Source: Haloarcula sp. DT43 (GTDB taxonomy: Archaea > Halobacteriota > Halobacteria > Halobacteriales > Haloarculaceae). From it: a DNA stretch of 64,000 bases. Of this stretch, positions 1-64,000 are shown one piece after another. Made by a program: the position numbers and the translations under genes. The stretch covers positions 1 to 64,000 of the forward strand of contig NZ_JAYMGZ010000003.1 in NCBI RefSeq assembly GCF_037078405.1. Reading direction: 5' to 3'. Position 1 is the stretch's first letter. Each line of letters opens with the position of its first letter. The notes beneath the pieces are model-generated. The model ran no database searches. It was given only the letters and a program-made list of their open reading frames with translations, and had not been told where the DNA came from.

Positions 1-160
1 CGGTTGACGAGGAAGTTAAGGAGCTGGTCTTCGTGGATTTCACTGTCTGCTTGCTGCTGGTGTTTGGACACATCTTCAGCAAGCAGACGTTCTAACTAAC
101 CGGCTTTGTGAGGTACTGATACTTCAACACGCTGTATGGACCACTCCGCTACTGAGAGAT
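1..160 (-). other. possible truncated gene remnant at window edge
   Basis: Reading the minus strand from about 160 towards 1 gives an acidic, haloarchaeal-looking peptide containing VEVSVPHKAG, one in-frame TAG at about 99-101, and then LERLLAEDVSKHQQQ and further residues running off the window edge. The composition is what a real halophilic protein would show, but I recognise no family and the frame is broken by the stop. A competing plus-strand frame ends at position 95 and is hydrophobic. The reading is weak because the gene is cut by the window. Confidence 0.2.
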
Positions 161-295
161 ATCAAGTAGTTACTGAGGGTGCTGCTGCATAGAGCGCGAG
201 CCCCGTAGTATGGTGCCCCTCGTCCCTTGCAGCACAATCGCGTAACATAGGAGTGGACGTGTTACTGGCATCACGTTGAAACATCCTTTTGTGGC

Positions 296-616
296 GTGAG
301 CAGGAACCTGTATCGCATGGTCCCCTCTGTTAGCGAGACACTATTTAATGAGCCGCAAGGGCGTCCAATTGCACTCTTTCAGTTCGGCCTGTCGCTCTCC
401 TTCTTGTGTATGTTCGCGTATACCGCAAGCATCGGCGTCGCAGGCGATACTAGGTGGGTATTGTTTCTCGGCGTTGGAACCGCGCTGTCCGGAATCGCAG
501 AATCCCTCCCGAAGAATCGGCGACAGACGGCGGGTTTACTCCGCTTCGCGGCAATTCTCGTCTTAGGTTCAGTTGCTGCTTCTTTCCTCGGTTTTAGATT
601 TGTCAGTGGAGGATAA
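296..616 (+). CDS. small haloarchaeal membrane protein
   Basis: This 106-residue protein is of unknown function. It has two or three hydrophobic segments (about residues 26-46, 50-66 and 82-102), split by a short positively charged stretch (PKNRRQ) near residue 73. The length and layout match small haloarchaeal membrane proteins that have no assigned function. The longest reading starts at a GTG at 296, but an ATG at 317 (MVPSVSETLF) is an equally possible start. The local GC content is lower than in the bulk of the window. No neighbour suggests a role. I am sure it is a plausible membrane protein, not what it does. Confidence 0.6.
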   Translation: MSRNLYRMVPSVSETLFNEPQGRPIALFQFGLSLSFLCMFAYTASIGVAGDTRWVLFLGVGTALSGIAESLPKNRRQTAGLLRFAAILVLGSVAASFLGFRFVSGG

Positions 617-698
617 CTGTCCGTGTTGTTGCTCTCTGTACAAGAGACCTGCGGGAAAACTGAAATTAGGCAAAAAGGAACTCGGCTGACCAGCAGCC

Positions 699-1157
699 CT
701 ACGTAGCGTCAGTTCCCCTGCTTACCAGGCGATACACACCGCTCAGTAACAGGATGACCCCCGCGAGCCCAACCACAATACCAAGTGGCTCCACGAAGGC
801 ACATATCCTGCATGGGTTTGATCCAGTGGCTATAGTGTATATAGTCCCGCTTTTTTCGACATAGGTAGCGTCCATTGTATCATCTGGATAGTCGAAATCT
901 GGCGGTGACTGATTCACTGTGGCAATCCCATCAGCACGGAGTGCTTGGTCGAACACGTCTTGGCCCGCTGCTGAAAGGTTATTGTAACTGACTACCTCGT
1001 CATCCGGAGACACTTGCGATTCATTCGTCTCTGTGGTGTAAGCCCTGTTCGTCGGCTCCGAGGGAGCACCAATGAGTAAACCAGAGATAATAAGCAATGC
1101 TACTGCAAATATAATTAGCGCCCAACCAATGAATCGGTTTTTTGAATTCGGTCCCAT
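699..1157 (-). CDS. membrane-anchored hypothetical protein with two terminal TM helices
   Basis: This 152-residue protein has a hydrophobic helix near the N terminus (about residues 11-31), an acidic central domain of about 85 residues, and a second helix near the C terminus (about residues 121-143) followed by a short basic tail. The central domain carries two Cys in CRIC just before the second helix. The layout, two helices around an extracytoplasmic loop, resembles haloarchaeal DUF7979-type proteins, but I cannot confirm the family. It starts with ATG and is followed by the decayed region at 1.2-1.75 kb. No function is proposed. Confidence 0.65.
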   Translation of the reverse strand: MGPNSKNRFIGWALIIFAVALLIISGLLIGAPSEPTNRAYTTETNESQVSPDDEVVSYNNLSAAGQDVFDQALRADGIATVNQSPPDFDYPDDTMDATYVEKSGTIYTIATGSNPCRICAFVEPLGIVVGLAGVILLLSGVYRLVSRGTDAT

Positions 1158-1247
1158 TTTGCAGACTCTCTGAAATATATAAGGAGTGTTCTTTTTACTA
1201 TCCTAGCCTGTCAGCAGAGTTAACAATCGCATCTTTTGTGCAGGGAC

Positions 1248-1741
1248 TTATATCGGTTGTGACACCGGTAGCGGGTTCTTCTGGGTTGCCTGAGCAGTTG
1301 TCACAAGGTGGTGGTTGCCCGATGCGACAGCAGTTGTGTACCATGTTTGTGCCGGTGACACATGTCCTGATGAATTGATTGCGCCAAGAGAATGGTCCTC
1401 AGAGTGGTCTTGGGAACAGCCGTCTGATGGTGTATCTATATCACCCGGGGTGAGCGCGTGAATGGCATTGTGGATGACAGTGACCTCGAATTTGTCATCA
1501 CCACCTGGATAGATTGGAGTACCGCCGAGTGCAGCATACGTATTGACCGCAGCGGTACCAGCCTCAGAGCTGTTACAGTCTGGGTGGGTTTGGAATGGAT
1601 TTCCTTTTTCTTTGACCGGCCCGAGAGTGTATCGAAACCTCGGGGAGATAGAAGGTCCGTATCGACAATCGGTGCCTCTACTCCTGCAATCACAGTCCGA
1701 AACTCGGCTCGGATATCGGCGGGCCGGTGGTCGGTGATCTT
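1248..1741 (-). pseudogene. decayed protein-coding remnant
   Basis: A minus-strand frame is open from about 1741 to a TAA at 1248-1250 and has no good start codon. From about 1590 downwards it reads like a real secreted haloarchaeal protein, with acidic and Asn/Thr-rich stretches such as KFEVTVIHNAIHALTPGDID and CSQDHSEDHSLGAINSSG. The upstream part looks natural in a different frame (RAEFRTVIAGVEAPIVDTDL), which suggests at least one frameshift near 1620-1640. I do not recognise the family. The plus-strand frames here contain stops and unnatural composition. I treat it as a gene remnant lying just downstream of phnE. Confidence 0.35.
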
Positions 1742-1758
1742 GTCACGGCCCCACCTGT

Positions 1759-2754
1759 CTATTTGAGGAGCGAATCGGCCATCCGTTCCGGGAAGCCGAC
1801 AGCTAACTGATAGAAGCTCAGTTGTTCTACGTCGTCGCCCTCACGGAGGTAGGACCGCGTTCTCTGACTGATCATTTCAACGGAGATGACGAGTATCACT
1901 ATAAACAGAATCGTCGCCATCATATTGGTGAAATTGAAGGTTTGTTGCTCAATCGTGAGCGTCACTCCGAGACCCCCCGCTCCAATGATACCGAGACTGA
2001 CCGCAGACCGGACGTTGTTCTCCAGAACGAACATCGCCCACGCGATGAACGGGCGGACCATCTGAGGAATCATTCCGAACGTGATTATCTGCGGCTTGCC
2101 TGCGCCAGTGCTTTTGATTCCTTCGATGGGTCCGTCATCTACCTCTTCAAGTTCGTCGGTGAGGAGACGGCCCAGTTCCCCGATAGTGTCTGTACCGAGC
2201 GCGAGGGTTGCCGTTACTGGAGTGATACCGCCCAAGGGAACGTATATCAGCGCCCAGACGAGCGCCGGAATCGACCGAATAATACTCATCACGCCCCGGA
2301 AGAGGAAGTTGAATGGAAACGGGATGACTCGCTCGTTTCCGAGGATACCGAACAGCAGTGCCAGCGGCGCACCCATAATCGTGCCCGCGAGCGCAATTGC
2401 GAGCGTGATTCCCGCTTCTCCGACCAGCCCCGCTTCGTTCACGAACTGATAGTAGCGGCCGAGGTCGACGAAGGGAAGTAGGTCGAAATACAGCTTCGGC
2501 GGGAAATACTGCGCGAGTGCCTCGACGAACTGTGGCCAATACACCACCCATTCCGTACTCCAGAACCCGGCCGCGTTCAATGACACGTACAGCAGTGCCG
2601 CAATACCAGCAAGTAGAGCTGATTGAGCCAGCCGACGAACTAGTCTGGCACGCTTCAGTTCGATGTGCCGTTGTTTGACGGCTGAATCGCCTCGACTACC
2701 GCCCAGTAATCGCTGAAGGAGCCTCTCGGTGAGGGAATCGGAATCTGTACTCAT
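1759..2754 (-). CDS. phnE: phosphonate/phosphate-type ABC transporter permease PhnE
   Basis: This is the inner-membrane channel subunit of a PhnCDE-type importer for phosphonates or related phosphorus compounds. The 331-residue protein has a cytoplasmic N-terminal region of about 40 residues, then about six membrane segments (near residues 43-62, 113-140, 150-175, 225-250 and 270-292). A GAGGLG motif near residue 255 is typical of the PhnE cytoplasmic loop that contacts the ATPase. Its start overlaps the end of phnC by 4 bp (ATGA), so the two are translationally coupled. It is the last gene of a phnD-phnC-phnE operon. No C-P lyase genes are nearby, so the substrate could be a phosphonate, phosphite or phosphate. 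The family is clear and the substrate is not. Confidence 0.93.
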   Translation of the reverse strand: MSTDSDSLTERLLQRLLGGSRGDSAVKQRHIELKRARLVRRLAQSALLAGIAALLYVSLNAAGFWSTEWVVYWPQFVEALAQYFPPKLYFDLLPFVDLGRYYQFVNEAGLVGEAGITLAIALAGTIMGAPLALLFGILGNERVIPFPFNFLFRGVMSIIRSIPALVWALIYVPLGGITPVTATLALGTDTIGELGRLLTDELEEVDDGPIEGIKSTGAGKPQIITFGMIPQMVRPFIAWAMFVLENNVRSAVSLGIIGAGGLGVTLTIEQQTFNFTNMMATILFIVILVISVEMISQRTRSYLREGDDVEQLSFYQLAVGFPERMADSLLK

Positions 2755-3542
2755 AATCTGGCACCCTTGTCGGCCGGTTTGGCCTGTGTAGATTCGTTCG
2801 AGTCGGTCCCTTCGCGCAGTTCTTCTGTCTGTATCTCACCGTAGATATCTTCGAGAATCGAGGGTGTGAGTTCCGCGCGCGAGCCAACAAACACCACCGT
2901 ACCGTCTTTCAGGCCGATAAACTGCTCGCCGAACTCCCGGGCGATGTTGACCTGATGGAGGCTCGCCAGCGTCGTGAGGTCGCGCTTCTTGGCAGTCTCA
3001 CGGAAGCACGCCATCACCGTCTCGGCACTGGCGGGGTCCAGACTGGCGACAGGCTCGTCGGCGAGGAGGAGCGCGGGCTGCTGGACCAGCGCGCGTGCGA
3101 TTCCGACGCGCTGTTGCTGGCCCCCGCTCATTCGGTCTACTCTCTGGCCTGCCTCGTCGAGTAACCCGACCGTCTCCAGTGCCTCCAGTGCGAGTTCTCT
3201 GTCCTCTGTGGGCTGTCGGTTGAGCAGGCTCCGAACGAAGCCGGTTCGATTGAATGTCCCAGTCAGGGCGTTATCGTAGGCACTCAGCTCATCGACGAGA
3301 TTGTGCTGCTGAAACACCATCCCGACGTCCGACCGCGAGTTGGTGATTTCCTGGCCGTCGAGATACACGCTCCCGGAGGTGGGTTCGGTCAACCCGTTGA
3401 GGATCCGCAGCAGCGTCGACTTGCCGGCCCCGGACTCGCCGAGCACGACAGCGAAGCTCCCGTCGGGAACCTCGAAGGAGACACCAGATAGGGCTGTCGT
3501 GTCCCCGTACTCTTTGGTCAAATCCTGCACATTCAGGCCCAT
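2751..3542 (-). CDS. phnC: phosphonate-type ABC transporter ATP-binding protein PhnC
   Basis: This 263-residue ATPase powers the PhnCDE importer. The Walker A motif GESGAGKST lies at residues 35-43, the Q-loop is in VGMVFQQHN, the ABC signature is MSGGQQQR near residue 140, the Walker B is LLLADEP near residue 160, and a switch-loop His follows in SLHQVN. The length is normal for PhnC. It begins 6 bp after the phnD stop and overlaps phnE by 4 bp. The last 35 residues are a charged, low-complexity tail (DSNESTQAKPADKG). Base composition is less GC-rich than the genes beyond 5 kb. Family assignment is secure. Confidence 0.94.
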   Translation of the reverse strand: MGLNVQDLTKEYGDTTALSGVSFEVPDGSFAVVLGESGAGKSTLLRILNGLTEPTSGSVYLDGQEITNSRSDVGMVFQQHNLVDELSAYDNALTGTFNRTGFVRSLLNRQPTEDRELALEALETVGLLDEAGQRVDRMSGGQQQRVGIARALVQQPALLLADEPVASLDPASAETVMACFRETAKKRDLTTLASLHQVNIAREFGEQFIGLKDGTVVFVGSRAELTPSILEDIYGEIQTEELREGTDSNESTQAKPADKGARL

Positions 3543-3548
3543 ATACAG

Positions 3549-4577
3549 CTACAGGTCCCCCAGATCGACGCCGAGCGTGTTGATAACGTCGAGGATGGGC
3601 TGGTAATCCTCGTTACTGCCCGGCGAAACCGCACTGATCGGGTTGTCTACGTCCCCGTCCGGCTCCCGCAGCGTCCCCTCGTCTATCGAGAGTATCGCCT
3701 CTTCGATGTCGGAGCGAAGCGGGTGTTCCCAGTTACTGCGAGCGATGATCGGTGAGAGAGGGAGCGACTGCGACGCTTCGACCAGTTCCAGTTCCGTCGA
3801 ACTCGACCCGACGTCGTCGTCCCACCGGCCGGACTGTTCGCGGACCCGGTCCGGCCACTGGTCTTCCGAGATGTACTCCAAGAGCACAGCGATGTCACAG
3901 CCGACGGCGGCGAACTCGTCCCGGTTGAGGAAGTTCTCTATCGCGCCCGCCTGGCCGCTCGTCCACGTCCCGTCGTAATCGACCGGGTCGCCGTACGGGG
4001 CTTCTCCGGAATCGAGCCCGGCCTGGTTGAGCATATAGTTGGGGTACAGCGACCCGCTCGTCGAGAGCCGGTCGGCGAATACGATGCTCTCCCCTTCGAG
4101 GTCAGCGAGCTCCTCGATATCGGAGTCCGGGCGTGTCGCGATTCCGGAGAAGTACACCGACGCACCGCCTTCGTTGACGATACCGACGACGTCAATCTCC
4201 TCAGGATTGGCGAGCAACACGATGTCGCTGCGCGTCATCTCGGCTTGGTCGTTGATAAGCGACTGGCCGATTCCCGAGGTGCTATCGGCGAACTGGACGT
4301 CCAGGTCCAGCTCGTCGACCTCCGAACTGACGTACTCCGAAAACGGCTCCCACATCTCTTCGGTGTCTCCAGGCGTCTCACCGGGCGTTTCCAGGAACGT
4401 GACCGGTTCATAGTCGTTGCCCGTTGACCCCACAGTCGTGCCGGAATCGCTATCTGCTCCGTCAGTAGACCCGTCCCCGGAGCCGCCACTAGAACTGTCT
4501 GAACTACAGCCTGCAAGGCCTGCGGTGAGTCCTATACCAACGCCCTCCAGCACGCGACGGCGTGTCTTATCTGACAT
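3549..4577 (-). CDS. phnD: phosphonate-type ABC transporter substrate-binding lipoprotein PhnD
   Basis: This 342-residue protein is the solute-binding subunit of the importer, anchored outside the membrane. It starts with a twin-arginine signal (TRRRVLEG) and a lipobox ending LAGC near residue 23, followed by a Ser/Gly/Asp-rich linker of about 35 residues. The PhnD-type binding fold follows, with an EPVTFLETPGETPGDTEEMW segment and a SGSLYPNYML segment that fits the ligand loop. An upstream in-frame extension to 4685 is AT-rich and unlike protein, so I place the start at the ATG at 4577, directly before the Tat signal. It leads the phnDCE operon and is preceded by a long AT-rich leader region. 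No other interpretation is likely. Confidence 0.92.
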   Translation of the reverse strand: MSDKTRRRVLEGVGIGLTAGLAGCSSDSSSGGSGDGSTDGADSDSGTTVGSTGNDYEPVTFLETPGETPGDTEEMWEPFSEYVSSEVDELDLDVQFADSTSGIGQSLINDQAEMTRSDIVLLANPEEIDVVGIVNEGGASVYFSGIATRPDSDIEELADLEGESIVFADRLSTSGSLYPNYMLNQAGLDSGEAPYGDPVDYDGTWTSGQAGAIENFLNRDEFAAVGCDIAVLLEYISEDQWPDRVREQSGRWDDDVGSSSTELELVEASQSLPLSPIIARSNWEHPLRSDIEEAILSIDEGTLREPDGDVDNPISAVSPGSNEDYQPILDVINTLGVDLGDL

Positions 4578-4824
4578 CACGTTTGGCCTATGGGAGTATT
4601 TAAAAGAAGTTGTATATTTTCTATAAATAAAAATACAGTCTGATATGTCGTGTAGTATAGCACAATAAAAATATATAAATGACAATATTCATGCACTGGC
4701 TCAGGAGAGAGGTGCTTTCAGTATAGTACAGCGGCGAAACGTACAACGGCGTTACCAGTAACAGAGTTGATCTAATACAGATATAAAGAAAAGTTAAACT
4801 TCTATTTGCCTGTAACAAAAATCG
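4578..4824 (-). promoter_or_regulatory. AT-rich promoter region of the phnDCE operon
   Basis: The 247 bp upstream of phnD are strongly AT-rich against GC-rich neighbours. They contain several TATA-like runs, the nearest being TTTAAATAC-type sequence at about 4595-4604, which is 20-25 bp before the phnD ATG and fits a leaderless transcript. No gene is visible here. Binding sites for a phosphate-responsive regulator may lie here, but none can be identified by eye. Confidence 0.5.
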
Positions 4825-4953
4825 CTAGATGACGAGGACCTGCCGGTCGGTTTCTGCTAACACGTGCCCCAAGACTGTGCCCATGTGCTTCTGATGGGAC
4901 TCTCCTTGATATCCCATCACGATTAGTCGTCCGATTTCCACTACAGCGCACAC
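4825..4953 (-). pseudogene. C-terminal remnant of a universal stress protein (UspA) gene
   Basis: A 43-codon minus-strand frame ending at a TAG (4825-4827) encodes LIVMGYQGESHQKHMGTVLG and then HVLAETDRQVLVI. This matches the C-terminal nucleotide-binding part of UspA proteins (consensus: LIVMG, G-x-x-G, GSVA-x-x-VL, CPVLVV). The upstream frame hits a stop at 4987 inside the plus-strand gene at 4954, so the first roughly 100 residues are missing. Only the tail survives, between the AT-rich phn promoter and the next gene. Compare the intact family member at 59668-60102. It is a truncated, non-functional remnant. Confidence 0.6.
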
Positions 4954-5166
4954 ATGGCTGACACGACCCTCGCCACGATAGACGAGTTACTGGAAGGGGC
5001 CTTCGACGACGTGGACGACCCCGACGTACGATACAAACTCAGGAGCGCACGACAGCTCCTCCAGGTGATTCAACAGCAACAGGACATCGTCGACGAGGCC
5101 ATCGACGCCGCCGTCGAGGACGAGGAGATACTGCGCAATCTTCGGGACCTGGGCTACACCGAGTAA
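4954..5166 (+). CDS. small acidic hypothetical protein
   Basis: This 70-residue protein is predicted to be mostly alpha-helical and is very acidic, with the core DDPDVRYKLRSARQLL followed by a Gln-rich helix (QVIQQQQD). I do not recognise a named domain. The pattern is common among conserved haloarchaeal small proteins. It starts with ATG and is the first gene of the more GC-rich section. It overlaps the frame of the UspA remnant on the opposite strand only at its very start. Function unknown. Confidence 0.65.
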   Translation: MADTTLATIDELLEGAFDDVDDPDVRYKLRSARQLLQVIQQQQDIVDEAIDAAVEDEEILRNLRDLGYTE

Positions 5167-5226
5167 CGCGCGCCTCGCTCGCCGGGCAGAACAAGCCTTT
5201 TTCTCCCGCTCGACCAACGTCTTGTT

Positions 5227-5490
5227 ATGACAGCCGACACCGCTGCGCAACTCAGAGCGGAACTGGAAGCGGTCTTCAACAGCGCGGACTATCCCGTTAC
5301 GGAACCGATGGAACTGGTCCCGGTCCTGCCGGACGGCCCGGGCACGACCTTCGAGGCGGGCGACGTGAGCGTCGGCGTGATGGACTTCGGCGCGGAGTAC
5401 GCCGAGTACCAGGACTACCCCTACGAGTCGGCCGAGGCCCTCATCGACGACCTGATGACTGGCTTCCGGGAAGCGGGACTGTTCGACTGA
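5227..5490 (+). CDS. MTH865 family protein
   Basis: This 87-residue protein fits the MTH865 family, small archaeal EF-hand-like helical proteins of unknown role first known as a structure from Methanothermobacter. The visible family pattern is an N-terminal helix (AAQLRAELEAVFNSADYPV), a central PDGPGTTFEAGDVSVG turn, and a C-terminal SAEALIDDLM helix. The length is normal. The ATG at 5227 follows a TATA-like CTTTTTCTC run at about 5196-5204. Its neighbours give no functional clue. Confidence 0.8.
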   Translation: MTADTAAQLRAELEAVFNSADYPVTEPMELVPVLPDGPGTTFEAGDVSVGVMDFGAEYAEYQDYPYESAEALIDDLMTGFREAGLFD

Positions 5491-5611
5491 CAGAACTCCC
5501 GAGCCACTGGTCCCGGCGCTGGCTACCGGACACCGGCGTCGCCCGGAGCGTACAGCTACCTACTTGCAAAAACGTCGAATCCGCAGTGACCGCAACGCTG
5601 ACCGATGCCGT

Positions 5612-5809
5612 CTACGGTGCCGCGTCGTAGCCCGCGTCTTCCACGGCGGCGACGAGGTCCTCCTGGCTGGCGTCGCCGTCGACGGTCACCTGTTCGGCGT
5701 CCCGGTCGGCGTCGGCGCTCCGGACGCCGTCCAGGGCCTCGATGGCCTCCTCGACGCTCTGCTCACAGTGACCGCAGCTCATCCCTTCGACGGTCAACGT
5801 CGTTGACAT
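5612..5809 (-). CDS. CopZ-like heavy-metal-associated metallochaperone
   Basis: This 65-residue single-domain HMA protein carries the metal-binding motif GMSCGHC (Cys12 and Cys15), which binds Cu(I) in this family and delivers it to a CopA-type ATPase or regulator. The whole betaalphabeta-betaalphabeta fold is present, with acidic surface residues replacing the lysines seen in bacterial CopZ. The reading frame extends upstream for 105 codons without haloarchaeal character, so I place the start at the ATG before STTLTVEG. No copper ATPase is adjacent. Confidence 0.9.
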   Translation of the reverse strand: MSTTLTVEGMSCGHCEQSVEEAIEALDGVRSADADRDAEQVTVDGDASQEDLVAAVEDAGYDAAP

Positions 5810-6208
5810 AGCGGTTCGAAAGAGGAGCGTGCGGACCTTTTCGCTTACGGCTCCGGAACTGCCGCACCGAACGGTACTCACACCTGGGCAGGGTCGTTCG
5901 GGCGGACCGAGGGGGTATTTCGCACTATCAGAAGCGGGGGACGCTCCGTTTTTACTTCGGAACGGCACCCATCTCTCGAAATCTTGTCCCAATAGTGTGC
6001 GCTTCGACGATATCTGCGTGTAATTCGTGAGTGATTGGGGTATATTTCCGAAAATAAGTGCAACAGTCGTACTAACGCGGATAAATAATCTCGATATGTA
6101 TCTCGAACCAGAAAAGACACCCATACTTTCCCGAAGCGTCTAATATACATTTGCGAATCACATGAACGAAACGCTATTCTGATATACTCTCTCACCGAAG
6201 CTTGGTTT

Positions 6209-6230
6209 ACCAATGCTCTCGTCCATTGGT
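6209..6230. promoter_or_regulatory. perfect inverted repeat, operator candidate
   Basis: ACCAATG (6209-6215) and CATTGGT (6224-6230) are perfect inverted copies separated by 8 bp. The dyad lies about 40 bp upstream of the TATA-like box of the AGE-family epimerase gene. Position and symmetry fit a transcription factor site, either for the IclR regulator at 16.2 kb or another protein. This is inference from geometry only. Confidence 0.4.
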
Positions 6231-6267
6231 GCTTACCCGCCAGAGCAGCGTCCAGGACACCCAGAAC

Positions 6268-6273
6268 ATTATT
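6268..6273 (+). promoter_or_regulatory. TATA-like box of AGE-family epimerase gene
   Basis: ATTATT is centred about 28 bp before the ATG at 6299, the spacing expected for a leaderless haloarchaeal transcript. It supports this start over the in-frame ATG at 6272. Confidence 0.45.
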
Positions 6274-6298
6274 GCCGTACCGGACAGTGAGGCGGTGT

Positions 6299-7489
6299 AT
6301 GGACCCCGACTCGAAGTACCGGTCGGCCGAATGGTTGCGCGGTCAGATTCGCGACGTCCTGAACTTCTACTACCCGCAGTGTCTCGACGAGGACGCGGGC
6401 GGGTACGTCGCGCAGTTCGACGAGGAGACGGGCGAGGTGTACGACCGCTCCGCGAAACACCTGGTCGCCACGTCGAGGTTCGTCGTCAACTACTGCGTCG
6501 CGTCGACGCTGCACGGCCCGGACTGGTGTCGGTCCGCCGCGGAACACGGCCTCCGGTTCCTGCAAACCTCCCACCGTGACGCTGCCCGTGGCGGCTATCA
6601 CTGGCTCCTCGACGGCCGGGAACCGCGCGACTCGAAACGCGTCTGCTACGGTCACGCGTTCGCGTTCCTGGCGCTCGCCCGCGCCGCCGAGGCCGACATC
6701 GCCGGCGTCGGCGACGACATGAAGCGACTATACCGGCTCCTGACCGACCGCTTCTGGGAGCCGGAGCACGGCCTCTGTAAGAGCGAGTACGACCCCGACT
6801 GGACGGAGGCCGCCGACTATCGCGGCCAGAACGCGAACATGCACATGTGTGAGGCGCTGATAGCGGCCTACGAGGCGACCGGCGACCGGCGGTATCTGGA
6901 GCGAGCCGAAACCATCGCCGAGGCACTCACGGTCGAGTTGGCGGCGGAGACGGACGGACTCGTCTGGGAACACTACGCCAGCGACTGGGAGCACGATTTC
7001 GACTACAACCGGAACGACCCGAGACACACGTTCCGGCCGTGGGGATACCAACCGGGCCACCAAATCGAATGGGCGAAACTGCTGGCGGTCCTCGCCCGAC
7101 ACAGTGACGAGGCGTGGCTCGGTACCAGGGCCGAAGAACTGTTCGAGGCGGCCATCGCCTGTGGCTGGGATGACGACGACGGCGGCTTCTACTACACCGT
7201 CGATTTGGACCTGGAACCGCTGGTCCGGGACAAGTACTCCTGGGCGGTCGCGGAGGCAATCGGTGCCGCGGCGGCCCTCTACGACGTAACCGGGGACACG
7301 GCGTACCGGACGTGGTACGACACGTTCTGGCAGTACGCCGACGCTAATCTCGTCAATCAGGACCTGCGTAACTGGTACACCAAAGTGACGGAGGCGAACG
7401 ACCCGGTTCCCACGCAGTCGGGCGTCGCCGTCGAGCCCGGCTACCATCCCATCGGTGCCTGCCTCGAAGGCATCCGTTCATTCGCCTGA
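6299..7489 (+). CDS. AGE family epimerase/isomerase
   Basis: This 396-residue protein of the N-acylglucosamine 2-epimerase superfamily has an (alpha/alpha)6 barrel. Members interconvert sugars at C2 (GlcNAc/ManNAc, cellobiose, or mannose/fructose). Family features are RSAKHLVATSRFV near residue 48, GYHWLLD near residue 95, YGHAFAFLALA near residue 117, NANMHMCEALI near residue 178 and WGYQPGHQIEWAKLL near residue 248. These supply the His residues expected around the active site. Length is normal. The start is set by the TATA-like box and by the haloarchaeal character beginning at MDPDSKY. It is the first gene of the sugar island and has its own promoter. The exact substrate cannot be read from sequence, but a free hexose or N-acyl sugar is likely. 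Confidence 0.87.
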   Translation: MDPDSKYRSAEWLRGQIRDVLNFYYPQCLDEDAGGYVAQFDEETGEVYDRSAKHLVATSRFVVNYCVASTLHGPDWCRSAAEHGLRFLQTSHRDAARGGYHWLLDGREPRDSKRVCYGHAFAFLALARAAEADIAGVGDDMKRLYRLLTDRFWEPEHGLCKSEYDPDWTEAADYRGQNANMHMCEALIAAYEATGDRRYLERAETIAEALTVELAAETDGLVWEHYASDWEHDFDYNRNDPRHTFRPWGYQPGHQIEWAKLLAVLARHSDEAWLGTRAEELFEAAIACGWDDDDGGFYYTVDLDLEPLVRDKYSWAVAEAIGAAAALYDVTGDTAYRTWYDTFWQYADANLVNQDLRNWYTKVTEANDPVPTQSGVAVEPGYHPIGACLEGIRSFA

Positions 7490-7591
7490 TTGCCGTCCTG
7501 CAGTCTCTACCGGCGTTCTCGCCTCGCTCCCGACGTCCTACCTGTCGTACGTCCCGGCGGGACGACGACGACGGGGCGTTCTTCGGACACC

Positions 7592-7597
7592 GTTAAG
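7592..7597 (+). promoter_or_regulatory. TATA-like box of SDR gene
   Basis: GTTAAG is centred about 27 bp before the ATG at 7621, which fits leaderless initiation. Confidence 0.4.
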
Positions 7598-7620
7598 TCC
7601 TTGGCTGTGAACCTCTAGCT

Positions 7621-8409
7621 ATGTCTGGCAAGCGACACGCGGACCGGACAGTCGTCGTCACCGGCGCAGCGAGTGGCATCGGGCGCGGCATCGCGCGGCG
7701 GTTCGGGGAAGAGGGCGCGAGCGTCGTCGTCGCCGACGTCCGGCGGGAGCCCAAACAGGGAGCCCGGTACGACAGCGACGTGACGACCCCGACGGACGTC
7801 GTCGTCACCGAGGAGATGGCCGGCGAGGCCACGTACGTCGAAACCGACGTGGGCGACCCCGACAGCGTCGCCGCGATGGTGGACACGGCGGTCGAGACCT
7901 ACGGCGGCGTCGACGTTCTCGTCAACAACGCCGGCATCCAGATAGCGGGGGACTCCCAGTCGACGACCGTCGAGGAGTGGCACCGCTCCATCGACGTGGA
8001 CCTGAGCGGGGCGTTCTACTGCGCGAAGTTCGCCGTGCCACACCTCGTCGAACGCCGGGGGCAGATACTCAACATCGGCTCCGTGCGGGGCTTCGAAGGC
8101 GGCGGCGGCCCGCCATACGCGGCGGCGAAAGCCGGCGTCGTCAACATGACTCGTGACCTCGCGGTCGAACTGGGGTCGGACGGCGTCCGGGTCAACTGCA
8201 TCAACCCCGGCTACATCGAGACGCCGCTGCAGGACATCAACACCGACGAGGACGTGGCCAAAGCGGCGGACCACACACTGTTGCCCCGGTTCGGGACGCC
8301 CGAGGACGTCGGCGACGCCGCGGTGTTCCTGGCCAGCGACGAGGCGTCGTTCATCACCGGCGCGAACCTCGCGGTCGACGGCGGCTGGCTCGCACACAGC
8401 GGCCTGTGA
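7621..8409 (+). CDS. SDR family NAD(P)-dependent oxidoreductase
   Basis: This 262-residue classical short-chain dehydrogenase carries the cofactor motif TGAASGIG at residues 14-21, the NNAG motif near residue 100, the catalytic Ser in LNIGSVRG near residue 153 and YAAAK at about 166-170. The C-terminal pattern (FITGANLAVDGGW) is typical of glucose, gluconate or rhamnose dehydrogenase-like SDRs. An extra segment after the second strand (EPKQGARYDSDVTTPTD) is usual in haloarchaeal sugar dehydrogenases. In this island it could oxidise an aldose to its lactone or reduce a keto acid. The family is certain and the substrate is inferred from neighbours only. Confidence 0.9.
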   Translation: MSGKRHADRTVVVTGAASGIGRGIARRFGEEGASVVVADVRREPKQGARYDSDVTTPTDVVVTEEMAGEATYVETDVGDPDSVAAMVDTAVETYGGVDVLVNNAGIQIAGDSQSTTVEEWHRSIDVDLSGAFYCAKFAVPHLVERRGQILNIGSVRGFEGGGGPPYAAAKAGVVNMTRDLAVELGSDGVRVNCINPGYIETPLQDINTDEDVAKAADHTLLPRFGTPEDVGDAAVFLASDEASFITGANLAVDGGWLAHSGL

Positions 8410-8420
8410 ACCCCCAACAG

Positions 8421-8426
8421 TTATTC
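8421..8426 (+). promoter_or_regulatory. TATA-like box of LLM oxidoreductase gene
   Basis: TTATTC is centred about 26 bp before the ATG at 8449, within the 39 bp gap after the SDR gene. The gene therefore probably has its own leaderless transcript. Confidence 0.4.
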
Positions 8427-8448
8427 TCGCTCCGGTGCCAGTAGGCGT

Positions 8449-9450
8449 ATGCAGTTCGACTGGATGGTCCAGTGCTACGCGGGCGCTGGCGTTCACCGGG
8501 ACACACCGATGCTCGACAGTCTCGACCGGGAGACGATCCTCCGGGGCGTGGACACCGCGGTCGACACCGGCCTCGAAGGCCTGTGGGCACCCGACCACTT
8601 CATGCTCGGTCCGAAGGCCGAGGAGTTCGAGGTCTGGACGCTGTTGAGCGCGCTCGCCGAGCGGACCGACGACGTCGACCTCGGGCCGCTGGTCGGCTCG
8701 ATTACGTACCGGAACCCCGCGCTGCTGGCGAAGATGGCGACGACCGTCGACGTGCTCTCCGAGGGGCGGGTCCGGCTCGGCCTCGGGGCCGGCTGGCACG
8801 AGGAAGAGCACCGCGCCTACGGCTTCGACTTCCCCGACGTCGGCACCCGAATCGAGATGCTCGACGAGGGGCTCCAGGTCGTCAAGGCGATGTTCACCGA
8901 GGACAGCCCGACCTTCGACGGGGAGCACTACAGCATCGACGGGGCGCTGAACGAGCCGAAACCGGTCAGCAAGCCCCACCCGCCGATTGTCGTGGGCGGC
9001 GCGGGGCCGAAGATGCTCCGGCTCGCCGCCCGCCACGCCGACGAGTGGAACGTCGAAATCAGCGGCCGGGCCCGCGGCCGCCCCATCGAGTTCAAGGCCC
9101 GGAAGTTCGACGAGTACCTCGAAAACGAGGGGCGGGACCCGGACTCCGTCGAGCGGTCGTGGCTCGCACACGCGCTCGTCCGGGAGGACGAGGCGGCCGT
9201 CGACGCGGCCGTCGATGACATCTTCCCGCTCCCGTGGGGCGAGGAGTCGGACATGGACGACGAACTGAGCGACGCCGCCGAGGCCCGGGAGAAAGGCGAC
9301 ATGCTCATCGGGACGCCCGCACAGGTCGCCGAGCAGATAGAGCGCATCCGCGACCTCGGGTTCGAGAAACTCCAGCTGATGTTTCTGGACTTCCCCGACC
9401 ACCGCGGGATGGAACTGTTCGGCGACGAGGTCGCCCCGGAGTTCAGGTAG
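8449..9450 (+). CDS. LLM class (F420-type) oxidoreductase
   Basis: This 333-residue luciferase-like TIM-barrel protein is typical of F420- or flavin-dependent oxidoreductases of archaea. Visible hallmarks are GLWAPDHFM near residue 45, LGPLVGSITYRNPALLAKMATTVDVLS at about 80-105, LGLGAGWHEEEHRAYGFDFP near 115, and a C-terminal GTPAQVAEQIERIRDLGFEKLQL segment. Length is normal. Haloarchaea make F420, so this cofactor is likely. In this island it may oxidise or reduce a sugar-derived alcohol or ketone, but the family is diverse and its placement may simply reflect clustering. It starts at ATG with its own promoter. Confidence 0.87.
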   Translation: MQFDWMVQCYAGAGVHRDTPMLDSLDRETILRGVDTAVDTGLEGLWAPDHFMLGPKAEEFEVWTLLSALAERTDDVDLGPLVGSITYRNPALLAKMATTVDVLSEGRVRLGLGAGWHEEEHRAYGFDFPDVGTRIEMLDEGLQVVKAMFTEDSPTFDGEHYSIDGALNEPKPVSKPHPPIVVGGAGPKMLRLAARHADEWNVEISGRARGRPIEFKARKFDEYLENEGRDPDSVERSWLAHALVREDEAAVDAAVDDIFPLPWGEESDMDDELSDAAEAREKGDMLIGTPAQVAEQIERIRDLGFEKLQLMFLDFPDHRGMELFGDEVAPEFR

Positions 9451-9464
9451 GTCGAGGGAAAACC

Positions 9465-9472
9465 GTTTTACA
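9465..9472 (+). promoter_or_regulatory. TATA-like box of aldo/keto reductase gene
   Basis: GTTTTACA is centred about 28 bp before the ATG at 9496, in the 45 bp gap after the LLM gene. Confidence 0.4.
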
Positions 9473-9495
9473 GGGCCAGCCGAACACTTGGTGTC

Positions 9496-10521
9496 ATGGA
9501 GTACCGACAACTCGGCAGCACGGGGACCCGCGTCTCCGAGCTCTGCCTCGGGACGTGGCGTTTCGGCAAGGAGACGAACGGCGTGGTCGAGACCGGCCGC
9601 GAGGAGGCCCACGACCTGCTGGACGCGGCGTGGGACCGCGGCGTCAACTTCATCGACACCGCCAACGTCTACGGCACCCCACACGGCACGAGCGAGGAGT
9701 ATATCGGCGAGTGGCTGGAGGACTACGACCGCGAGGACTTCGTTATCGCCTCGAAGGTGTATTTCCCCTTCGACGGCCGCGGCGAACCCGGTCCGAACGA
9801 TTCGGGCCTGGGCCGCAAGCACATCCGCGCGCAGGTGGAGGGGACGCTGGACCGCCTCGACACGGACTATCTCGACCTCTACTACATCCACCGCTGGGAC
9901 GAGCACAGCGATATCGAGGAGACGCTGGCAACCCTAAACGACCTCGTCCGCGCGGGGAAGGTCCACCACCTCGGGGCCTCGACGATGGCCGCCTGGCAAC
10001 TGACCAAGGCCCTCTGGCAGAGCGATGTCGAGGACTACGAGCGCTTCGAGGTGACACAGCCGCTCCACCACGCCGGCTACTACGAGGACGTGAAGGACTA
10101 TCTCGACGTGTGTGCCGACCAAGACCTCGCGGTCTGCCCGTACTCGCCGCTCGCCGGCGGCTTCCTCACCGGGAAGTACGAACGCGCCGACCCGGACGAC
10201 CCCGAAGCCGTCGAGGCTCCGGACGGGTCCCGGGGGAGCTTCGACGACTTCTTCGACGACTACTACCTCTCGGAGCGGGGCTGGCACGTCCTCGACGAGG
10301 TGCGGGCCGTCGCCGACGACCTCGGCGCGACGCCCGCCCAGGTCGCCCTGCGCTGGCTGATGGACTGGGACGAGTTCACCTGCGTCCCAATCGTCGGGGC
10401 CCGTACGGTCGACCAGCTCGACGAGAACGTCGCCGCGACGGAAGTCGCCCTCTCGGACGCGCAGTGGGACCGCATCATGGACGCCAGATACGACCCGGAG
10501 GGCGACCTCTGGGGCCACTGA
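9496..10521 (+). CDS. aldo/keto reductase
   Basis: This 341-residue (beta/alpha)8 NADPH-dependent oxidoreductase resembles the YajO/Tas branch. Catalytic tetrad residues are visible: Asp and Tyr in FIDTANVYG (about 52-60), Lys in VIASKVYFP near 85 and His in DLYYIHRWD near 130. C-terminal cofactor-binding residues fall in CVPIVGARTVDQLDEN. A loop with FDDFFDDYYLSERG near 240 is rich in acidic and aromatic residues. It probably reduces or oxidises a sugar-derived aldehyde or ketone. It has its own TATA-like box. A second, unrelated-branch AKR lies at 21307-22140. Confidence 0.9.
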   Translation: MEYRQLGSTGTRVSELCLGTWRFGKETNGVVETGREEAHDLLDAAWDRGVNFIDTANVYGTPHGTSEEYIGEWLEDYDREDFVIASKVYFPFDGRGEPGPNDSGLGRKHIRAQVEGTLDRLDTDYLDLYYIHRWDEHSDIEETLATLNDLVRAGKVHHLGASTMAAWQLTKALWQSDVEDYERFEVTQPLHHAGYYEDVKDYLDVCADQDLAVCPYSPLAGGFLTGKYERADPDDPEAVEAPDGSRGSFDDFFDDYYLSERGWHVLDEVRAVADDLGATPAQVALRWLMDWDEFTCVPIVGARTVDQLDENVAATEVALSDAQWDRIMDARYDPEGDLWGH

Positions 10522-10536
10522 CGTGGCCGTGCCGGC

Positions 10537-10881
10537 TCACTCGGCGTCGGGCTCGAACCACCAGACCCGTTCCATGAACGGGATGCCGGCCTCGGGGTCG
10601 GCGTCCGCGTCGACGCCCGACCGCTTGAACTGGCCGGTGTAGCGCTCCCACTCCGCGACGGCCTCGTCGCCGTTGACGGCGTCGAGGTAGGCGTCCAGGT
10701 CCGCACACTCCAAGATGCAGACCGCGACGTCCTCGCGGACGTACAGTTCGAACGTCTCGACGCCGCCCCGCTCCATCGCGGCGGTCACGCCCTCGGGGAC
10801 CTCGTCGTGGGCGTCGACGTACGCCTCCCGCTGGTCGGGGTCGAGTCGCTGGACGTAGACGGCTCGCTCGGTGTCTCCCAT
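10537..10881 (-). CDS. L-rhamnose mutarotase family protein
   Basis: This 114-residue protein of the RhaM/DUF718 ferredoxin-like fold speeds conversion between alpha and beta anomers of L-rhamnose and related sugars. The family signature is visible: RAVYVQRLDPDQREAYVDAHDEV at the N terminus (with the conserved Tyr and His) and MERVWWFEPD at the C terminus (the conserved WW region). Length is normal. An in-frame upstream extension to 10986 overlaps the divergent promoter and lacks family character, so I place the start at 10881. It is transcribed divergently from the UxuA-like gene. It is the best single clue that 6-deoxy sugars are among the substrates of the island. Confidence 0.85.
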   Translation of the reverse strand: MGDTERAVYVQRLDPDQREAYVDAHDEVPEGVTAAMERGGVETFELYVREDVAVCILECADLDAYLDAVNGDEAVAEWERYTGQFKRSGVDADADPEAGIPFMERVWWFEPDAE

Positions 10882-10928
10882 ACCGGCTCCACTCGGGGCT
10901 GGCAAATCAGCGTTACGGGGGCGGTGGG

Positions 10929-10933
10929 TATTA
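10929..10933 (+). promoter_or_regulatory. TATA-like box of UxuA-like dehydratase gene
   Basis: TATTA is centred about 28 bp before the ATG at 10959 in the divergent 77 bp region shared with the mutarotase gene. Confidence 0.4.
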
Positions 10934-10958
10934 GTGGCCGCCCCGCGAGTCGGCTGGT

Positions 10959-11924
10959 ATGGTTTCGCCCGCACTCGTGTTGCCACACGAACCCGACGAA
11001 CGCTGGCACCTCGCCCGACAGCTGGGCGTCGAGGACGCCGTCATTCATCCGCTGGAAATCGGCAACGGCCGCACGCAGTGGACGTACGACGACTTGCAGG
11101 GGCTCTCGAACTGGCTGTCGGAGGTCGGACTGAACTTCTCCGTCCTCGAAGGGTCGGTCCCCATCTCGGACCGGGTCCGCCTCGGTCGGGAGGGTCGGGA
11201 CGCGGACATCGAGGTGTTCAAGCAGTTCCTCCGGAACTGCGGCGAAGTCGGGATTCCGGTCGTCTGCTACGACTGGATGGCGGGCGTCCGCTGGGCGCGG
11301 ACCGGCGCCCACGTCGAGGCTCGCGGTGGCTCCTACGTCACCGAGTTCGACGTCGACAAGACCCGCGGCGGGCCCGAGACGCTGCCGGACGCGACCCACG
11401 AGGACCTCTGGGAGGGACTGGAGTACTTCCTGCGGGAGGTCGTCCCCGTCGCGGAAGCGGCGGGAGTGAAACTCGGGCTCCACCCCGACGACCCGCCGCG
11501 GGCCTCGCTCCGGGACGTCCCCCGCATCGTCACGAGCGTCGAGAACTACGAGCGCGTCCTCGACATCTACGACAGCGAGTACAACGGCGTCACGTTCTGT
11601 CAGGGCAACTTCGCCGCGATGGGCGCGGACGTCCCTGCGGCTATCGAGCGGTTCGGCGACCGCATCAACTTCGTCCACTTCCGCGACGTCGAGGGCGACG
11701 CCGACCGGTTCGTCGAGACCTGGCACGACGACGGCCCGACGGACATGCTCGCCGCGATGCGGGCCTACGAGCGCCACGTCGACGACGACGTGGTGATGCG
11801 GCCCGACCACGTCCCGACGATGGCCGGCGAGGACAACTCAAACCCCGGCTACCACACGAACGGGCGGCTGTTCGCCATCGGCTACATGCGCGGCCTGCGG
11901 GAGCAGGTCCGGACCGACGGCTGA
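10959..11924 (+). CDS. UxuA-like mannonate dehydratase family protein
   Basis: This 321-residue TIM-barrel metalloenzyme fits the UxuA family, which dehydrates D-mannonate to 2-keto-3-deoxygluconate. Visible signatures are VVCYDWMAGVRWART near residue 105, GLHPDDPP near 171 (His ligand), VTFCQGNF near 213 (Cys ligand), INFVHFRDVEG near 237 (His ligand) and VVMRPDHVP near 282. It is shorter than the enterobacterial enzyme (about 394 residues) but has the usual length for compact archaeal members. The product, a keto-deoxy acid, would feed an Entner-Doudoroff-type route, although no KDG kinase or aldolase gene lies in this window. Confidence 0.85.
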   Translation: MVSPALVLPHEPDERWHLARQLGVEDAVIHPLEIGNGRTQWTYDDLQGLSNWLSEVGLNFSVLEGSVPISDRVRLGREGRDADIEVFKQFLRNCGEVGIPVVCYDWMAGVRWARTGAHVEARGGSYVTEFDVDKTRGGPETLPDATHEDLWEGLEYFLREVVPVAEAAGVKLGLHPDDPPRASLRDVPRIVTSVENYERVLDIYDSEYNGVTFCQGNFAAMGADVPAAIERFGDRINFVHFRDVEGDADRFVETWHDDGPTDMLAAMRAYERHVDDDVVMRPDHVPTMAGEDNSNPGYHTNGRLFAIGYMRGLREQVRTDG

Positions 11925-11926
11925 GT

Positions 11927-12823
11927 TCAGACCTCGACGGCGGACCGGAACTCGGGCCGTCCGGTCACGCCGAGGTCCACCCGGTAGAGGCTCCCCGCGC
12001 CCGGTCCGTCGACTTCGCGGCTCTCGACGCAGGCCGTCGTCGCGTAGGCTGTGTCGTAGTCCTCACCGGCGAAGGTCAGCGACGACACCTTCCGGGGGTC
12101 GAATGCGACCTTGCGCTCGTGGGTCCCGTCAGGCGCGAACCGGTGGAGCGCGCCACCGTCCCAGAACGCCGACCAGACGTGGCCCTCGCTGTCGACGGTC
12201 AGCCCGTCGGGATACCCCTCAATGTCGCTCGCGTCGTAGAACACTTCGGGGTCGGAGAGCCGGCCGCTCGCGCGGTCGTAATCGTACCGGTAGACGTAGC
12301 CGGGCTCGGCCGGGTCGACTTCGCAGGTGTCGGTGAAATACAGCTGTGACCGGTCGGGCGTGAACCCCATCCCGTTCGGGAGCACGCAGGACTCCCGGAC
12401 GAGCGTGAACGTCCCGTCGGTGTCCAGCCGGTAGAGCTGTCCGGGCAGGTCCCGCTCCGTGTCCGGCATCACGCCGGCGAAGACCCGGCCCTCGGGGTCC
12501 GCGATGACGTCGTTGAACCGCTCGTGGAAGCGGTCGGGGTCCGGGGCGACGACGGACTCGGTCGTCCAGTCCTCGCGGGAGAGCCGCCGGACCGCCCCGG
12601 CCTCCTGGAACAACAGCAGCGAGCCGTCCCGCTGGATGGTGAAGCCGCCGATACGCTCGTTGTCGTCCCTGTAGACACACTCGTAGTCGTCGGCCGCCGG
12701 GTCGTAGCGGTAGACCCGCCCTTTCGGGATGTCAGTCCAGTAGAGACGCTCGTCCTCGGGGTGCCACAGCGGCCCTTCGCCGGTTTCACACTCGATGTCG
12801 ACGACCTGTGTTGGCGTGTCCAT
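11927..12823 (-). CDS. SMP-30/gluconolactonase/LRE family protein
   Basis: This 298-residue six-bladed beta-propeller lactonase probably hydrolyses sugar lactones to aldonates with a bound divalent metal. Family landmarks are the metal Glu in GEGPLWHPEDERLYWTDI (about 15-32), the repeated blade motifs RFNDVIADPEGRVFAG (Asn ligand near 112) and LPNGMGFTPDRSQLYFTDT (Asn ligand near 160), and YPDGLTVDSEGHVWSAFWDG (Asp ligand near 210). An upstream in-frame extension to 12886 is Arg-rich and unlike the family, so I start at 12823. It lies 102 bp downstream of the sugar ABC transporter on the same strand, with a TATA-like TTTTTC about 28 bp upstream of its start. It may act on the product of the SDR. 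Confidence 0.88.
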   Translation of the reverse strand: MDTPTQVVDIECETGEGPLWHPEDERLYWTDIPKGRVYRYDPAADDYECVYRDDNERIGGFTIQRDGSLLLFQEAGAVRRLSREDWTTESVVAPDPDRFHERFNDVIADPEGRVFAGVMPDTERDLPGQLYRLDTDGTFTLVRESCVLPNGMGFTPDRSQLYFTDTCEVDPAEPGYVYRYDYDRASGRLSDPEVFYDASDIEGYPDGLTVDSEGHVWSAFWDGGALHRFAPDGTHERKVAFDPRKVSSLTFAGEDYDTAYATTACVESREVDGPGAGSLYRVDLGVTGRPEFRSAVEV

Positions 12824-12925
12824 ACCGCGACCACGACCGCCGGGGCCGAAAAACCGGGGGTCTGTGTCGCGCCGCCGCTCGCGCACCTCCCGTTCGGAGG
12901 CGGCGGGGACCGCCCCGCCGTCGGG

Positions 12926-13753
12926 CTAGTCGTCGAGGCGACCGCTTGCCAGCGTCCCAGTCGTCATCAACTCGTTCAGCTCCTCCAGGCTGGTCTCCGC
13001 TGGCTGCTTGATGTCGACGAGCTGTCCCTGGAACAGCACGCCGATGCGGTCCGCGTGCCGAAGCACCGACTCGATGTTGTGGCTGACGATGACGATGGTG
13101 ATGCCCCGGTCGGCCAGCGTGTCGATGGTGTCCTGGACGAGCCGGGTCGCGTCCACCGAGAGGGCGCTCGTGGGTTCATCGAGGATGATGACGTCCGGGT
13201 CGAAGGCAAGCGCCCGGCCGATGGCGACCAGCTGTCGCTGGCCCCCGGAGAGGAACTCCACCTCGGTCTTGATGTCCAGGTCCCGGCCGAGCTGGTCCAT
13301 CATTATCTGTTCGGCCCGCTCGTAGGTTTCGCTCCAGTCGATGACGCTGAATGGGCCGAACCCGGTCTGTGGGAACTGGCCCATGAAGATGTTGGTGGCG
13401 ATGTCGAGGTCGTTCATCAGCGCGAGGTCCTGATAGACCGTCTCGATGCCGTTGTCGCGCGCCTCGGAGGGGTTACTGAAGTTCACCGGCTGGCCGTCCT
13501 TGTATATCTGGCCCTTCGTTGGCTCGTGGACGCCGCTGAGCATGTTCATCAGCGTCGACTTGCCGGCTCCGTTGTCGCCGACGAGCGCGAACACCTCCGC
13601 GGGCTGTATCTCCAGGGAAACGTCCTCGACGGCGACGATGCGGCCGAACTGCTTCGTGAGGTTCTCCGCGCGGAGCTTCGGCGTGCCGGCCGAGTCGGTG
13701 TCTGCGCTCTCGGCGTGGCGCTGTTCCGCCGCGCCGCTCTCGTCGACGCTCAT
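12926..13753 (-). CDS. CUT2-type sugar ABC transporter ATP-binding protein (single domain)
   Basis: This 275-residue ATPase drives a carbohydrate importer. The Walker A motif is GDNGAGKST near residue 58, the signature is LSGGQRQL near 157, the Walker B is VIILDEP near 178, and a switch His follows in VSHNIE. Classic CUT2 ATPases (RbsA, XylG) carry two fused ATPase domains of about 500 residues, whereas this one is a single domain and presumably works as a homodimer. It overlaps the permease start by 4 bp. It is the third gene of a binding protein-permease-ATPase operon. The N-terminal 30 residues are a charged tail. Confidence 0.9.
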   Translation of the reverse strand: MSVDESGAAEQRHAESADTDSAGTPKLRAENLTKQFGRIVAVEDVSLEIQPAEVFALVGDNGAGKSTLMNMLSGVHEPTKGQIYKDGQPVNFSNPSEARDNGIETVYQDLALMNDLDIATNIFMGQFPQTGFGPFSVIDWSETYERAEQIMMDQLGRDLDIKTEVEFLSGGQRQLVAIGRALAFDPDVIILDEPTSALSVDATRLVQDTIDTLADRGITIVIVSHNIESVLRHADRIGVLFQGQLVDIKQPAETSLEELNELMTTGTLASGRLDD

Positions 13754-14757
13754 ACCGCACCACTCGCGAGGATGCGAGCGCGAATCTTGCTCTGGGTGCT
13801 GTACAGCAGAATCGCCAGCAGCAGGACGATGCCGTTTATCATCTGAATCTGTGTCGCGTCGATGACCGGACTGTTGTTCAGCGCCGACTGGACGACCTGG
13901 ATGAGGATGACGCCACCGAGCGCGCCGGTAATCTTCCCCCGGCCGCCGAAGAGGCTGATGCCGCCGATGACCGCGCCGGCGAACGCCTGGAACACCAGCC
14001 CCTCACCGATGAGCGGCGGGACGACGCCGACGAACCCGGTCAGCATCAGCCCGGCGATTGCCGACAGCACGCCGCTGATAGTGTAGATGAGGATGATGAG
14101 CCGCTCGGTGTCGATGCCGACCTCGCGGGCGGAGTGCTCCGAGCTCCCGAGCGCGTACACCGCCTGTCCGAAGGAGGTGTACCGCAACACCAGGCCCGCG
14201 ACGAGAAACGCCACCAGCATCAGCCCGATAGCGAACCGGGGCGTCCCGCCGACCTGCGTATACACGAGCGGGAGGCCCGTGACCGGCTGGGTCTGCATCG
14301 CCGTCTTCGCACCCTCGAAGATGATGAGAAACGCCAGCGTCTGCAGGAACGGGTTCAGCCCGACCTTCGCTATCATCACGCCGTTGACGAGGCCGATGAC
14401 CGACCCGACGAGCAGGATGACGGCGAAGCCTATCCATGGGCTGGTGGTCAGCGACCAGCAACTCGGGCAGGTCCCGAGTATCATCCCGGTGAACATCGCC
14501 GAGAAGCCGGCGATGGAGCCGATAGAGAGGTCGAAGTGTCCCGACAGGAGACAGAGGCTCTCGGCCAGGACGAGCAGCCCGATGGGGACGGCCCCCCACA
14601 GGATTAGCTGGGCCGACCTGAACGTCTGGGGTACGAACGCCAGCACCCCGAGCAGGACGAGGGCCAGAATCGGCCATATCATGTTGTCTAACAGCGTCAG
14701 CATCACGTCGTCCCGGTCCCCGACAGTCCGGCCGATGAATCCTTGGTCCGTTGCCAT
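13750..14757 (-). CDS. CUT2-type sugar ABC transporter permease
   Basis: This 335-residue RbsC-like permease has eight to ten hydrophobic segments. Family motifs are LAESLCLLSGHFDLSIGSIAGF near residue 65, where the DLS/G loop is characteristic of CUT2 permeases, then GLVNGVMIAKVGLNPFLQTLA near 120 and ALGSSEHSAREVGI near 205 (the EAA-like contact with the ATPase). It lies 5 bp after the binding protein gene and overlaps the ATPase gene by 4 bp, so the three are one transcript. The substrate is likely a free monosaccharide. Confidence 0.9.
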   Translation of the reverse strand: MATDQGFIGRTVGDRDDVMLTLLDNMIWPILALVLLGVLAFVPQTFRSAQLILWGAVPIGLLVLAESLCLLSGHFDLSIGSIAGFSAMFTGMILGTCPSCWSLTTSPWIGFAVILLVGSVIGLVNGVMIAKVGLNPFLQTLAFLIIFEGAKTAMQTQPVTGLPLVYTQVGGTPRFAIGLMLVAFLVAGLVLRYTSFGQAVYALGSSEHSAREVGIDTERLIILIYTISGVLSAIAGLMLTGFVGVVPPLIGEGLVFQAFAGAVIGGISLFGGRGKITGALGGVILIQVVQSALNNSPVIDATQIQMINGIVLLLAILLYSTQSKIRARILASGAV

Positions 14758-14762
14758 TAGCG

Positions 14763-15992
14763 TTAGCCCCAGACGTTACCCCAGAGGAACGGCTGGTCGT
14801 AGTTCTCTTGCGTGATGACGACGCTGTTGGTCCGGAACCACGGGTGGCCGTTCTGCTCGCGCATGACCCCGGGCTCCCAGATGGGCTCGGACCACATCTC
14901 GACGCCCTTGTGCTGGCCGGACTCGATGGTCAACTGGTCGGACGTGACCTCAGACCCCACCTCCGGGATGACGCTGTCGTCCATCCCGCTCTCGACGTAC
15001 TCCCGCATGTAGTACATCGCGATTGGGTTGTAGAAGTAGTTGGGCTGGTCGACCGCCGCGTCGATGGTCCCCTCTCCGACCAGCGGGTTCACCTCGGGAC
15101 TGCCGTCCATCTGTGTCAGACAGATGTGGCCCTCCTCGCCTCGCGGGGCCAGCATGTCGAGGTTCCGGAGCGCCCCGACGACGCCCAGTCCCATCGAGAG
15201 GTTCCCGGAGTAGATGCCGTCGACGCGGCCGTTGGCCTGAATCCACTCCTGGGTCGTCGACTGGGCCACGTCACGGGCGTACTCGCCGTTGAGCGTCTGG
15301 ACGACTTCGACACGGTCCTGCTCTGCCATCACGTCGAGGAACCCCTGCGAGCGCTGGTTGGCCGACTGGTTCCCCTGGACGCCGCGGACGTTCAGCACGC
15401 GCCAGGTATCCTTGTCCGGGTACTGCTGTTCGAGGGCATTGAGCAACTGCTCGGCCGAGCTCGCGCCGCCGTCGTAGTTGCTGAACCCGACGTACAGCGG
15501 AATCTCCGAACTGGATGTGTCGGCGTTCGTCGCAAACACCGGCGTCCCCCCTTGGATGGCCTGGTTGATGGCTCCCTCGGCCGCGCCCGTCTGCCAGACG
15601 CCGACGAGGATGGCGTCGTGGTCGCTGTTTGCGAACTCGCGGATGTCCGAGACCTGCTTCTGTGCGCTTTGCTGGTTCGGCCGGACGTCGAGTTCGATGC
15701 CCTGGTCCTCGGCGTAGAACCGGGCCGCCTCGATGTAGGCCGTAATCCAGGAACCCCCGCGGACGTACGCCGTCATCCCGATTTTGTCGAGGGAGTTCCC
15801 GCCACCGCCGCCGCTGGTGCCGGTGGACCCGCCGTCCCCGGAGGAGTCGCCGTTGCTACCGTCGCCGCCCCCGTCTCCGCCGCCCCCGTCTCCGCCACCG
15901 CCCCCACCGTCTCCACCGCACCCCGCGAGTGCGACTGTCGTGATTGCTGCGCCGGTCGCTTTCAGGAACCGTCGTCTGTCACTGCCTCGCAT
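14763..15992 (-). CDS. CUT2-type sugar ABC transporter substrate-binding lipoprotein
   Basis: This 409-residue protein begins with a twin-arginine signal (SDRRRFLKATG) and a lipobox Cys near residue 25, followed by an extended Gly/Asp/Ser linker of about 45 residues that lifts the domain off the membrane. The rest is a periplasmic-binding-protein-like type I fold, with GGSWITAYIEAARFYAEDQGIELDV near residue 80, the hinge region DHDAILVGVWQTGAAEGAINQAI near 120 and TQEWIQANGRVDGIYSGN near 250. This is the RbsB/XylF group that binds monosaccharides. It is the first gene of the transporter operon, with a clear TATA box 27 bp upstream. The nearby mutarotase and lactonases suggest an aldose ligand. 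Confidence 0.9.
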   Translation of the reverse strand: MRGSDRRRFLKATGAAITTVALAGCGGDGGGGGGDGGGGDGGGDGSNGDSSGDGGSTGTSGGGGGNSLDKIGMTAYVRGGSWITAYIEAARFYAEDQGIELDVRPNQQSAQKQVSDIREFANSDHDAILVGVWQTGAAEGAINQAIQGGTPVFATNADTSSSEIPLYVGFSNYDGGASSAEQLLNALEQQYPDKDTWRVLNVRGVQGNQSANQRSQGFLDVMAEQDRVEVVQTLNGEYARDVAQSTTQEWIQANGRVDGIYSGNLSMGLGVVGALRNLDMLAPRGEEGHICLTQMDGSPEVNPLVGEGTIDAAVDQPNYFYNPIAMYYMREYVESGMDDSVIPEVGSEVTSDQLTIESGQHKGVEMWSEPIWEPGVMREQNGHPWFRTNSVVITQENYDQPFLWGNVWG

Positions 15993-16014
15993 AGCATGTC
16001 GATTTAAACCGTCA

Positions 16015-16023
16015 GTATATAAA
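16015..16023 (-). promoter_or_regulatory. TATA box of the sugar ABC transporter operon
   Basis: On the minus strand TTTATATAC is centred 27 bp before the ATG of the binding-protein gene (15992), an almost ideal haloarchaeal TATA box for a leaderless transcript. The AT-rich stretch extends to about 16055. Between here and the IclR start (16228) no gene is visible. Confidence 0.65.
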
Positions 16024-16201
16024 TGTTGTCGATAATAGAACGTGAGGAATAATCAAGTGGGGCCTCACTGCCATTTGGCCGGCGACGACTCGGGAAGGCT
16101 ACGTGACGGGCCCGCCCGAAGTCACTCCTTAACTCCCGCGACGGTTACTGTCCCCGCCGTCGCGACTGCCCGGACGGTCGTTCCGTTCTGGTGAACAGAG
16201 C

Positions 16202-16206
16202 TATAT
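16202..16206 (+). promoter_or_regulatory. TATA-like box of iclR-type regulator gene
   Basis: TATAT is centred 25 bp before the ATG at 16229. This argues that translation starts there and not at the upstream in-frame ATG at 16205, which overlaps the box itself. Confidence 0.5.
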
Positions 16207-16228
16207 GAGTGGGCGGTCATGTCGGAGT

Positions 16229-16990
16229 ATGGCACCGGAGGAGAACACAATCACCGCGACCAGAACGTCGCTCCGGATAGTCGAGGCGCTGAAGCGACTG
16301 GACGGGGCAGGGACGACGGCGGTGGCCAACCACCTCGACATCGCCAAGAGCACCGTCCACAACCACTTGCGGACGCTGGAAGACGAGGGGTACATCACGA
16401 AGGAAGGCAGCGCCTACCGCGTGGGACTGCGGTTCCTGGAACTGGGGGAGTACAAGCGCCACCGGATGGACATCTACGAGACCGCCCGGCCGGAGGTCGC
16501 GTCGCTGGCCGAGGAGACGGGCGAGATGGCCAACGTGGCCGTCGAGGAACACGGCGAAGGCGTGTACCTCGCCCGCGCCGAGGGGACCGAAGCCGTCACG
16601 GTCGACACGTACGGCGGCAAGCGAGTGAACCTCCACTGCACCGCGCTCGGGAAGGCCATCCTCGCGGAACTGCCCGAGGAGCGGGTCGACGCCATCGTCG
16701 ACGAGCACGGCCTGCCGGCCCGGACGGAAAACACCATCACGGACCGGGCGGCGCTGAAGTCGGAACTCGCCGACATTCGGGAGCGGGGTCACGCGTGTGA
16801 CCACGAGGAGCGGCTCCCGGGCCTGCGGTGTGTCGCCGCTCCGGTCACTTCGGTGGACGGGGACCCGGTGGCGGCGCTCAGCGTCTCCGGACCCACGAGC
16901 CGTATCAAGGGCGACCGCTTCCACGAGGAAATCCCCGAACTGCTCCAGTCGGCGGTCAACGTCGTCGAAATCAACCTCACCTACTCCTGA
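16229..16990 (+). CDS. IclR family transcriptional regulator
   Basis: This 253-residue DNA-binding repressor or activator has an N-terminal winged helix-turn-helix (SLRIVEALKRLDGAGTTAVA and then NHLDIAKSTVHNHLRTLEDEGYI, about residues 15-65). A C-terminal effector-binding GAF-like domain carries GEMANVAVEEHGEGVYLARAEG near 105, LHCTALGKAILAEL near 140 and CVAAPVTSVDGDPVAALSVSGP near 205. Members sense small carbon metabolites. It lies divergent to the sugar ABC transporter operon, the usual position for a local regulator, so it probably controls that operon and perhaps the whole island. The start is chosen from the TATA-like box. Confidence 0.92.
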   Translation: MAPEENTITATRTSLRIVEALKRLDGAGTTAVANHLDIAKSTVHNHLRTLEDEGYITKEGSAYRVGLRFLELGEYKRHRMDIYETARPEVASLAEETGEMANVAVEEHGEGVYLARAEGTEAVTVDTYGGKRVNLHCTALGKAILAELPEERVDAIVDEHGLPARTENTITDRAALKSELADIRERGHACDHEERLPGLRCVAAPVTSVDGDPVAALSVSGPTSRIKGDRFHEEIPELLQSAVNVVEINLTYS

Positions 16991-17084
16991 GCCGTCCGCC
17001 CGGCGTTCGCCAGACGCGTCGGTTCGTTCCGCTGTACTGAACATCCGTGGTATGGCCCCTCATGACACGGATGCTCGACTCGTC

Positions 17085-17104
17085 TAACAGAAGTACGTCT
17101 GTTA
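17085..17104. repeat. perfect inverted repeat between convergent genes
   Basis: TAACAGA (17085-17091) and TCTGTTA (17098-17104) are perfect inverted copies around a 6 bp spacer. The element lies in the 203 bp gap between the ends of the IclR gene and the convergent amidohydrolase gene. It could be a bidirectional termination structure or a protein binding site. The arms are not GC-rich and no T-run follows, so a classic terminator is doubtful. Confidence 0.4.
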
Positions 17105-17193
17105 CAATTCCCAGGTTTGCCGTTTGCTTTCGCTGTCGATACGTTCAGCCCTGCGAAACGGGCGTTCGCTCAAGTGCGTCGTCCCGGCCCCGC

Positions 17194-18060
17194 TCACTCG
17201 TGAATCCGCTCGAAGGTCCGGTGGGCCAGATACGAGTACTCGCGGGCCGAGAGGAACGGCACCGCCTCGACCCACGAGAGGCAGTCCTCGTAGCCCGCCC
17301 AGTCGTCCATCCACGGGTAGTCGGACCCGAGCATGAGGCGCTCGGCCTCGAACCAGTCCACGAGGTTGCGGACGTACCCCCACATGTCCTCGTAGGGCCA
17401 CTCCGCCCCGCTGGACCGGGGGAGCGAACTCACCTTGACCGCGACGTTGTCGTGGGCAGCCAGCGCCTCGAACCCCGTCCAGGGGGCCGCGTCCGGGGCC
17501 GTCGTCTCGTCGGGGTAGGCCATGTGGTCGACGACTAGCTGTACGTCCGGATGCCGTTCGGCGAGCGTCGCCACCATCGGGAGCTGCTGGGCCTTCGGGA
17601 AGACGAACACGGCCGTTCCCTGCTCGGCGGCCTCGGCCCAGACCGGTGCCAGTTCTTCGTCGAGTATCCAGTCGGCGGTCCGATTTAGCTCCGTCGAGTG
17701 TTCCTCGTAGTCGAGGCAGGCGTGCATCCGGACGCCGAGCATCCGGTCGTGGCCGACGACCCGGCGGAGCCGCGCCCGGACCTCGTCGGGGTCACCGTAG
17801 AAGTCCATCAGGCCAACTCCCCACAGCCGGTCCGGGTACGCCTCGATGGCCCGCATCGTGTACTCGTTGGCTCGCACGCCGCGGCCGTACATCGGCGTCG
17901 TCACCATCACGGCTTCCTCGACGCCGGCGGCGTCCATGTCCGCGACGAGGTCGTGGGCGGTGTAGACCCCCTCCCAGCCCGGCGGGAGCACTGTCTCGGG
18001 CCAGGGTAGCTCCGCGGTGTCCGGTCCCCACGTGTGGGTGTGTGTATCGACGAAGCGCAT
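17194..18060 (-). CDS. amidohydrolase-2 family protein, sugar lactonase-like
   Basis: This protein of about 288 residues has the metal-dependent TIM-barrel fold of amidohydrolase family 2, which includes L-fuconolactonase and L-rhamnono-gamma-lactonase. Key residues are the metal motif HTHTWG near residue 6, LGVRMHACLDYEE near 105, the metal His in LVVDHMAYP near 180 and the Asp in MLGSDYPWMDD near 240. Beside an enolase-superfamily dehydratase, hydrolysis of a sugar lactone is the likely role. The ATG at 18060 starts MRFVDTHTHT. An in-frame GTG two codons upstream (18066) is an alternative with better spacing from a GGAGG at about 18079-18083. It is transcribed divergently from the dehydratase. 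Confidence 0.83.
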   Translation of the reverse strand: MRFVDTHTHTWGPDTAELPWPETVLPPGWEGVYTAHDLVADMDAAGVEEAVMVTTPMYGRGVRANEYTMRAIEAYPDRLWGVGLMDFYGDPDEVRARLRRVVGHDRMLGVRMHACLDYEEHSTELNRTADWILDEELAPVWAEAAEQGTAVFVFPKAQQLPMVATLAERHPDVQLVVDHMAYPDETTAPDAAPWTGFEALAAHDNVAVKVSSLPRSSGAEWPYEDMWGYVRNLVDWFEAERLMLGSDYPWMDDWAGYEDCLSWVEAVPFLSAREYSYLAHRTFERIHE

Positions 18061-18062
18061 CG

Positions 18063-18134
18063 TCACGCCGGAGCGTCGCCTCCCATGACGACGGCGGCCT
18101 CACTACCGGAGCCGACCTGTGTGTGTTTGACCAT
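18063..18134 (-). CDS. possible 23-residue leader peptide or micro-ORF
   Basis: A minus-strand ATG at 18134 opens a 23-codon frame (MVKHTQVGSGSEAAVVMGGD then APA) that ends in TGA at 18063-18065. The stop lies 2 bp before the amidohydrolase ATG and overlaps its alternative GTG start. The ATG sits inside GTGGTATGG, the same 9-mer that holds the dehydratase ATG on the other strand. A T-rich TATA-like stretch (TTTCATTT, about 18159-18166) lies near 28 bp upstream of it. It may be a short coupled leader peptide, a remnant, or chance. No homology is recognised. Confidence 0.3.
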   Translation of the reverse strand: MVKHTQVGSGSEAAVVMGGDAPA

Positions 18135-18219
18135 ACCACGGCAAACTACACACCACGGTGAAATGAAACCTCGGGAGACCCCACGTTTATCTCCCGTGGT
18201 GTCGCATAGTGTGGTATGG
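18131..18219. promoter_or_regulatory. divergent promoter with nested dyad symmetry
   Basis: CCATACCAC (18131-18139) and its inverse GTGGTATGG (18211-18219) flank the region. Inside them ACACCACGG (18150-18158) and its inverse CCGTGGTGT (18194-18202) form a second pair. CGGGAGA (18172-18178) and TCTCCCG (18190-18196) form a third perfect inverted repeat that brackets the TATA-like TTTAT (18186-18190) of the dehydratase gene. Each half thus reads CCATACCAC-N8to10-ACACCACGG. The arrangement fits binding of a dimeric regulator that controls both divergent genes, plausibly the IclR protein. Confidence 0.55.
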
Positions 18220-19391
18220 CACCGGAAATAACCAGCATCGAGTCCGTCGAGTTCGCCTACCCCATCGAGGACGTCGGGACAGACCAGCACGGGTTCAACC
18301 TCGTGTACGAACCGGGCGCGGTAACGGAGCGGAAACTGTTCGCCGTCAAGGTTCACACCGACGAGGGCATCACGGGCGAGTACGTCGGCGGCAACTCGCC
18401 TGGAGCTGCCCAGATAAACACCTTCGCCGACTACCTCGTCGGGAAGAACCCGCTCGAACGCGAGCGCCACTGGAGCGAGGTGAAGCGGGCGCTGCGGAAG
18501 TACGACCGGATGGGTATCGGCCCCATCGACATCGCGCTGTGGGACTACGCCGGCAAGAAGTACGACGCGCCCATCCACGAACTGCTCGGCACCTACCGGA
18601 CCCGACTGCCCGCCTACGCCTCCACGTATCACGGGGACGAGAACGGCGGGCTCGACACGCCCGCGGCCTTCGCCGACTTCGCCGAGGACTGTCGCTCGAT
18701 GGGGTACGGCGGGTTCAAAATCCACGGCTGGGGCGGCAGCGAGGGGGCCCGGGACCTGGACCGCGAGATTGCGGCGGTCCACGCCGTCGGCGAGGCTGTC
18801 GGCGACGAGATGGACCTGATGCACGACCCCGCCTGCGAACTGGAGACGTTCGCCGACGCCCTGAAGCTCGGGCGCGCGCTCGACGAAGAGGGCTTCTTCT
18901 GGTACGAGGACCCCTACCGGGACGGCGGCGTCTCACAGCACGCCCATCGGAAACTCCGCCAGGCCCTCGACACCCCCATCCTCCAGACCGAACACGTCCG
19001 CGGGCTGGAGCCGGCGACGGACTTCGCGGCCAACGAGTCGACGGACTTCCTGCGCGCGGACCCGGAGTACGACGGCGGCATCACCGGCGCGATGAAGCGG
19101 GCGAAGGTCGCGGAAGGGTTCGGCTTGGACGTGGAGTTCCACGCCCCGGGACCCGCCCAGCGCCACTGCATCGCAGCGATTCGCAACACGAACTACTACG
19201 AACTCGCCCTGGTCCATCCCGACGCGCCCAACACCCAGCCGCCGGTGTACGAGGGCGGCTACTCCGACATGCTCGACACGGTCGACGACGACGGCACGGT
19301 CGAAGTCCCCGACGGACCGGGCCTGGGCGTCGACTACGACTGGGCGTACATCGAAGACAACGCCACGGGGAGCGTTCACACGTACGACTGA
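18216..19391 (+). CDS. mandelate racemase/muconate lactonizing enzyme family dehydratase
   Basis: This 391-residue enolase-superfamily enzyme probably dehydrates a sugar acid (aldonate) to a 2-keto-3-deoxy acid. The capping domain covers about residues 1-125 and the barrel the rest. Barrel residues visible are Lys in GGFKIHGW near 168, metal ligands Asp in DLMHDPACE near 205, Glu in FWYEDPYRDGG near 230 and Glu in LQTEHVRG near 258, and a late His in VEFHAPGP near 308. The substrate cannot be fixed by motif. L-rhamnonate, L-fuconate or a similar acid is plausible given the lactonase-like neighbour and the mutarotase. The gene ends 1 bp before the next start, so the two are co-transcribed. Confidence 0.88.
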   Translation: MAPEITSIESVEFAYPIEDVGTDQHGFNLVYEPGAVTERKLFAVKVHTDEGITGEYVGGNSPGAAQINTFADYLVGKNPLERERHWSEVKRALRKYDRMGIGPIDIALWDYAGKKYDAPIHELLGTYRTRLPAYASTYHGDENGGLDTPAAFADFAEDCRSMGYGGFKIHGWGGSEGARDLDREIAAVHAVGEAVGDEMDLMHDPACELETFADALKLGRALDEEGFFWYEDPYRDGGVSQHAHRKLRQALDTPILQTEHVRGLEPATDFAANESTDFLRADPEYDGGITGAMKRAKVAEGFGLDVEFHAPGPAQRHCIAAIRNTNYYELALVHPDAPNTQPPVYEGGYSDMLDTVDDDGTVEVPDGPGLGVDYDWAYIEDNATGSVHTYD

Positions 19392-19392
19392 C

Positions 19393-20490
19393 ATGACATA
19401 CAGAGCCGGCATCATCGGGACGGGCGGCATCGCTGGGATGGGCATCCTCGGGATGCACGACGAGGCGGACATCGGCCAGAAGAAGGTCAGAGCCAGCCAC
19501 GCCGGGGGCTACAGCGCGACCGACGGCGTCGAACTGGTGGCCGTCGCCGACGTCGACGAGTCGAAACTCGACCGGTTCGGCGAGGCCTGGGAAATCCCGC
19601 CCGACCGGCGGTACGTCGGCCACGAGTCGATGCTCGCGGCGGAGGACCTCGACATCGTCTCCGTCTGTACGCCGTCGTACCTCCACGCCGACCACGTCGT
19701 CGACGCCGCCGAGTCTGCGGCCGACCCCGGACTCGTCTGGTGTGAGAAGCCCATCGCCTCCTCCGTCAGCGACGCCGAGGAGATGGTCGCCGTCTGCGCG
19801 GAGACGGACACGGAACTGCTCGTCAACCACTCCTTCCGGTTCACCACGAAACTCCAGCGACTCAGGGACCTCATCCAGGGCGAGGACCTCCTCGGTGACG
19901 TCCACGCCGTCGCCACGCAGTTCCGAATGGAACTGTTGCGGAACTCCACTCACCTGCTCGACACGCTCGTGTATCTGCTCGACGCCCGTGCCGAGCGGGT
20001 GTCGGGCTACATCACGGGCGAGAACGAGGCCGTCGACTCACTCGAAGCCGAAGAGCACGTCGACGACGCCGGCGGCGGCGGATTCGTGGTGATGGACGAC
20101 GGCAGTTTCGTCACCATCGACTGCACCATCCCACGGGACGCCTCCTCGATGACGCTCCAGTTCGTCGGCAGCGAGGGCAAGCTCTACCTCAACAACGACG
20201 ACGGGGAGTGGCGGTACTGGCGACTCGACGACGGCACGCACGTCGAGGCCACCCTGCCGGGTATCGACGGAGCCTGGACGTGGGACGAGGACTATCGCGA
20301 CGCCTTCGCCAACGCCGCCGCCGACGCCGTGGCCGTCCTCGACGGGGCCATCGAGAACCCCTCGACGGGCGAGGAGGCGACACGCTCCCTGGAGATAATC
20401 GTCGGCTTCTACGTCTCCCACTACACCGGCGGCCAGGTGTCGGTCCCGCTCGCCCGTCCACTGCGGGACGTGACTATCACGTCGTGGTGA
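19393..20490 (+). CDS. Gfo/Idh/MocA family oxidoreductase
   Basis: This 365-residue NAD(P)-dependent oxidoreductase has an N-terminal Rossmann fold (AGIIGTGGIAGMGILGMH, residues 4-21) with an inserted segment of about 20 residues before the second strand. EKPIASSVSDAEEM near 117 is the conserved EKP motif with the catalytic Lys. The C-terminal alpha/beta domain begins near NHSFRFTTKLQRLRDL. Members oxidise sugars, inositols or sugar acids. It is tightly linked to the dehydratase gene (1 bp gap), so it probably acts in the same pathway, either on the starting sugar or on a keto intermediate. Confidence 0.88.
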   Translation: MTYRAGIIGTGGIAGMGILGMHDEADIGQKKVRASHAGGYSATDGVELVAVADVDESKLDRFGEAWEIPPDRRYVGHESMLAAEDLDIVSVCTPSYLHADHVVDAAESAADPGLVWCEKPIASSVSDAEEMVAVCAETDTELLVNHSFRFTTKLQRLRDLIQGEDLLGDVHAVATQFRMELLRNSTHLLDTLVYLLDARAERVSGYITGENEAVDSLEAEEHVDDAGGGGFVVMDDGSFVTIDCTIPRDASSMTLQFVGSEGKLYLNNDDGEWRYWRLDDGTHVEATLPGIDGAWTWDEDYRDAFANAAADAVAVLDGAIENPSTGEEATRSLEIIVGFYVSHYTGGQVSVPLARPLRDVTITSW

Positions 20491-20823
20491 ACGGACCGCC
20501 CCACCGTCGCTCGCCTTTCTGAATATATGGAACTATGATAGTAGATTCAGAGCTATTTACAGGATCAGAAGTTTAAATAAATAAAACCACAGTCAAATAC
20601 AAATATTCAAAATTAAAATATCGAATTTGATTAGATACAGACACAGTCTGATTTCAAAAATCTCTACTCTCTCCGTGGGCCGCTCAAGGCTGAAGTCGAT
20701 TACCGTCGACGACGTCCAGGCGTCCCGCTCCGACGTACCGTCTGGCAGATTGACTTAAGCGGCCTTTCAGTATAGCATCAGAATCAAGCCACACAGCGGC
20801 CAAGGATGGCGTAGGTTCAATCC
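20491..20823. other. AT-rich intergenic region
   Basis: These 333 bp carry no gene. About 20520-20660 is markedly AT-rich, with runs such as AAATAAATAAAA, against the GC-rich flanks. It likely holds the terminator of the dehydratase-oxidoreductase pair and promoter elements for the cupin gene. The TATA-like candidate nearest the cupin start is not well placed for a leaderless transcript. Confidence 0.4.
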
Positions 20824-21225
20824 ATGGACATCACAAGCGACTGTTCGCGACTCTCCGTCGAAGGGCCCGACGAGTACTTCACAGGCGAGACGCGGATAGA
20901 CCCCCTGTTCGACTCGCAGGCCGAGGCTCGCGCCGCGGCGGCGAGCGTCACGTTCGAACCGGGCGCTCGCACCGCGTGGCACACCCACCCGCTGGGGCAG
21001 CGACTCATCGTCACGAGCGAGTGCGGGCTCGTCCAGCGCGAGGGCGGAGACATCGAGCGGATTCGGGCGGGTGACGTGGTCTGGTTCCCGCCGGGTGAAA
21101 AGCACTGGCACGGCGCGACGCCGGAGAAGGCGATGACCCACATCGCCGTCCAGGAGGAGCGAGACGGCGAGGCCGTCACCTGGCTGGACCACGTCACTGA
21201 CGAGGAGTACCAGCCCGAATCCTGA
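20824..21225 (+). CDS. cupin domain protein
   Basis: This 133-residue single-cupin protein has metal-binding motif 1 [17 protein letters not shown], with His at about residues 58 and 60 and a later Glu, and motif 2 [16 protein letters not shown] with His near 98 and 100. The group resembles small cupins annotated near sugar catabolism and mandelonitrile-lyase-like cupins. The role may be sugar-acid isomerisation or lactone chemistry, but this is inference. It is followed after 81 bp by an aldo/keto reductase on the same strand. Confidence 0.85.
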
Positions 21226-21306
21226 GTCACCGCGACCGGGCGAACCGACGCCGCCCGCTCCATCCGACCGATAGACTGATGCGAACGACGTGGCTGTTTC
21301 GATTCG

Positions 21307-22140
21307 ATGCCACCAGAAGACCTCCCCCCGCTCGGACTGGGGACCTACTCCGACGACAACCGCGAACAGTGGCGTGACAACGTCCGGACCGCGCTCGACG
21401 TCGGCTTCCGGCACGTCGACACCGCGCAGGTGTACGAGAACGAACAGTACGTGGGCGAGGGGCTCCGCGAGGCCGACGTGGCCCGTGACGACATCTGGCT
21501 CTCGACGAAGACCGTCCACCACGACGTGCCACCCTCCGTCGAGCAGGTCCCGGCGGCCATCGACGGCTGTCTCGACCGGCTCGGCGTCGATACCGTGGAC
21601 CTGCTCTACGTCCACTGGCCCTCCGGAATCTACGACCACGAGGCCGTCCTGCCCGCCTACGACGCCGCCTACGAGGCCGGCAAGACCCGCAACGTCGGGC
21701 TCTCGAACTTCACGCCCGACCTGCTGGACGAGGCGATGGCCGTGCTCGACGCGCCGCTGTACGCCCATCAGGCTGAGATGCATCCGCTGCTCCCCCAGCG
21801 GGACCTAGTCGACCACGCACAGACTCACGACTACACCTTCGTCGCGTACTCGCCGCTGGCCCAGGGGGCAGTGTTCGACGTCCCCGAAATCCGCGAGGTC
21901 GCGGAGAAACACGACGCCACGCCGGCGCAGGTGAGCCTGGCGTGGGTCCTCTCGCACGACAACGTCGCCGCCATCCCGAAGGCAAGCAGCCGCGAGCACA
22001 TGGTACAGAACCTCGCCGCGGCCGACCTGGAACTGGACGACGAGGACGTCTCGCTGATAGATTCCATCGACCGCCGCCACCGGGTCATCGACCCCGACCA
22101 CGGTCCGTGGAACTGGGAATCCGACTCTCTCAGTAACTAA
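21307..22140 (+). CDS. aldo/keto reductase
   Basis: This 277-residue AKR is of the 2,5-diketo-D-gluconate reductase-like group. The tetrad is visible as Asp and Tyr in HVDTAQVYENE near residue 40, Lys in WLSTKTVHHD near 67 and His in LLYVHWPSG near 101. Later motifs are NVGLSNFTPDLLDEA near 130 and the cofactor segment AAIPKASSREHMVQN near 222. It could reduce keto sugars or keto acids formed in this island. It is a different branch from the AKR at 9496-10521 and about 60 residues shorter. Confidence 0.9.
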   Translation: MPPEDLPPLGLGTYSDDNREQWRDNVRTALDVGFRHVDTAQVYENEQYVGEGLREADVARDDIWLSTKTVHHDVPPSVEQVPAAIDGCLDRLGVDTVDLLYVHWPSGIYDHEAVLPAYDAAYEAGKTRNVGLSNFTPDLLDEAMAVLDAPLYAHQAEMHPLLPQRDLVDHAQTHDYTFVAYSPLAQGAVFDVPEIREVAEKHDATPAQVSLAWVLSHDNVAAIPKASSREHMVQNLAAADLELDDEDVSLIDSIDRRHRVIDPDHGPWNWESDSLSN

Positions 22141-22262
22141 CCCCCGGTCACGGCGGCTGCCGTCCGGAGTGACGGTGGCGTCGACGCCGTTCGACGACCC
22201 GCCGCGAACCGGCACACATCTCCGGGCTCGGTCGCCTGCGTGTCGGTGGTGACGCGCAGCGT

Positions 22263-24338
22263 TCAGGTGTCGTGCTCGAAGGTCGCCACGATATCTCGCA
22301 CTGACCGCCCGACGTGGATTCGGTTGGTGCCGTCGGGGACGGTCCAGCCGCTGGTTTCATCGTAATAGGCGAACGCCTCCTCAGTCAGTGAGACGCTCGC
22401 TGTCGTCGCCTCGCCTGGCGCAAGTGAGAGCCGGGCAAAGCCCGCGAGTTCGCGCGGCGGCGTCTCGACCGGTGCCGCTGCCTTTTCGACGTACACCTGG
22501 ACGACAGCCGTCCCGGGGCGGTCGCTCGTGTTCCGGACGGAAACTTCGACGGTTCCGCCCCCGTCCGTCCCCGTCAGCGTCGGCTGCCCGTACTCTATCG
22601 AAGCGTAGGAGAGACCGTGGCCGAACGGGAACGTCGGCTCGAGACGCTCCTTTCCGAAGTGCCGATAGCCGACGAAGATTCCCTCGTCGTAGCGTGCAAC
22701 ATCATCCCGACCCGGATATGCGGATTCGTCAGTAGCCGGATACGCTGCAGGTTCGCCGAAGGTCACGGGTAGGCGACCGCCGGTCTCGGCGTCGCCGAAC
22801 AGCACCGCGGCCAGGGCCTCACCGTCGGCCTGTCCCGGATACCAGGTCTGAACCACGGCGTCGACCGAACCGAGCCAGGGAAGGTCGACAGGCCCACTCG
22901 TCCGGAGGACAACCACGGTCCGCTCGGCCACTTCGGCGACAGCCGAGACGAGTTCGTCCTGTCGACCGGGCAGTGTCATGTCCTCACGGTCAAGGAACTC
23001 CGTGGCGTCGTCCTGAACGACTACGACCGCGGTGTCGGCGCTTTCGGCTGCCGCGACCGCGTCGTCGAGGTCCGCATCGGAGGGTTCGCTCGATTCCTGG
23101 GTGTCACCGAAGACGACCGCCTCCGCGATGGGTTCGACGCCGCGCTCGAACGTGACTGCTGTCCCTCGCTGTCTGAGTCCTTCTACAGGTGAGGATTCGA
23201 CCGACGCCGTTACCTCTGAGGAGCCGCCGCCGCCGAGTTTGGCTCCGTCAGCGTTCGGGCCAAGGACCGCTAGCGAGTCGTCGTCGGCAACCGGCAACGC
23301 GTCGTCGTTTTTCAACAGGACGGTCCCCGAGACGGCAATCCGCCGCGCGAGTTCCCGATGTGCGTCTGTATCTGACTTCCCGTCGGGGTCGCCGGGCCAG
23401 TCGAACCGCTCCATCGTGGTAAGAATCCGCTCAACCTTCTCGTCGATGGTCGACTCGGCGACCTCGCCGTTCTCGACGGCGTCCTGGAGTGGGCCGCCGA
23501 ACAGCGCAGGGACATCGGGCAGGTGTGGCATCTCGAGGTCGTTGACCGGACCGGTGTCGTCGAGTTCGGACTCGGGCAGATACTGCTCGCGAGTTATCCC
23601 GGGCATCTCCATATCGAGCCCGGCGTTCGCCGCGGCGACAGTGCTCCGTGTCCCCCACCAGTCTGACATCACGAACCCCTCGAACCCCCATTCGTCTTTC
23701 AGCACGTCGGAGAGCAGGCGCGCGTGTTCGCCCATGAACGTGCCGTTGACCCGATTGTAGGCGGTCATCACGGATGCGACGTCCGCCTCTTCGACTGCGG
23801 CGCGGAACGCGGGGAGATAGATTTCTCTGAGTGCCCGCTCCTCGACCTCCGCGCTGACCTCGTACCGGGTTTCCTCCTGATTGTTTGCGACGAAGTGTTT
23901 AATCGTCGCGCCGACACCCGCGGACTGAATCCCTTTTATCGTCGTGACGCCGATTCGAGCGGTCAGGTACGGGTCTTCACTGTAGTATTCGAAATTCCGT
24001 CCGCCGGTCGGGACTCGGATGATGTTGACGCCCGGTGCAAGTACGACGTGTTGCCCGTGGGCTGCGGTTTCTTGGCCCAGCTCCGCGCCGAACTCCCGCG
24101 CTAGGGCAGGGTCCCACGACGCGGCCAAGGAGATAGAGGCCGGGAAGGCGGTCGCCGACTCGCCGAACGCCCGGACGCCCAGTGGCCCGTCGACCAGCCG
24201 CAACGGTGGGATGTCGAGCCGCTCGACACCAGGAGTGTATCCCGTCGAGGTCTGGTCGGGGTCGACAGTACCGTGAATCAGTCCGAGTTTCTCGGACAGT
24301 GTGAGTTCCTCAATGAGTGTATCGATGTCTCGGTTCAT
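22263..24338 (-). CDS. glycoside hydrolase family 3 beta-glucosidase
   Basis: This 691-residue GH3 enzyme removes terminal beta-linked glucose (or xylose) from oligosaccharides. The N-terminal TIM barrel includes the KHFVANNQEETR region near residue 135, YNRVNG near 190 and the nucleophile Asp in FVMSDWWGT near 223. An (alpha/beta)6 sandwich follows (residues about 300-500, with LAVLGPNADGAKLGGGGSS), then a C-terminal fibronectin-III-like domain (from about 590). No signal peptide is present, so it acts in the cytoplasm on imported sugars. The open frame runs upstream to 24449, but that part is Arg-rich, so I start at MNRDIDTLIEEL. It is the last gene of the sugar island. Confidence 0.92.
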   Translation of the reverse strand: MNRDIDTLIEELTLSEKLGLIHGTVDPDQTSTGYTPGVERLDIPPLRLVDGPLGVRAFGESATAFPASISLAASWDPALAREFGAELGQETAAHGQHVVLAPGVNIIRVPTGGRNFEYYSEDPYLTARIGVTTIKGIQSAGVGATIKHFVANNQEETRYEVSAEVEERALREIYLPAFRAAVEEADVASVMTAYNRVNGTFMGEHARLLSDVLKDEWGFEGFVMSDWWGTRSTVAAANAGLDMEMPGITREQYLPESELDDTGPVNDLEMPHLPDVPALFGGPLQDAVENGEVAESTIDEKVERILTTMERFDWPGDPDGKSDTDAHRELARRIAVSGTVLLKNDDALPVADDDSLAVLGPNADGAKLGGGGSSEVTASVESSPVEGLRQRGTAVTFERGVEPIAEAVVFGDTQESSEPSDADLDDAVAAAESADTAVVVVQDDATEFLDREDMTLPGRQDELVSAVAEVAERTVVVLRTSGPVDLPWLGSVDAVVQTWYPGQADGEALAAVLFGDAETGGRLPVTFGEPAAYPATDESAYPGRDDVARYDEGIFVGYRHFGKERLEPTFPFGHGLSYASIEYGQPTLTGTDGGGTVEVSVRNTSDRPGTAVVQVYVEKAAAPVETPPRELAGFARLSLAPGEATTASVSLTEEAFAYYDETSGWTVPDGTNRIHVGRSVRDIVATFEHDT

Positions 24339-26482
24339 TCTGTGAGTTCCTGAGCCGGTCCGCAAGCCGTCCCTCGCTCGTGTCCGACTACCAGCGTGTT
24401 CGGGTAGGTACTGTGACACACCGGTACGGCGTCGAACTGGTACCGTCACCGGCCACAGCCTGCCTGCATCTCCCGACGCCGCGACGGTCGGACGCTATCC
24501 CCCGTTTGGCCGACCACCGTTCGCGTCCCTGTCCCGAAAGCGGTGCCAAGAGTCGTCACGTGGGACTTCACCAGCTACAGGCGGGTGTTTGCCACCGATG
24601 TAATGATATGTTCCCCTCCCTCAAACGTCTCACTCGCTGGCTGTCGGCAGAGAATCCCTCGTACCTGGGAAGAAATTATTGCTGCTTGAGTGATTACATG
24701 GCCTCACCCCGTCGTATGCGGCCCTTTCGATGCTGGCTACTTCACCGTCTTCGTATTCCGTTCCGACTGTGTCGCTACATTGGACGCAATATTTCGCCGA
24801 AATCGTCCGCCATCACCGGAAGATACGGATTGGCGGCGTTTCGAGTCGTTCACAGCGATTTACGCGGTTCGTAGTTCGGCGGCACGGGTGATTTGTGACA
24901 TCTTCGTCTCGAACGGGTCAGTGTGGTCGGGCGTTTCGGGAAACCACTACTCGGCCGATACCGACTCCCCAATCCCTCATTCGTGCTGGGATTGCCCCGG
25001 ACGAGGCGTCGTAGTTTGCCCAGAATAACAGGTGTACGTCTATGCTCGTAAGGGGCTGGTCGTCGACTACTATCACCACAGCCCGGACAGTAGACAGAAA
25101 CAAAACGGACTAGACGTACGTTCGGTACCGCTGCCCGGATAACTTCTGGGTGGGACGCGACACGGCGTGACACCGGGCCGAAACGACAATCGCGGCTCGG
25201 TGTCCGTTGCCTCGTCCCCGCTCAGGAACGGCCGACTCCCCGAGAATTGCCCCGGCAACTACACCGGACTGTGAGCCTCGGCCACGACTGCGTTATCCGG
25301 TGCATCCGGAACAGAAGGCGCGGAGCGAGCCACCGATATTAGTGCCGGCGAAGCGGGGCGCGGACCAAGACAGGAGCGGAAGTCGCAAGACTCGGCCGAA
25401 ACGTCGGTTCCTGATACCCGGTGGTCAGCAGTCGACAGCGGGTCGACGTCCGGCAGCCTCGAACCATTTTTGGACAATACCGAATCCAGCACAGACCAGT
25501 TAGTGGGTCCCGTGGGACGAACAGCCGCAGAACCTCGACGTCCAGTGTTCGGTCCGCGTGGTAGGAGCCGGACCGTGCCATGTGCTTCAGCGCTCACGGT
25601 AGCCCGGTGCCGGGCAAGTCCGGCCAGCGTTCTCGGGCGGGCACGTCGAGAGAAGACATTTTGGTGAAGACATACTCGACGAAATTGAATAGTCAGAAAA
25701 ATTAGGGATAAGTTGTCCTACCAGCATTAATTTATTTCCTCGCTTGCTTCTATGACACCTCTCCGCCACGTGGTGAGTGGTTCCGTGGCGTGCGGTCCGA
25801 ACGGTCCGCGCTATCTGCGTGCAACGCCACGATGTCGAAGTCATAGAGTCAGTACGGTGCAATTAGCGCGACTAGCGGAAGTGACAGGGCTGGTAGCTGC
25901 TGGATGCAACCAAACATTTGTGGGCGCACAGCGGCGGCTTTCTGGCAACATTGCTCGGTTTGCCCACTCACTGGCCGAGTCCGCGAATCCTGACCCTGCG
26001 TCCCAAGCGTGCGCGCGTTTAGCGACTCTCTATCCGAGGCCACGGACGGCTTTCCGAGAGTAATATCTGAGAAATATAAGATTCCAAAGTAATATTCTAC
26101 TCTGTTACTTCTGCGGTACTATCGACTCACATATGGGCCGAAACAGGCACGCCCCACTCAAAATAGGAGCCGAGCACCCGCCCCACGACGTGGACACCGT
26201 CCACGACGCAACGCGCACCCCGAGTCCGCGCTGCGGTTGGCTATGACGGAGGTCGCCCGCCCCTTCGAGCCGTGTCACCCCGGAGCTGGAAATCGCTCGG
26301 TCCGGATGCGAGCCACTGTACGAGCGGGAACCGACGACAGAAGAATTTCCGCGACGACGGCCATACGTCGGTCGGCTCTGACCGGAATACATCTGCACGG
26401 CTCGGCCGCGACCGGAAGAGCGGGTCACCGAGGGTTCTGTGTCTCGCCGGCCGCGGCCAGATACGCACCCAATCGGCACCGC
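24339..26482. other. gene-poor 2.1 kb region
   Basis: No convincing gene was found on either strand. Open frames are short, Arg/Ser/Pro-rich and poor in acidic residues, unlike haloarchaeal proteins here. The best of the weak candidates is a 112-codon plus-strand frame at 24690-25028 (ALDAIFRR-like acidic core LDAIFRRN...PSPEDTDWRRFES), which I do not recognise. GC content is intermediate. AT-rich stretches occur at about 25660-25745 and 26050-26110. There is no tRNA, transposase motif or direct repeat that I can see. It may be decayed sequence or hold regulatory RNA. Confidence 0.4.
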
Positions 26483-27163
26483 TCACCCGTTGTGGGTGCC
26501 AGCGAGACCCGGGTCCCGCACGTCGAGCGAGTCGGTGAGCAGTCGGCGCTCGCCACGCCGGAGGAGACTGGACAGGGACGGTTGCGAGATGTCGAGTTCC
26601 TCCGCGAGTTCCGCGGCGGTCACCCGGCGCGGGCTCTCGTAGTAGCCGCGCGCGACGGCCAGTTCCAGAGCCTCACGCTGGCGGTCGGTGAGGCTGTCGT
26701 CGGTCGTCCCGTCGTCGTCAGAGTGATTCGTGATGGATATCAGGTCGACCGAGATTCCGTGCTCCTCGAAGGTGGTGTGGAAGTCGTGGAACGTCTCGTA
26801 GTCTTTGAACTCCTTCGTCTCGTGCCACCCCTCGGCGGTGATGGTCGTGGACTTCATCTTCGCACCGTCGAATCGCTCGGGGTCGAAGGCCGGGGCAATC
26901 GAATCGTCGAGTTCGACGGTGAGCTTGTAGACGACCGTGTCGCCCCGGTCCCCGAGCGGCGTCACCGTGGTGACCTCGTCGAGCGCCGCGAGCTGGGCCT
27001 CTGTCACCTCGTGTTCGGCGTCGATTTCGACGTGGAACACCCGTGCGCCGGGTTCGAGACAGAGGGCGTGCGAGCATTCGATTGCCTCCGGCGGGAGCGT
27101 CGCCGGGATGCTGACCAGCGGCAGGGCTGGCGAGCGGAGCCGGAACTCTGTTGTAATCGTCAT
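26483..27163 (-). CDS. HTH_10 (bacterio-opsin activator-type) transcriptional regulator
   Basis: This 226-residue haloarchaeal regulator has an N-terminal sensory-like domain of about 150 residues (start MTITTEFRLRSPALPLVSIP) and a C-terminal HTH_10 domain. The latter contains LTDRQREALELAVARGYYESPRRV and then the recognition part AAELAEELDISQPSLSSLLRRGERRLL. This Bat-type layout is frequent in Halobacteria. The open frame continues upstream to 27250, but a TATA box sits 26 bp before the ATG at 27163, so I start there. It is divergent to the membrane protein at 27287. The target is unknown. Confidence 0.9.
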   Translation of the reverse strand: MTITTEFRLRSPALPLVSIPATLPPEAIECSHALCLEPGARVFHVEIDAEHEVTEAQLAALDEVTTVTPLGDRGDTVVYKLTVELDDSIAPAFDPERFDGAKMKSTTITAEGWHETKEFKDYETFHDFHTTFEEHGISVDLISITNHSDDDGTTDDSLTDRQREALELAVARGYYESPRRVTAAELAEELDISQPSLSSLLRRGERRLLTDSLDVRDPGLAGTHNG

Positions 27164-27184
27164 TGGGTGAACATACACTCCGCG

Positions 27185-27193
27185 TATAATTAA
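27185..27193 (-). promoter_or_regulatory. TATA box of HTH_10 regulator gene
   Basis: On the minus strand TTAATTATA is centred about 26 bp before the ATG at 27163, which fits leaderless transcription and settles the start choice. Confidence 0.55.
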
Positions 27194-27286
27194 GCGTCCT
27201 GACGGCCACGGCAGCCTGGCACTCGGTTCCGCCGCCGCGAGAACCTGCACCTGGATTTACATTTCGGCGGGGACAATCGGGTCCAC

Positions 27287-27691
27287 ATGGTCGCCCAATC
27301 GACGCCGCACCAAGACCCGCTGTTTAGCCGCCCATCCCATCCCATCGGCTATCTCGCCGCCGTCGCCACGCTCGTCACCGCCGGCATCCACCTGTTTCTC
27401 GGCCCGCAGGTCATGGGATTCAGTCAAACGCTGGGTATCCTGTTCGTACTGAACGGGCTCGGGTTTCTCGGCGGCCTTGTCCTGTACACCAGCCGCTACT
27501 GGCGGCGGGAACTGTTTTTGGTCGCCGCGGGATACGCCGCCGTGACGGTCCTCGCGCTGTTCGCGTTCCAGGGGTTCAGTCCCGACGCCTTCTACATGCG
27601 GGGCAGCCTGAACCCGCTCGCAGTCGGCGCGAAAGCCGCCGAGGTCGTCCTCGCGCTCTGTGCCATCTACCTGTACTCACAGACCCCGTGA
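27287..27691 (+). CDS. four-helix membrane protein of unknown function
   Basis: This 134-residue protein has four hydrophobic helices, at about residues 22-42, 46-64, 72-92 and 106-130, with short loops and a His-containing first helix (TAGIHLFLGPQV). The layout is shared by a widespread family of small haloarchaeal membrane proteins (DUF7475-like). I cannot confirm the family. It is divergent from the HTH_10 regulator gene and may be controlled by it. No enzymatic motif is visible. Confidence 0.75.
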   Translation: MVAQSTPHQDPLFSRPSHPIGYLAAVATLVTAGIHLFLGPQVMGFSQTLGILFVLNGLGFLGGLVLYTSRYWRRELFLVAAGYAAVTVLALFAFQGFSPDAFYMRGSLNPLAVGAKAAEVVLALCAIYLYSQTP

Positions 27692-27752
27692 GGGCGCTGT
27701 CGGCCTACTCGAACTTCATTACTCGCCGTCAAGCAGCGGCAGCCGACGCCGG

Positions 27753-28646
27753 TTACTGCAGATGTCGGAGTAGTTCGTCAGTCACTTCCGGGCGCTCGTG
27801 ATGGACCCAGTGAGACGCGTCGCGGAAGGTCCGTAACTGCCCGTTTTCACAGTAGCCGACGCTCTCGTCGGCCATCGAGGGGAGGAGTGCGATGTCGGCT
27901 TCGCCCCAGCAAATCAGCGTCGGCTGTGAAACGGTGCTGCGGGGCGGGCGCCCCGACCGACGGAACCCGCGGTACCAGTTCACCCTCGGGACGACGCCGG
28001 AGTGCCGCCAGGCCGCCTTGTACCGGTCGAGTGTCGCCTCGTCGAAGGTGCCCGGGTTCGAGGTCACCTCCAGCGATTCGACCATGTTGGCCATGTCGTT
28101 TCGCTCCAGCAGCCACTCGGGTAGCTTCGGCACCTGATAGAACCAGACGTACCAGCTCCGGGCGACCTGTCCGGGACTGACCCGTAGGGTCTCCCGATAC
28201 ACGGTCGGATGTGGAACGTTGAGAATCCCGAACCTGTCGACGGCGGAGGGGTGGCGGAGCGCCAGGTTCCAGGCGACGAACCCGCCGAAGTCGTGGCCGA
28301 CCACGTGGGCCGACTGCCGGCCCTCGCTCCGGATTAGTTCGCGGACGTCCGCAACCAGTTCTTCCTGTCGGTAGGGGTCGATGCCCTCGGGGGCGTCGCT
28401 CAGGTTACAGCCCCGCTGGTCCGGGACGACCACGCGGAAGCCGGCGTCGACCAGCGGGCCTATCTGGTCCCGCCAGCCGTACCAGAAGTCGGGGTGGCCG
28501 TGCAGGAGCACGACAAGCGGGGCGTCGGGGTCGCCGGCTGTCACGGCGTGCAACCGGACGCCGTTGACCTGGTAGTACGTGGACTCGAGGTCCTGTTCGG
28601 CCAGCAACGATGCGTCAGTGTCCGGGTGCGTTGTCGTGACTGGCAT
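27753..28646 (-). CDS. alpha/beta hydrolase, epoxide-hydrolase-like
   Basis: This 297-residue alpha/beta-hydrolase-fold enzyme has the oxyanion motif LLHGHPDFWYGWRDQ near residue 48 (HGxP type). The nucleophile is Asp in VVGHDFGGFVAW near 121, as in epoxide hydrolases and haloalkane dehalogenases rather than Ser esterases. The catalytic His is in DASHWVHHERPE near 278. The cap domain lies between about 155 and 225. It probably opens epoxides or similar electrophiles. It sits between two HTH_10 regulator genes on the same strand. Confidence 0.88.
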   Translation of the reverse strand: MPVTTTHPDTDASLLAEQDLESTYYQVNGVRLHAVTAGDPDAPLVVLLHGHPDFWYGWRDQIGPLVDAGFRVVVPDQRGCNLSDAPEGIDPYRQEELVADVRELIRSEGRQSAHVVGHDFGGFVAWNLALRHPSAVDRFGILNVPHPTVYRETLRVSPGQVARSWYVWFYQVPKLPEWLLERNDMANMVESLEVTSNPGTFDEATLDRYKAAWRHSGVVPRVNWYRGFRRSGRPPRSTVSQPTLICWGEADIALLPSMADESVGYCENGQLRTFRDASHWVHHERPEVTDELLRHLQ

Positions 28647-28864
28647 CAGTGTCGGTTCGAAGGGTCGACTCGCTTCGCTGTCTGTACGGGCGTCGGACGG
28701 TCACGTGACATACCCGCGGCTACGCCGGGGAGCCGAATACGGGAACTGCCACACCAGTGTGGCTCCTTTTCAACCCCAGTTCGAGCCCGTCGGCAGCGAC
28801 CGCTCGGAACAGTTCCGGTACACAGTCTCCGCTCGGGTCGGGATTCCGTGGCTTTCCGGGCCGC

Positions 28865-29521
28865 TCAGTGGACGAGTTCGCCGAACACGCGCTCCTCGAC
28901 CTTCCGAAGGTGTTCCCCGACGGTACCGGGAGCGATACCGACGACGTCGCTGACGTCCGCGAGCGACGCCTGCCGGGGCTCGTGATAGTACCCCAGGTCG
29001 ACGGCCGCTTCGAGCACCTCCCGCTGTCGGGCGGTAATCAGCCTCCCGAACGCCGACTCGTCGATCCGGTACTCGCCCGTTTCGAGGACGTCGACCGTCA
29101 CGTAATCGACGTCCGCGACGTGTTCGTACAGCTCTTTGAACGTCTCGTCGGTCCCGACGTAGGTCACCTTGAGGTTGTCCTCTGCGGTGAACCGTATCGG
29201 CGTCTCCACCACCAGGAACGACTCCCGCTGTAGTTCGAGCGCCCCGCGGACCCCCTCCGTGGGTTCGAACTGGCTCACTGCCATCCAGCGGTCCTCGCCG
29301 GCGGTGAGATAGCTACGGACGTGTGGCGACGCCGCCATAATCTGCTCGTATCGCTCCCGGTCCCCGCTCGCCTCGGCGAACAGCAACACGGTGTCGTCGG
29401 CGAGCAGTTCGACGTGGTGAATCGCTCGCCGCTCGATGGAGGGCTCGTCCGACAGGTTTCCGCCGAGCGGATGGAAGGCACCGTCCCCGTTCGGTTTGAC
29501 CAAGACCGTGAGATACCGCAT
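28865..29521 (-). CDS. HTH_10 (bacterio-opsin activator-type) transcriptional regulator
   Basis: This 218-residue regulator has an N-terminal domain of about 155 residues (MRYLTVLVKPNGDGAFHPL, then a beta-rich region with HHVELLADDTVLLFAEASG) and a C-terminal HTH_10 domain. The HTH region contains ITARQREVLEAAVDLGYYH, then ASLADVSDVVGIAPGTVGEHLRKVEERV. Upstream in-frame codons to 30244 overlap the acyl-hydrolase gene on the other strand and are Arg-rich, so the ATG at 29521 is the start. It is paralogous in layout to the regulator at 26483-27163. Confidence 0.9.
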   Translation of the reverse strand: MRYLTVLVKPNGDGAFHPLGGNLSDEPSIERRAIHHVELLADDTVLLFAEASGDRERYEQIMAASPHVRSYLTAGEDRWMAVSQFEPTEGVRGALELQRESFLVVETPIRFTAEDNLKVTYVGTDETFKELYEHVADVDYVTVDVLETGEYRIDESAFGRLITARQREVLEAAVDLGYYHEPRQASLADVSDVVGIAPGTVGEHLRKVEERVFGELVH

Positions 29522-29632
29522 GCGACACCCTATACCGCGTCGGATTAAATTACCACGGATACCCGCGGTTATACGACACCACTGGCGCGGCACCGCACCT
29601 ATGGGGTTGCGTCGAGAAGCGAGGTCCGAGAC

Positions 29633-30990
29633 ATGGCGTCCCAGCGAACGGTCCCGCGCCGCCGCTTCCTCCGACTGGCCGGACAGACCGGGTCGGTAGC
29701 CCTGACCGGGTGTTCCTCGTCTACGTCCCCAACCATCGAGATGCCGGCGAGCGCGCTGGTCGACGAGCCGATTCCCGTTGCAGTCACCGGCCTGGACCCG
29801 GAGCAGTCGGTGACGCTCCGGAGTCACACGCACGACAGGGGCGGTACCGCATGGGAGTCCAGTGCCGCCTTCGCCGCCGGGGCAGATGGTTCGGTGACGG
29901 TCGGCGCGCAGCGCCCGGACGAGAGCCGGTACTACGACCGAGACGACGGGATGGGGCTGTTCTGGTCGATGCGCCCGGTCGAGACCGGCCCGACCGCACC
30001 GCTCCCGCCCGGCGTCCTGTTCCAGCCACCGACTGAGGCCTTCGAGGTCACACTCACGGCCGAGAGCGGCGGACGGACGCTCCAGAGGCGACGACGACCC
30101 GGCGCATGTATGCACCGGACATCGGGAGTGCCCCGCTCCCCGACGGGCTGGTCGGTGCCGCCTTCCTCCCACCGGGGGACGACCCCGTTCCCGGCGTAAT
30201 CCACCTGCACGGCCACGGCGGGGCCCCGTTCGTCGGCCTCGCACGCCTGCTGGCGTCCCGCGGGTTCGCGGCCCTCGCGCTCCAGTATTTCGGCGACCCG
30301 GACCCGTTATCGGACACGCTCCGGGCGGTCCCGGTCGAGTACGTCACCCGGGCGGTCGAGTGGCTCGGGAGCCACGAACGGGTCGTGGAGGGCGTCGGAC
30401 TGTTCGGGTTCTCGCGGGGCGGGACGCTGGCCTTGCTCGCCGCGAGCCGAACCGACGCCGTCGGCGCAGTCGCCGGGTGGGCCACGAGCGGCGGCGTCTA
30501 CGAGGGCTTCGGCCCGGACCGGACCCCGGCTGGGACCGCCGCGTGGTCGGTCGACGACCGACCGGTGTCGTTCCTGGAACTGGCGGACGCGGACCCGGGA
30601 CCGCCGCCGGCCCCCGGACTACCGCTCTTCGAACCGCCGCTGGACGCCGCGCCGCGGGAGCGCCTTGCCGCGGCCACGGTCCCGGTCGAGGCCGCCGACG
30701 CGCCGATATACCTGGTCTCGGCCGCCGACGACCGGCGGTGGCCGTCTACCCGGCTGTCTGCCCGGGTCGTCGACCGCCTCGCCGGAGCCGGCTACTTACA
30801 CCCCTACGCTCACGACGCCTTCGAGGACGCGGGCCACTACATGCGGCCCCCGTATCTCCCGACCGCTGGCACGACGCGGGACCGGACCGACGTTTACGGT
30901 GGAAGCCCGGCCGCGAACGCGCGTGCCAACGAGACTGCCTGGCGGCGGACGCGGGCGTTCCTGTCCAGGGCACTGCAGACGGCTCCGTGA
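29633..30990 (+). pseudogene. BAAT-family acyl-CoA thioester hydrolase, frameshifted
   Basis: Two frames together make one protein. The first (from ATG 29633) has a Tat signal (PRRRFLRLAG) with lipobox LTGC and the N-terminal BAAT beta-sandwich. It stays in frame up to about 30075. From about 30076 the next frame continues with PEATTTRRMYAPDIG, then the alpha/beta-hydrolase half with HLHGHGG, the nucleophile Ser in GLFGFSRGGTLAL, Asp in SAADDRRWP and His in DAGHYMRPP, ending at 30990. Joining them needs an apparent 1 bp loss (-1 shift) in a GC-rich stretch. It may be a pseudogene, a sequencing error or recoding. The second part could start on its own at ATG 30106. Confidence 0.75.
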
Positions 30991-31153
30991 CGAACCCGGC
31001 GACCGCCGGAGCAAAGCGATACGAAGGCCCGTCTCGGTCCGAAAACTCACACTCGGGGCGGAGATGTCGAATTCGGAGGGACCGTTCCCGGGCACTCAAA
31101 TCCGAGTTTGATCGTCCTGAAGCGGTTTACCGTCGGCGGCGGTACGCCGGTGT

Positions 31154-31813
31154 ATGACGGTCTCCCGTCGTCGCCTCCTGCATGCGCTCGCCAGCAGCGG
31201 TACGATGCTCCCCTGGGCCGGGTGTCTCGCGCCCGATGGCACTCCCGCCACCGAAACACCGCCAGGGGAAGACGCGCAGTCAGAGTCCCCGTCGGCGTCT
31301 TCCGGGTGGGCCATCGACGTTCCGGAGACGCCGCCGGACGTGTCCTGTTCGGCCGTTTCCCGACCGACGGCCGAGTCGGTCGACCGCGAGGGCGCGCTCG
31401 AACCGCGTCCGTACCCCGGGCGACCGCCGTCGGAGCCAGCGGGCGAGGCCGGGGTGGCGTACGTCACCGCGTTCGAACGGGCGTACCGCCAGAACGACGA
31501 GATGCTGTCGAACACCGACCTGGCGACCGACGGCGGACGCGACAGCTACCTGACGCGGTTCGACATCACCGTCCGGGACTCGTGGGTCACCGCGGGGCCC
31601 GCCGGGTCGGCCGTCGTCCGCCTCCAGTACGTCGGCTCCGGGTCGGTCCATCCCGGTCTAGAGTTCGACTACGTCACCCAGTACGTCACCTACTACGTCG
31701 GTTCGGCGCGGGTCGTCCGGGCCAGGACGACGCGCCGCGACTTCGAGGGGGTCGATGCGCTGGACCCCGACCCCTGGACGGACGGGACCCCGGTGGCCTG
31801 TTTCGAGGGGTAG
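31154..31813 (+). CDS. Tat-exported lipoprotein of unknown function
   Basis: This 219-residue protein begins with a twin-arginine signal (VSRRRLLHALASSG) and a lipobox ending WAGC near residue 24, followed by a Thr/Pro/Glu/Ser-rich linker of about 30 residues. The remaining roughly 150 residues form one soluble domain with alternating beta strands (SYLTRFDITVRDSWVTAG and YVTQYVTYYVGSARVVRART) and two Cys. It is exported and anchored outside the cell. I do not recognise the domain. It follows the BAAT gene after 163 bp on the same strand. Confidence 0.75.
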   Translation: MTVSRRRLLHALASSGTMLPWAGCLAPDGTPATETPPGEDAQSESPSASSGWAIDVPETPPDVSCSAVSRPTAESVDREGALEPRPYPGRPPSEPAGEAGVAYVTAFERAYRQNDEMLSNTDLATDGGRDSYLTRFDITVRDSWVTAGPAGSAVVRLQYVGSGSVHPGLEFDYVTQYVTYYVGSARVVRARTTRRDFEGVDALDPDPWTDGTPVACFEG

Positions 31814-31979
31814 CCGATAGGCGGTCGGCGGTATCGAGCCAGACCGACCGGACAGCCCGTGGAAGTCGACGGCCACCGGGACGCCGTCGCTGTGGCTCAC
31901 CGCGCCTGTCCACAGCCTCGCGGCCGCGACTCCCGAACGCGCCAGCATCCGCTTGCTTTTAGCTCTCTCGTCACGAGGG

Positions 31980-32921
31980 ATGCCTATGGCCGCTGTCGAG
32001 AGAGATGACGGAGTCGTGCCGCGGGCGGACCTGCTCGCGGTCGTGGCGGGTGTCGCGGCGGTGCTGACTGTCGCGTTCACGCCGCTCGGCGAGTGGCGAA
32101 CACTCGCCGTGGTGGTCGGTCTCCCGTTCGTTCTCCTGGGGCCCGGGTACGCGCTCGTCTCGGCTGTGTTCCCGCGGGCGGGCGACGCGGGGCCGGGTCC
32201 GGGCACGTCGTGGATAGCCCGGCTGGTGTTGAGCGCCGCCGGGAGCGTCGTGGTCATCGCCGTCGTGGGCGTCGCGCTCGACTTGACCGTCTGGGGGTTC
32301 CAGCGCGGCCCGGTCGTCGTCGCGCTCGCCGTGCTGACCCTGTCGGCGACGGCTATCGCCTGGTACCGTCGCAAGCAGGTCCCGGCCGACGTGCGGGCAG
32401 GAGCGACCGTCGCGACGGTCCGGGCGCGGACGCGTGCCGCCGTCGCGGGTGACGGGGCGCTCGGTGTCGTCATGACGGTGCTCGTGGTCGTCGTGGCGGC
32501 GGCCGGCGTCGCCGCGGTCGCCGCGGAGTCGTCGTCTCAGCCATCGGTGACGGAGTTTTACGTCCTCGGGCAGGACGAGTCCGGCGACCTGGTCGCGGGG
32601 AGCTACCCGACGGCCCTGACCGCCGGCGAGCCGGTGACGGTCGGTATCGGCGTCGGAACGACCCAGGCGGCGGGGTTCGACGGCACCGTCGCCGCGGCGC
32701 TCGAACGCGTGCGTGTCGACGGCGAGTCGGCCACCGTCACGGAGTCCCAGCCGCTCGGCTCCTTCGACGTGGCTGTCGCGCCCGGCGAGTCGACGGTCAG
32801 ACGCCACACCGTTCGCCCCTCCATGGTCGGCGACCGGCTTCGGCTGACCTACCGGCTCTACGAACGGGGGTCGGAGTCGCCGTTCCGCCGCGTCCAACTC
32901 TGGGTCTCTGTCAGTCGATAG
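31980..32921 (+). CDS. DUF1616-type membrane protein
   Basis: This 313-residue protein has four hydrophobic helices in its first 170 residues (about 18-38, 43-65, 78-104 and 110-126, with another near 160-178) and an extracytoplasmic C-terminal beta domain. The pattern LGPGYALVSAVFP near 55 and the C-terminal FYVLGQDESGDL, then RLTYRLYERG, fit DUF1616 proteins, which are often found in archaeal glycosylation and pilin regions. The start is placed at ATG 31980 because a TATA-like CTTTTAG lies about 22-28 bp upstream. An ATG at 31986 is possible. It opens the surface-glycan region. Confidence 0.75.
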   Translation: MPMAAVERDDGVVPRADLLAVVAGVAAVLTVAFTPLGEWRTLAVVVGLPFVLLGPGYALVSAVFPRAGDAGPGPGTSWIARLVLSAAGSVVVIAVVGVALDLTVWGFQRGPVVVALAVLTLSATAIAWYRRKQVPADVRAGATVATVRARTRAAVAGDGALGVVMTVLVVVVAAAGVAAVAAESSSQPSVTEFYVLGQDESGDLVAGSYPTALTAGEPVTVGIGVGTTQAAGFDGTVAAALERVRVDGESATVTESQPLGSFDVAVAPGESTVRRHTVRPSMVGDRLRLTYRLYERGSESPFRRVQLWVSVSR

Positions 32922-33037
32922 CGGTCACTCGGCGGTTTTCGAGATCGGGCTCGTAACGACCTCTTGACGTGTTGGTGTGGTATCCGATACCTATTTATCC
33001 GGTTTTATTCTACAATTGGTACGTAAACAGTGGGTGT

Positions 33038-34828
33038 GTGGTCCTAACATTGACACAAATAGACAAAAGCACGCGGAGGGGGCAGCAGACACCGTCGGTG
33101 TCACGAACCGTCGTGGAACTCGACGCCGACAGCCGGCTGGTCACGGTCGCCGTCGCGACGGACGGCACCGAACCGCTCCGCGTCTCGTTCAGACAGCCGG
33201 TACCGCCACACCACACGCTCCGGGTGGGAGACGACGGGTCCGTGGACGCCTACGCCGACGGCACGGTGACGGTGACCTACACGGCCGAGCCCGGCTCCGA
33301 CGCGGAGTTTTGCTACCGTATCGACGGGCCGGTCGATTCGGCACTGTCCGAGCCGACGGCGGAGGTGTTGCAGGCGGCCGAGAGCGGACCGGCGTCGCCG
33401 ACGGTGACGTGGGTCGACGCCGAGGGGACCACGACGCCGCTCTCGATGTCTGCCGACACGGTTACCGCACGCACGGACGGCGCGTTGCCGATGATAACCG
33501 GCCGGACGACGCCGGCGGCCGACCCGCTGGCCGGCGTGGCTATCGGCGTCATCCTCACGCCGACCAACGAGGACGCCGTGGTCCGGACCGTCCTCAGGGC
33601 CAGGCGGCGCGGCCACGCCGTCCTCGTCACGACGCAGGGCGTCGACGGCGACGCCGAGACGCTCGAAATACTCGAAACGCTGGGGGCCGTCGTCTCCGCG
33701 CCGCCCTCGAAGTGGGCCTCGCAGTTACAGCTCCACCGGGTGCTATCACAGACCGCCAGAGGGCAGGGTCTCCCGGGTATCGTCCTCCAGACCCGTGACT
33801 GCCCGCGCATCGACTACGAACGGACCGCGACAGCGGCCACGGACGCCGATTACGAGGTCATCGCCATTCCGGAGCTGTGGAACCAGTCGCCGACCAACCC
33901 CACGGTCGTCGTCGGCATCCCGGCGTACAACGCGGCGGACAGCATCGGCTCCGTCGTCGAGAGCGCGCTCCCCTACGCGCAGGAGGTCGTGGTCGTCGAC
34001 GACGGGAGTCACGACGGGACGGCCGACCGCGCCCGGACGGCCGGTGCGACGGTCGTCGTCCACGACCGCAACCGTGGGTACGGCGGCGCGCTCAAGACGA
34101 TATTCCGGGAGGGGGCTGAACGCGACGCCGCTCACCTCGTCGTCATCGACGCCGACGGGCAACACGACCCGGCGGACATTCCGGCCCTGGTCCAGGCACA
34201 GCAACGCGACGAGACGGACATCGTCATCGGCAGTCGCTACGTCGGCGAACGGGACACGAAAGTCCCGTTCGTCCGCTCGGTCGGGCTGGCGGTCATCAAC
34301 AGCCTCACGAACGCCAGCCTCGGCAAGCTCCGCCCGAGCGGCTTCATCCACGATACACAGAGCGGCTACCGCGCGTACAGCCGCATGGCGACGCGCTCGC
34401 TCGCGGCGGACCCGATGATAGGGGACAACATGGGCGCGAGCACCGACATCCTCTATCACGCACACCGCAACCGGCTCAGCGTCGCCGAAGTCGGGACGAC
34501 CATCTCCTACGACGTCGAAAACGGCAGCTCACAGGACTCGTTCTCCCACGGGATGGACCTCCTGCGGAACATCTTCTGGACTGTCGAGTACGGTCGGCCG
34601 CTGCTCATCTTGGGGCTCCCTGGGGCCGTCACGACGCTGGTCGGCGTCGCCGTAGCGATGTGGCTCCTCTCCGGGTACGTCGAGACCGGGACGCTGGCGA
34701 CGGCCCCCCTCGCGGCGGCTATCCTGTTCGCGCTCGGCGGCCTGTTGCTCTGTGTCACGTCGCTGATGATGCACGTGCTGAACGGGCATCCGACGCTCAA
34801 GCGACTGCGCGGCGAGGGCAACAGCTAA
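33038..34828 (+). CDS. membrane-anchored GT2 family glycosyltransferase
   Basis: This protein of about 596 residues has an N-terminal beta-rich domain of unknown role (to about 150), a central alpha/beta segment (ILTPTNEDAVVRTVLRARRRGH near 170), and a GT-A glycosyltransferase domain of the dolichol-phosphate-sugar synthase type. The latter starts at VVVGIPAYNAADS near 288, with VVVVDDGSHDGT, VVIDADGQHDPADIP (DxD-like) near 370 and SGFIHDTQSGYRAYS near 430. Two C-terminal membrane helices lie at about 525-548 and 555-578. It likely transfers a sugar to a lipid carrier. The start is uncertain: the frame opens earlier (GTG 32969), but a TATA-like TATTTATCC at about 32992-33000 favours GTG 33038 or TTG 33050. 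Confidence 0.85.
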   Translation: MVLTLTQIDKSTRRGQQTPSVSRTVVELDADSRLVTVAVATDGTEPLRVSFRQPVPPHHTLRVGDDGSVDAYADGTVTVTYTAEPGSDAEFCYRIDGPVDSALSEPTAEVLQAAESGPASPTVTWVDAEGTTTPLSMSADTVTARTDGALPMITGRTTPAADPLAGVAIGVILTPTNEDAVVRTVLRARRRGHAVLVTTQGVDGDAETLEILETLGAVVSAPPSKWASQLQLHRVLSQTARGQGLPGIVLQTRDCPRIDYERTATAATDADYEVIAIPELWNQSPTNPTVVVGIPAYNAADSIGSVVESALPYAQEVVVVDDGSHDGTADRARTAGATVVVHDRNRGYGGALKTIFREGAERDAAHLVVIDADGQHDPADIPALVQAQQRDETDIVIGSRYVGERDTKVPFVRSVGLAVINSLTNASLGKLRPSGFIHDTQSGYRAYSRMATRSLAADPMIGDNMGASTDILYHAHRNRLSVAEVGTTISYDVENGSSQDSFSHGMDLLRNIFWTVEYGRPLLILGLPGAVTTLVGVAVAMWLLSGYVETGTLATAPLAAAILFALGGLLLCVTSLMMHVLNGHPTLKRLRGEGNS

Positions 34829-34890
34829 ATGCCGTCACCACAGGACTCCAGTACGATGACGGGCGCGCGCTGTTCAGTCGGTGGTCGGCC

Positions 34891-35607
34891 GTGAGCAGGA
34901 CCGAGGTCGCCGCGGGCGGCCGCCTCCGGGACCGGGTCAGTCCCCGGGCGCCGGCCGCTGTCTTTGCGGCTCTGGGCCTCGTCCTCGTCGTGGCCGCCGT
35001 CGCCGTGCCCGCCGCCGAGACGCTGTTGCTCTCGTGGGGCGGGACGGCGCTGTTTCTCGCCGTGCTGTTGCGGTTCGTCTTCACCGGGCCGACGGTCCCG
35101 GCGGCCGTGACGACGGCCGTCTACACCACGATGGCCGACGACGCCCGTCGGCGCGCGCCCGACGCCCCACACCGGTACGTCCCCGGCGACGACGGCGTCT
35201 CGCTCGCCGTCGGCGGGGAGACGTTCGACCCTGTGGGCACGCGACTGCTGGCCGCCACGGAGACACCCGTCGGTGACGGACCGGCCGCGGAGCGGCTCGC
35301 GGTAGTGGTCGATGTCGTGATCAATGAACTGGAACTGGCCGGGCGTGCGAGCGCCACGACCGCAGCGGGCGAGGCGACGGTCACCGTCGTCGGGAGCCGC
35401 GTCGGGACGGCGGCACTGTTCGACCACCCCGTGGCTTCCGTCGTCGGCGTCGCGCTCGCGGACGCCCTCGAAACGGGGGTTCGCGTCGACACCAGTGTCG
35501 AGGACGGGGTGCTCGTGGTCTCCTGCCGGTGGTCACAGCGCGCCGAGGAACTTCTCGACGGTGCGGAGGCCGACGAAGACGGCGAAGACGGCCGCTCCGA
35601 CCAGTAG
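34891..35607 (+). CDS. two-helix membrane protein with acidic C-terminal domain
   Basis: This protein of about 238 residues has two adjacent hydrophobic helices (about 22-44 and 46-64), then a soluble domain of about 150 residues ending in an acidic tail (DGAEADEDGEDG). The domain contains LAVVVDVVINELELAG and VTVVGSRVGTAALFDHPVASVVGVALADAL. It resembles haloarchaeal DUF7982-type proteins, without certainty. GTG 34891 is the best start, because upstream in-frame codons overlap the preceding glycosyltransferase and look unnatural. Its last 75 bp overlap the end of the convergent gene at 35533-35805. Confidence 0.65.
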   Translation: MSRTEVAAGGRLRDRVSPRAPAAVFAALGLVLVVAAVAVPAAETLLLSWGGTALFLAVLLRFVFTGPTVPAAVTTAVYTTMADDARRRAPDAPHRYVPGDDGVSLAVGGETFDPVGTRLLAATETPVGDGPAAERLAVVVDVVINELELAGRASATTAAGEATVTVVGSRVGTAALFDHPVASVVGVALADALETGVRVDTSVEDGVLVVSCRWSQRAEELLDGAEADEDGEDGRSDQ

Positions 35608-35805
35608 CGGCCAGCGCAGACGGGTGCGCCACCCGACGGTGGCGTGGATCGGTGCGGTCAGGGCCGTCACGACGACGAGTCCGACGAAGGCGACGACGAA
35701 GGCTACTTCGACCGTGAGGCGGCCGGCGCTGGCAAGCAGCGCGATACCTGCGAGGGTCCACGCGGCCTGGTACAGCAGGAACTGTCGCTGGCGCGGGGTC
35801 GTCAT
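35533..35805 (-). CDS. small three-helix membrane protein
   Basis: This 90-residue protein has three hydrophobic segments (about residues 13-30, 33-52 and 63-82) and a basic N terminus (MTTPRQRQF). No family is recognised. On the minus strand a TATA-like TTATAC lies about 28 bp before the ATG at 35805. It converges on, and overlaps by 75 bp, the end of the gene at 34891-35607, so both strands of that stretch would be coding. Confidence 0.65.
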   Translation of the reverse strand: MTTPRQRQFLLYQAAWTLAGIALLASAGRLTVEVAFVVAFVGLVVVTALTAPIHATVGWRTRLRWPLLVGAAVFAVFVGLRTVEKFLGAL

Positions 35806-35890
35806 TAGGCTCGCTACGGCACAGGGGGGTATAACCGCACCGACAGCCGGAGCAGCGGGTTCAAGGGCGTTCGCGCCGTCAGTACCGTAG

Positions 35891-36421
35891 ATGTTTCCCT
35901 GGACTCACGCCGCCTTCGGCTACCTCCTCTTTCTCGCGGTCGTGTTCCTGCTCGGCCGACGGCTCTCGAAGGCCGAACTGCTGGCGGTGCTCGTCGGTAC
36001 CCAGCTGGCGGACGTCATCGACAAGCCGCTGGCGTGGTGGTTCAACGCGATACCGTCGGGGCGGTCGCTGGCGCACTCGTTGCTGTTCGTGGTGCCCGTG
36101 AGCGCCGTCGTCGTCGCTGTCGCGTGGCACCGGCACCATCCCGAGGTCGGCCTCGCGTTCGCGTTTGGCTACCTGACCCACCTCCTCGGCGACACCTACG
36201 CGGCCCTCTACTACTGGCGGACCGGGGAGTTCACGTTCCTGCTGTGGCCGGTACTGCCGCCGTACCCCTACGGCGGTTTCGTCGGGTTCGCCGACTTCGC
36301 CGCCGACGTGGAGCTCACCGGGACGCTGGTGGGGCTGTTTCTCGCGGCCGTGGCCGTCGGCGGCGTCTTCCTCGTCCACTTCGCCCGTGCGCCGTGGTGG
36401 CAGGCATCTCGGACGCGGTGA
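35891..36421 (+). CDS. YdjM-like membrane-bound metal-dependent hydrolase
   Basis: This 176-residue integral membrane protein has about four or five helices. It starts with MFPWTHAAFGYLLF, where the His matches the conserved WTHA motif of the YdjM/LexA-regulated membrane hydrolase family. Other family positions are LVGTQLADVIDKPLAW near residue 35, SLAHSLLFVVP near 58 and GYLTHLLGDTY near 95, giving a His/Asp cluster that probably binds metal. Members are predicted phospholipid or glycolipid hydrolases. It lies 40 bp upstream of the epimerase gene on the same strand. Confidence 0.8.
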   Translation: MFPWTHAAFGYLLFLAVVFLLGRRLSKAELLAVLVGTQLADVIDKPLAWWFNAIPSGRSLAHSLLFVVPVSAVVVAVAWHRHHPEVGLAFAFGYLTHLLGDTYAALYYWRTGEFTFLLWPVLPPYPYGGFVGFADFAADVELTGTLVGLFLAAVAVGGVFLVHFARAPWWQASRTR

Positions 36422-36461
36422 GCACCAGCGGGTATTTGACGCGTCCGAGCGAGAGAGAGAC

Positions 36462-37376
36462 ATGGACCAGACTGTCGCCGGGCGGACGGTGCTCGTAACG
36501 GGCGGGGCGGGATTCGTCGGGAGCCACGTCGCCGACGCCCTCTGTCCCGACAACGAGGTGCGAATTCTCGACGACTTTTCGACCGGCGACCGGGCCAACT
36601 GCCCCGACGACGCGACGGTCGTCGAGGGGGACATCCGTGACGAGGCGGCGCTTTCGGCCGCCATCGACGGCGCCGACATCGTGTTCCACGAGGCAGCCCT
36701 CGTGAGCGTCGCCCGCTCCGTCGAGGACCCGACGGCGAGTCACAGCATCAACACCGAGGGGACGCTCGCGGTGCTGGAAGCCGCGCGGCGACAGGACGCC
36801 CGCGTGGTATTCGCGTCCAGCGCCGCCATCTACGGCGCGCCGGCGTCGACGCCGGTGGCCGAGACGGCCCCGAAGCGTCCGGCCTCGCCGTACGGGCTGG
36901 AGAAGCTCTCGGGGGACCACTACTGTCGCCTCTACGCCGACCTCTACGACCTCCCGACGGTCGCGCTGCGCTACTTCAACGTCTACGGCCCCCGCCAGTC
37001 CGGCGGCGACTACGCCGGCGCGATAACCGCCTTCACCGAACAGGCCCGGGCCGGCGGCCCGGTGACGGTCCACGGCGACGGCGACCAGACCCGCGACTTC
37101 GTCAACGTCGCGGACGTCGTGCAGGCGAACCTGCTCGCGGCCACCACCGACGCCACAGGGGAGGCGTTCAACGTCGGCACCGGCTCACAGACGACCATCC
37201 GCCGGGTGGCCGAGGTCATCCGCGACGAGGTGGCTCCGGACGCCGAACTGACCCACGTCGCCCCCCGCGACGGCGACATCCGCCACAGCGTGGCCGACAT
37301 CGACAAAATCGTCGACCGGCTGGGGTACGAGCCGACCGTCACGCTGGCGGACGGCCTCCGGGCGTACCTAGCCTGA
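36462..37376 (+). CDS. NAD-dependent sugar-nucleotide epimerase/dehydratase
   Basis: This 304-residue extended SDR resembles UDP-glucose 4-epimerases. The cofactor motif is GGAGFVGSHVA near residue 15, Asp of DDFSTGDR near 40 binds the adenosine ribose, the catalytic Ser/Thr lies in FASSAAIYG near 117, and YGLEK is the YxxxK motif near 140. RYFNVYGPRQ near 165 and HGDGDQTRDFVNVADV near 205 are typical of the sugar-nucleotide-binding half. It probably supplies UDP-galactose or a related sugar for the surface glycan. The start is the ATG at 36462, since upstream codons are Arg-rich. Its last 9 bp overlap the convergent halocyanin gene. Confidence 0.9.
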   Translation: MDQTVAGRTVLVTGGAGFVGSHVADALCPDNEVRILDDFSTGDRANCPDDATVVEGDIRDEAALSAAIDGADIVFHEAALVSVARSVEDPTASHSINTEGTLAVLEAARRQDARVVFASSAAIYGAPASTPVAETAPKRPASPYGLEKLSGDHYCRLYADLYDLPTVALRYFNVYGPRQSGGDYAGAITAFTEQARAGGPVTVHGDGDQTRDFVNVADVVQANLLAATTDATGEAFNVGTGSQTTIRRVAEVIRDEVAPDAELTHVAPRDGDIRHSVADIDKIVDRLGYEPTVTLADGLRAYLA

Positions 37377-37829
37377 CTCGACGACGACCGTCCCGACCAT
37401 GCCCGACTCGTGCGGGATACAGAAGTAGGGGAACTCCCCGGCCGTCTCGAACGTGTGACTGTATGTTTCGTCGGTGCTGACGCTCCCCTGCGGGTAGGAC
37501 TTCCGGGCGGCGGACTCGCTGTCGAACTCTCCCGACGCGAAGTACGCCGCCCCATCGGGCAGGTCCTCCTCGTAGGCCGTCACGCTGTGGGCGACGGCCC
37601 CGGTCGTCACCCAGTCGACGGTGTCGCCGACGCTGACCGTCAGCGTCTCCGGTTCGAAGTTGAGGCTGTCGGTCATCTCGACGGTGTGAGCGCTCGGTGT
37701 CCCGGTCTCCATCTCCGTCGGCGTCTCCGTCCCCCCTTCCGTCGCGTCCGAACTCGACCCGCCACACCCGGCCACGCCGCCGGTCAGCGCCACACCGCTC
37801 AGCCGTAGTACCGTCCGCCGATTACACAT
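37368..37829 (-). CDS. halocyanin-like blue copper lipoprotein
   Basis: This 153-residue lipoprotein has a Tat-type N terminus (CNRRTVLRLSG) with lipobox Cys22, a Thr/Glu-rich linker of about 25 residues and a plastocyanin-like domain. The four type-1 copper ligands are visible: His81, Cys137, His140 and Met144 (in PYFCIPHESGM). It carries electrons outside the membrane. A segment of about 30 residues around DLPDGAAYFASGEFDSES is typical of haloarchaeal halocyanins. It converges on the epimerase gene with a 9 bp overlap. Confidence 0.92.
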   Translation of the reverse strand: MCNRRTVLRLSGVALTGGVAGCGGSSSDATEGGTETPTEMETGTPSAHTVEMTDSLNFEPETLTVSVGDTVDWVTTGAVAHSVTAYEEDLPDGAAYFASGEFDSESAARKSYPQGSVSTDETYSHTFETAGEFPYFCIPHESGMVGTVVVESG

Positions 37830-37919
37830 ACCTGCTCCTTGGGTGCGAGACGGTTAAGCGTACACCTCGACTGCAACGCTTTTGGTCACACCCGCGAAAC
37901 GGCTACCAACGAAACCCCG

Positions 37920-39872
37920 ATGGTCGCTCTCACTCATGAACGGCGGACGCAGGCGCTTCCGTTCGCCGTCTGTCTGCTCCTCGGCGCGGGACTGCTGGCC
38001 GCGGACCGCCTCAGCCTGCTCCCCCGGCCGACGCTGTTGCGCGCCGGGTTCACCCTCGTCGGGGCCGCAGTGGCGCTTCTACTGTTCGTGCTGTCGCGGG
38101 GCGACCGCCCCGCCCGCTCGCGGCGGGTGCCGCCGAGTCTCGTGACGAAGGCCGTCCTGTTGCTCGCCGGCGGTGGCGTCGTCGCCACGGCGCTGGTGGG
38201 CTCACGGGTCCTGCCGTTCGCGGTCGTCCTCCCGCTGGGACTGGGCGTCGTTGCGCTCCAGCTTCGGGCCGACCCCGCTGCGCCGGCGATACTGACACAG
38301 CTCAGCGCGCTCTTTCTGGCCGGCCGGCTCGGGAAGTACCTCACGACCGGCTTCTACTTCGGCGGCACCGACACCTTCGCTCACGTCGCGGCGGTCGATA
38401 CGCTCCTTCGGACGCGTTCCACGGCGGCGATTCCACACGGCTACGACCTCTATCCGGTGTTTCACTTCCTCGTCGGGACGGTGCGACACGCGACGGGGCT
38501 GCGGAGCTACGACGCGCTCGTCCTGGCTGGCATCGCGCTGTGTACGCTCGTCGTCCCGCTCTCGTACCTGCTGGGCTGGTCGGTGTTTGGCTCACAGCGG
38601 CTCGGACTGACGGCCGCGCTCTCGGTCACAGTCCTCGAATTCTTCTCCTATCACGCGCTGTACTTCTACCCGCAGGCGCTGGCGTGTCTCCTCGTCCTCG
38701 TCGGTATCTACGTCACCAGCCGGCTGCGCTACGCCGCCGACGAGCGGGGCTTTCGCCGACTCTCCGTCTTCGTCGTCGCGCTCGTCGCGACGATGGTCGT
38801 CACCCACCACCTGACGTACGTCCTGTTCGCGCTCGTCGCCGCCGCCGCCGTGCCGGTGGCCCTCGCCCGGCCGTATCTGTTCGACAGCCCGGTACCGGAG
38901 GTGCGGCGGTGGTTCCGGTACCGCTGGCTGTTCCCCGGCGTCGTGGGCGCGGTGCTCCTGCTCGTCTACTGGTCGTACTCCCCGAGCCTCATCACCGTCG
39001 GCATCGTCGAACTGAGCCTCGGCCTCCTGCTCGACGTGGCGACGGTGCCGCCACAGCAGTTGTACACGTACGGGACGGCGCTCCCGGTCGACAGCGTCGC
39101 CCGGGCCGTCGAGTGGCTGCTGACGCCGACCGGGCTGTACGCCGCCGGGCTGTGGGCGGTACTGTTGCTCGCGGGCTACGAGCTGCTCGACAGGCCCCGG
39201 GCGTACCAGCGGGGGTTCACGATGGCCGTCACCGGCCTCGGCCTGTCGGTACTGTTGCTCCCGCTTCCGGTTCCCGTCCCACAGCTAGAGCGGCTGCAGT
39301 TCGTCGTGACGCTGGTCGCTATCTTCCCGCTGGCTGTCGGCCTCCGACGCGTGCTGGCCGTCGACCGGCGGTACGCCGTCGCCGCCGTGGTGTTCGTCGC
39401 CGCGCTGGGCGGCGCGACGGCGTTTACCGTCCTCACGGCCGACGACGTAGCCGACATCTACATCGAGGAACCCCGCGAGCAGGTCTCGATGAGCGGCGAC
39501 CAGTTCCGCGCCGTCCAGACGACGGCTGGGTTCGTCGGCGCGTACGGCGACGGACCGACGGCAACCGACCGCGTGACCAACCGCGCCTTCGAGACGGCCC
39601 GGTTCAACGCCACGGCCGAACTCGACGCCGCGCCGTCCGGTCTGGAGAGCGACGCGACGTACCTGGTCGCCCGCGAGCGCTGGACCTGGAACGTCGTCGC
39701 GCTGGGCCGTGGGCTCCGCGTCGGCGAGCAGGACACCTTCGCCGTCTCCAGGGCCCGGTTCTCCGTCGCGGACGCGACCCGGACCAAGGTGTACACCACG
39801 GACCACACGCGCGTCTACCGGAGCTCGGACGGTTTTGCCGGGCTCTACGGCGAGAACGGCACGAGCCTGTAA
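37920..39872 (+). CDS. polytopic membrane protein, glycosyltransferase-like
   Basis: This 650-residue protein has about 12-13 membrane helices in its first 500 residues and a soluble C-terminal domain of about 140 residues. A luminal loop after the helix near residue 110 (TTGFYFGGTDTFAHVAAVD, then IPHGYDLYPVFHFLVG) contains the Asp and His/Tyr pattern seen in GT-C oligosaccharide or lipid-linked-sugar transferases of the PMT type. The start is placed at ATG 37920, since the upstream 27 codons look non-coding. Its last 28 bp overlap the convergent GT2 gene. It probably transfers a sugar from a lipid carrier outside the membrane, but this is inferred. Confidence 0.75.
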   Translation: MVALTHERRTQALPFAVCLLLGAGLLAADRLSLLPRPTLLRAGFTLVGAAVALLLFVLSRGDRPARSRRVPPSLVTKAVLLLAGGGVVATALVGSRVLPFAVVLPLGLGVVALQLRADPAAPAILTQLSALFLAGRLGKYLTTGFYFGGTDTFAHVAAVDTLLRTRSTAAIPHGYDLYPVFHFLVGTVRHATGLRSYDALVLAGIALCTLVVPLSYLLGWSVFGSQRLGLTAALSVTVLEFFSYHALYFYPQALACLLVLVGIYVTSRLRYAADERGFRRLSVFVVALVATMVVTHHLTYVLFALVAAAAVPVALARPYLFDSPVPEVRRWFRYRWLFPGVVGAVLLLVYWSYSPSLITVGIVELSLGLLLDVATVPPQQLYTYGTALPVDSVARAVEWLLTPTGLYAAGLWAVLLLAGYELLDRPRAYQRGFTMAVTGLGLSVLLLPLPVPVPQLERLQFVVTLVAIFPLAVGLRRVLAVDRRYAVAAVVFVAALGGATAFTVLTADDVADIYIEEPREQVSMSGDQFRAVQTTAGFVGAYGDGPTATDRVTNRAFETARFNATAELDAAPSGLESDATYLVARERWTWNVVALGRGLRVGEQDTFAVSRARFSVADATRTKVYTTDHTRVYRSSDGFAGLYGENGTSL

Positions 39873-40615
39873 CACAGGCTCCGGCACAGGTACGCCACCG
39901 AAAACGGGTGTGGCGAGATGCGGACCGCCCGCCCGAGGTAGGTCACGGCGCGGTCGTACTCCCCGGCCTCGTGACAGGCCAGGCCGAGGTCAGTGTACAG
40001 CTGAGTGTAGTAAATCGGGAGGTACGGCTGGGCCTCCGGGACGCGCTCGCTGACGAGGTAGCCGAAGCGCTTCGCGTGCCGGCGGTACTCGTCGACCGCC
40101 ATCCCGGAGGCCGTCATGCTCTCCCCGTGGCGGCGGCGCTCGAAGAGGTCGGGACAGCAACAGACCCCGCCGTCGCTGGCCGCTTCCAAGACGTACAGCA
40201 GGTCCTCGCCGCGGTCCAGCCCGGTCTCGAAGCGGGTCCCGACCCGGTCGGTGTCGACGAGAATCGAGGAGGTCACCTCCGAGCGGTCCCCCACGAACAC
40301 CTCGTAGACGAAGTCGTCGAGCGTGGTCTTCGGCCCCTCGACGCAGAGGCCAGCGCCCGTCTCCGCCATCCGGTCGAGCTGTCGCGCCAGTTTGTCCGGG
40401 GCCCAGAGGTCGTCGGCGTCGAGGAACGCAACGTACCGGGTGTCGGCCCGGTCTAACCCCGCGTTCCGGGCGTCGGCCGGGCCGGTGTCCACGTCGTCGA
40501 CGACCAGCAGCTCCGTATCGACGGTCTGTGCCGCGACGGTCGCTTTGGCCTCTTCGAGCATCTCCGGCGGCGTGAACCGCTCGCTGTACGGAATGACCAC
40601 GGACACGGTCACCAT
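39845..40615 (-). CDS. GT2 family glycosyltransferase
   Basis: This 256-residue GT-A enzyme has the nucleotide-sugar pattern VSVVIPYSERF near residue 4, LLVVDDVDTGPADARNAGLD at about 35-54 and the DxD motif AFLDADDLW near 67. The C-terminal half has TPR-like features (ACHEAGEYDRAVTYLGRAVRI near 220). It is the last gene of the minus-strand chain 43938 to 39845 and overlaps the preceding GT4 gene by 7 bp. The upstream open frame to 40669 is Arg-rich, so the ATG at 40615 is used. It likely adds one sugar to the surface glycan. Confidence 0.88.
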   Translation of the reverse strand: MVTVSVVIPYSERFTPPEMLEEAKATVAAQTVDTELLVVDDVDTGPADARNAGLDRADTRYVAFLDADDLWAPDKLARQLDRMAETGAGLCVEGPKTTLDDFVYEVFVGDRSEVTSSILVDTDRVGTRFETGLDRGEDLLYVLEAASDGGVCCCPDLFERRRHGESMTASGMAVDEYRRHAKRFGYLVSERVPEAQPYLPIYYTQLYTDLGLACHEAGEYDRAVTYLGRAVRISPHPFSVAYLCRSLCYRLVPFSP

Positions 40616-41805
40616 TCGGCCATCACCGCCTCGTGGATGTCCGTGACGCGGTCGGCGTGGGCGCTCCACGTCCAGTCCTGGTCGAGTAGCCGCCGATGGC
40701 CGGCGGTCCCCATCGCCCGCAGGCGCTCGGGGTCGTCGAACAGGCGGTCAAGCACCCCGGCCAACCGCGTCGGGTCCTTCGGCGGGACCAGCACGCCGGT
40801 CTCGCCGTCGACGACCATCTCGGGGATGCCACCCACCGACGAGGCGACGACCGGGGTCTTCGCCGCCATCGCCTCGTAGAGAACCGTCGGCCGTCCCTCG
40901 GTCCAGCTCGGGAGCACCAGCGCGTCGGCGGCGACCTGCCATCGCCTGAGCGCTACCGGGTCCAGCCGCCACATCGACCGCGCGGGGTGTGGGAGCTCCC
41001 CCAGTCGCTCCAGCAGCCACCACCGCAGGTCGCCCTCGTGGCCGACGGTGACGAGCATCACGTCGTCGCGTTCGAGCGCGCCGACCGCCTCCACCAGTTC
41101 CTTCACGCCCTTCTGTTCGGTGAACGCCCCGACGTACAGCAGGAGCTTCGTGTCGGGGTCGATGCCCAGTTCCCGGCGGATGGCGGCCCGACGGTCGGTC
41201 GGGAACTTCTCCGGGTCCTCCCCGATGGGGACCGTCCGTATCTTCTCCGCGGGCGCGAACCGCCGGGCGACTTCGGCCAGTTCGTCGCTGACGACCATGA
41301 TTCGAGCGGCGTAGTCGATAGTCTCGCGGATGCGGGCCTGAGCCCCGTCGTTGAAACTGTCGAAGTTGTGCAGGTCGACCGCGTGGCTGTTGACCACCAG
41401 CGGCACGTCGTGCTCGCGGCAATACGGGAGAAGGCCGTACCCGTCGAGGTAGACGTCGGAGGTGTGGACCACGTCGTGTGGCGTCCCGAAGGTCCGCTCG
41501 ACGTACCGGGGGATTCGCTTCTGGAGGGAGTCCCCCGACACGTGGTAGAAGTACTGTTTCGGCACCATGTACAGGAAGCGCGGGTAGTGGGCCACGTAGG
41601 TCCCCCAGCGCTCGGTCGCCGGCACCCGCGAGTACTCGGAGTGGGGGCCGACCGGCGGGGCGAACGGCGTCGGCACGACCACGTCGAGGTCGGCGTGGGT
41701 GCGGTTGATGGCGTCGAACGACCGGTGGTTGAACGGCGACCGGACCTGGAGCGGGTGGCTCTGGTGATGGATACAGCAGGCCAGCACGTCGTAGGGGTCG
41801 CTCAT
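40609..41805 (-). CDS. GT4 family glycosyltransferase
   Basis: This 398-residue GT-B enzyme is of the GT4 type. The N-terminal half contains HDVVHTSDVYLDGYGLLPYC near residue 110. The C-terminal half carries LLLYVGAFTEQKGVKELVEA near 222, DALVLPSWTEGRPTVLYEAMA near 295 (ExxxxxE motif) and TPVVASSVGGIPEMVVDGETG. It is a close paralogue of the gene at 42715-43938, with a 100 bp block (41131-41230) identical at 99 positions to 43234-43333. It overlaps the GT2 genes on both sides (4 and 7 bp). Confidence 0.9.
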   Translation of the reverse strand: MSDPYDVLACCIHHQSHPLQVRSPFNHRSFDAINRTHADLDVVVPTPFAPPVGPHSEYSRVPATERWGTYVAHYPRFLYMVPKQYFYHVSGDSLQKRIPRYVERTFGTPHDVVHTSDVYLDGYGLLPYCREHDVPLVVNSHAVDLHNFDSFNDGAQARIRETIDYAARIMVVSDELAEVARRFAPAEKIRTVPIGEDPEKFPTDRRAAIRRELGIDPDTKLLLYVGAFTEQKGVKELVEAVGALERDDVMLVTVGHEGDLRWWLLERLGELPHPARSMWRLDPVALRRWQVAADALVLPSWTEGRPTVLYEAMAAKTPVVASSVGGIPEMVVDGETGVLVPPKDPTRLAGVLDRLFDDPERLRAMGTAGHRRLLDQDWTWSAHADRVTDIHEAVMAEW

Positions 41806-42722
41806 CGTTGCCCCCCGGCGAGGACTCTCAGCCCGAGCACCGACCAGAACGCCAGCCGAGCGAGGTTCTTCGGTCGGAGGACGGTCGCCACGTCGAGGTA
41901 CGCGCCGGCCTCTCCGAAGCGACCCTCGGCGAGGAAGTGGCCGACCAGCCCCATCCGGTGGACCTGCCCGACCGGCACGCCCCGCGCTTCGAGGGCGGCG
42001 ACGAGGGCGGCGTTCCGTTCGAGGTAGCGGCGGTCGTTCGCGGCGTAGGCCTCCGCGGGGGCGTCGCCGGTGAAGTGTGTCACGGCCAGCGGCTCGTCGA
42101 CGTAGGCCAGTTTCCCCGCGGCGAGGACCCGCAGGACCAGGTCCCAGTCCTCGTAGATGGACAGCCCTTCGTCGAACCCGCCCGCCGACTCGACCGCCTC
42201 GCGCTCGACGAGCAGCGTCGACCCCGGCCCCATGAACACCTGCAACGACAGCAGCGCCTCGGCCAGTTCCCGGCCGCCCTCGCGTGGCGCGGCCGACCGA
42301 AAGAGCCGCTCGGAGACGACGGCGGCGAGCCGGCCGAGCGGGGAGAGGCCAGCGGCGGTCACGTCGCAGTACGCACCGACCCACTCCTCGCCCCGGCCGT
42401 CAAGGGACGCGAGCTGGCGCTCCAGTTTCCGGGGGAGCCACTCGTCGTCGGAGTCGAGGAAGGCGACGTACTCGCCGGCGGCCACCTCGACGCCGGTGTT
42501 GCGGGCGGCGCTGACACCGCGGTTCGTCCCGTGGGTGAGCACCCGGACCCGCTCGTCGTCGTACGCCTCGGCAACAGCCGCGGTGTCGTCGTCGCTGCCG
42601 TCGTCGACGACGACCACCTCGATGTCGCTGACGGTCTGGGCCAGCGCGCTGTCGACCGCCCGGCCCACCACGTCGCCGCGTTCGTACGCCGGAATCACGA
42701 CGCTGACCCGTGGCTCAGGCAT
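41802..42722 (-). CDS. GT2 family glycosyltransferase
   Basis: This 306-residue GT-A enzyme has the motifs VSVVIPAYERGD at residue 6, VVVVDDGSDDDT near 36 and the DxD motif AFLDSDDEWLPRKLE near 90. GPGSTLLVEREAVESAGGFDEGLSIYEDWDLVLR near 160 is the acceptor side typical of GT2. A TPR-like C-terminal segment (HFLAEGRFGEAGAYLDVATVLRP) matches that of the GT2 at 39845-40615. It overlaps the upstream GT4 gene by 8 bp and the downstream GT4 gene by 4 bp. Confidence 0.89.
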   Translation of the reverse strand: MPEPRVSVVIPAYERGDVVGRAVDSALAQTVSDIEVVVVDDGSDDDTAAVAEAYDDERVRVLTHGTNRGVSAARNTGVEVAAGEYVAFLDSDDEWLPRKLERQLASLDGRGEEWVGAYCDVTAAGLSPLGRLAAVVSERLFRSAAPREGGRELAEALLSLQVFMGPGSTLLVEREAVESAGGFDEGLSIYEDWDLVLRVLAAGKLAYVDEPLAVTHFTGDAPAEAYAANDRRYLERNAALVAALEARGVPVGQVHRMGLVGHFLAEGRFGEAGAYLDVATVLRPKNLARLAFWSVLGLRVLAGGQR

Positions 42723-43938
42723 CGATGACCCTCCGGTGGACCGCAGCCAGCCGCTCGCCGTGGCGGGTCCACGTCCACTCGTTGTCCAGCAGGCGCTGTA
42801 GGCCCGCCGCACCCATCTCACGCAGTCGGTCGGGGTCGTCCAGCAGGTGGTCCAGCGCCTCGGTCAGCGCCGCGGCGTCGGCGGGCGGAACCAGCACGCC
42901 GGTCTCGCCGTCGACGACCATCTCGGGGATGCCGCCGACGTTCGAGGCCAGCACGGGCGTCTCGGCGGCCATCGCCTCGTAGATGACTGTCGGCCGCGCC
43001 TCGAAGTAGCTCGGGAGGACGAGGAGGTCCGCCGCCACCTGTAGCCGCCTGACGGCGACGGGGTCGAGCTCCCAGTAGGCGTGGGCGGGATGGCGCAGTT
43101 CGCCCAGTCGGTCGAGGAACCACCAGCGGAGCGCGCCGCCGTGGCCGACGGCCGCGACGCTCACGTCCGTCCGGTCTAAGCCCTCCAGGGCGGCCGCGAG
43201 CTCCCGGACGCCCTTCTCCTTCTCGAAGCGACCGACGTACAGCAGGAGCTTCGTGTCGGGGTCGATGCCCAGTTCCCGGCGGATGGCGGCCCGGCGGTCG
43301 GTCGGGAACTTCTCCGGGTCCTCCCCGATGGGGAGCGTCTCGACCTTGCTCGCGTCGGTGAAGGTGCGGGCGAGGTCGGCCAGTTCGTCGCTGACGGTCA
43401 GGACGGCCGACGCGTAGTCGATGGTCTCGCGGATGTGGGACTGGACGGTGTCGTTGAACCGGTCGAAGTTCTTGAGGTCCCCGGCGTGTGAGAGCGCGAC
43501 CAGCGGGATGTCGTGGCGTCGACAGTACGTGAGCACGCCGTAGCCGTCGAGATAGAACCCACAGGTGTGGACCACGTCGTGTGGCGTCTCGAAAGTCCGC
43601 TCGACGTAGCGAGCCACGCGTTTCCGGACGGAGCGCCCGGAGTAGTGATAGAGGTAGCGTTTCGGCAGGGCGTAGAGGAACCGGGGGTAGTGGACCTCGT
43701 AGGACCCCCATCGCTCGGTCTTCGGGACGCGCCGGTACTCGGAGAAGGGGCCGACCGGCGGGGCGTAGGGCGTCGGCGACACTACGTCGAGGTCTACCCC
43801 GGTTCGGTTGAGCGCGTCGAACGAGCGCTGATTGAACGGCGTCCGAACGGGGAAGACGTGGCTCGGGTGTTCCGTCGCACACCCGAGGACGCGGTAGGAC
43901 GGCTGGGAGTCGGATTGTGAGGTGGTTTCGTCTGACAT
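42715..43938 (-). CDS. GT4 family glycosyltransferase
   Basis: This 407-residue GT-B enzyme is paralogous to the product of 40609-41805 throughout its length. Shared landmarks are FNQRSFDALNRT near residue 36, TPHDVVHTCGFYLDGYG near 118, LLLYVGRFEKEKGVREL near 230, LLVLPSYFEARPTVIYEAMA near 303 and GGIPEMVVDGETGVLVPP. It is the first gene of the four-gene glycosyltransferase chain on the minus strand. The gene after it starts 8 bp before its end. Its own promoter lies in the 186 bp gap before the divergent GT2 gene. Confidence 0.9.
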   Translation of the reverse strand: MSDETTSQSDSQPSYRVLGCATEHPSHVFPVRTPFNQRSFDALNRTGVDLDVVSPTPYAPPVGPFSEYRRVPKTERWGSYEVHYPRFLYALPKRYLYHYSGRSVRKRVARYVERTFETPHDVVHTCGFYLDGYGVLTYCRRHDIPLVALSHAGDLKNFDRFNDTVQSHIRETIDYASAVLTVSDELADLARTFTDASKVETLPIGEDPEKFPTDRRAAIRRELGIDPDTKLLLYVGRFEKEKGVRELAAALEGLDRTDVSVAAVGHGGALRWWFLDRLGELRHPAHAYWELDPVAVRRLQVAADLLVLPSYFEARPTVIYEAMAAETPVLASNVGGIPEMVVDGETGVLVPPADAAALTEALDHLLDDPDRLREMGAAGLQRLLDNEWTWTRHGERLAAVHRRVIDA

Positions 43939-44094
43939 GTGGTGGTCGTCGCTGGGCGACGGTCGAGTAGGTTCGTCCTACCGTACGCTGAGTCCGGTGT
44001 TATGCTTTCCGGGGCGGCGACCGCTGCTCGGTCCGACTGGCAGCGCTCTCGTCTGCGGTTGCCGGCCTGTGGATGGGCTAGCCTACCGACAGCG

Positions 44095-44099
44095 TTATT
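44095..44099 (+). promoter_or_regulatory. TATA-like box of GT2 gene
   Basis: TTATT is centred 27 bp before the GTG at 44124, which supports this GTG as a leaderless start. Confidence 0.45.
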
Positions 44100-44123
44100 C
44101 ACGGACATCGCGAGAGATAGGCC

Positions 44124-45143
44124 GTGACAGGACAGCAACGCGGCGACGCCGTCGACCCGCTGGTGTCGGTCGTCGTCGTCACCTACAACTCCGGGCGGAC
44201 CGTCGGCGAGACGCTGGCGTCGCTGGTAGCTCAGACCTACCCCGACGACCGCTACGAGATACTCGTCGTCGACGGCGGCAGCGACGACGACACCGCGGCC
44301 GTGGCCGCCGAGTACGGCGCGGCCTTCCATACCGTCGACGGCGGGACAATCGGCGCGTGCCGGAACCGCGGCGTCGAGGTGGCCGCCGGCGAGTACGTCG
44401 CCTTCACCGACTCGGACTGTGCCGTCCCCGCGACGTGGCTCCGCGCCCACGTCGAGCGAATCGCGGACACGGACGACCACATCGCCGGCGTCGGCGGCCC
44501 GAACCGGCCGTTCCCGGACGACCCCGCTTTTGCGAAGTTGGTCGGGAGCCTCCAGGGGACGGTGTTCGGGTCGGGCGGGTCGCCGCAGTCACACGCCATC
44601 GACCGGGTGCGGGAGGTCCGGTCGGTCGCGTGCTGTAACGTCCTCTACGACGCGGCTGTGTTCGATGAGCACCGCTACGACGGGGAGATAAACGTCGGCG
44701 AGGACGCGGAGTTTCACTTCCGGCTGAGCGAGGCCGGCTACCGCTTCGTCTTCGACCCGTCGATTGCCGTCTCGCACCACCTCTCGCCGGACTTCGGGTC
44801 GTTCTGCAAGAAGGGGCGCTCGTACGGCTACGCCATGGCGCGCATCCAGCGCCGTCACCGGAAAGTCGTCCGGTGGTACTCCGCGCTCCCGTCCCTGGCG
44901 CTCGGCGGCGGCACGGCGGCGGCGCTGGCGGACCTGGCGCGCCGGAAGGCCCGATACCTCCCCCTGCTCGCCCTGGCCTACCTCCTGGTCAGCGGCTACG
45001 CGACGGCGCAGGTCTACCGTGACAGACGGAGCCCGCTGGCCCTGCTCGTCCCGGTCATGCTCGCGGCCCAGTACGGCTACTACGGCGTCGGCTTCCTCGA
45101 AGGCCTGACCGCGCCTGACCCCGTCCCGCAGGAACTCCCCTAG
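44124..45143 (+). CDS. GT2 family glycosyltransferase with C-terminal membrane segments
   Basis: This 339-residue GT-A enzyme starts at GTG, as its TATA-like box supports. Motifs are VSVVVVTYNSGRTVGETLASL near residue 14, ILVVDGGSDDDT near 45, FTDSDCAVPATW near 91 and INVGEDAEFHFRLSEAGYRF near 190. After residue about 250 there are two or three hydrophobic helices (LPSLALGGGTAAALADLA and then LPLLALAYLLVSGYAT), so the protein is probably membrane-bound. It converges on, and overlaps by 4 bp, the GINT1-like gene. Confidence 0.88.
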   Translation: MTGQQRGDAVDPLVSVVVVTYNSGRTVGETLASLVAQTYPDDRYEILVVDGGSDDDTAAVAAEYGAAFHTVDGGTIGACRNRGVEVAAGEYVAFTDSDCAVPATWLRAHVERIADTDDHIAGVGGPNRPFPDDPAFAKLVGSLQGTVFGSGGSPQSHAIDRVREVRSVACCNVLYDAAVFDEHRYDGEINVGEDAEFHFRLSEAGYRFVFDPSIAVSHHLSPDFGSFCKKGRSYGYAMARIQRRHRKVVRWYSALPSLALGGGTAAALADLARRKARYLPLLALAYLLVSGYATAQVYRDRRSPLALLVPVMLAAQYGYYGVGFLEGLTAPDPVPQELP

Positions 45144-46276
45144 GCTCGGTAGATGCCGATGGCCCAGTGGTGTTCGCCGACGACCTGGTAGCCGAGGCCG
45201 AGGTTGCCGTCGACGGCGCAGTGCCAGCCCTCGCCGTCGAACCACGGGTCGACCTGGTGCATCGCGCCGGTGTTCCAGCCCAGCCCGCCGGGCGGGTCCA
45301 CGACCGGCGAGTCGGCCCGTTCGCGGTCCCGGTACGTTTCGGGCGTGAGTTCGGTAATCTCGTAGGCGTGGATTCGCTCGCCGTAGCGGCCGGCACAGTC
45401 CTGATAGAACGCGAGGACATGGTCGGGAAAGACGAGCGGCCGGCCTCCCGGTCGGGCCGCCGTCGGCCGCCCGGCCACGACAGGGTTGTCGGCGTGTGGC
45501 GTCCAGTCGGGCGCTTCGAGTTCGTCGCTGTAGTACGCGTAGAGGTCGGTCCCGTCGCCGATGAGCGCCCACCACCGTCCCTCCCAGCGGAACGGGCTGA
45601 AGTCGTGTAGCGGGGTCGCCGGCTGGAGGAGGTCGGCGACCGGTTCCCACTCGTCCGGGAACGACCTGGCCCGGTAGAGCGTCACGCCCGCGGGCCCCAG
45701 CTCCTTCGCCCACCGGTCGGGGACCATGTAGTACTCCCCGTCCCATCGGAAGACGTAGGGGTACGAGAGGTGTTCGTCCGTCTCCAGGACGACGCGGTCG
45801 TAGGTCCACTCGTAGCCGTCGTCGCTCTCGGCGTGGCCGATTGCGGCCGTCGGCCGGCGGTTCTGCGTGTATATCTCGAAGAATATGTGCCAGTCCCCCG
45901 CATCGGTCACGAAGAGGAACGGGTCGGCGACGCAGTCCGCTCGGCCGAAGTCGGTCACGTCGGCGGCGGTGAGGACGGGATTGATGTCGCCGGCCGGGAC
46001 GAACCGCTCGGGCGCTCGCTCGGCATTTACGGGATAGGACGGCACGGTCTCGCTCGCGTACCGGCCCCGGATGTCCACCGGGTCGGGCCGTCGCCGTCGC
46101 TCGGGCGTGCGCATGTGGAGGCGCTCGCCGGTGTGCCAGGCCGCGCGCTCGACGAGCGTCGACGAGGCGAGGCGTCGCCGGAGTCCGGCAACGAGCGGGT
46201 CGGTCCGGTGGCGGGCGTGCGCGAGGAGTCGGTCGTGCGACCGGTCGGCGCCGTCGGGCGACGTATCGTCTGTCAT
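45140..46276 (-). CDS. GINT1-like five-bladed propeller protein
   Basis: This 378-residue protein resembles the N-terminal propeller domain of plant glucosamine inositolphosphorylceramide transferase 1, also found in bacterial and archaeal polysaccharide regions. Blade motifs are CVADPFLFVTDAGDWHIFFEI near residue 115, HLSYPYVFRWDGEYYMVPD near 168, FSPFRWEGRWWALIGDG near 225 and LVFPDHVLAFYQDCAGRY near 275. The fold is also related to GH43-type propellers. No signal peptide is seen. A role in glycan modification is inferred from context. A TATA-like GTTAAG lies about 28 bp before the ATG. Confidence 0.75.
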   Translation of the reverse strand: MTDDTSPDGADRSHDRLLAHARHRTDPLVAGLRRRLASSTLVERAAWHTGERLHMRTPERRRRPDPVDIRGRYASETVPSYPVNAERAPERFVPAGDINPVLTAADVTDFGRADCVADPFLFVTDAGDWHIFFEIYTQNRRPTAAIGHAESDDGYEWTYDRVVLETDEHLSYPYVFRWDGEYYMVPDRWAKELGPAGVTLYRARSFPDEWEPVADLLQPATPLHDFSPFRWEGRWWALIGDGTDLYAYYSDELEAPDWTPHADNPVVAGRPTAARPGGRPLVFPDHVLAFYQDCAGRYGERIHAYEITELTPETYRDRERADSPVVDPPGGLGWNTGAMHQVDPWFDGEGWHCAVDGNLGLGYQVVGEHHWAIGIYRA

Positions 46277-46327
46277 ACTACCTCACTCCGGGGTGATGGT
46301 ACTTAACGACCGACGGAACCGCCGAGG

Positions 46328-47656
46328 TCAGAAGCCGGTCCCGGCGGTGCCGAGCGCCCGGAAGCCACCGGTCGACCCCTCGGTGTGGGTGACGGTCACG
46401 TCGTCGGGGGACCCCTCGTACAGCGACGGTTCGTCGGGGTCGACCGGATGCGCGAGGTTGACGACGGTGTTGGTGATGTCCGCCGCCGCGCCCAGTTCGA
46501 TGTAGGGTCCGAGCACCTTGCGGTTGGGACCCCGGCCGTTGTAGCTGTCGTAGCCCAGTTCGTAGACGTAGTCGGCCACGCCGGTGACGTGTTTGACCGT
46601 GTCGATGACGGCCGTGCCGTGGCCGCGCAGGCGGACGATAGCGGGCGGGTCGGTTGGGTTCGTCGTCGGCTCCCAGTGGACGTGTCCGAACTCGATGAGG
46701 CTGTCCCACGTCTGGTCGATGGCCACGCCCGCCGACCCGCCCATCGTGAGCGAGTCGACGGTCTGGGTGCCGCCGCGGGTGAAAAACACCGTCGTGTTCC
46801 GCCCGCTGACGGTGGCGGTGGGGTAGGCCGCGATAGTCCCGAACCAGTTCGCCGGTCCGTACCACGAGCGGAACTCGAACAGGCCGTCCTGGTCGCCGGC
46901 GTCGCACTCGTAGACGGTCAGCTGGTCGTGGCGACACTGGAAGGGCCCGACGCCCTCGTCGACGCGGTAGACGGAGTTGTTCCAGCCCCAGAGGACGAGG
47001 CGACCGACGAAGAGGTCCTGGGTATCCCGGTTGGCGTGGTGGATGGCGACCCCCGTTGGCTCGCTGCCCGCCGGTCCGTTCAACGCGAAGCCGTCGAGCT
47101 TGACCCGGCTCACGCCCGAGTCGCGGTCGAACAGGATGCCGTCGGCGCTCCGGTCGGTGATGGCGACCTTCGAGAGCTCGACCCCGAGACCGACTATCTG
47201 CGTCTCCTCGTAGGGACGAATCGGCCCCGTCTCCTCGATGACGCCCGCGGGGAGTCGGACCTCGCCGCCGCCCGCGGCGTCGACGATGTCCAGCGCGTCC
47301 TGGACCGGCGTCGCCGTCGTCGTCGGGTCCACGGAGCGCGGGGCGGAGTTGTTCCGTCCCAGCGCGACGACGTATCCCTCGAGGATGAGCGAGGTGACGC
47401 TCGTCGCGTCGCCCGAGCCACTACTGCCAGGGCCGATGGTCCCCAGTTGTGTCCACGAACCGCCGTCGCCGAGATAGACGTTACCGGTGTCGGTCGCGAG
47501 GAACTTCGCGCCGGCCTTGGCGACGTAGTTCGACCGATTGGCGTCGGCGTCGCGGACTTCCACGTCCGTGTCGATGCGTTCGAAGTTGCGGTTCAGCGGC
47601 TGGTCCCAGTCCAGTGACCCGGACGGGGGAGTTTCGTATTGGTGGTTGTCTGTCAT
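46328..47656 (-). CDS. right-handed beta-helix surface protein
   Basis: This 442-residue protein opens with MTDNHQYETPPSGSLDWDQP, a segment typical of proteins with tail-fibre-like starts (LDWDQPLNRNFERID). A right-handed parallel beta-helix follows, with repeated short strands (VQDALDIVDAAGGGEVRLPA, KLDGFALNGP, VDSLTMGGSAGVAID). This architecture is known from pectate-lyase-like enzymes and glycan-binding spikes. No signal peptide is visible, although its gene is coupled by a 1 bp overlap (ATGA-type) to the exported LamG lipoprotein gene, so it may be retained by partner binding or exported in an unknown way. No catalytic residue pattern is evident. Confidence 0.75.
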   Translation of the reverse strand: MTDNHQYETPPSGSLDWDQPLNRNFERIDTDVEVRDADANRSNYVAKAGAKFLATDTGNVYLGDGGSWTQLGTIGPGSSGSGDATSVTSLILEGYVVALGRNNSAPRSVDPTTTATPVQDALDIVDAAGGGEVRLPAGVIEETGPIRPYEETQIVGLGVELSKVAITDRSADGILFDRDSGVSRVKLDGFALNGPAGSEPTGVAIHHANRDTQDLFVGRLVLWGWNNSVYRVDEGVGPFQCRHDQLTVYECDAGDQDGLFEFRSWYGPANWFGTIAAYPTATVSGRNTTVFFTRGGTQTVDSLTMGGSAGVAIDQTWDSLIEFGHVHWEPTTNPTDPPAIVRLRGHGTAVIDTVKHVTGVADYVYELGYDSYNGRGPNRKVLGPYIELGAAADITNTVVNLAHPVDPDEPSLYEGSPDDVTVTHTEGSTGGFRALGTAGTGF

Positions 47657-49434
47657 CAGTTGCTCCCGGCGACGATACCGCCGTAACCGTGGCTCCCGTA
47701 GCCACTCTCGCCGAACTCGTCGTTCGGGATGGGCGTCGCAGTCGGTGTGTCGCTCGGCGTCTCTCCGTCGGTCCCGGCCCCGTCGACTACCGCGGCGACC
47801 TGGGCGGCCGTGAGGGCCGTGTCGTACACGCGGACGTCGTCGACGGACCCGTCTAGGTCGTATACGGTGGTGTACCCGTTGTCGCCGTACCCGACGTACA
47901 GCGACCGGGTGCTGTGAACTATCTCGCCCGCTTGAGAGATGTCGCGGTCGCGTTCCTCGCCGTCGAGGTATAGCACGAACGCCTCGCCGTCCCACGTGCA
48001 GCACACGTGGTGCCACGCCCCGTCGTGGGTGTCGACGCTGGGATTGACGGTGGCTCGCCCGCTCTCGACGGCGAGATGGGCCCGAATGCGGCTCGGGCTC
48101 TGGACGTCGACGGCGTAGCCCTCGTCGCCGAAGCGGGCGTCGGCCTTCTGGAGGACGGTCTGTTCGGTCCCACCGCTCGTCGTGCGGTACCACCCGCCAA
48201 ACGAGAGCGCCGTCGCCGGCCTGAGGGTGCCAGCATCGGGGACTTCGACGTAGTCGTCCGCCGTCGGCCCGAAAGCGATGCCCGACGTGTCGAAGACGCC
48301 ATCCGCCGCAAGCGTCGGCGACCCGCGCACGAACCCGTCGTTCGACCCGGCGCTGTCGGCCACCGTCGTCCCGCCCGTTTCTGTGAACTGCCAGCGGGCC
48401 ACCGGCGCTGGCTGCGACGAGGGGGACGTCGGTGTGGGCGTCGGCGTAGATGACGGTGTCTCGGTCGGTGTTGGCGTCGGCGTTGGTATCGGTGTGGGTG
48501 TTTCGGTGGGCGTCGGCGTTGGGGTCGGCGTCGGCGTGTCAGTGACCGTCGGCGTCTCGGTTTCCGTCTGCGTCCCGACTCCCTCGTAGAGTGCGGCCAC
48601 CTCGTCGCTACCGAGAGCGCGGTCGTACACGCGAGCGTCGTCGACGGCACCGTTCATGGCGTAGGTGCTGGCGTACCCGTTGTCGCCGTACCCGACGTAC
48701 AGCGGTCGGTCGCTGTGGACGACAGCGCCGGACTGTGCGGTGTCGCGGTCGCGTTCCTCGCCGTCGAGGTACAGCACGAACGCCTCGCCGTCCCACGTAC
48801 AGCACACGTGGTGCCACGCCCCGTCGTGTGTCGCCACGCCGAAGGGATTGACCGTCGCCCGCCCGCTCTCGACGCCCACGTGTGCGCGCAGGCTGTTCGG
48901 CGTCTGCACATCGACGGCATAACCTTCGTCGCCGTAGCGGGCGTCGGCCTTCTGGAGGACGGTCTGTTCGGCCCCACCGCTCGTCGTGCGGTACCACCCG
49001 GCGAAACTGAGTTCGGCCGGTGCGAGGACGCTCGCGGGCGCGACCTCGACGTAGTCGTCCGCGGTCGGGCCGAACGCGACCGCCGTCGAACCGTGAACGC
49101 CGGGCACGCCCAGTTCCGGGTTCCCGCGGACGACGCCGTCGTTGCCGCCCGCCACGTCAGCGACCGTTCCACCGCTCCCGTCGAGTGGCCAGTGGCCCAC
49201 GAGCCCGTCGCTGGGGCCGACGACCGACAGGGGATTCGCGCCTGTCAGCCCTGGCGGAACGGCGCTGGACGCCCGCCACGGGACCCCACCGTAGCCGAGT
49301 TCGGCGACTTCGATATCGCTGCGCCCCAGACACCCGGCCGTCGAGACGGCACCGACTGTGGCGATGCCGGTCAGTTTGAGCAGTTCGCGGCGCGTGATGT
49401 CGGCGTCGTCTCCCGGTGGTGGGTCAGTTTCCAT
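47656..49434 (-). CDS. Tat lipoprotein with two LamG domains
   Basis: This 592-residue surface lipoprotein has a Tat signal (ITRRELLKLTG) and a lipobox Cys near residue 35. Two concanavalin/LamG-3 domains follow, at about residues 80-280 and 345-545, joined by a Thr/Pro-rich linker of about 55 residues made of TPTPTP-type repeats that probably carries O-glycans. Both LamG domains have the marker motifs WYRTTSGG, EQTVLQKADAR, HDGAWHHVCCTWDGEAF and DGEERDRD, and the two are nearly identical in places. Such domains bind carbohydrates. The C terminus is Gly/Ser/Tyr-rich (GESGYGSHGYGG). It is translationally coupled to the beta-helix gene downstream. Confidence 0.88.
   Translation of the reverse strand: METDPPPGDDADITRRELLKLTGIATVGAVSTAGCLGRSDIEVAELGYGGVPWRASSAVPPGLTGANPLSVVGPSDGLVGHWPLDGSGGTVADVAGGNDGVVRGNPELGVPGVHGSTAVAFGPTADDYVEVAPASVLAPAELSFAGWYRTTSGGAEQTVLQKADARYGDEGYAVDVQTPNSLRAHVGVESGRATVNPFGVATHDGAWHHVCCTWDGEAFVLYLDGEERDRDTAQSGAVVHSDRPLYVGYGDNGYASTYAMNGAVDDARVYDRALGSDEVAALYEGVGTQTETETPTVTDTPTPTPTPTPTETPTPIPTPTPTPTETPSSTPTPTPTSPSSQPAPVARWQFTETGGTTVADSAGSNDGFVRGSPTLAADGVFDTSGIAFGPTADDYVEVPDAGTLRPATALSFGGWYRTTSGGTEQTVLQKADARFGDEGYAVDVQSPSRIRAHLAVESGRATVNPSVDTHDGAWHHVCCTWDGEAFVLYLDGEERDRDISQAGEIVHSTRSLYVGYGDNGYTTVYDLDGSVDDVRVYDTALTAAQVAAVVDGAGTDGETPSDTPTATPIPNDEFGESGYGSHGYGGIVAGSN
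47881..48190. repeat. internal duplication, copy 2 (LamG domain)
   Basis: This segment is a near copy of 48681-48990. Long stretches are identical, such as the DNA for EQTVLQKADAR and for the HDGAWHHVCCTWDGEAF region. The copy shows recent duplication or homogenisation of the two LamG domains. Confidence 0.75.
48681..48990. repeat. internal duplication, copy 1 (LamG domain)
   Basis: This is the partner of 47881-48190 in the same gene, with matching coding for the LamG core. Confidence 0.75.
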
Positions 49435-49527
49435 TTGATAAGTACTTGGCTACCAGCAACGATATCCCTTACTGCTACTGTCGTCCGACCGTCAGTTGCT
49501 GGCGGGGGAGTTCACGACCCGTGGGCG

Positions 49528-51327
49528 CTACTCCACTGTGACGCTTTTCGCCAGGTTCCGCGGCCTGTCGATAGCGCGGCCCTTGTCGTCGGCGACGTGG
49601 TAAGCGAACAACTGGAGGTAGACGTTCGCCACGAGGGGCTCCAGCAGCCCGAGTTCCGGCACCTCGAAGCCCACCTCGTAGTCGCCGTCCTGGCCGGCCC
49701 CGGTGAGGGCGATGACCGGAGCGCCGCGGGACTGGACCTCCTTGACGTTGTTCCGGGTCTCCTCTGGCCGAGTCCCGTCGGTCAGTATCGCGAGTACCGG
49801 CGTCCCCTCGGTGACGAGCGCCAGCGGGCCGTGTTTGAGTTCGCCCGCCGGGAAGCCCTCGGCGTGGTCGTAGGATATCTCCTTGAGTTTCAGCGCCCCC
49901 TCTAGTGCGACGGGGTTGCCGAACCGGCGGCCGATGAAGAAGAACGCCTCGCCGGCGGCGTAGGCGACGGCGACCTCTTCGATGGCGTCGTCGCGGTCGA
50001 GAGCACCCTGTACGGCCCCCGGGAGGTCCTGGAGGTGCTCAACCAGTTCCCTGCCGACGGTCGCGTCGAGTTCGCTGCGCCGCTCTGCGACGGTCAGCGC
50101 GAACAGCGCGAGGACGACGACCTGTGAGGCGAACGTCTTGGTCGCCGCCACGCCTATCTCCGGCCCGGCACGGATGTACACCACGTCGTCACACTCGCGT
50201 GCCATCGTACTCCCCACGGTGTTGGTCACGCCGAGGGTCCGAATCCCCGAGCGGCTGGCCGTCCGGAGGGCACGCAGGGTATCGGCCGTCTCCCCACTCT
50301 GGCTGACACCGACCACCAGGGTCCGTTCGGGGTCGCGGCCGCTCCCGACGTCGTACTCGCTGGCGAACTCGACGGTCGCGCGAACGTCCGCCAGCTCTTC
50401 GAGCAGCTGTTTCCCGTACATGCAGGCGTGATACGACGTCCCGCACGCGACGAACTGCACCTCGTCGATGCCCGCGAGGAAGTCGTCGGACAGCGAGAGG
50501 TCGTCCAGTTCGACGCGGCCCTCGATGGGGTCGATACGGCCGGCGATAGCCTGCCGGAGAGCGGTCGGCTGCTCGTGTATCTCCTTGAGCATGTAGTGGT
50601 CGTACCCGCCCTTCTCGGCGGCGTCGGCGTCCCACTCGACGGTGGTCACGGCCCGGTCGACGAGCGCGCCGTCCTGGTGGACCGTGACGCCATCCCGGGT
50701 CAGGTGTGCCACGTCGCCGTCTTCGAGGTACGACACGGAGCGCGTGTGTTCGAGCAGTGGCGTCACGTCGCTGGCGATGAAGTTCCCGTCGGCTCCGTGG
50801 CCGACGACGAGCGGGCTGTTGCGCCGTGCGGCGACGATGCCGTCGTAGCCGGCCGCGACGACGCCGAGGGCGTAGCTCCCCTCGATGCGGTCGACGACGG
50901 CCGCGACCGCCGCCCGGAGGTCCACGCCGGCTTCGAGTTCCGCCTCGACGAGGTGGGCGACGACTTCCGTGTCGGTCTCGCTGCGGAAGCGGTGGTCGGG
51001 GAGCGTCTCGCGCAGCTCGTCGTAGTTGGCGATGATGCCGTTGTGGACGACGGCGACCCGCCCCGAGCAGTCGGTGTGCGGGTGGGCGTTCGCGTCGGTC
51101 GGCTTCCCGTGCGTACTCCACCGCGTGTGGCCGATGCCACAGGTCTGTGGCGTCTCCACCGGCAAGTCGAGGTCTCCAACGGTCCCGGCTTGCTTGAACA
51201 CTGATAGCTCCTCGTCGGCGAGCGCGATACCCGCCGAGTCGTAGCCGCGATACTCCAGTCGTTGCAGTCCGGCCACGAGCCGCGGCCGGGCCTCCGAGTC
51301 GCCGATGTATCCGATTATCCCACACAT
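49528..51327 (-). CDS. glmS: glutamine-fructose-6-phosphate aminotransferase (isomerizing)
   Basis: This 599-residue enzyme makes glucosamine-6-phosphate from fructose-6-phosphate and glutamine, the first step to UDP-GlcNAc. The N-terminal glutaminase domain starts with the catalytic Cys2 (MCGIIGYIG) and contains GIGHTRWSTHGKPT near residue 65, AVVHNGIIANY near 92 and GSYALGV near 145. Two SIS sugar-isomerase domains follow, with ACGTSYHACMYGKQ near 300, GVSQSGETADTLRAL near 345, LKEISYDHAEGFPAGELKHGP near 485 and the C-terminal RPRNLAKSVTVE signature. Length is normal. It starts 2 bp after the nucleotidyltransferase stop. Confidence 0.97.
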   Translation of the reverse strand: MCGIIGYIGDSEARPRLVAGLQRLEYRGYDSAGIALADEELSVFKQAGTVGDLDLPVETPQTCGIGHTRWSTHGKPTDANAHPHTDCSGRVAVVHNGIIANYDELRETLPDHRFRSETDTEVVAHLVEAELEAGVDLRAAVAAVVDRIEGSYALGVVAAGYDGIVAARRNSPLVVGHGADGNFIASDVTPLLEHTRSVSYLEDGDVAHLTRDGVTVHQDGALVDRAVTTVEWDADAAEKGGYDHYMLKEIHEQPTALRQAIAGRIDPIEGRVELDDLSLSDDFLAGIDEVQFVACGTSYHACMYGKQLLEELADVRATVEFASEYDVGSGRDPERTLVVGVSQSGETADTLRALRTASRSGIRTLGVTNTVGSTMARECDDVVYIRAGPEIGVAATKTFASQVVVLALFALTVAERRSELDATVGRELVEHLQDLPGAVQGALDRDDAIEEVAVAYAAGEAFFFIGRRFGNPVALEGALKLKEISYDHAEGFPAGELKHGPLALVTEGTPVLAILTDGTRPEETRNNVKEVQSRGAPVIALTGAGQDGDYEVGFEVPELGLLEPLVANVYLQLFAYHVADDKGRAIDRPRNLAKSVTVE

Positions 51328-51329
51328 GA

Positions 51330-52490
51330 TTACCCTCTCCGCACTGTTTCGCCCGACGCGATACGTCCCCGCAGGACGGTCCCGCTGTCGGCTAGCACTT
51401 CCCGCCCGATTACCGTCCCAGGCGTCACGGTCACGTTCCCCCGGAGCGTCGTCCGGTCGGCGACGACCCCACCCAGCCCGACCTCGCGGTGGACCGCGTC
51501 GCCGACGACGACGGTCGCCGGTCCGCCCTCGACGGTCACGTTCGGGCCGAGAGACGCCGCTTCCCCGACGATGCAGTCGTGGACGACCGCCCCGTCGCCG
51601 ATACGAGCGCCGGGCATCACGATGCAGTTCGAGAGCACCGCGTTCGCGCCGATGCGGACGTTTTCGCCCAGCGAGGTCCCCGAGAACACCGTCGCGTTCG
51701 GCCCGACTGACACGCTCCCGTCGAGCGCGACGCCGTCGGACACCGCGGCCGTGTCGTCGACGCCGCGGGGGTCGGTGTCGTCGGCCCGGCCGTGGACGAG
51801 CGCGGCGTTCGTCGCCAGCAGGTCCCACGGGTACGTGAGGTCCTGCCAGGAGCCGCGGTGCAGCACTGCCGAGAGACTCCCGCGGTCGGCGAGCCGCTGG
51901 AGGGCCGTCGCCATCCCGAAGTCGCCGTCCGTCGTCTCGTGCATGTCCCGAATCACGTCGAACACGCGCTCGTCGAAGACGTAGGCACCGCCGTTGACCA
52001 GGAACGGCGGGTCGTCGGTCGGCGTCCGCGAGACGGACTCTACGGTCTCCCCGGCGACCTCCACCGCGCCGTACTCGGTCGGGCGGTCCGACCGAACGGC
52101 CGCGATGGTGGGCGTCGCGGTTTCGTCCCAGCGGTCGAGCAGGCGCTCCAGTAGCGCCGCGTCGACTATCTGGTCGCCGTGCAGGACGAAGAAGTGGCCC
52201 TCGACTGCCGACTCGACCTGCGAGAGTGCGTGTGCCGCACCCAACTGGTGTGGCTGGACGACGTACCGGATGTCGACGCTCCACTCGTCGCCGTCGCCGA
52301 AGTGCGTCTGGATGCGTTCGCGTTCGTGGCCGACGACGAGCACTACCTCGTCGACGCCGGCGGCGATTGCCGCTTCGAGGACGCTCTCTAGAATCGGTTT
52401 GTTGCCCACCGGAACCATCGGCTTCGGTCGCCCCTCGGTCAGGGGACCGAGTCGCTGCCCCTGCCCGGCTGCCAAGACGACCGCCTTCAT
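51330..52490 (-). CDS. GlmU-like sugar-1-phosphate nucleotidyltransferase with hexapeptide domain
   Basis: This 386-residue bifunctional-type protein has an N-terminal GT-A-like nucleotidyltransferase domain, with LAAGQGQRLGPLTEGRPKPM at residues 6-25 (the GxGxR and PKPM motifs) and VLHGDQIVD near 95. It ends in a left-handed beta-helix domain with hexapeptide repeats (VRIGANAVLSNCIVMPGARI, then DGAVVHDCIVGEAASL, about 270-330). Paired with GlmS it most likely makes UDP-GlcNAc from GlcN-1-P, acetylating and uridylating as archaeal GlmU-type enzymes do. The gene precedes glmS by 2 bp, so the two are one transcript. Confidence 0.9.
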   Translation of the reverse strand: MKAVVLAAGQGQRLGPLTEGRPKPMVPVGNKPILESVLEAAIAAGVDEVVLVVGHERERIQTHFGDGDEWSVDIRYVVQPHQLGAAHALSQVESAVEGHFFVLHGDQIVDAALLERLLDRWDETATPTIAAVRSDRPTEYGAVEVAGETVESVSRTPTDDPPFLVNGGAYVFDERVFDVIRDMHETTDGDFGMATALQRLADRGSLSAVLHRGSWQDLTYPWDLLATNAALVHGRADDTDPRGVDDTAAVSDGVALDGSVSVGPNATVFSGTSLGENVRIGANAVLSNCIVMPGARIGDGAVVHDCIVGEAASLGPNVTVEGGPATVVVGDAVHREVGLGGVVADRTTLRGNVTVTPGTVIGREVLADSGTVLRGRIASGETVRRG

Positions 52491-52584
52491 CTACCCACCG
52501 AGCGAGAATGCATACCTTACCAATCTCCTGCAGGCTTAATATACGTTTCTCAGCGGGCCTATGTTGCGGTAGGGACTGGTAAAC

Positions 52585-52592
52585 TCTTAAAT
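52585..52592 (+). promoter_or_regulatory. TATA-like box of sugar dehydrogenase gene
   Basis: TCTTAAAT is centred about 26 bp before the ATG at 52615. It overlaps the upstream in-frame ATG at 52591, which is therefore unlikely to be the start. Confidence 0.5.
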
Positions 52593-52614
52593 GGATGAAT
52601 CCCATGTCTGCCAT

Positions 52615-54042
52615 ATGAATAGAGGGTCGCGAAAGGGCAGCTTACTCCGCCGGAGAGAGTTTCTCAGAGCGGTCGGTGCCGCTGGACTGACTGGAACTGT
52701 CGCCGGTTGCTCACAGTTCGGTCTCGGGTCGTCTCCCGGGGAGACCGCCACGGTGACGGAGTCGCCCACAGAGACGGAGTCAGCGACGCCCACGGCGACA
52801 GCGACCCCCGACGACGGAACGGACGGTATCTCGAGGTCGTACTTCGAACAAGGACCGACGGTCGGACTGGAGGAAGTCGCCACCGGACTCACCTCCCCGA
52901 GCGCGCTCGTCACCGCCGACGAGGACGCCGACCGGCGGTTCATCGTCGACCAGGTCGGGACGGTCCACGTCCACGACGCCGACGGGCTGCGGTCGACGCC
53001 GTTTCTCGATATCACGGACCGGATGGTCGCGCTGGGAGAGGGGCTCCCGAACTGGATTTCATACGACGAGCGCGGCCTGCTCGGGCTGGCCTTCCACCCC
53101 GACTTCGCCGAGAACGGGCTGTGCTACGTCAGATACAGCGCGCCGTCGACCGAGGCCGACATCGACCACCGCGAGGTGCTCTCGGAGTTCAGGGCCACCG
53201 GGGACCGGTCGGCGGTCGACCCCGACAGCGAACGGGTACTGCTCGACCTGCCGTGGCACCGACCGATTCACCAGTCCGGGTCCATCGAGTTCGGGCCGGA
53301 CGGGTACCTCTATGGCTCGCTGGGCGACGGGCTGAACCCGTACCACGGACAGGACCTCGACACGCTCAAGGGCTGCATCTACCGCATCGACGTCGACAGT
53401 CGCACCGAGACGACGCCGTACGGTATCCCCGCGGACAACCCGCTGGTCGGCCGTGAGGGGCGGGACGAACTGTACGCGTGGGGGCTGCGGAACCCGTGGA
53501 AGATGGCCTTCAGCGGCGACCGACTCATCGCCGGTGACGTGGGGCAGGCCACCTGGGAGGAGGTCGACGTCATCGAGGCCGGTTCCAACTACGGCTGGCC
53601 GCTGAAGGAGGGGACCCACTGCCACGACCCGCAGCTCGGAACCAGTTCGGAGGACCAGTGCCTCGTCGAGTCGGACCGCGGCGAGCCGCTGGTCGACCCG
53701 GTCTTCGAGTTCCCGCACTTCGACGAGGAGGGCGACGCGGTGGGCTTCGCGGTCATCGGCGGCCACATCCACGAGGGGTCGGTCGCCGCTGTCGACGGCT
53801 CGTACCTCTGTGGGGTGTTCACGAGTTCGTTTACCACCCCGGCTGGCCGGCTCCTCGCTGCCGCGCCACAGGACGCCGGTACCTGGCCCGTCGAGGAGCT
53901 ACAGGTCGACGGCGGCCTCGACATCCAGGTGCTGTCGTTCGGGCAGGACGGCGCGGACAGCTACGTTCTGGGGACGCGGGCCGCCCTCGCCGACGACCCG
54001 CTCGGGCAGACCGAGGGCGTCGTCTACCGGCTGACCAGCTAG
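52615..54042 (+). CDS. PQQ-type soluble aldose dehydrogenase lipoprotein
   Basis: This 475-residue lipoprotein has a Tat signal (LLRRREFLRAVG), a lipobox Cys near residue 33 and a Thr/Glu/Ser-rich linker. A six-bladed beta-propeller of the sGDH/YliI family follows, which oxidises aldoses with pyrroloquinoline quinone. Family segments are GLLGLAFHPDFAENGLCYV near residue 155, HRPIHQSGSIEFGPDGYLYG near 220, ELYAWGLRNPWKM near 290 and VGQATWEEVDVIEAGSNYGWP near 310. Whether haloarchaea supply PQQ to it is unknown. The start is chosen from the TATA-like box. It converges on the flippase gene with a 4 bp overlap. Confidence 0.87.
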   Translation: MNRGSRKGSLLRRREFLRAVGAAGLTGTVAGCSQFGLGSSPGETATVTESPTETESATPTATATPDDGTDGISRSYFEQGPTVGLEEVATGLTSPSALVTADEDADRRFIVDQVGTVHVHDADGLRSTPFLDITDRMVALGEGLPNWISYDERGLLGLAFHPDFAENGLCYVRYSAPSTEADIDHREVLSEFRATGDRSAVDPDSERVLLDLPWHRPIHQSGSIEFGPDGYLYGSLGDGLNPYHGQDLDTLKGCIYRIDVDSRTETTPYGIPADNPLVGREGRDELYAWGLRNPWKMAFSGDRLIAGDVGQATWEEVDVIEAGSNYGWPLKEGTHCHDPQLGTSSEDQCLVESDRGEPLVDPVFEFPHFDEEGDAVGFAVIGGHIHEGSVAAVDGSYLCGVFTSSFTTPAGRLLAAAPQDAGTWPVEELQVDGGLDIQVLSFGQDGADSYVLGTRAALADDPLGQTEGVVYRLTS

Positions 54043-55454
54043 CCGCGGACGCTCCGGACGCTCTCGACGACTTTCACCCGTAGCGGCGGCGCGGCGAGCA
54101 CGCAGACGCCGTAGACCACCGCCGAGACCGCGATGGCGGCCACGAGTGTGGCGGGCGTCTCGACGGACAGCACGCGGACGAGACCGAAAAGCGCGACGCC
54201 CATCCCCAGCGCGGCCGCGACCGTCCAGCCGACGTCACGGACCGGGAACCGGACGGGGGTGAGCCGTTCGAGGTAGTACCACAGCAACAGGGTGTTGACC
54301 GTCACGGACACCAGCGTCGCAGCCGCCGCGCCGACCAGTCCGTAGCGTGGCACCAGAAAGAGGTTCAGGACGACGTTCGTCGACAGCGAGACGACCGTGG
54401 CGATGGCCCCGTATTTCGGCCGGTCGAAGGCCTGAATCGCCTTGTCGAAGACGAGGTTCAGCGCCTGTGGGAGCTTCTCGACCATCAACACGACGAAGGC
54501 GGCCGCGGCGATGGTGTACTCCGGGCCGAAGACGATGCCCAGTATCTCCCCGCCGATGAGCGCGACACCGACGACGGAGGGGACGATGAGCAACAGCGAG
54601 GTCGTCATCGCGTCGGAGATGAGGTCCCGGACCTTCTCGACCGCGCCGTCGGCCTGCCACGCCGAGAGCTGCGGGAACAGCACCCTGGCGAAGACGGTGC
54701 TGAACATGATGGCCGTCGTGGTCAGCCGCCACGCCAGTTCGTACGCGCCGACGGCGGCCTGCGAGAGGAAGAGGCCGATGACGATGACGTCCATCCAGTT
54801 GTAGACGTGCCCGCCCAGCCCCCAGATGCCGTTGAACTTCGCGTAGTCGTACAGCGACTTGAGGTGGTAGGTCCCGGGCCGTGAGAGCGGCGTCGAGAGG
54901 CGGAGGCTCGCCCCGACGAACAGGACCGTGTACGAGACGAGCAGGGCCCACACGAGCGCCCGGACGCCGTAGCCGTACTGCAGCAGACCGACGGCCACGG
55001 TCACGAACGTCAGGCTCCGCAGGAAGTGCAGGACCGCCGTCTGTGCGACCCGTAGCTCCCCCTGAAGGACGTGGACGACGAGCATCGAGAGTTCGAAGGC
55101 GACGACGACGCCGACCAGTTCGACCGCGAGGTCGGCCCCGACGTACGCCGCCAGCGGGTCCCGGAGTGCGAGGACAGTGGCCGAGACCACGGCGATGAGC
55201 AGGAGCTTCAGGACCACCGCCGCCCCGAACATCTGGCCGGGGTCGTCTCCGGCGCTGATGCGTTTCTCGACGGCCCCGCGGAGCCCGAAGTCCACGACGG
55301 TCGCCATCGTGTAGAGGGTCGCCTCGAACAGGAAGAAGACGCCGAGCAGCGTCGCGCCCAGCGCCCGGGCGAAGTACACCGTCCCGAGGAAGCCAAGCGC
55401 CGTGTTCAGCAGTTCCACGAGGAACAGCAGCGAACTCGCGCGTGCGAGGTTCAT
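54039..55454 (-). CDS. polysaccharide/lipid-linked oligosaccharide flippase (MATE/Wzx-like)
   Basis: This 471-residue integral membrane protein has about 12-14 helices of the MATE/oligosaccharide-exporter superfamily. It opens with MNLARASSLLFLVELLNTAL and contains the typical first-repeat pattern VYFARALGATLLGVFFLFEA, the mid-region WGLGGHVYNWMDVIVIGLFL and AFDRPKYGAIATVVSLSTNVVLNLFLVPRYGLVGAA. It likely moves a lipid-linked glycan across the membrane, like AglR or Wzx. The start is placed at 55454 (MNLARA) since 18 upstream codons are Pro/Arg-rich. It ends 4 bp inside the dehydrogenase gene on the other strand. Confidence 0.88.
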   Translation of the reverse strand: MNLARASSLLFLVELLNTALGFLGTVYFARALGATLLGVFFLFEATLYTMATVVDFGLRGAVEKRISAGDDPGQMFGAAVVLKLLLIAVVSATVLALRDPLAAYVGADLAVELVGVVVAFELSMLVVHVLQGELRVAQTAVLHFLRSLTFVTVAVGLLQYGYGVRALVWALLVSYTVLFVGASLRLSTPLSRPGTYHLKSLYDYAKFNGIWGLGGHVYNWMDVIVIGLFLSQAAVGAYELAWRLTTTAIMFSTVFARVLFPQLSAWQADGAVEKVRDLISDAMTTSLLLIVPSVVGVALIGGEILGIVFGPEYTIAAAAFVVLMVEKLPQALNLVFDKAIQAFDRPKYGAIATVVSLSTNVVLNLFLVPRYGLVGAAAATLVSVTVNTLLLWYYLERLTPVRFPVRDVGWTVAAALGMGVALFGLVRVLSVETPATLVAAIAVSAVVYGVCVLAAPPLRVKVVESVRSVRG

Positions 55455-55509
55455 CGACCGTCGGAGCGGCGGGGGCGAGAGTGTCCCGCGGGGGCCACGT
55501 CCGCGCATG

Positions 55510-56421
55510 TTACAGCAGACCCACCGAGTCGTACCACGCGACCGTGTCCGCTATCGCGGCCTGCCAGGACCGCTGGCGGACCGGTGCCTGTTCGGTCAGC
55601 CGCTCGGGAACAGTGCCGTAGTCGCCCCGTTCGAGGAACCCCTCGCCCGGCACCGGCGAGATACCGGCGCGATAGAGCAGGTCCATCGCCGGCTTGACGC
55701 CCCACCGAATCGCGCCGTAAGGGACGTTGACGACGGTACACCTGCCAGGGGTGTGCCGGGCCAGCGCGTTCAGCACCTGCCCGTTCGAGAGGTTCGGTCC
55801 GGTGACGAGGTGGCGTCCGGGCGCGCCGTCCAGACAGTGGGCAACCGTGTCGACCACGTCGTCGACGTGGACGATGTTGTACCTGTCGACGGTGTACAGC
55901 GGCGGGACCAGCAGGCGGTTCGTCGCAATCGGCCGGACGTGTTCGTACCGAGTCAGCCGGTAGTCCCGCGGCCCGAAGATGTAGGTCGGATAGATGGCTG
56001 ACACCTCGAAGGGGTGGTCCCGGCCGAAGAGAAGGTCCTCGGCGGCGACCTTCGACTGCTCGTAGGCGGAGTCGGCGTCGGCCGGCACTTCGGGGTGGGC
56101 TCTGACGGTGCTGGTGAAGACGAACCGCGAGACGCCGGCGTCGGCCGCCGCGTCGACCAGTCGCTCGGTACCCGTGACGTTGGTTCCGGCCATCTGGGCG
56201 GTGTCGTAGACGGCCGCCGCGAGGTGGACGACGCTGTCGACGCCCGCCAGCGCCCGCGACAGCGAGTCGGGGTCCGAGAGGTCTGCCTCGACGGTGTCGA
56301 CCCCGGACGGGAGCCGGCCGCTGGGCGAGCCGGGCCGCACCATCGCCACCGCGTCCCGGTCCAGCGAAGCGAGCAGGTTCAGCCCGATAAAGCCCGTCGC
56401 ACCCGTCACGAGGACGGTCAT
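55510..56421 (-). CDS. NAD-dependent epimerase/dehydratase family protein
   Basis: This 303-residue extended SDR has VTGATGFIGLNL at residues 5-16, an SDR-typical DSVVHLAAAVYDTAQM near 65, VFTSTVRAHPE near 103 and an active-site segment YEQSKVAAEDLLF near 122 (YxxxK). A C-terminal NAD/sugar region follows. The upstream in-frame codons to 56946 are Arg-rich shadows of the neighbouring gene, so the ATG at 56421 is used. It overlaps the Gfo/Idh/MocA gene upstream by 4 bp and lies 55 bp before the flippase gene. It probably acts on a sugar nucleotide for the surface glycan. Confidence 0.88.
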   Translation of the reverse strand: MTVLVTGATGFIGLNLLASLDRDAVAMVRPGSPSGRLPSGVDTVEADLSDPDSLSRALAGVDSVVHLAAAVYDTAQMAGTNVTGTERLVDAAADAGVSRFVFTSTVRAHPEVPADADSAYEQSKVAAEDLLFGRDHPFEVSAIYPTYIFGPRDYRLTRYEHVRPIATNRLLVPPLYTVDRYNIVHVDDVVDTVAHCLDGAPGRHLVTGPNLSNGQVLNALARHTPGRCTVVNVPYGAIRWGVKPAMDLLYRAGISPVPGEGFLERGDYGTVPERLTEQAPVRQRSWQAAIADTVAWYDSVGLL

Positions 56422-57428
56422 CGAGCGGCCCTCCAGTCGACGCCACACCGGTCGTACACCGCGTCGATTATCTCCGCGACGGCGACGCCGCGGGCGGCCG
56501 GTGCGGCCGTGTCCGTGTCGCCGCGCGCCGCGTGGTCGGCGAAGTCGTGGATGCGCGCCGTGTGGGCGTCCTCGTCGCTGGCCGGGAACAGCGTGGCGAC
56601 GCCGACGTCGACGAGCGAGCGCTCGCCGTGTCTGAACTCGAACGGGCGGCCGTGGACGTCCCCCTGCAGGGTCTCGGCGTCCAGTTCCAGCCAGCCCTCG
56701 GTGCCGACGACGAGGACGCGGCTCACCCCCTCTGTCTGTGTCCACGTCGCCGAGCACTCGACCGGCACGCCGTCGAAGTCGAGCGAGACGCTGGCGGCGT
56801 CCTCGACCGGCCGGTCGCGGAGCGAGCGGACGCGCGCGTCCGTCACCTCGGGGGGCGCGTCGAACACCTCCAGAAGAACGTCCAGCGTGTGGGGAAACAG
56901 GTCCCGCGCGACGCCGCCGCCGGAGAGGTCGGGGTCGTAGTACCACCCGGCCGACGGCGGGGCCGAGTGATGGGCGACGGTCACCTCCACGACCTCGCCC
57001 AGCAGGTCGTTCGAGAGCAGTTCCAGCGCCCGGTCGTAGTTCCGGTAGTAGCGGTGGAGATACCCCACCTGCGTGACGACCCCGGCCGCCGCCGCGGCGT
57101 CCGCCATCCGACGGGCGCTGTCGGCGGTCAGCGCAAGCGGCTTCTCACAGAGGACGTGACAGCCGGCCTCAACCGCGGTCAGGAATATCTCCTCGTGCGT
57201 GCTCGGCGGGGTACAGATGCTGACGACATCGAGTTCGTGGGCCGAGAGCATCGCCGCCGCGTCGTCGTAGCCGGGGATGGCCTGTTCGCGTTCGACGGCC
57301 GCTCGGCGGTCCGCGTCGCGCTCGGCGACGGCGACGACACGCGTGTCCGGATGGCTGGTAAAGGCCGGGATGTGGTAGTCGGTGGCCATCCAGCCGGCGC
57401 CGACGACCCCGACGGCCAGTTCGCTCAT
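56418..57428 (-). CDS. Gfo/Idh/MocA family oxidoreductase
   Basis: This 336-residue NAD(P)-dependent dehydrogenase has the Rossmann motif VGVVGAGWMATDYHIPAF near residue 6, CTPPSTHEEIFLTAVEAG near 70 and HVLCEKPLALTADSARRM near 90 (EKP with catalytic Lys). The C-terminal alpha/beta domain contains GGGVARDLFPHTLDVLLEVF near 173, with the conserved D-x-x-x-H pair. It likely oxidises a nucleotide sugar, as related enzymes do in surface-sugar synthesis. It shares a 4 bp overlap with the epimerase gene after it, so it is the first gene of this short operon. Its TATA box is 28 bp upstream. Confidence 0.9.
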   Translation of the reverse strand: MSELAVGVVGAGWMATDYHIPAFTSHPDTRVVAVAERDADRRAAVEREQAIPGYDDAAAMLSAHELDVVSICTPPSTHEEIFLTAVEAGCHVLCEKPLALTADSARRMADAAAAAGVVTQVGYLHRYYRNYDRALELLSNDLLGEVVEVTVAHHSAPPSAGWYYDPDLSGGGVARDLFPHTLDVLLEVFDAPPEVTDARVRSLRDRPVEDAASVSLDFDGVPVECSATWTQTEGVSRVLVVGTEGWLELDAETLQGDVHGRPFEFRHGERSLVDVGVATLFPASDEDAHTARIHDFADHAARGDTDTAAPAARGVAVAEIIDAVYDRCGVDWRAAR

Positions 57429-57451
57429 ACGACACCTCTGGACAGTCACAG

Positions 57452-57459
57452 GGATAAAC
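57452..57459 (-). promoter_or_regulatory. TATA-like box of the Gfo/Idh/MocA-epimerase operon
   Basis: On the minus strand GTTTATCC is centred about 28 bp before the ATG at 57428. Confidence 0.5.
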
Positions 57460-57668
57460 CCATCTAGGCGTTCTTTACGGTCCACTTACGTTCTGACTGC
57501 GTATCTCGCCCGTCGCGGCGTGACCGCTCCCCGGACCCCGCCAGACTACGACACATGTCAGCTCCAATTTGTGGAGGAGTCGACGTGTTTTCGACGTATC
57601 GATGGCGAAATAATCAAGTGTGATAATATCGGGAGCAGGAATATGGTCTCCGAACGGCTTTTATCGAC

Positions 57669-59582
57669 ATGGAGAACGCTGACGTGACAGATACGGGCAC
57701 AAATAGAACCGCCGACAGGTCAGTCGGCGGTGATAGCCTGCTGTCGAGTATTCCGGACGGGAGTTCGATACCCGACGAGACGTGGGAGCTCCGCCACAAG
57801 TACTTCATACTCACAGTCCTCGCGCACATTCCGTTCCTGCTCGCGCTAGGGCTGGTCGAGACGGCACAGAGTCCGTTCGCCGGCGCGAGTATCCCCGCTA
57901 TCCCTACCGGTCGGGTGGTGCTTCAAATCGGGCTCATCGCCGGATTCGCGTTCGCTGCAGCCGTCCCGCGGTTCAGTCGTCGGATACGGACCGTCCTCGC
58001 AGTTACCGGGCTGGCGTTCTGTACCGGCACGCTCGTGCACTTCAGCGGCGGGTACATCGAGGCGCACTTCCACTTCTTCGTCGCTATCGGCATCGTCGCC
58101 GTCTACGAGGACTGGATTCCGTTCGGTATCGGCATTGCCTACGTCGTCGTGAGCCACATCATCTTCGGCATCGTCGACCCCTCGGCGGTGTACAACCACA
58201 CGGCGGCGCAGTTGAACCCCATCGCGTGGGGAGCCATCCACGGCGGGTTCGTCGCCATGCTGGCCATCTCGCTGACGATTCACCTGAGTTCCATCGAGAA
58301 GTCCCGACGGAAGGCACAGGCCGAGATAGAGCGGGCCCGCGAGCGGGCGAACCGCATCGACAACCTCGAAGAGGAGCGCGCCGAAATCGAGAGCCAGCGC
58401 GAGGAAGCACAGCGCCTCCGTGACGAGGCCGAACGGGAGCGCGAGGAGGTGGCGGCGCTCAACGCCCACCTCGAATCCAAAGCCGAGACGTACAAGGACG
58501 CGATGAAAGACATGTCGGACGGCGACTTCACCGTGCGCGTGGACGCGGACAGCGAGAACGACTCGATGAGCGAAATCGGCGTCGCGTTCAACGACATGGC
58601 GGACGAACTCGAAGCGACGCTTGGCGAGATTCAGTCCTTCGCCGCCGCCGTCGACCGGCAGGTCTCCGAATCGGACTCGGCGCTCCAGGAGGTCGCGACG
58701 GCGAGCGACGGGGTCAGCGACTCCATCCAGCAAATCGCCGCCGGGGCCGACGAACAGCGGGACATGGTGCAGGAGGCGAGCGCGGAGGTCTCGAGCTTCT
58801 CGGCGGCGGTCGAGGAAATCGCGGCGTCGGCCGACGAGGTCGCACAGACCTCCGCCGAAACCGCGACAATCGCCACCGACGGGCAGGAGCTCGCCGCCGA
58901 CACGCTGCGTGACGCCCGGGAGGTCAAGGCGTCCATCGACGAGACCGTGACGACGGTCACCGAACTCGACGACCAGATGGCGGAAATCGCGTCCATCGTG
59001 GACTTCATCTCCGACATCGCCGAGCAGACGAACATGCTCGCGCTCAATGCCAACATCGAGGCGGCCCGCGCCGGCGGTTCGGGCACGGGCAACGCGGGCG
59101 AGGGGTTCGCCGTCGTCGCCGACGAGGTCAAGCAACTGGCCGACGAGACACAGGAGTCCGCGGGCGACATCCGGACCCGCATCGAGCGGATTCAGGACCA
59201 GACCAGCACCGTCGTCAGCCAGGTCGAGCAGGCGAGCGACCTGGTCGAAAAGGAGATTCGAGCCGTCGAGAAGGCCGTCGACGCCTTCGAGCGGGTCGCG
59301 GAAAACGCGGCGCAGACTGACACCGGGGTCCAGGAGATAAGCGACACGACCGACAGCCAGGCCGCCACCAGCGAGGGCGTGGTGTCGATGATGGACGAGG
59401 TGGCGGAGATAAGCGTCGAATCCGCCGACGAGACCGAGTCCGTCTCCGCGACGGTCGAGGAACAGACGGCCTCGCTCAACAAAGTGAGCGAGGGAATGGA
59501 CTCGCTGTCCGACCAAGCACAGCGGCTCGAAACGCTCGTCGGGTCGTTCACCGTCAGAGCCGGCACCGCGCAGTCACACTGA
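57669..59582 (+). CDS. methyl-accepting chemotaxis transducer (Htr-type)
   Basis: This 637-residue transducer has an N-terminal membrane domain of about six helices (residues 45-205) that includes the His-rich stretch EAHFHFFVAIGIVAVYEDW near 137. A long coiled coil follows (about 215-275, rich in EREEVAALN-type heptads), then a HAMP-like segment (KDMSDGDFTVRVDADSEND near 280) and the MCP signalling hairpin (DIAEQTNMLALNANIEAARA near 450, followed by VVADEVKQLADETQ). There is no extracytoplasmic ligand-binding domain, so the signal is probably sensed within the membrane. The protein would relay to CheA/CheW. No che genes are in this window. Confidence 0.93.
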   Translation: MENADVTDTGTNRTADRSVGGDSLLSSIPDGSSIPDETWELRHKYFILTVLAHIPFLLALGLVETAQSPFAGASIPAIPTGRVVLQIGLIAGFAFAAAVPRFSRRIRTVLAVTGLAFCTGTLVHFSGGYIEAHFHFFVAIGIVAVYEDWIPFGIGIAYVVVSHIIFGIVDPSAVYNHTAAQLNPIAWGAIHGGFVAMLAISLTIHLSSIEKSRRKAQAEIERARERANRIDNLEEERAEIESQREEAQRLRDEAEREREEVAALNAHLESKAETYKDAMKDMSDGDFTVRVDADSENDSMSEIGVAFNDMADELEATLGEIQSFAAAVDRQVSESDSALQEVATASDGVSDSIQQIAAGADEQRDMVQEASAEVSSFSAAVEEIAASADEVAQTSAETATIATDGQELAADTLRDAREVKASIDETVTTVTELDDQMAEIASIVDFISDIAEQTNMLALNANIEAARAGGSGTGNAGEGFAVVADEVKQLADETQESAGDIRTRIERIQDQTSTVVSQVEQASDLVEKEIRAVEKAVDAFERVAENAAQTDTGVQEISDTTDSQAATSEGVVSMMDEVAEISVESADETESVSATVEEQTASLNKVSEGMDSLSDQAQRLETLVGSFTVRAGTAQSH

Positions 59583-59667
59583 CCGGGCACAGGCGTCCCC
59601 GGCCGATACCTCGGTCCCGGACACTGCGACGGCGGACTCGCTCGCGTCCGACGGTGGCCGGGCTTCC

Positions 59668-60102
59668 CTATTCGGACTCGGACACGTCGACAGTGAGCAC
59701 CGGCACGGACGACTTCGTGACGACTTTCTGTGCCGTGCTTCCGAGCATGTTCTTCTCGTAGGTGTCCGCCTGCGTCCCCATCGTAATCAGGTCGATGCCG
59801 GCCTCGTCAACGTACGAGACGATGCGTTCCGCCGGGCTTCCCCGCCGGATGGCCGTCGACACCTCGACACCCGCCTGTTCGACCGTCTCCTCGACGGCCG
59901 CCGTGGCCGCTTCCCCTTCGGCCCGCAGGTCCGCCAGCACGTCGTCCTGCATGTCCTCATCCATCGACAGGAACGCCCGGTCGTCGACGACGTACAGGGC
60001 GTGGACGGTGACGTCGCGCCCCTCGGCGATGTCGAGTGTGTGCTCCAGTACCTGCTGTGTCGACGCGCTCCCGTCCGTCGGAACCAGAATATCGCGATAC
60101 AT
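59668..60102 (-). CDS. universal stress protein UspA family
   Basis: This 144-residue single-domain UspA protein starts MYRDILVPTDGSASTQQ and ends in the nucleotide-binding motif LITMGTQADTYEKNMLGSTA, then QKVVTKSSVPVLTVDV. The usual G-x2-G-x9-G-S pattern is changed at the first glycines (GTQADTYEKN), which may weaken ATP binding. It is complete and of normal length, unlike the tail remnant at 4825-4953. Upstream in-frame codons are Arg-rich. A role in stress survival is inferred from family only. Confidence 0.9.
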   Translation of the reverse strand: MYRDILVPTDGSASTQQVLEHTLDIAEGRDVTVHALYVVDDRAFLSMDEDMQDDVLADLRAEGEAATAAVEETVEQAGVEVSTAIRRGSPAERIVSYVDEAGIDLITMGTQADTYEKNMLGSTAQKVVTKSSVPVLTVDVSESE

Positions 60103-60197
60103 CGTTCGTACAAATCGAGTTGGCACAAACATCGCTTTCGGTTCCGCGCTGGCCCCCGGTCGGCCAGTGACCGCTTGCCCGGCCGAAGTCCTGTGAG

Positions 60198-61553
60198 TCA
60201 GAGATAGCCCAGTCGTTCGAGCCGGGCTTCGAGGTCCACGTCGTCGAAGCCGTCGATGTCGTACTCCGCCATCTCGTCGTCCCCGTCGGCGAGCGCGTCG
60301 ATGTCGATCGACTCGCTGCGCTCCGCCGAGTCGGCGACGACCGCCGACGGCGGGCGGTCGATGGGTGTGTCGTCGGCGGGCTCGGATCGGCGGCCCCGGA
60401 CGACAGCCGCGTACTCGTCCTCGCCCCAGGCCGCGCGCTTGTACACGGTGTCGCCGGGCCCGTCCTGATACACGAGCGACGCAGCCTGCCGGAACCGGTC
60501 GGGGTCGTCGGTGTACTGCTCGGCATACTCCGCGGTCTGGCCGGTCGGCGGTGCCTGGTAGGCCGTCGTCCGGCCGTCGGGGGCTTCGAACCACCCGGGG
60601 TCGCTCCCGTCCCCGTCGAACGCCGCCAGGACGGCGTCGGGGAACCGAGACAGCGTCGCCAGGGACGTGACCCGACGCCCCTCGGTCTGTCCGGGTCCCT
60701 TGACGACCAGCGGAACGTGGAACAGCTCCTCCTGTGTGCCCATCCCGTGCATGACCGCTGGCGGTTCGGTGTCGGCCTGTGGCGGCTCCCCGAAGCCGTC
60801 CCCGTGGTCGGCGGTGACGACCACGAGCGTCTCCTCCAGCACGCCCCGCTCGGCCAGGTCGCTGACGACCTGCTCCAGCACGGCGTCGGCCTGTCGAATC
60901 GCCCCGTCGTACAGCGGTTCGACCAACTGCCCGACGCCAGCCGGGAGTTGTTCCCCGTAGACGCTCCACTCCCACTTTATCGGGAGGTCGTCGTGCATGG
61001 CCCAGTAGAACTCCGTCCCCCACTCGTCGTAGGCGTCCCGCGTCGCGTAGGGCATGTGGGCGTCCATCAGGTTCAGGCACGCGGCCCACGGCTCCGCTCG
61101 CTCGTCGACCCACTCGGTCAGTCTGTCGGCGTACCAGAACCCGTCGACGCCGTTGCGCGTCTCGGACGGGTCCGCGACGTCCGTCGAGTCCGGCCGTTCT
61201 GTAACGACAGTCTCGAAGCTGTCACTGAGTCCGGACGGATGCACCGTGAGATACGGGTTCTCGGAGAACACGCCGGTCTCGTAGCCCTCGCCGTCGAGGT
61301 AATCGAAGACGGTCTGGCCGGGCACCAGTCGCTCGGTGATTCGGAGTTCGTGGCCCTCGGAGGGGACGCCGGTGAACAGGCTCGCGTGGGCCGGCAGCGA
61401 CCAGCTCGCGGTCGTTCGGGCCTGCGTGTACACCGTCGCCTCGCGCCCGAATTCTTCGAGGAAGGGCGTTGTCCTGCGCCGGTGCCCCAACAGCGAGGTG
61501 TTCGCCGCGCGGACGCAGTCGAGAACGACGAGTAACACGTTCGGCCGACCCAT
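60198..61553 (-). CDS. sulfatase-family hydrolase/transferase
   Basis: This 451-residue protein belongs to the alkaline phosphatase superfamily. The N terminus is NVLLVVLDCVRAANTSLLGH (metal Asp12), followed by the nucleophile loop TTASWSLPAHASLFTG, with Ser52 in an S-x-P-x-H setting rather than the formylglycine C/S-x-P-x-R of classical sulfatases. Later metal motifs are VVVTADHGDGFGE near 250 and HGMGTQEELFHVPLVVKGPG near 275. Without the Arg it may be a phosphodiesterase, a phosphotransferase or a divergent sulfatase. The C-terminal tail of about 60 residues is acidic. It lies near the surface-glycan genes and could decorate the glycan. Confidence 0.85.
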   Translation of the reverse strand: MGRPNVLLVVLDCVRAANTSLLGHRRRTTPFLEEFGREATVYTQARTTASWSLPAHASLFTGVPSEGHELRITERLVPGQTVFDYLDGEGYETGVFSENPYLTVHPSGLSDSFETVVTERPDSTDVADPSETRNGVDGFWYADRLTEWVDERAEPWAACLNLMDAHMPYATRDAYDEWGTEFYWAMHDDLPIKWEWSVYGEQLPAGVGQLVEPLYDGAIRQADAVLEQVVSDLAERGVLEETLVVVTADHGDGFGEPPQADTEPPAVMHGMGTQEELFHVPLVVKGPGQTEGRRVTSLATLSRFPDAVLAAFDGDGSDPGWFEAPDGRTTAYQAPPTGQTAEYAEQYTDDPDRFRQAASLVYQDGPGDTVYKRAAWGEDEYAAVVRGRRSEPADDTPIDRPPSAVVADSAERSESIDIDALADGDDEMAEYDIDGFDDVDLEARLERLGYL

Positions 61554-61649
61554 TGTCAGGCTACAGAACGGCTCCGAGGCAAAAGTACGTTCTGTAATCG
61601 CTCTCTGCGTACTTCCGAGGGGACACACTGCAGTCGGGGCACCCGTGAG

Positions 61650-61658
61650 TATATTTTA
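61650..61658 (+). promoter_or_regulatory. TATA box of RHH regulator gene
   Basis: TATATTTTA is centred about 33 bp before the GTG at 61687, implying a very short leader. Confidence 0.5.
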
Positions 61659-61686
61659 TGTGGGTCGACGGTATGGTGATACACAC

Positions 61687-62085
61687 GTGGTCAAGTCAAC
61701 GGTCCGGTTCCCCGAAACGGTGATGGACTGCGTCGAGGAGATGGTAGCGGAGGGGGTCTTCTCGAACAAGTCCGAGTTCCAGCGGTTCGCCGTCGAGTAC
61801 GTCCTCTCGGAGATTGACGACTACGAACCCGAGATGGTCGACTTCGACGAACTCCAGCGGGACGTCTTCCAGCAGCCGGCCACCGACCGGACCGAGATGT
61901 CGCCCGAAATCAACGAGAACTTCTACGAGAACGCGGCCCGCGTCCGCCAGTTCGCCATCCGCGGCGAAATCGAGACCGCGGAGGAGTACATCGACACCGC
62001 GTACCCGGTCACGGACCCCCGGTGTCTGCTCCTCGACGACCTGCTGGAGCCGTATCGACAGCGTGCGGCCGACGACGACGAGTAG
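61687..62085 (+). CDS. ribbon-helix-helix (CopG-type) DNA-binding protein with C-terminal extension
   Basis: This 132-residue protein has an N-terminal ribbon-helix-helix domain (VKSTVRFPETVMDCVEEMVAEG, then VFSNKSEFQRFAVEYVL), which fits DNA-binding dimers such as CopG/NikR-like regulators. It is followed by an acidic helical extension of about 80 residues (NENFYENAARVRQFAIRGEI). Such proteins are common in Halobacteria and their ligand is unknown. No ATG is in frame nearby, so the GTG at 61687 is chosen from the preceding TATA box. It is divergent to the sulfatase-family gene and may regulate it. Confidence 0.85.
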   Translation: MVKSTVRFPETVMDCVEEMVAEGVFSNKSEFQRFAVEYVLSEIDDYEPEMVDFDELQRDVFQQPATDRTEMSPEINENFYENAARVRQFAIRGEIETAEEYIDTAYPVTDPRCLLLDDLLEPYRQRAADDDE

Positions 62086-62155
62086 CCCGGCTGCTGTGAC
62101 CGTTTTTGCGCCGACCACAACGCCGTGTGTCGAAGGAAACCAGCCGCTGGGCCGG

Positions 62156-63223
62156 TCAGTCGTCGTCGGCGCGGGCCTCCGGCGCGTCCGCCGACCGCGG
62201 CCCGGCGGCGTGACCCTCGTGTAACAGTGCCGTCGTGAACAGGTCCTCGGAGACAGCGGGCACCTCGTCGTCCGAAACCGCGCCCTCCGACGCAATCTCG
62301 TCGGCCGAGCGGGGGAACTTCCGGAGGTCCTTGTGGATTGCGATGCCCGCGTCCGCGCCCTCTCCCATGGCGACCGGAATCTGGTTGTGGCCGGGGGTGA
62401 GGTCACCCACGGCGTAGACGCCGGACTGGCTGGTCTCGCCGTGGTCGTCGACGGCGACCGTCCCGTCGTCGTTCCGCTCGAGGCCGAGTTCGTCGGCCAG
62501 TTCCGCGTGGTAGTCCGAGCCGAGCATCGGGAACCCGCCCTTGTACTCCCGGACGCTCCCGTCCTCGAACTCGTAGGCCGACAGCCACCCGTCGTCGTCG
62601 GTCCGCTTGCCCGACAGCTCCGTGTCGACGATGTCGACCGGGTGGTTCTCCAGCATCGTCTGGGTCTCGTCGCTCCACTCCGGCGTCTCGCCGCGGGTCA
62701 GGATGTCCACGTCGTCGGTGTAGTTCAGCATAATCATCGCGACGTGGGCCGCGGCCTCGCCGGTCCCCATGACGAAGACCGGTTCGCCGACGAACATGAA
62801 GGCGTCACAGTGGAGACACCAGTGCAGGCCCTTACCGGTCCGTGGTAGCGGCGGGTCCGGGCGCTCGTCGGCGAACCCGGTCGCCAGGACGACCTGCTTG
62901 ACAGCTAGCTCGCCGTCACCGGTCGTCACGGTGAACCCGTCCGCGTCTTCGAGCGGGGTCACGGACTCGACGAAGCCCCGCTCGTAGGTCCCGCCGTAGT
63001 CCTGGACCTGCTCGCGGGCCGTCTCCAGGAACTCGTTACCGGACACGTCCTCCGTGACGCCGATGACGTTGTGCGTGTCGGTCATCATCGCGGCGCGGCC
63101 GCCGCCGCGGTTGACCACGATGGTGTCCATCCCGAGTCGAGTGGTGTACAGCGCGCTCGTCAGCCCGGCAGGGCCGCCGCCGACGACGGCCACGTCGTAA
63201 TCGAACCGCTCGTCAGTGTACAT
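62156..63223 (-). CDS. thioredoxin-reductase-like NAD(P)/FAD flavoprotein
   Basis: This 355-residue flavoprotein has the FAD motif VAVVGGGPAGLTSALY at residues 11-26 and a second nucleotide site in VFVMGTGEAAAHVAMI near 150. The redox Cys pair Cys136 and Cys139 (HWCLHCDAF) replaces the usual CATC, and the FAD-ribose motif is VYAVGDLTPGHNQIPVAMGEGADAGI near 280. The C-terminal extension of about 40 residues is acidic and lacks a redox motif. It probably reduces a thioredoxin- or glutaredoxin-like partner. The start at ATG 63223 is two codons after an in-frame GTG. Confidence 0.9.
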   Translation of the reverse strand: MYTDERFDYDVAVVGGGPAGLTSALYTTRLGMDTIVVNRGGGRAAMMTDTHNVIGVTEDVSGNEFLETAREQVQDYGGTYERGFVESVTPLEDADGFTVTTGDGELAVKQVVLATGFADERPDPPLPRTGKGLHWCLHCDAFMFVGEPVFVMGTGEAAAHVAMIMLNYTDDVDILTRGETPEWSDETQTMLENHPVDIVDTELSGKRTDDDGWLSAYEFEDGSVREYKGGFPMLGSDYHAELADELGLERNDDGTVAVDDHGETSQSGVYAVGDLTPGHNQIPVAMGEGADAGIAIHKDLRKFPRSADEIASEGAVSDDEVPAVSEDLFTTALLHEGHAAGPRSADAPEARADDD

Positions 63224-63310
63224 TACCACTCTGTACGTGGTCGAGGAATAAAAACGGCAGAATAACGGCCACCGCTGTGTCCAGCGTCGCGTCGGACGCC
63301 CGTTCGCTAC

Positions 63311-63979
63311 TCACCCCGGGCCGAGGGCCGCGATATCGGCTCCAACCGTCGCCTGCGCGTCCGCCGGGTTCGGGTCGCTGTCGGCCAGGTGTGTCCAGTC
63401 GTGAGCGGGCAGATTCGATAGGAAGGAAGTAATCGCCGTGCTGTAGGGGGTCGCTCGCACGGTGTTCTCCTTGTGCCCCCAGATGTGGTCGATGACGGTC
63501 ATCGAGTCGATGCGGACCTCGACCGACGCGGGGTCACACCGCGTGGTCAGCGCCTGCAGGCCGAGGTGGAGCGCGGCGTACTCGGCGACGTTGTTGTTCG
63601 TCCGGGAGCCGACTGGCCGCCCGAGCCGGGCAATCGCCGTCTCGTCGGCCTGAATCACGGCACCGGCTCCCGCCGGGCCGTTGCTGTGGGCGCTACCGTC
63701 CACGTAGAGGACGACCTGTGACGCCCCGGACGTACCGGGAGTCCGCTGTGACTGTGGCGGGCCGGCTTCGAGAAGCCCGTCGACCGCCGCCCGTATCTCG
63801 TCGGCGGTCGTCTCGGGGTCGAACAGCCCGCCGTACCCGGGCACGGCGGCGTCTATCGCGTCGATTGCCGGCGTGAGTTCGTACCGGTACAGCGCCAGCA
63901 GTTCGTCGACCCGCGCCGCAAGCGGCGAGAGCGTCTCCGACGGCAGGCGCTCGTCCCCCGGTCGGTCATGAGGGTCCAT
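63311..63979 (-). CDS. ribonuclease HI family protein with N-terminal extension
   Basis: This 222-residue protein has an RNase H fold from about residue 87, with catalytic acids Asp94 (YVDGSAHSNG), Glu133 (NVAEYAAL), Asp158 (VRIDSMTVIDHI) and the last Asp in the C-terminal region (NPADAQATVGADI). It degrades the RNA strand of RNA-DNA hybrids. The first 85 residues form an acidic helical region not present in Escherichia coli RnhA, but common in haloarchaeal members. The GTG/ATG choice is simple because MDPHDRPGDE is the first in-frame ATG. It is the last complete gene in the window. Confidence 0.9.
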   Translation of the reverse strand: MDPHDRPGDERLPSETLSPLAARVDELLALYRYELTPAIDAIDAAVPGYGGLFDPETTADEIRAAVDGLLEAGPPQSQRTPGTSGASQVVLYVDGSAHSNGPAGAGAVIQADETAIARLGRPVGSRTNNNVAEYAALHLGLQALTTRCDPASVEVRIDSMTVIDHIWGHKENTVRATPYSTAITSFLSNLPAHDWTHLADSDPNPADAQATVGADIAALGPG

Positions 63980-64000
63980 CGATGGCGGACAATAGCCGCG

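Follow-up and report, generated by a model that had tools for sequence, protein, structure and literature searches.

Nested inverted repeats and an apparent short-chain dehydrogenase remnant at a divergent lactonase/dehydratase promoter of Haloarcula sp. DT43

The window analyzed here, i.e., the whole stretch of 64,000 nucleotides (64 kb) from Haloarcula sp. DT43 (contig NZ_JAYMGZ010000003.1, positions 1 to 64,000), contains a sugar catabolic cluster. Positions 18063-18219 are surrounded by genes for an ABC transporter with a sugar-binding protein, an IclR regulator, an amidohydrolase-type lactonase, an enolase-superfamily dehydratase, and a Gfo/Idh/MocA oxidoreductase (Table 1). Both the lactonase and the dehydratase fall below the NCBIfam equivalog cut-offs. 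A mechanically called GTG start of the lactonase at 18066 finds no support: the alignments of most homologues begin at residue 2 or 3, and the relatives use the ATG. By locus, the nearest named relatives are H. halophila, H. litorea, H. pelagica, and Haloarcula sp. GH36, all of the Haloarcula group. At 15993-16228, before IclR, this genome lacks a transaldolase and a PfkB kinase, and at 16991-17193, after it, a universal stress gene, all of which Haloarcula sp. GH36 and H. halophila have. This suggests that this part of the cluster was either reduced more than once in this genome or enlarged in the relatives. The cluster also encodes a cupin (20824-21225) that scores 190.7 bits against the NCBIfam model for (R)-mandelonitrile lyase, whose cut-off is 140.

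Table 1. Features in and around the divergent lactonase/dehydratase promoter (positions are those of the window)
Feature	Position	Strand	Remarks
IclR-associated dyad GTTC-N9-GAAC	16180..16196		Precedes the IclR promoter; orthologues carry it exactly or nearly so
IclR-family regulator	16229..16990	+	PF01614, 2.7e-43; orthologues co-occur with the cluster
Three-part dyad element	17026..17159		Likelier IclR-associated operator; GTTC-N9-GAAC 17026-17042, TAACAGAAGTACGTCTGTTA 17085-17104, GTTC-N9-AAAC 17143-17159 (one mismatch); same parts and spacing in relatives' clusters
Lactonase, amidohydrolase family (PF04909)	17194..18060	-	Probable start ATG 18060-18058, 2 bp past the stump stop
23-codon frame (MVKHTQVGSGSEAAVVMGGDAPA, then stop), apparent SDR stump	18063..18134	-	About 17 first and 7 last codons, in-frame fusion; collinear with the relatives' SDR N-terminus and C-terminus/stop
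Outer 9-bp pair	18131-18139 / 18211-18219		CCATACCAC / GTGGTATGG, perfect inverted
Outer arm GTGGTATGG over stump start codon	18131..18139	-	Identical only in H. pelagica (G394); other relatives differ
Place of the relatives' GTGGYGAG-like SDR-promoter block	18148..18157	-	Here CGTGGTGTGT; GYGAG in 10/10 relatives, absent here
Middle 9-bp pair	18150-18158 / 18194-18202		ACACCACGG / CCGTGGTGT, perfect inverted
TATA-like GGTTTCATTTCAC of the former SDR promoter (now stump and lactonase)	18158..18170	-	Aligned to GGATTCAT / GGTTTCAT in relatives
Inner 7-bp pair	18172-18178 / 18190-18196		CGGGAGA / TCTCCCG; encloses TTTA of the dehydratase TATA box, which the right arm adjoins
Dehydratase TATA box region GTTTAT, approximate	18185..18190	+	GTTTAT kept in nearly all relatives
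Block GGTGTCGCATA between TATA and start	18198..18208	+	Consensus GGTnTCtCaTg, conserved; best candidate regulatory site of the dehydratase promoter
Outer arm GTGGTATGG over dehydratase start codon	18211..18219	+	GTGG part in no relative
Sugar-acid dehydratase, enolase superfamily (MR_MLE)	18216..19391	+	Opens the divergent operon; ATG 18216-18218

A preliminary description of this DNA had reported three perfect inverted pairs of 9, 9, and 7 bp nested in 89 bp, the innermost bracketing the TATA-like box of the dehydratase. All of this was confirmed, with a left spacer of N10 and a right one of N8 between arms, within the range of 8 to 10 given there. Likewise, the outer copies do contain the start codons of the dehydratase and of the 23-codon frame (at 18134), and the stop of this frame is separated from the lactonase ATG by CG only (2 bp). 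In shuffles of the 89 bp, at least two perfect 9-bp inverted pairs arose in 97 of 20,000. The two 9-bp pairs are the sole nested case across the window, and 18% of dinucleotide-shuffled 64-kb windows hold at least one such case (mean 0.22). Nested 9-bp pairs are thus unusual locally but not across 64 kb. Furthermore, since GTGGTRT is common to all four long arms, these do not represent four independent events. In the whole genome, there are just two copies of the tandem half-site CGTGGTnT-N7..12-GTGGTATGG, and both lie at this locus. The tandem spacings of the two copies differ (15 and 18 bp), and a tandem half-site with a single fixed spacing gave no match in the window.

The 23-codon frame was previously put forward as a possible leader peptide. 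In ten genomes of the genus and in Haloarcula sp. GH36, its place is occupied by an intact short-chain dehydrogenase (SDR) gene. The ten include the three closest genomes, with dehydratases 92-94% identical, and in all ten the SDR lies between the lactonase and the divergent dehydratase. The relatives' SDR has 268 codons and PF13561/PF00106 domains, and is annotated as 'glucose 1-dehydrogenase' in H. halophila, H. pelagica, and Haloarcula sp. GH36. In the closest genomes its stop lies 2 bp before the lactonase ATG, exactly as the stop of the 23-codon frame does. Residues 1-18 of the frame align without gaps to SDR residues 1-18 with 8-9 identities, a match equaled in 1, 0, and 0 of 20,000 shuffles for the three closest genomes. 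Specifically, MVKHTQVGSGSEAAVVMGG aligns codon for codon to MVGHTQYDFSGETAIVTGS of H. pelagica with 9/18 of the first residues identical (0/20,000 shuffles as good). At the other end, VMGGDAPA-stop aligns to the SDR end VSGGGNLE-stop. The corresponding DNA identities are 31-36/51 at the 5′ end and 20-23/32 at the 3′ end, the latter including the stop and the lactonase ATG. As read from the sequences, the two ends join at a GTCA found in both parts. The rest of the genome holds no SDR of more than 40% identity.

Both ends of the frame thus match the two ends of the intact gene at the same place, the N-terminal match being strong and the C-terminal one moderate. The simplest account of these alignments is that the frame is the stump of the SDR gene after in-frame loss of about 735 bp. 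As a counterweight, the stump is short, and its 3′ match is modest taken alone. Retention of the frame without selection would have a one-in-three chance. The deletion is known from one genome and one assembly, and because a single genome carries it, an assembly error may lie behind it. No conserved 23-codon peptide was found at this place in the relatives, where the full SDR gene stands instead. The RNA over the stump is predicted to be no more stable than shuffled sequences (z +1.0), an Rfam search gave no match, and nothing in the predicted RNA points to an attenuator.

Alignment of the promoter across eleven genomes separates what is conserved from what is private to this genome. On the dehydratase side, block GGTnTCtCaTgg is conserved between GTTTAT and the start. 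On the SDR side, the relatives share a conserved ACCGGtGGaTTCaT and a GYGAGacg block, so that both promoters carry a conserved block at the equivalent position. Here, CCCGAGG stands in place of ACCGGTGG, and GYGAG has changed to GTGTG. The latter change yields a perfect match to the dehydratase block, i.e., the middle 9-bp pair. Correspondingly, a change on the dehydratase side (TGTGGTATGG versus, e.g., AGGCTATGG in relatives) yields the outer pair. The left arm of the inner pair stands at the place of CCACCGGTGG, a palindrome that the relatives conserve, exactly or in close variants, just upstream of the SDR TATA-like box (L086:10296-10305 and relatives) and that is lost here. A palindromic form of the dehydratase block, GGTATC-N4-GATACC, was dropped, as it fits some relatives (G227, G368) and not this genome.

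The perfect arms therefore depend on substitutions seen only in this genome, and the tandem half-site was found in 0/31 other genomes of the genus. Because neither the arm-making changes nor the half-site has a counterpart in the relatives, the perfect symmetry is, as judged from these alignments, a trait of this lineage, and the arms form no conserved operator. One regulator may still serve both promoters, given their conserved blocks at equivalent positions, but the arms as reported are not the site conserved for it. Upstream of related catabolic genes, the sister genomes likewise lack the half-site, an outcome that the preliminary description had itself named as telling against a switch. 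Since the inverted DNA is not common to the relatives, it is probably not a conserved regulatory switch. The conserved feature is two ordinary promoters, probably of the leaderless type. In keeping with the divergent promoter claimed earlier, start codons follow TATA-like boxes by about 25 bp on both strands.

Overall, the geometry is real and its explanation is an ordinary one, a divergent promoter pair and a gene remnant. With high confidence, we regard the locus as an ordinary haloarchaeal divergent promoter adjoining an SDR relic left by the in-frame deletion, with putative leaderless starts, presumed reinitiation at the lactonase, and arms of recent, lineage-specific origin. Of this account, the sequences show that the frame is a relic and that the arms are not conserved. 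The ancestral layout would have had a dehydratase operon on the plus strand and an SDR-lactonase operon on the minus strand, with the divergent promoter between them. The deletion would then have taken nearly the whole SDR, leaving its start codon, about 17 N-terminal and 7 C-terminal codons, and the stop. We infer that both transcripts start on the ATGs or only a few bases from them, about 25 bp past the TATA-like boxes; in Haloferax, 72% of protein-coding transcripts are leaderless (PMC4983044). The lactonase would have no leaderless start of its own, and ribosomes finishing the stump would reinitiate there, as they formerly did behind the full SDR. The perfect arms represent recent, lineage-specific similarity, and the GGTnTCtCaT block is the best candidate regulatory site at the dehydratase.

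Reinitiation has been demonstrated to couple overlapping genes in Haloferax (PMC6728339). For coupling in E. coli, the final 15 nt of the upstream gene were enough (PMC10666635). The tests of the latter study showed a need for overlaps or very short distances. The 2-bp gap between the stump stop and the lactonase ATG is short but not an overlap. The stump may still couple its translation to that of the lactonase. In relatives, GGAG directly precedes the SDR stop, but this genome has lost it. Because this element and the SDR promoter blocks GYGAG and ACCGGTGG are lost, the stump-lactonase unit may be poorly expressed, silent, or decaying. Alternatively, the stump may have been kept as a minimal translational coupler after SDR loss, its promoter being rewired to resemble that of the dehydratase. 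The start, about 23 codons, and the stop would then have been retained because the lactonase lies on a leaderless mRNA and would have no other supply of ribosomes. We put this forward tentatively and consider it rather doubtful.

The regulator proposed in the preliminary description was the IclR protein encoded at 16.2 kb. One part of that proposal stands, as the gene tracks the cluster: its orthologues (73-85% identity) are present, in the same cluster, in all ten other genus genomes that have the SDR/dehydratase divergent pair and in none of the remaining ones. This co-occurrence supports a role for IclR in the cluster. The other part fared worse, since the IclR-associated motifs are absent from the divergent promoter. 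The dyads next to the IclR gene, about 1-2 kb from 18063-18219, include a three-part element in the order GTTC-N9-GAAC / TAAC-N4-GTAC-N4-GTTA / GTTC-N9-GAAC, whose outer sites are 116-117 bp apart with centers 55-62 bp from the middle one. TAAC-N4-GTAC-N4-GTTA has 15 copies in the genome versus 0 for a reversed control, and 7 of these adjoin an IclR gene. At 18040-18240, neither TAAC-N4-GTAC-N4-GTTA (allowing up to 4/12 mismatches) nor GTTC-N9-GAAC (up to 2/8) was found. As the motif was itself assigned to IclR from its co-location with IclR genes, its absence lowers the likelihood of regulon membership rather than settling it.

From their position, the dyads are presumably bound by IclR proteins, and the dyad system is possibly a regulator operator of the genus. 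This strongly conserved system near the genus IclR genes offers a better target for regulator work than the arms do. TAAC-N4-GTAC-N4-GTTA was also considered as a general haloarchaeal IclR site and set aside, as a class-wide search placed it largely in this genus and a few others, and not in all IclR-rich genomes. A second fixed arrangement has GTTC-N9-GAAC centered 26.5 bp from TAAC-N4-GTAC-N4-GTTA (L152 4093-4137; L155 2485-2529). It lies near a cluster with an aldehyde dehydrogenase and a dehydratase paralogue and an ABC transporter, and in other genomes too.

Among the other readings, direct control of this divergent promoter by the IclR protein through other, weaker contacts survives best. 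The distribution of the orthologues argues for it, and haloarchaeal IclR proteins are described as activating neighboring sugar genes in the part of the literature considered here (PMC11519228). However, both dyads lie near IclR and neither lies here even with mismatches allowed, and we take such control to be possible without favoring it. Somewhat unlikely, in our view, is that conversion or template switching among neighboring inverted near-repeats increased the likeness of the arms in this lineage, with no regulatory role. Both 9-bp pairs do rest on changes unique to this genome, namely GYGAG to GTGTG at the SDR promoter and TGTGG ahead of the dehydratase ATG, and these bring the arms closer to each other. 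Nevertheless, the changes are few and undated, independent point changes explain them equally, and nested pairs arise in 18% of shuffled windows. The symmetrical switch of the preliminary description, one dimeric regulator on tandem arms repressing or activating both divergent starts together with a regulatory leader peptide, is very unlikely: the arms are rightly placed between TATA and start on both sides, at positions where both promoters carry conserved blocks, and both genomic copies of the half-site lie here, yet this half-site is missing from the 31 other genus genomes, the outer dehydratase arm and the inner pair are not conserved, the tandem spacings are unequal, the leader is the SDR stump, and the predicted RNA stability is not unusual.

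Our analysis recasts an apparent regulatory leader as a gene loss, which close relatives put into context. It is also a warning for the interpretation of short frames and inverted repeats from a single genome. Furthermore, the locus could serve as a simple test case for the question whether a translatable stump must be kept when a haloarchaeal operon loses a leaderless first gene.

As in bacterial attenuators with leader peptides, a short frame opens the operon here; in contrast to them, it has no unusual RNA structure, no conserved peptide, and the apparent origin of a gene remnant. The haloarchaeal IclR-type activators of sugar catabolism XacR, GacR, RhcR, and MscR resemble the present case in that the IclR gene lies inside a sugar catabolic cluster, whereas the motif associated with our candidate regulator is absent from the divergent promoter. 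In termination-reinitiation of Haloferax volcanii (Huber et al. 2019, PMC6728339; 2023, PMC10666635), the upstream frame likewise ends at the downstream start, so that reinitiation is possible. Here, however, that frame is a gene relic with a 2-bp gap in place of an overlap. The Haloarcula clusters with SDR-lactonase and dehydratase (H. halophila DFY41, H. pelagica YJ-61-S, GH36) share the gene order, the dehydratase TATA box, and the stop-to-start spacing before the lactonase. Haloarcula sp. DT43 departs from them in that its SDR is cut to 23 codons, the SDR promoter blocks are lost, and the arms are perfect only here.

Follow-up and report, generated by a model that had tools for sequence, protein, structure and literature searches.

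The best-described relatives of the gene analysed here are the type I acyl-CoA thioesterases of the ACOT/BAAT family, which includes human ACOT2 (3hlk), ACOT4 (3k2i) and BAAT, and in which a PF04775 N-terminal domain and a PF08840 catalytic domain with a Ser (or Cys)-Asp-His triad lie in one reading frame. An excerpt of PMC6934887 gives the triad of human BAAT as Cys235, Asp328 and His362. A search of a limited set of papers found none on archaeal BAAT or acyl-CoA thioester hydrolases. Two archaeal systems offer further points of comparison. Most haloarchaeal lipoproteins are predicted Tat substrates, as stated in an excerpt of PMC2945643, and excerpts of PMC8211752 describe -1 frameshifting in fucA1 of Sulfolobus solfataricus at an A-rich slippery site with a putative stem-loop, report that -1 frameshifting has been suggested for viruses of halophilic archaea, and note expression of some archaeal genes despite their disruption. 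The locus presented here shares features with each of these systems, in that a hydrolase of the ACOT/BAAT type, with a signal resembling those of Tat lipoproteins, is split between two overlapping frames.

The locus lies in a 64-kb stretch of DNA (hereafter the window) that forms the start of a 624-kb contig in a haloarchaeal assembly of 3.75 Mb in 19 contigs, with an assembly completeness of 99.88%. Its features, and those of the adjoining genes, are as follows.

29633-30199, plus strand: N-terminal ORF of 188 aa, with a Tat-lipoprotein-like signal and a BAAT N-terminal domain, and an out-of-frame tail after about 30082.
30037-30990, plus strand: open frame of the C-terminal part, with a BAAT / acyl-CoA thioester hydrolase C-terminal domain.
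29657-29713, plus strand: twin-arginine motif RRRFLR (29657-29674) and lipobox-like LTGC (29702-29713).
30082-30085, plus strand: frame break, net one base short of the one-frame orthologues, placed by a codon-level display against L023-L027 and by the ends of alignments.
30412-30837, plus strand: catalytic residues (Ser codon 30412, Asp pair 30727-30732, His codon 30835), aligned to the ACOT2/ACOT4 motifs.
28865-29521, minus strand: divergent HTH_10 (HVO_0513-type) regulator (PF24278, PF04967), sharing 71% identity with a protein of Haloarcula halophila.
27753-28646, minus strand: alpha/beta hydrolase (Abhydrolase_1, PF00561), which is a neighbour of the regulator also in the same-genus genome G013 and in Haloarcula halophila.

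The two halves lie in different plus-strand frames and both carry clear domain assignments, which bears out the initial annotation's description of a BAAT N-terminal domain and a hydrolase domain encoded in separate frames. PF04775 was found in the N-terminal ORF at residues 44-147 (69.3 bits against a cut-off of 27, E 3.5e-19), and PF08840 in the C-terminal frame (96.6 bits against a cut-off of 20.9, E 2.8e-27). The C half also matched the human structures of ACOT4 (E 6.2e-29) and ACOT2 (E 7e-28), and the alignment with their catalytic domains and Ser-Asp-His motifs confirmed that the triad is intact, with serine at the position that is cysteine in human BAAT, according to the excerpt of PMC6934887. 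The window copy therefore has both domains and the triad of the ACOT/BAAT family, and because the two domains sit in different frames it is a broken member of that family. Searches with PF08840 and PF04775 returned no second copy in the window's own genome. The initial annotation had further described both parts as well kept in codon use, a description that holds insofar as GC3 within the gene is high in both frames (0.77-0.93 for the N frame and 0.80-0.93 for the C frame, apart from a last C-frame window of 0.67 that spans the stop), but GC3 near 0.9 is reached by other frames too, and a small and weak frame model recognised coding sequence in the C half but failed to do so in the N half.

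Unlike ACOT2 and ACOT4, the archaeal protein begins with a Tat-lipoprotein-like signal, in addition to its gene being broken. By motif, the window ORF has the order characteristic of haloarchaeal Tat lipoproteins, a twin-arginine motif followed by a lipobox cysteine, and a loose regular expression for the two matched 18 of the 38 homologue loci described below. Because RRRFLR and LTGC are both present, the intact protein is more likely to be a membrane-anchored lipoprotein than a freely exported enzyme, which retains the Tat-type export proposed in the initial annotation and makes release from the cell the less likely outcome. Since most haloarchaeal lipoproteins are predicted Tat substrates (PMC2945643), the product of an intact gene would be expected at the outer surface of the membrane. 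Hydrolysis of acyl-CoA is improbable there, and we regard the intact protein as a putative ester or thioester hydrolase.

The position and direction of the break were established by comparison with homologues. We examined 38 loci, made up of 11 same-genus matches, a locus from Halegenticoccus soli (L023), and 26 of the higher-ranked matches from a search of 392 genomes of the order. In the six closest homologues (57-68% identical; L023-L028) both halves lie in a single frame. Codon by codon, the window has two nucleotides where five of these orthologues (L023-L027) have one codon, and it is thus net one base short, in keeping with the -1 sense proposed for the break. When the whole N ORF was used as the query, the match to each of the six stopped at residue 150, corresponding to 30082, and the C match begins earlier in L028, where the two matches overlap, and at 30085 in the other five. 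These limits fall at the join that had been placed at 30075-30085. In two further loci (L035 and L045) the N-ORF match continues beyond residue 150, where the ORF is out of frame, and this extension is weak and gapped. The site is GC-rich, and neither half contains an in-frame stop. The break exists in the assembled sequence.

The same comparison identifies the ancestral arrangement. An N-half match (E 0.01, whole N ORF) was found in 25 of the 38 loci, and in all 25 its frame is that of the C half; a shorter query ending at 30082 matched 24 of the 38, and no match to the whole N ORF was obtained at E 0.01 in the other 13. At least 120 open codons lie upstream of the C match in 37 of the 38 loci, the exception being L013. 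In-frame stops were flagged in five rows (L004, L032, L045 and those of G161 and G231), and in the first three, which were viewed, they sit at the C-terminal end. The closest known relatives include plasmid-borne genes of Halorussus vallis (NZ_CP100001.1, H21; 67% identity over the window's catalytic part) and Halorussus halophilus (NZ_CP044524.1, H22; 61%), both labelled 'acyl-CoA thioesterase/bile acid-CoA:amino acid N-acyltransferase'. Both are matched by the N half too and, unlike the window, carry the halves in one open frame (presumably L025 and L026). An ancestral pair of distinct genes is rejected on the strength of the one-frame orthologues among the loci examined, and none of the 25 loci with an N-half match has the two-gene layout that the initial annotation had named as the counter-case.

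A -1 relation between two overlapping ORFs is also what fucA1 shows in the excerpts of PMC8211752, and the direction of the break together with the 30037-30199 overlap would permit a programmed -1 shift that fuses the halves into one enzyme, for which that source supplies archaeal precedents. Unlike fucA1 as described there, however, the window lacks both an A-rich slippery heptamer and any unusual stem-loop. A search restricted to canonical sites found no heptamer of the X-XXY-YYZ type in 30030-30199, RNA folding downstream, modelled without pseudoknots, was ordinary relative to shuffled sequence (z of -0.40 and 0.23, and 1.17 across the join), and the break occurs in none of the 25 testable orthologues. 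We therefore consider programmed frameshifting very improbable, and nothing was found in favour of any unusual read-through by the cell, an idea that is poorly supported. The initial annotation's three options of a recent break, a sequencing error or recoding are accordingly narrowed to the first two. More generally, recoding need not be the explanation when two ORFs of a GC-rich archaeon overlap in a -1 relation.

The reading that we somewhat favour is that the window holds a young frameshift pseudogene, derived from an accessory gene that the cell can do without and that the genus is losing. The ancestor would have been an ordinary undivided gene encoding a thioesterase-like ACOT/BAAT hydrolase with a Ser-Asp-His triad, exported by the Tat route and anchored by lipid, and a recent loss of one base at 30082-30085 would have broken it. 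Translation from 29633 would then yield about 150 proper residues, comprising the signal and the N domain, followed by 38 wrong residues up to a stop at 30197-30199, so that the active site would be absent from the product of this frame. On this reading the deletion would be present in the cell's DNA and the product would be inactive.

Tests of decay in the C half gave no sign of relaxed selection since the break, whether by relative rate or by dN/dS. Measured against five outgroups, the numbers of unique changes in the window and in intact L024 were 28:43, 28:37, 31:38, 33:33 and 31:28, with no excess in the window, and the dN of 0.224 and dS of 0.68 between the C half and L024 lie within the range of intact pairs. 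At columns invariant in six orthologues the window is changed at 14 of 129. By the corresponding count, intact L024 departs from the invariant residue at 17 of 132 columns and the other five orthologues at 1 to 6; because the window resembles intact L024, these changes are no mark of decay. The lack of excess amino-acid change implies that the break is either recent or an error in the sequence, and the absence of further decay fits an assembly error as well as it fits a recent mutation.

An assembly or sequencing error that dropped one base, with an intact one-frame gene in the organism, is accordingly a serious possibility, which we hold to be less probable than a pseudogene. It would account for a gene with no decay beyond one base, with its triad intact, no in-frame stops and no excess of amino-acid change, and the site is GC-rich. 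On the other side, homopolymers of four or more bases are absent from 30031-30130, the completeness of the assembly is high, the gene has decayed in a congener as well, and comparator genes in the same assembly are free of similar breaks. For this last control, ORFs of a same-genus genome (G016) were compared with 120 kb of chromosome, 12 of 85 being dropped for want of a match at 70% identity. Among the 73 chromosomal genes compared, 65 keep a single frame across 90% or more of their length, and none of the remaining eight, when viewed, has a frame change inside the gene. In three of these the change lies upstream of a conserved Met, pointing to over-extended comparator ORFs; one gene is about 1 kb longer in the window's genome, in the same frame and with no stop; one runs off the end of the stretch; and three are short by only 8 to 21 N-terminal residues. 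Halobaculum lipolyticum coding sequences compared with the window added 14 genes, all 14 in one frame (from 17 features in the stretch). Altogether the 87 comparator genes, over about 89 aligned kb (75.0 + 14.4), yielded no internal frameshift. At the 95% bound this zero count is compatible with a rate of about one frameshift per 30 kb, the comparison has little sensitivity close to gene ends, and the break was itself picked from 64 kb. This result makes an assembly error less likely, and our lean towards a real recent mutation is a mild one. If the base was lost in assembly, the consequence is a corrected annotation. Separately, an apparent split was seen in one comparator ORF that overlaps an opposite-strand neighbour, and was ascribed to the ORF being spurious.

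A further alternative is that the break is tolerated, the C half being made alone as a signal-less cytoplasmic hydrolase. The first ATG of the C-terminal frame, at 30106, stands at the start of the catalytic part and would give a protein of 294 aa. A homologue without a BAAT N-terminal domain does exist in a 307-codon open frame (L013, G026:C12), and the search of the order returned additional hits whose open frames are around 300 codons long. The L013 layout is however the sole one of its kind among the 38 loci examined, the evidence for the putative start in the window consists of its ATG, and a signal-less form would belong to a different compartment. We consider this highly unlikely, and slightly more doubtful still is the specific scenario in which a single-base loss removed the signal and N domain and left a C half that starts at ATG 30106 and functions as a hydrolase in the cytoplasm. 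Were a stand-alone C half real, it would represent a one-step change of compartment.

The C half was matched at E 1e-20 or better in 93 of 392 sampled genomes of the order, including the window's own, and in 38 of 95 genera, and at E 0.001 in 7 of the 31 other genomes of the same genus, always at 44% identity or less. The distribution is patchy, and because the window copy is closer to those of other families (57-68%) than to those of its own genus (at most 44%), it suggests transfer between lineages. No near-identical copy of the locus was found in the 32 genomes of the genus (own included) or in plasmid records, and a search with 12 proteins of the window found no counterpart of its neighbouring genes in the stretches around the close homologues L023, L061-L063, L065 and L066.

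In G013, DNA 75% identical to window positions 29657-29821 represents an N-terminal relic, in which the start, an arginine-rich FLRL motif and the lipobox lie in one frame and the match then passes into another frame and fades out. No C-half match was found within 16 kb around this relic, nor genome-wide at E 0.001. Upstream of the relic lie the same alpha/beta hydrolase and HTH_10 regulator, with an NADH-quinone oxidoreductase subunit D-like gene between them, and the hydrolase, the regulator and the subunit D gene are all present in Haloarcula halophila. In the same-genus genome G014 there was no BAAT match in the 15 kb searched and no C-half match genome-wide. At the corresponding locus in related genomes the gene is therefore either decayed or missing, and the truncated, frame-broken relic near the same regulator in G013 indicates that it is undergoing loss in the genus. 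Taken together with this relic, the window illustrates on a small scale how an accessory surface enzyme is lost, in a genus that is most likely Haloarcula.

Two observations were made alongside this comparison. The alpha/beta hydrolase beside the G013 relic (L064, G013:C1:590000-606000, positions 3388-4250) is matched in two different frames close to its C terminus, and may be broken too or reflect a sequence error. Within the window, positions 33088-44000 share 80% DNA identity with a plasmid of Halobaculum lipolyticum, in a match covering 45% of a 24-kb query (20000-44000), and at the protein level the set common to both spans about 32106-45140 and includes glycosyltransferases, an epimerase and a DUF1616 protein; this shared segment is perhaps an exchanged polysaccharide cluster.
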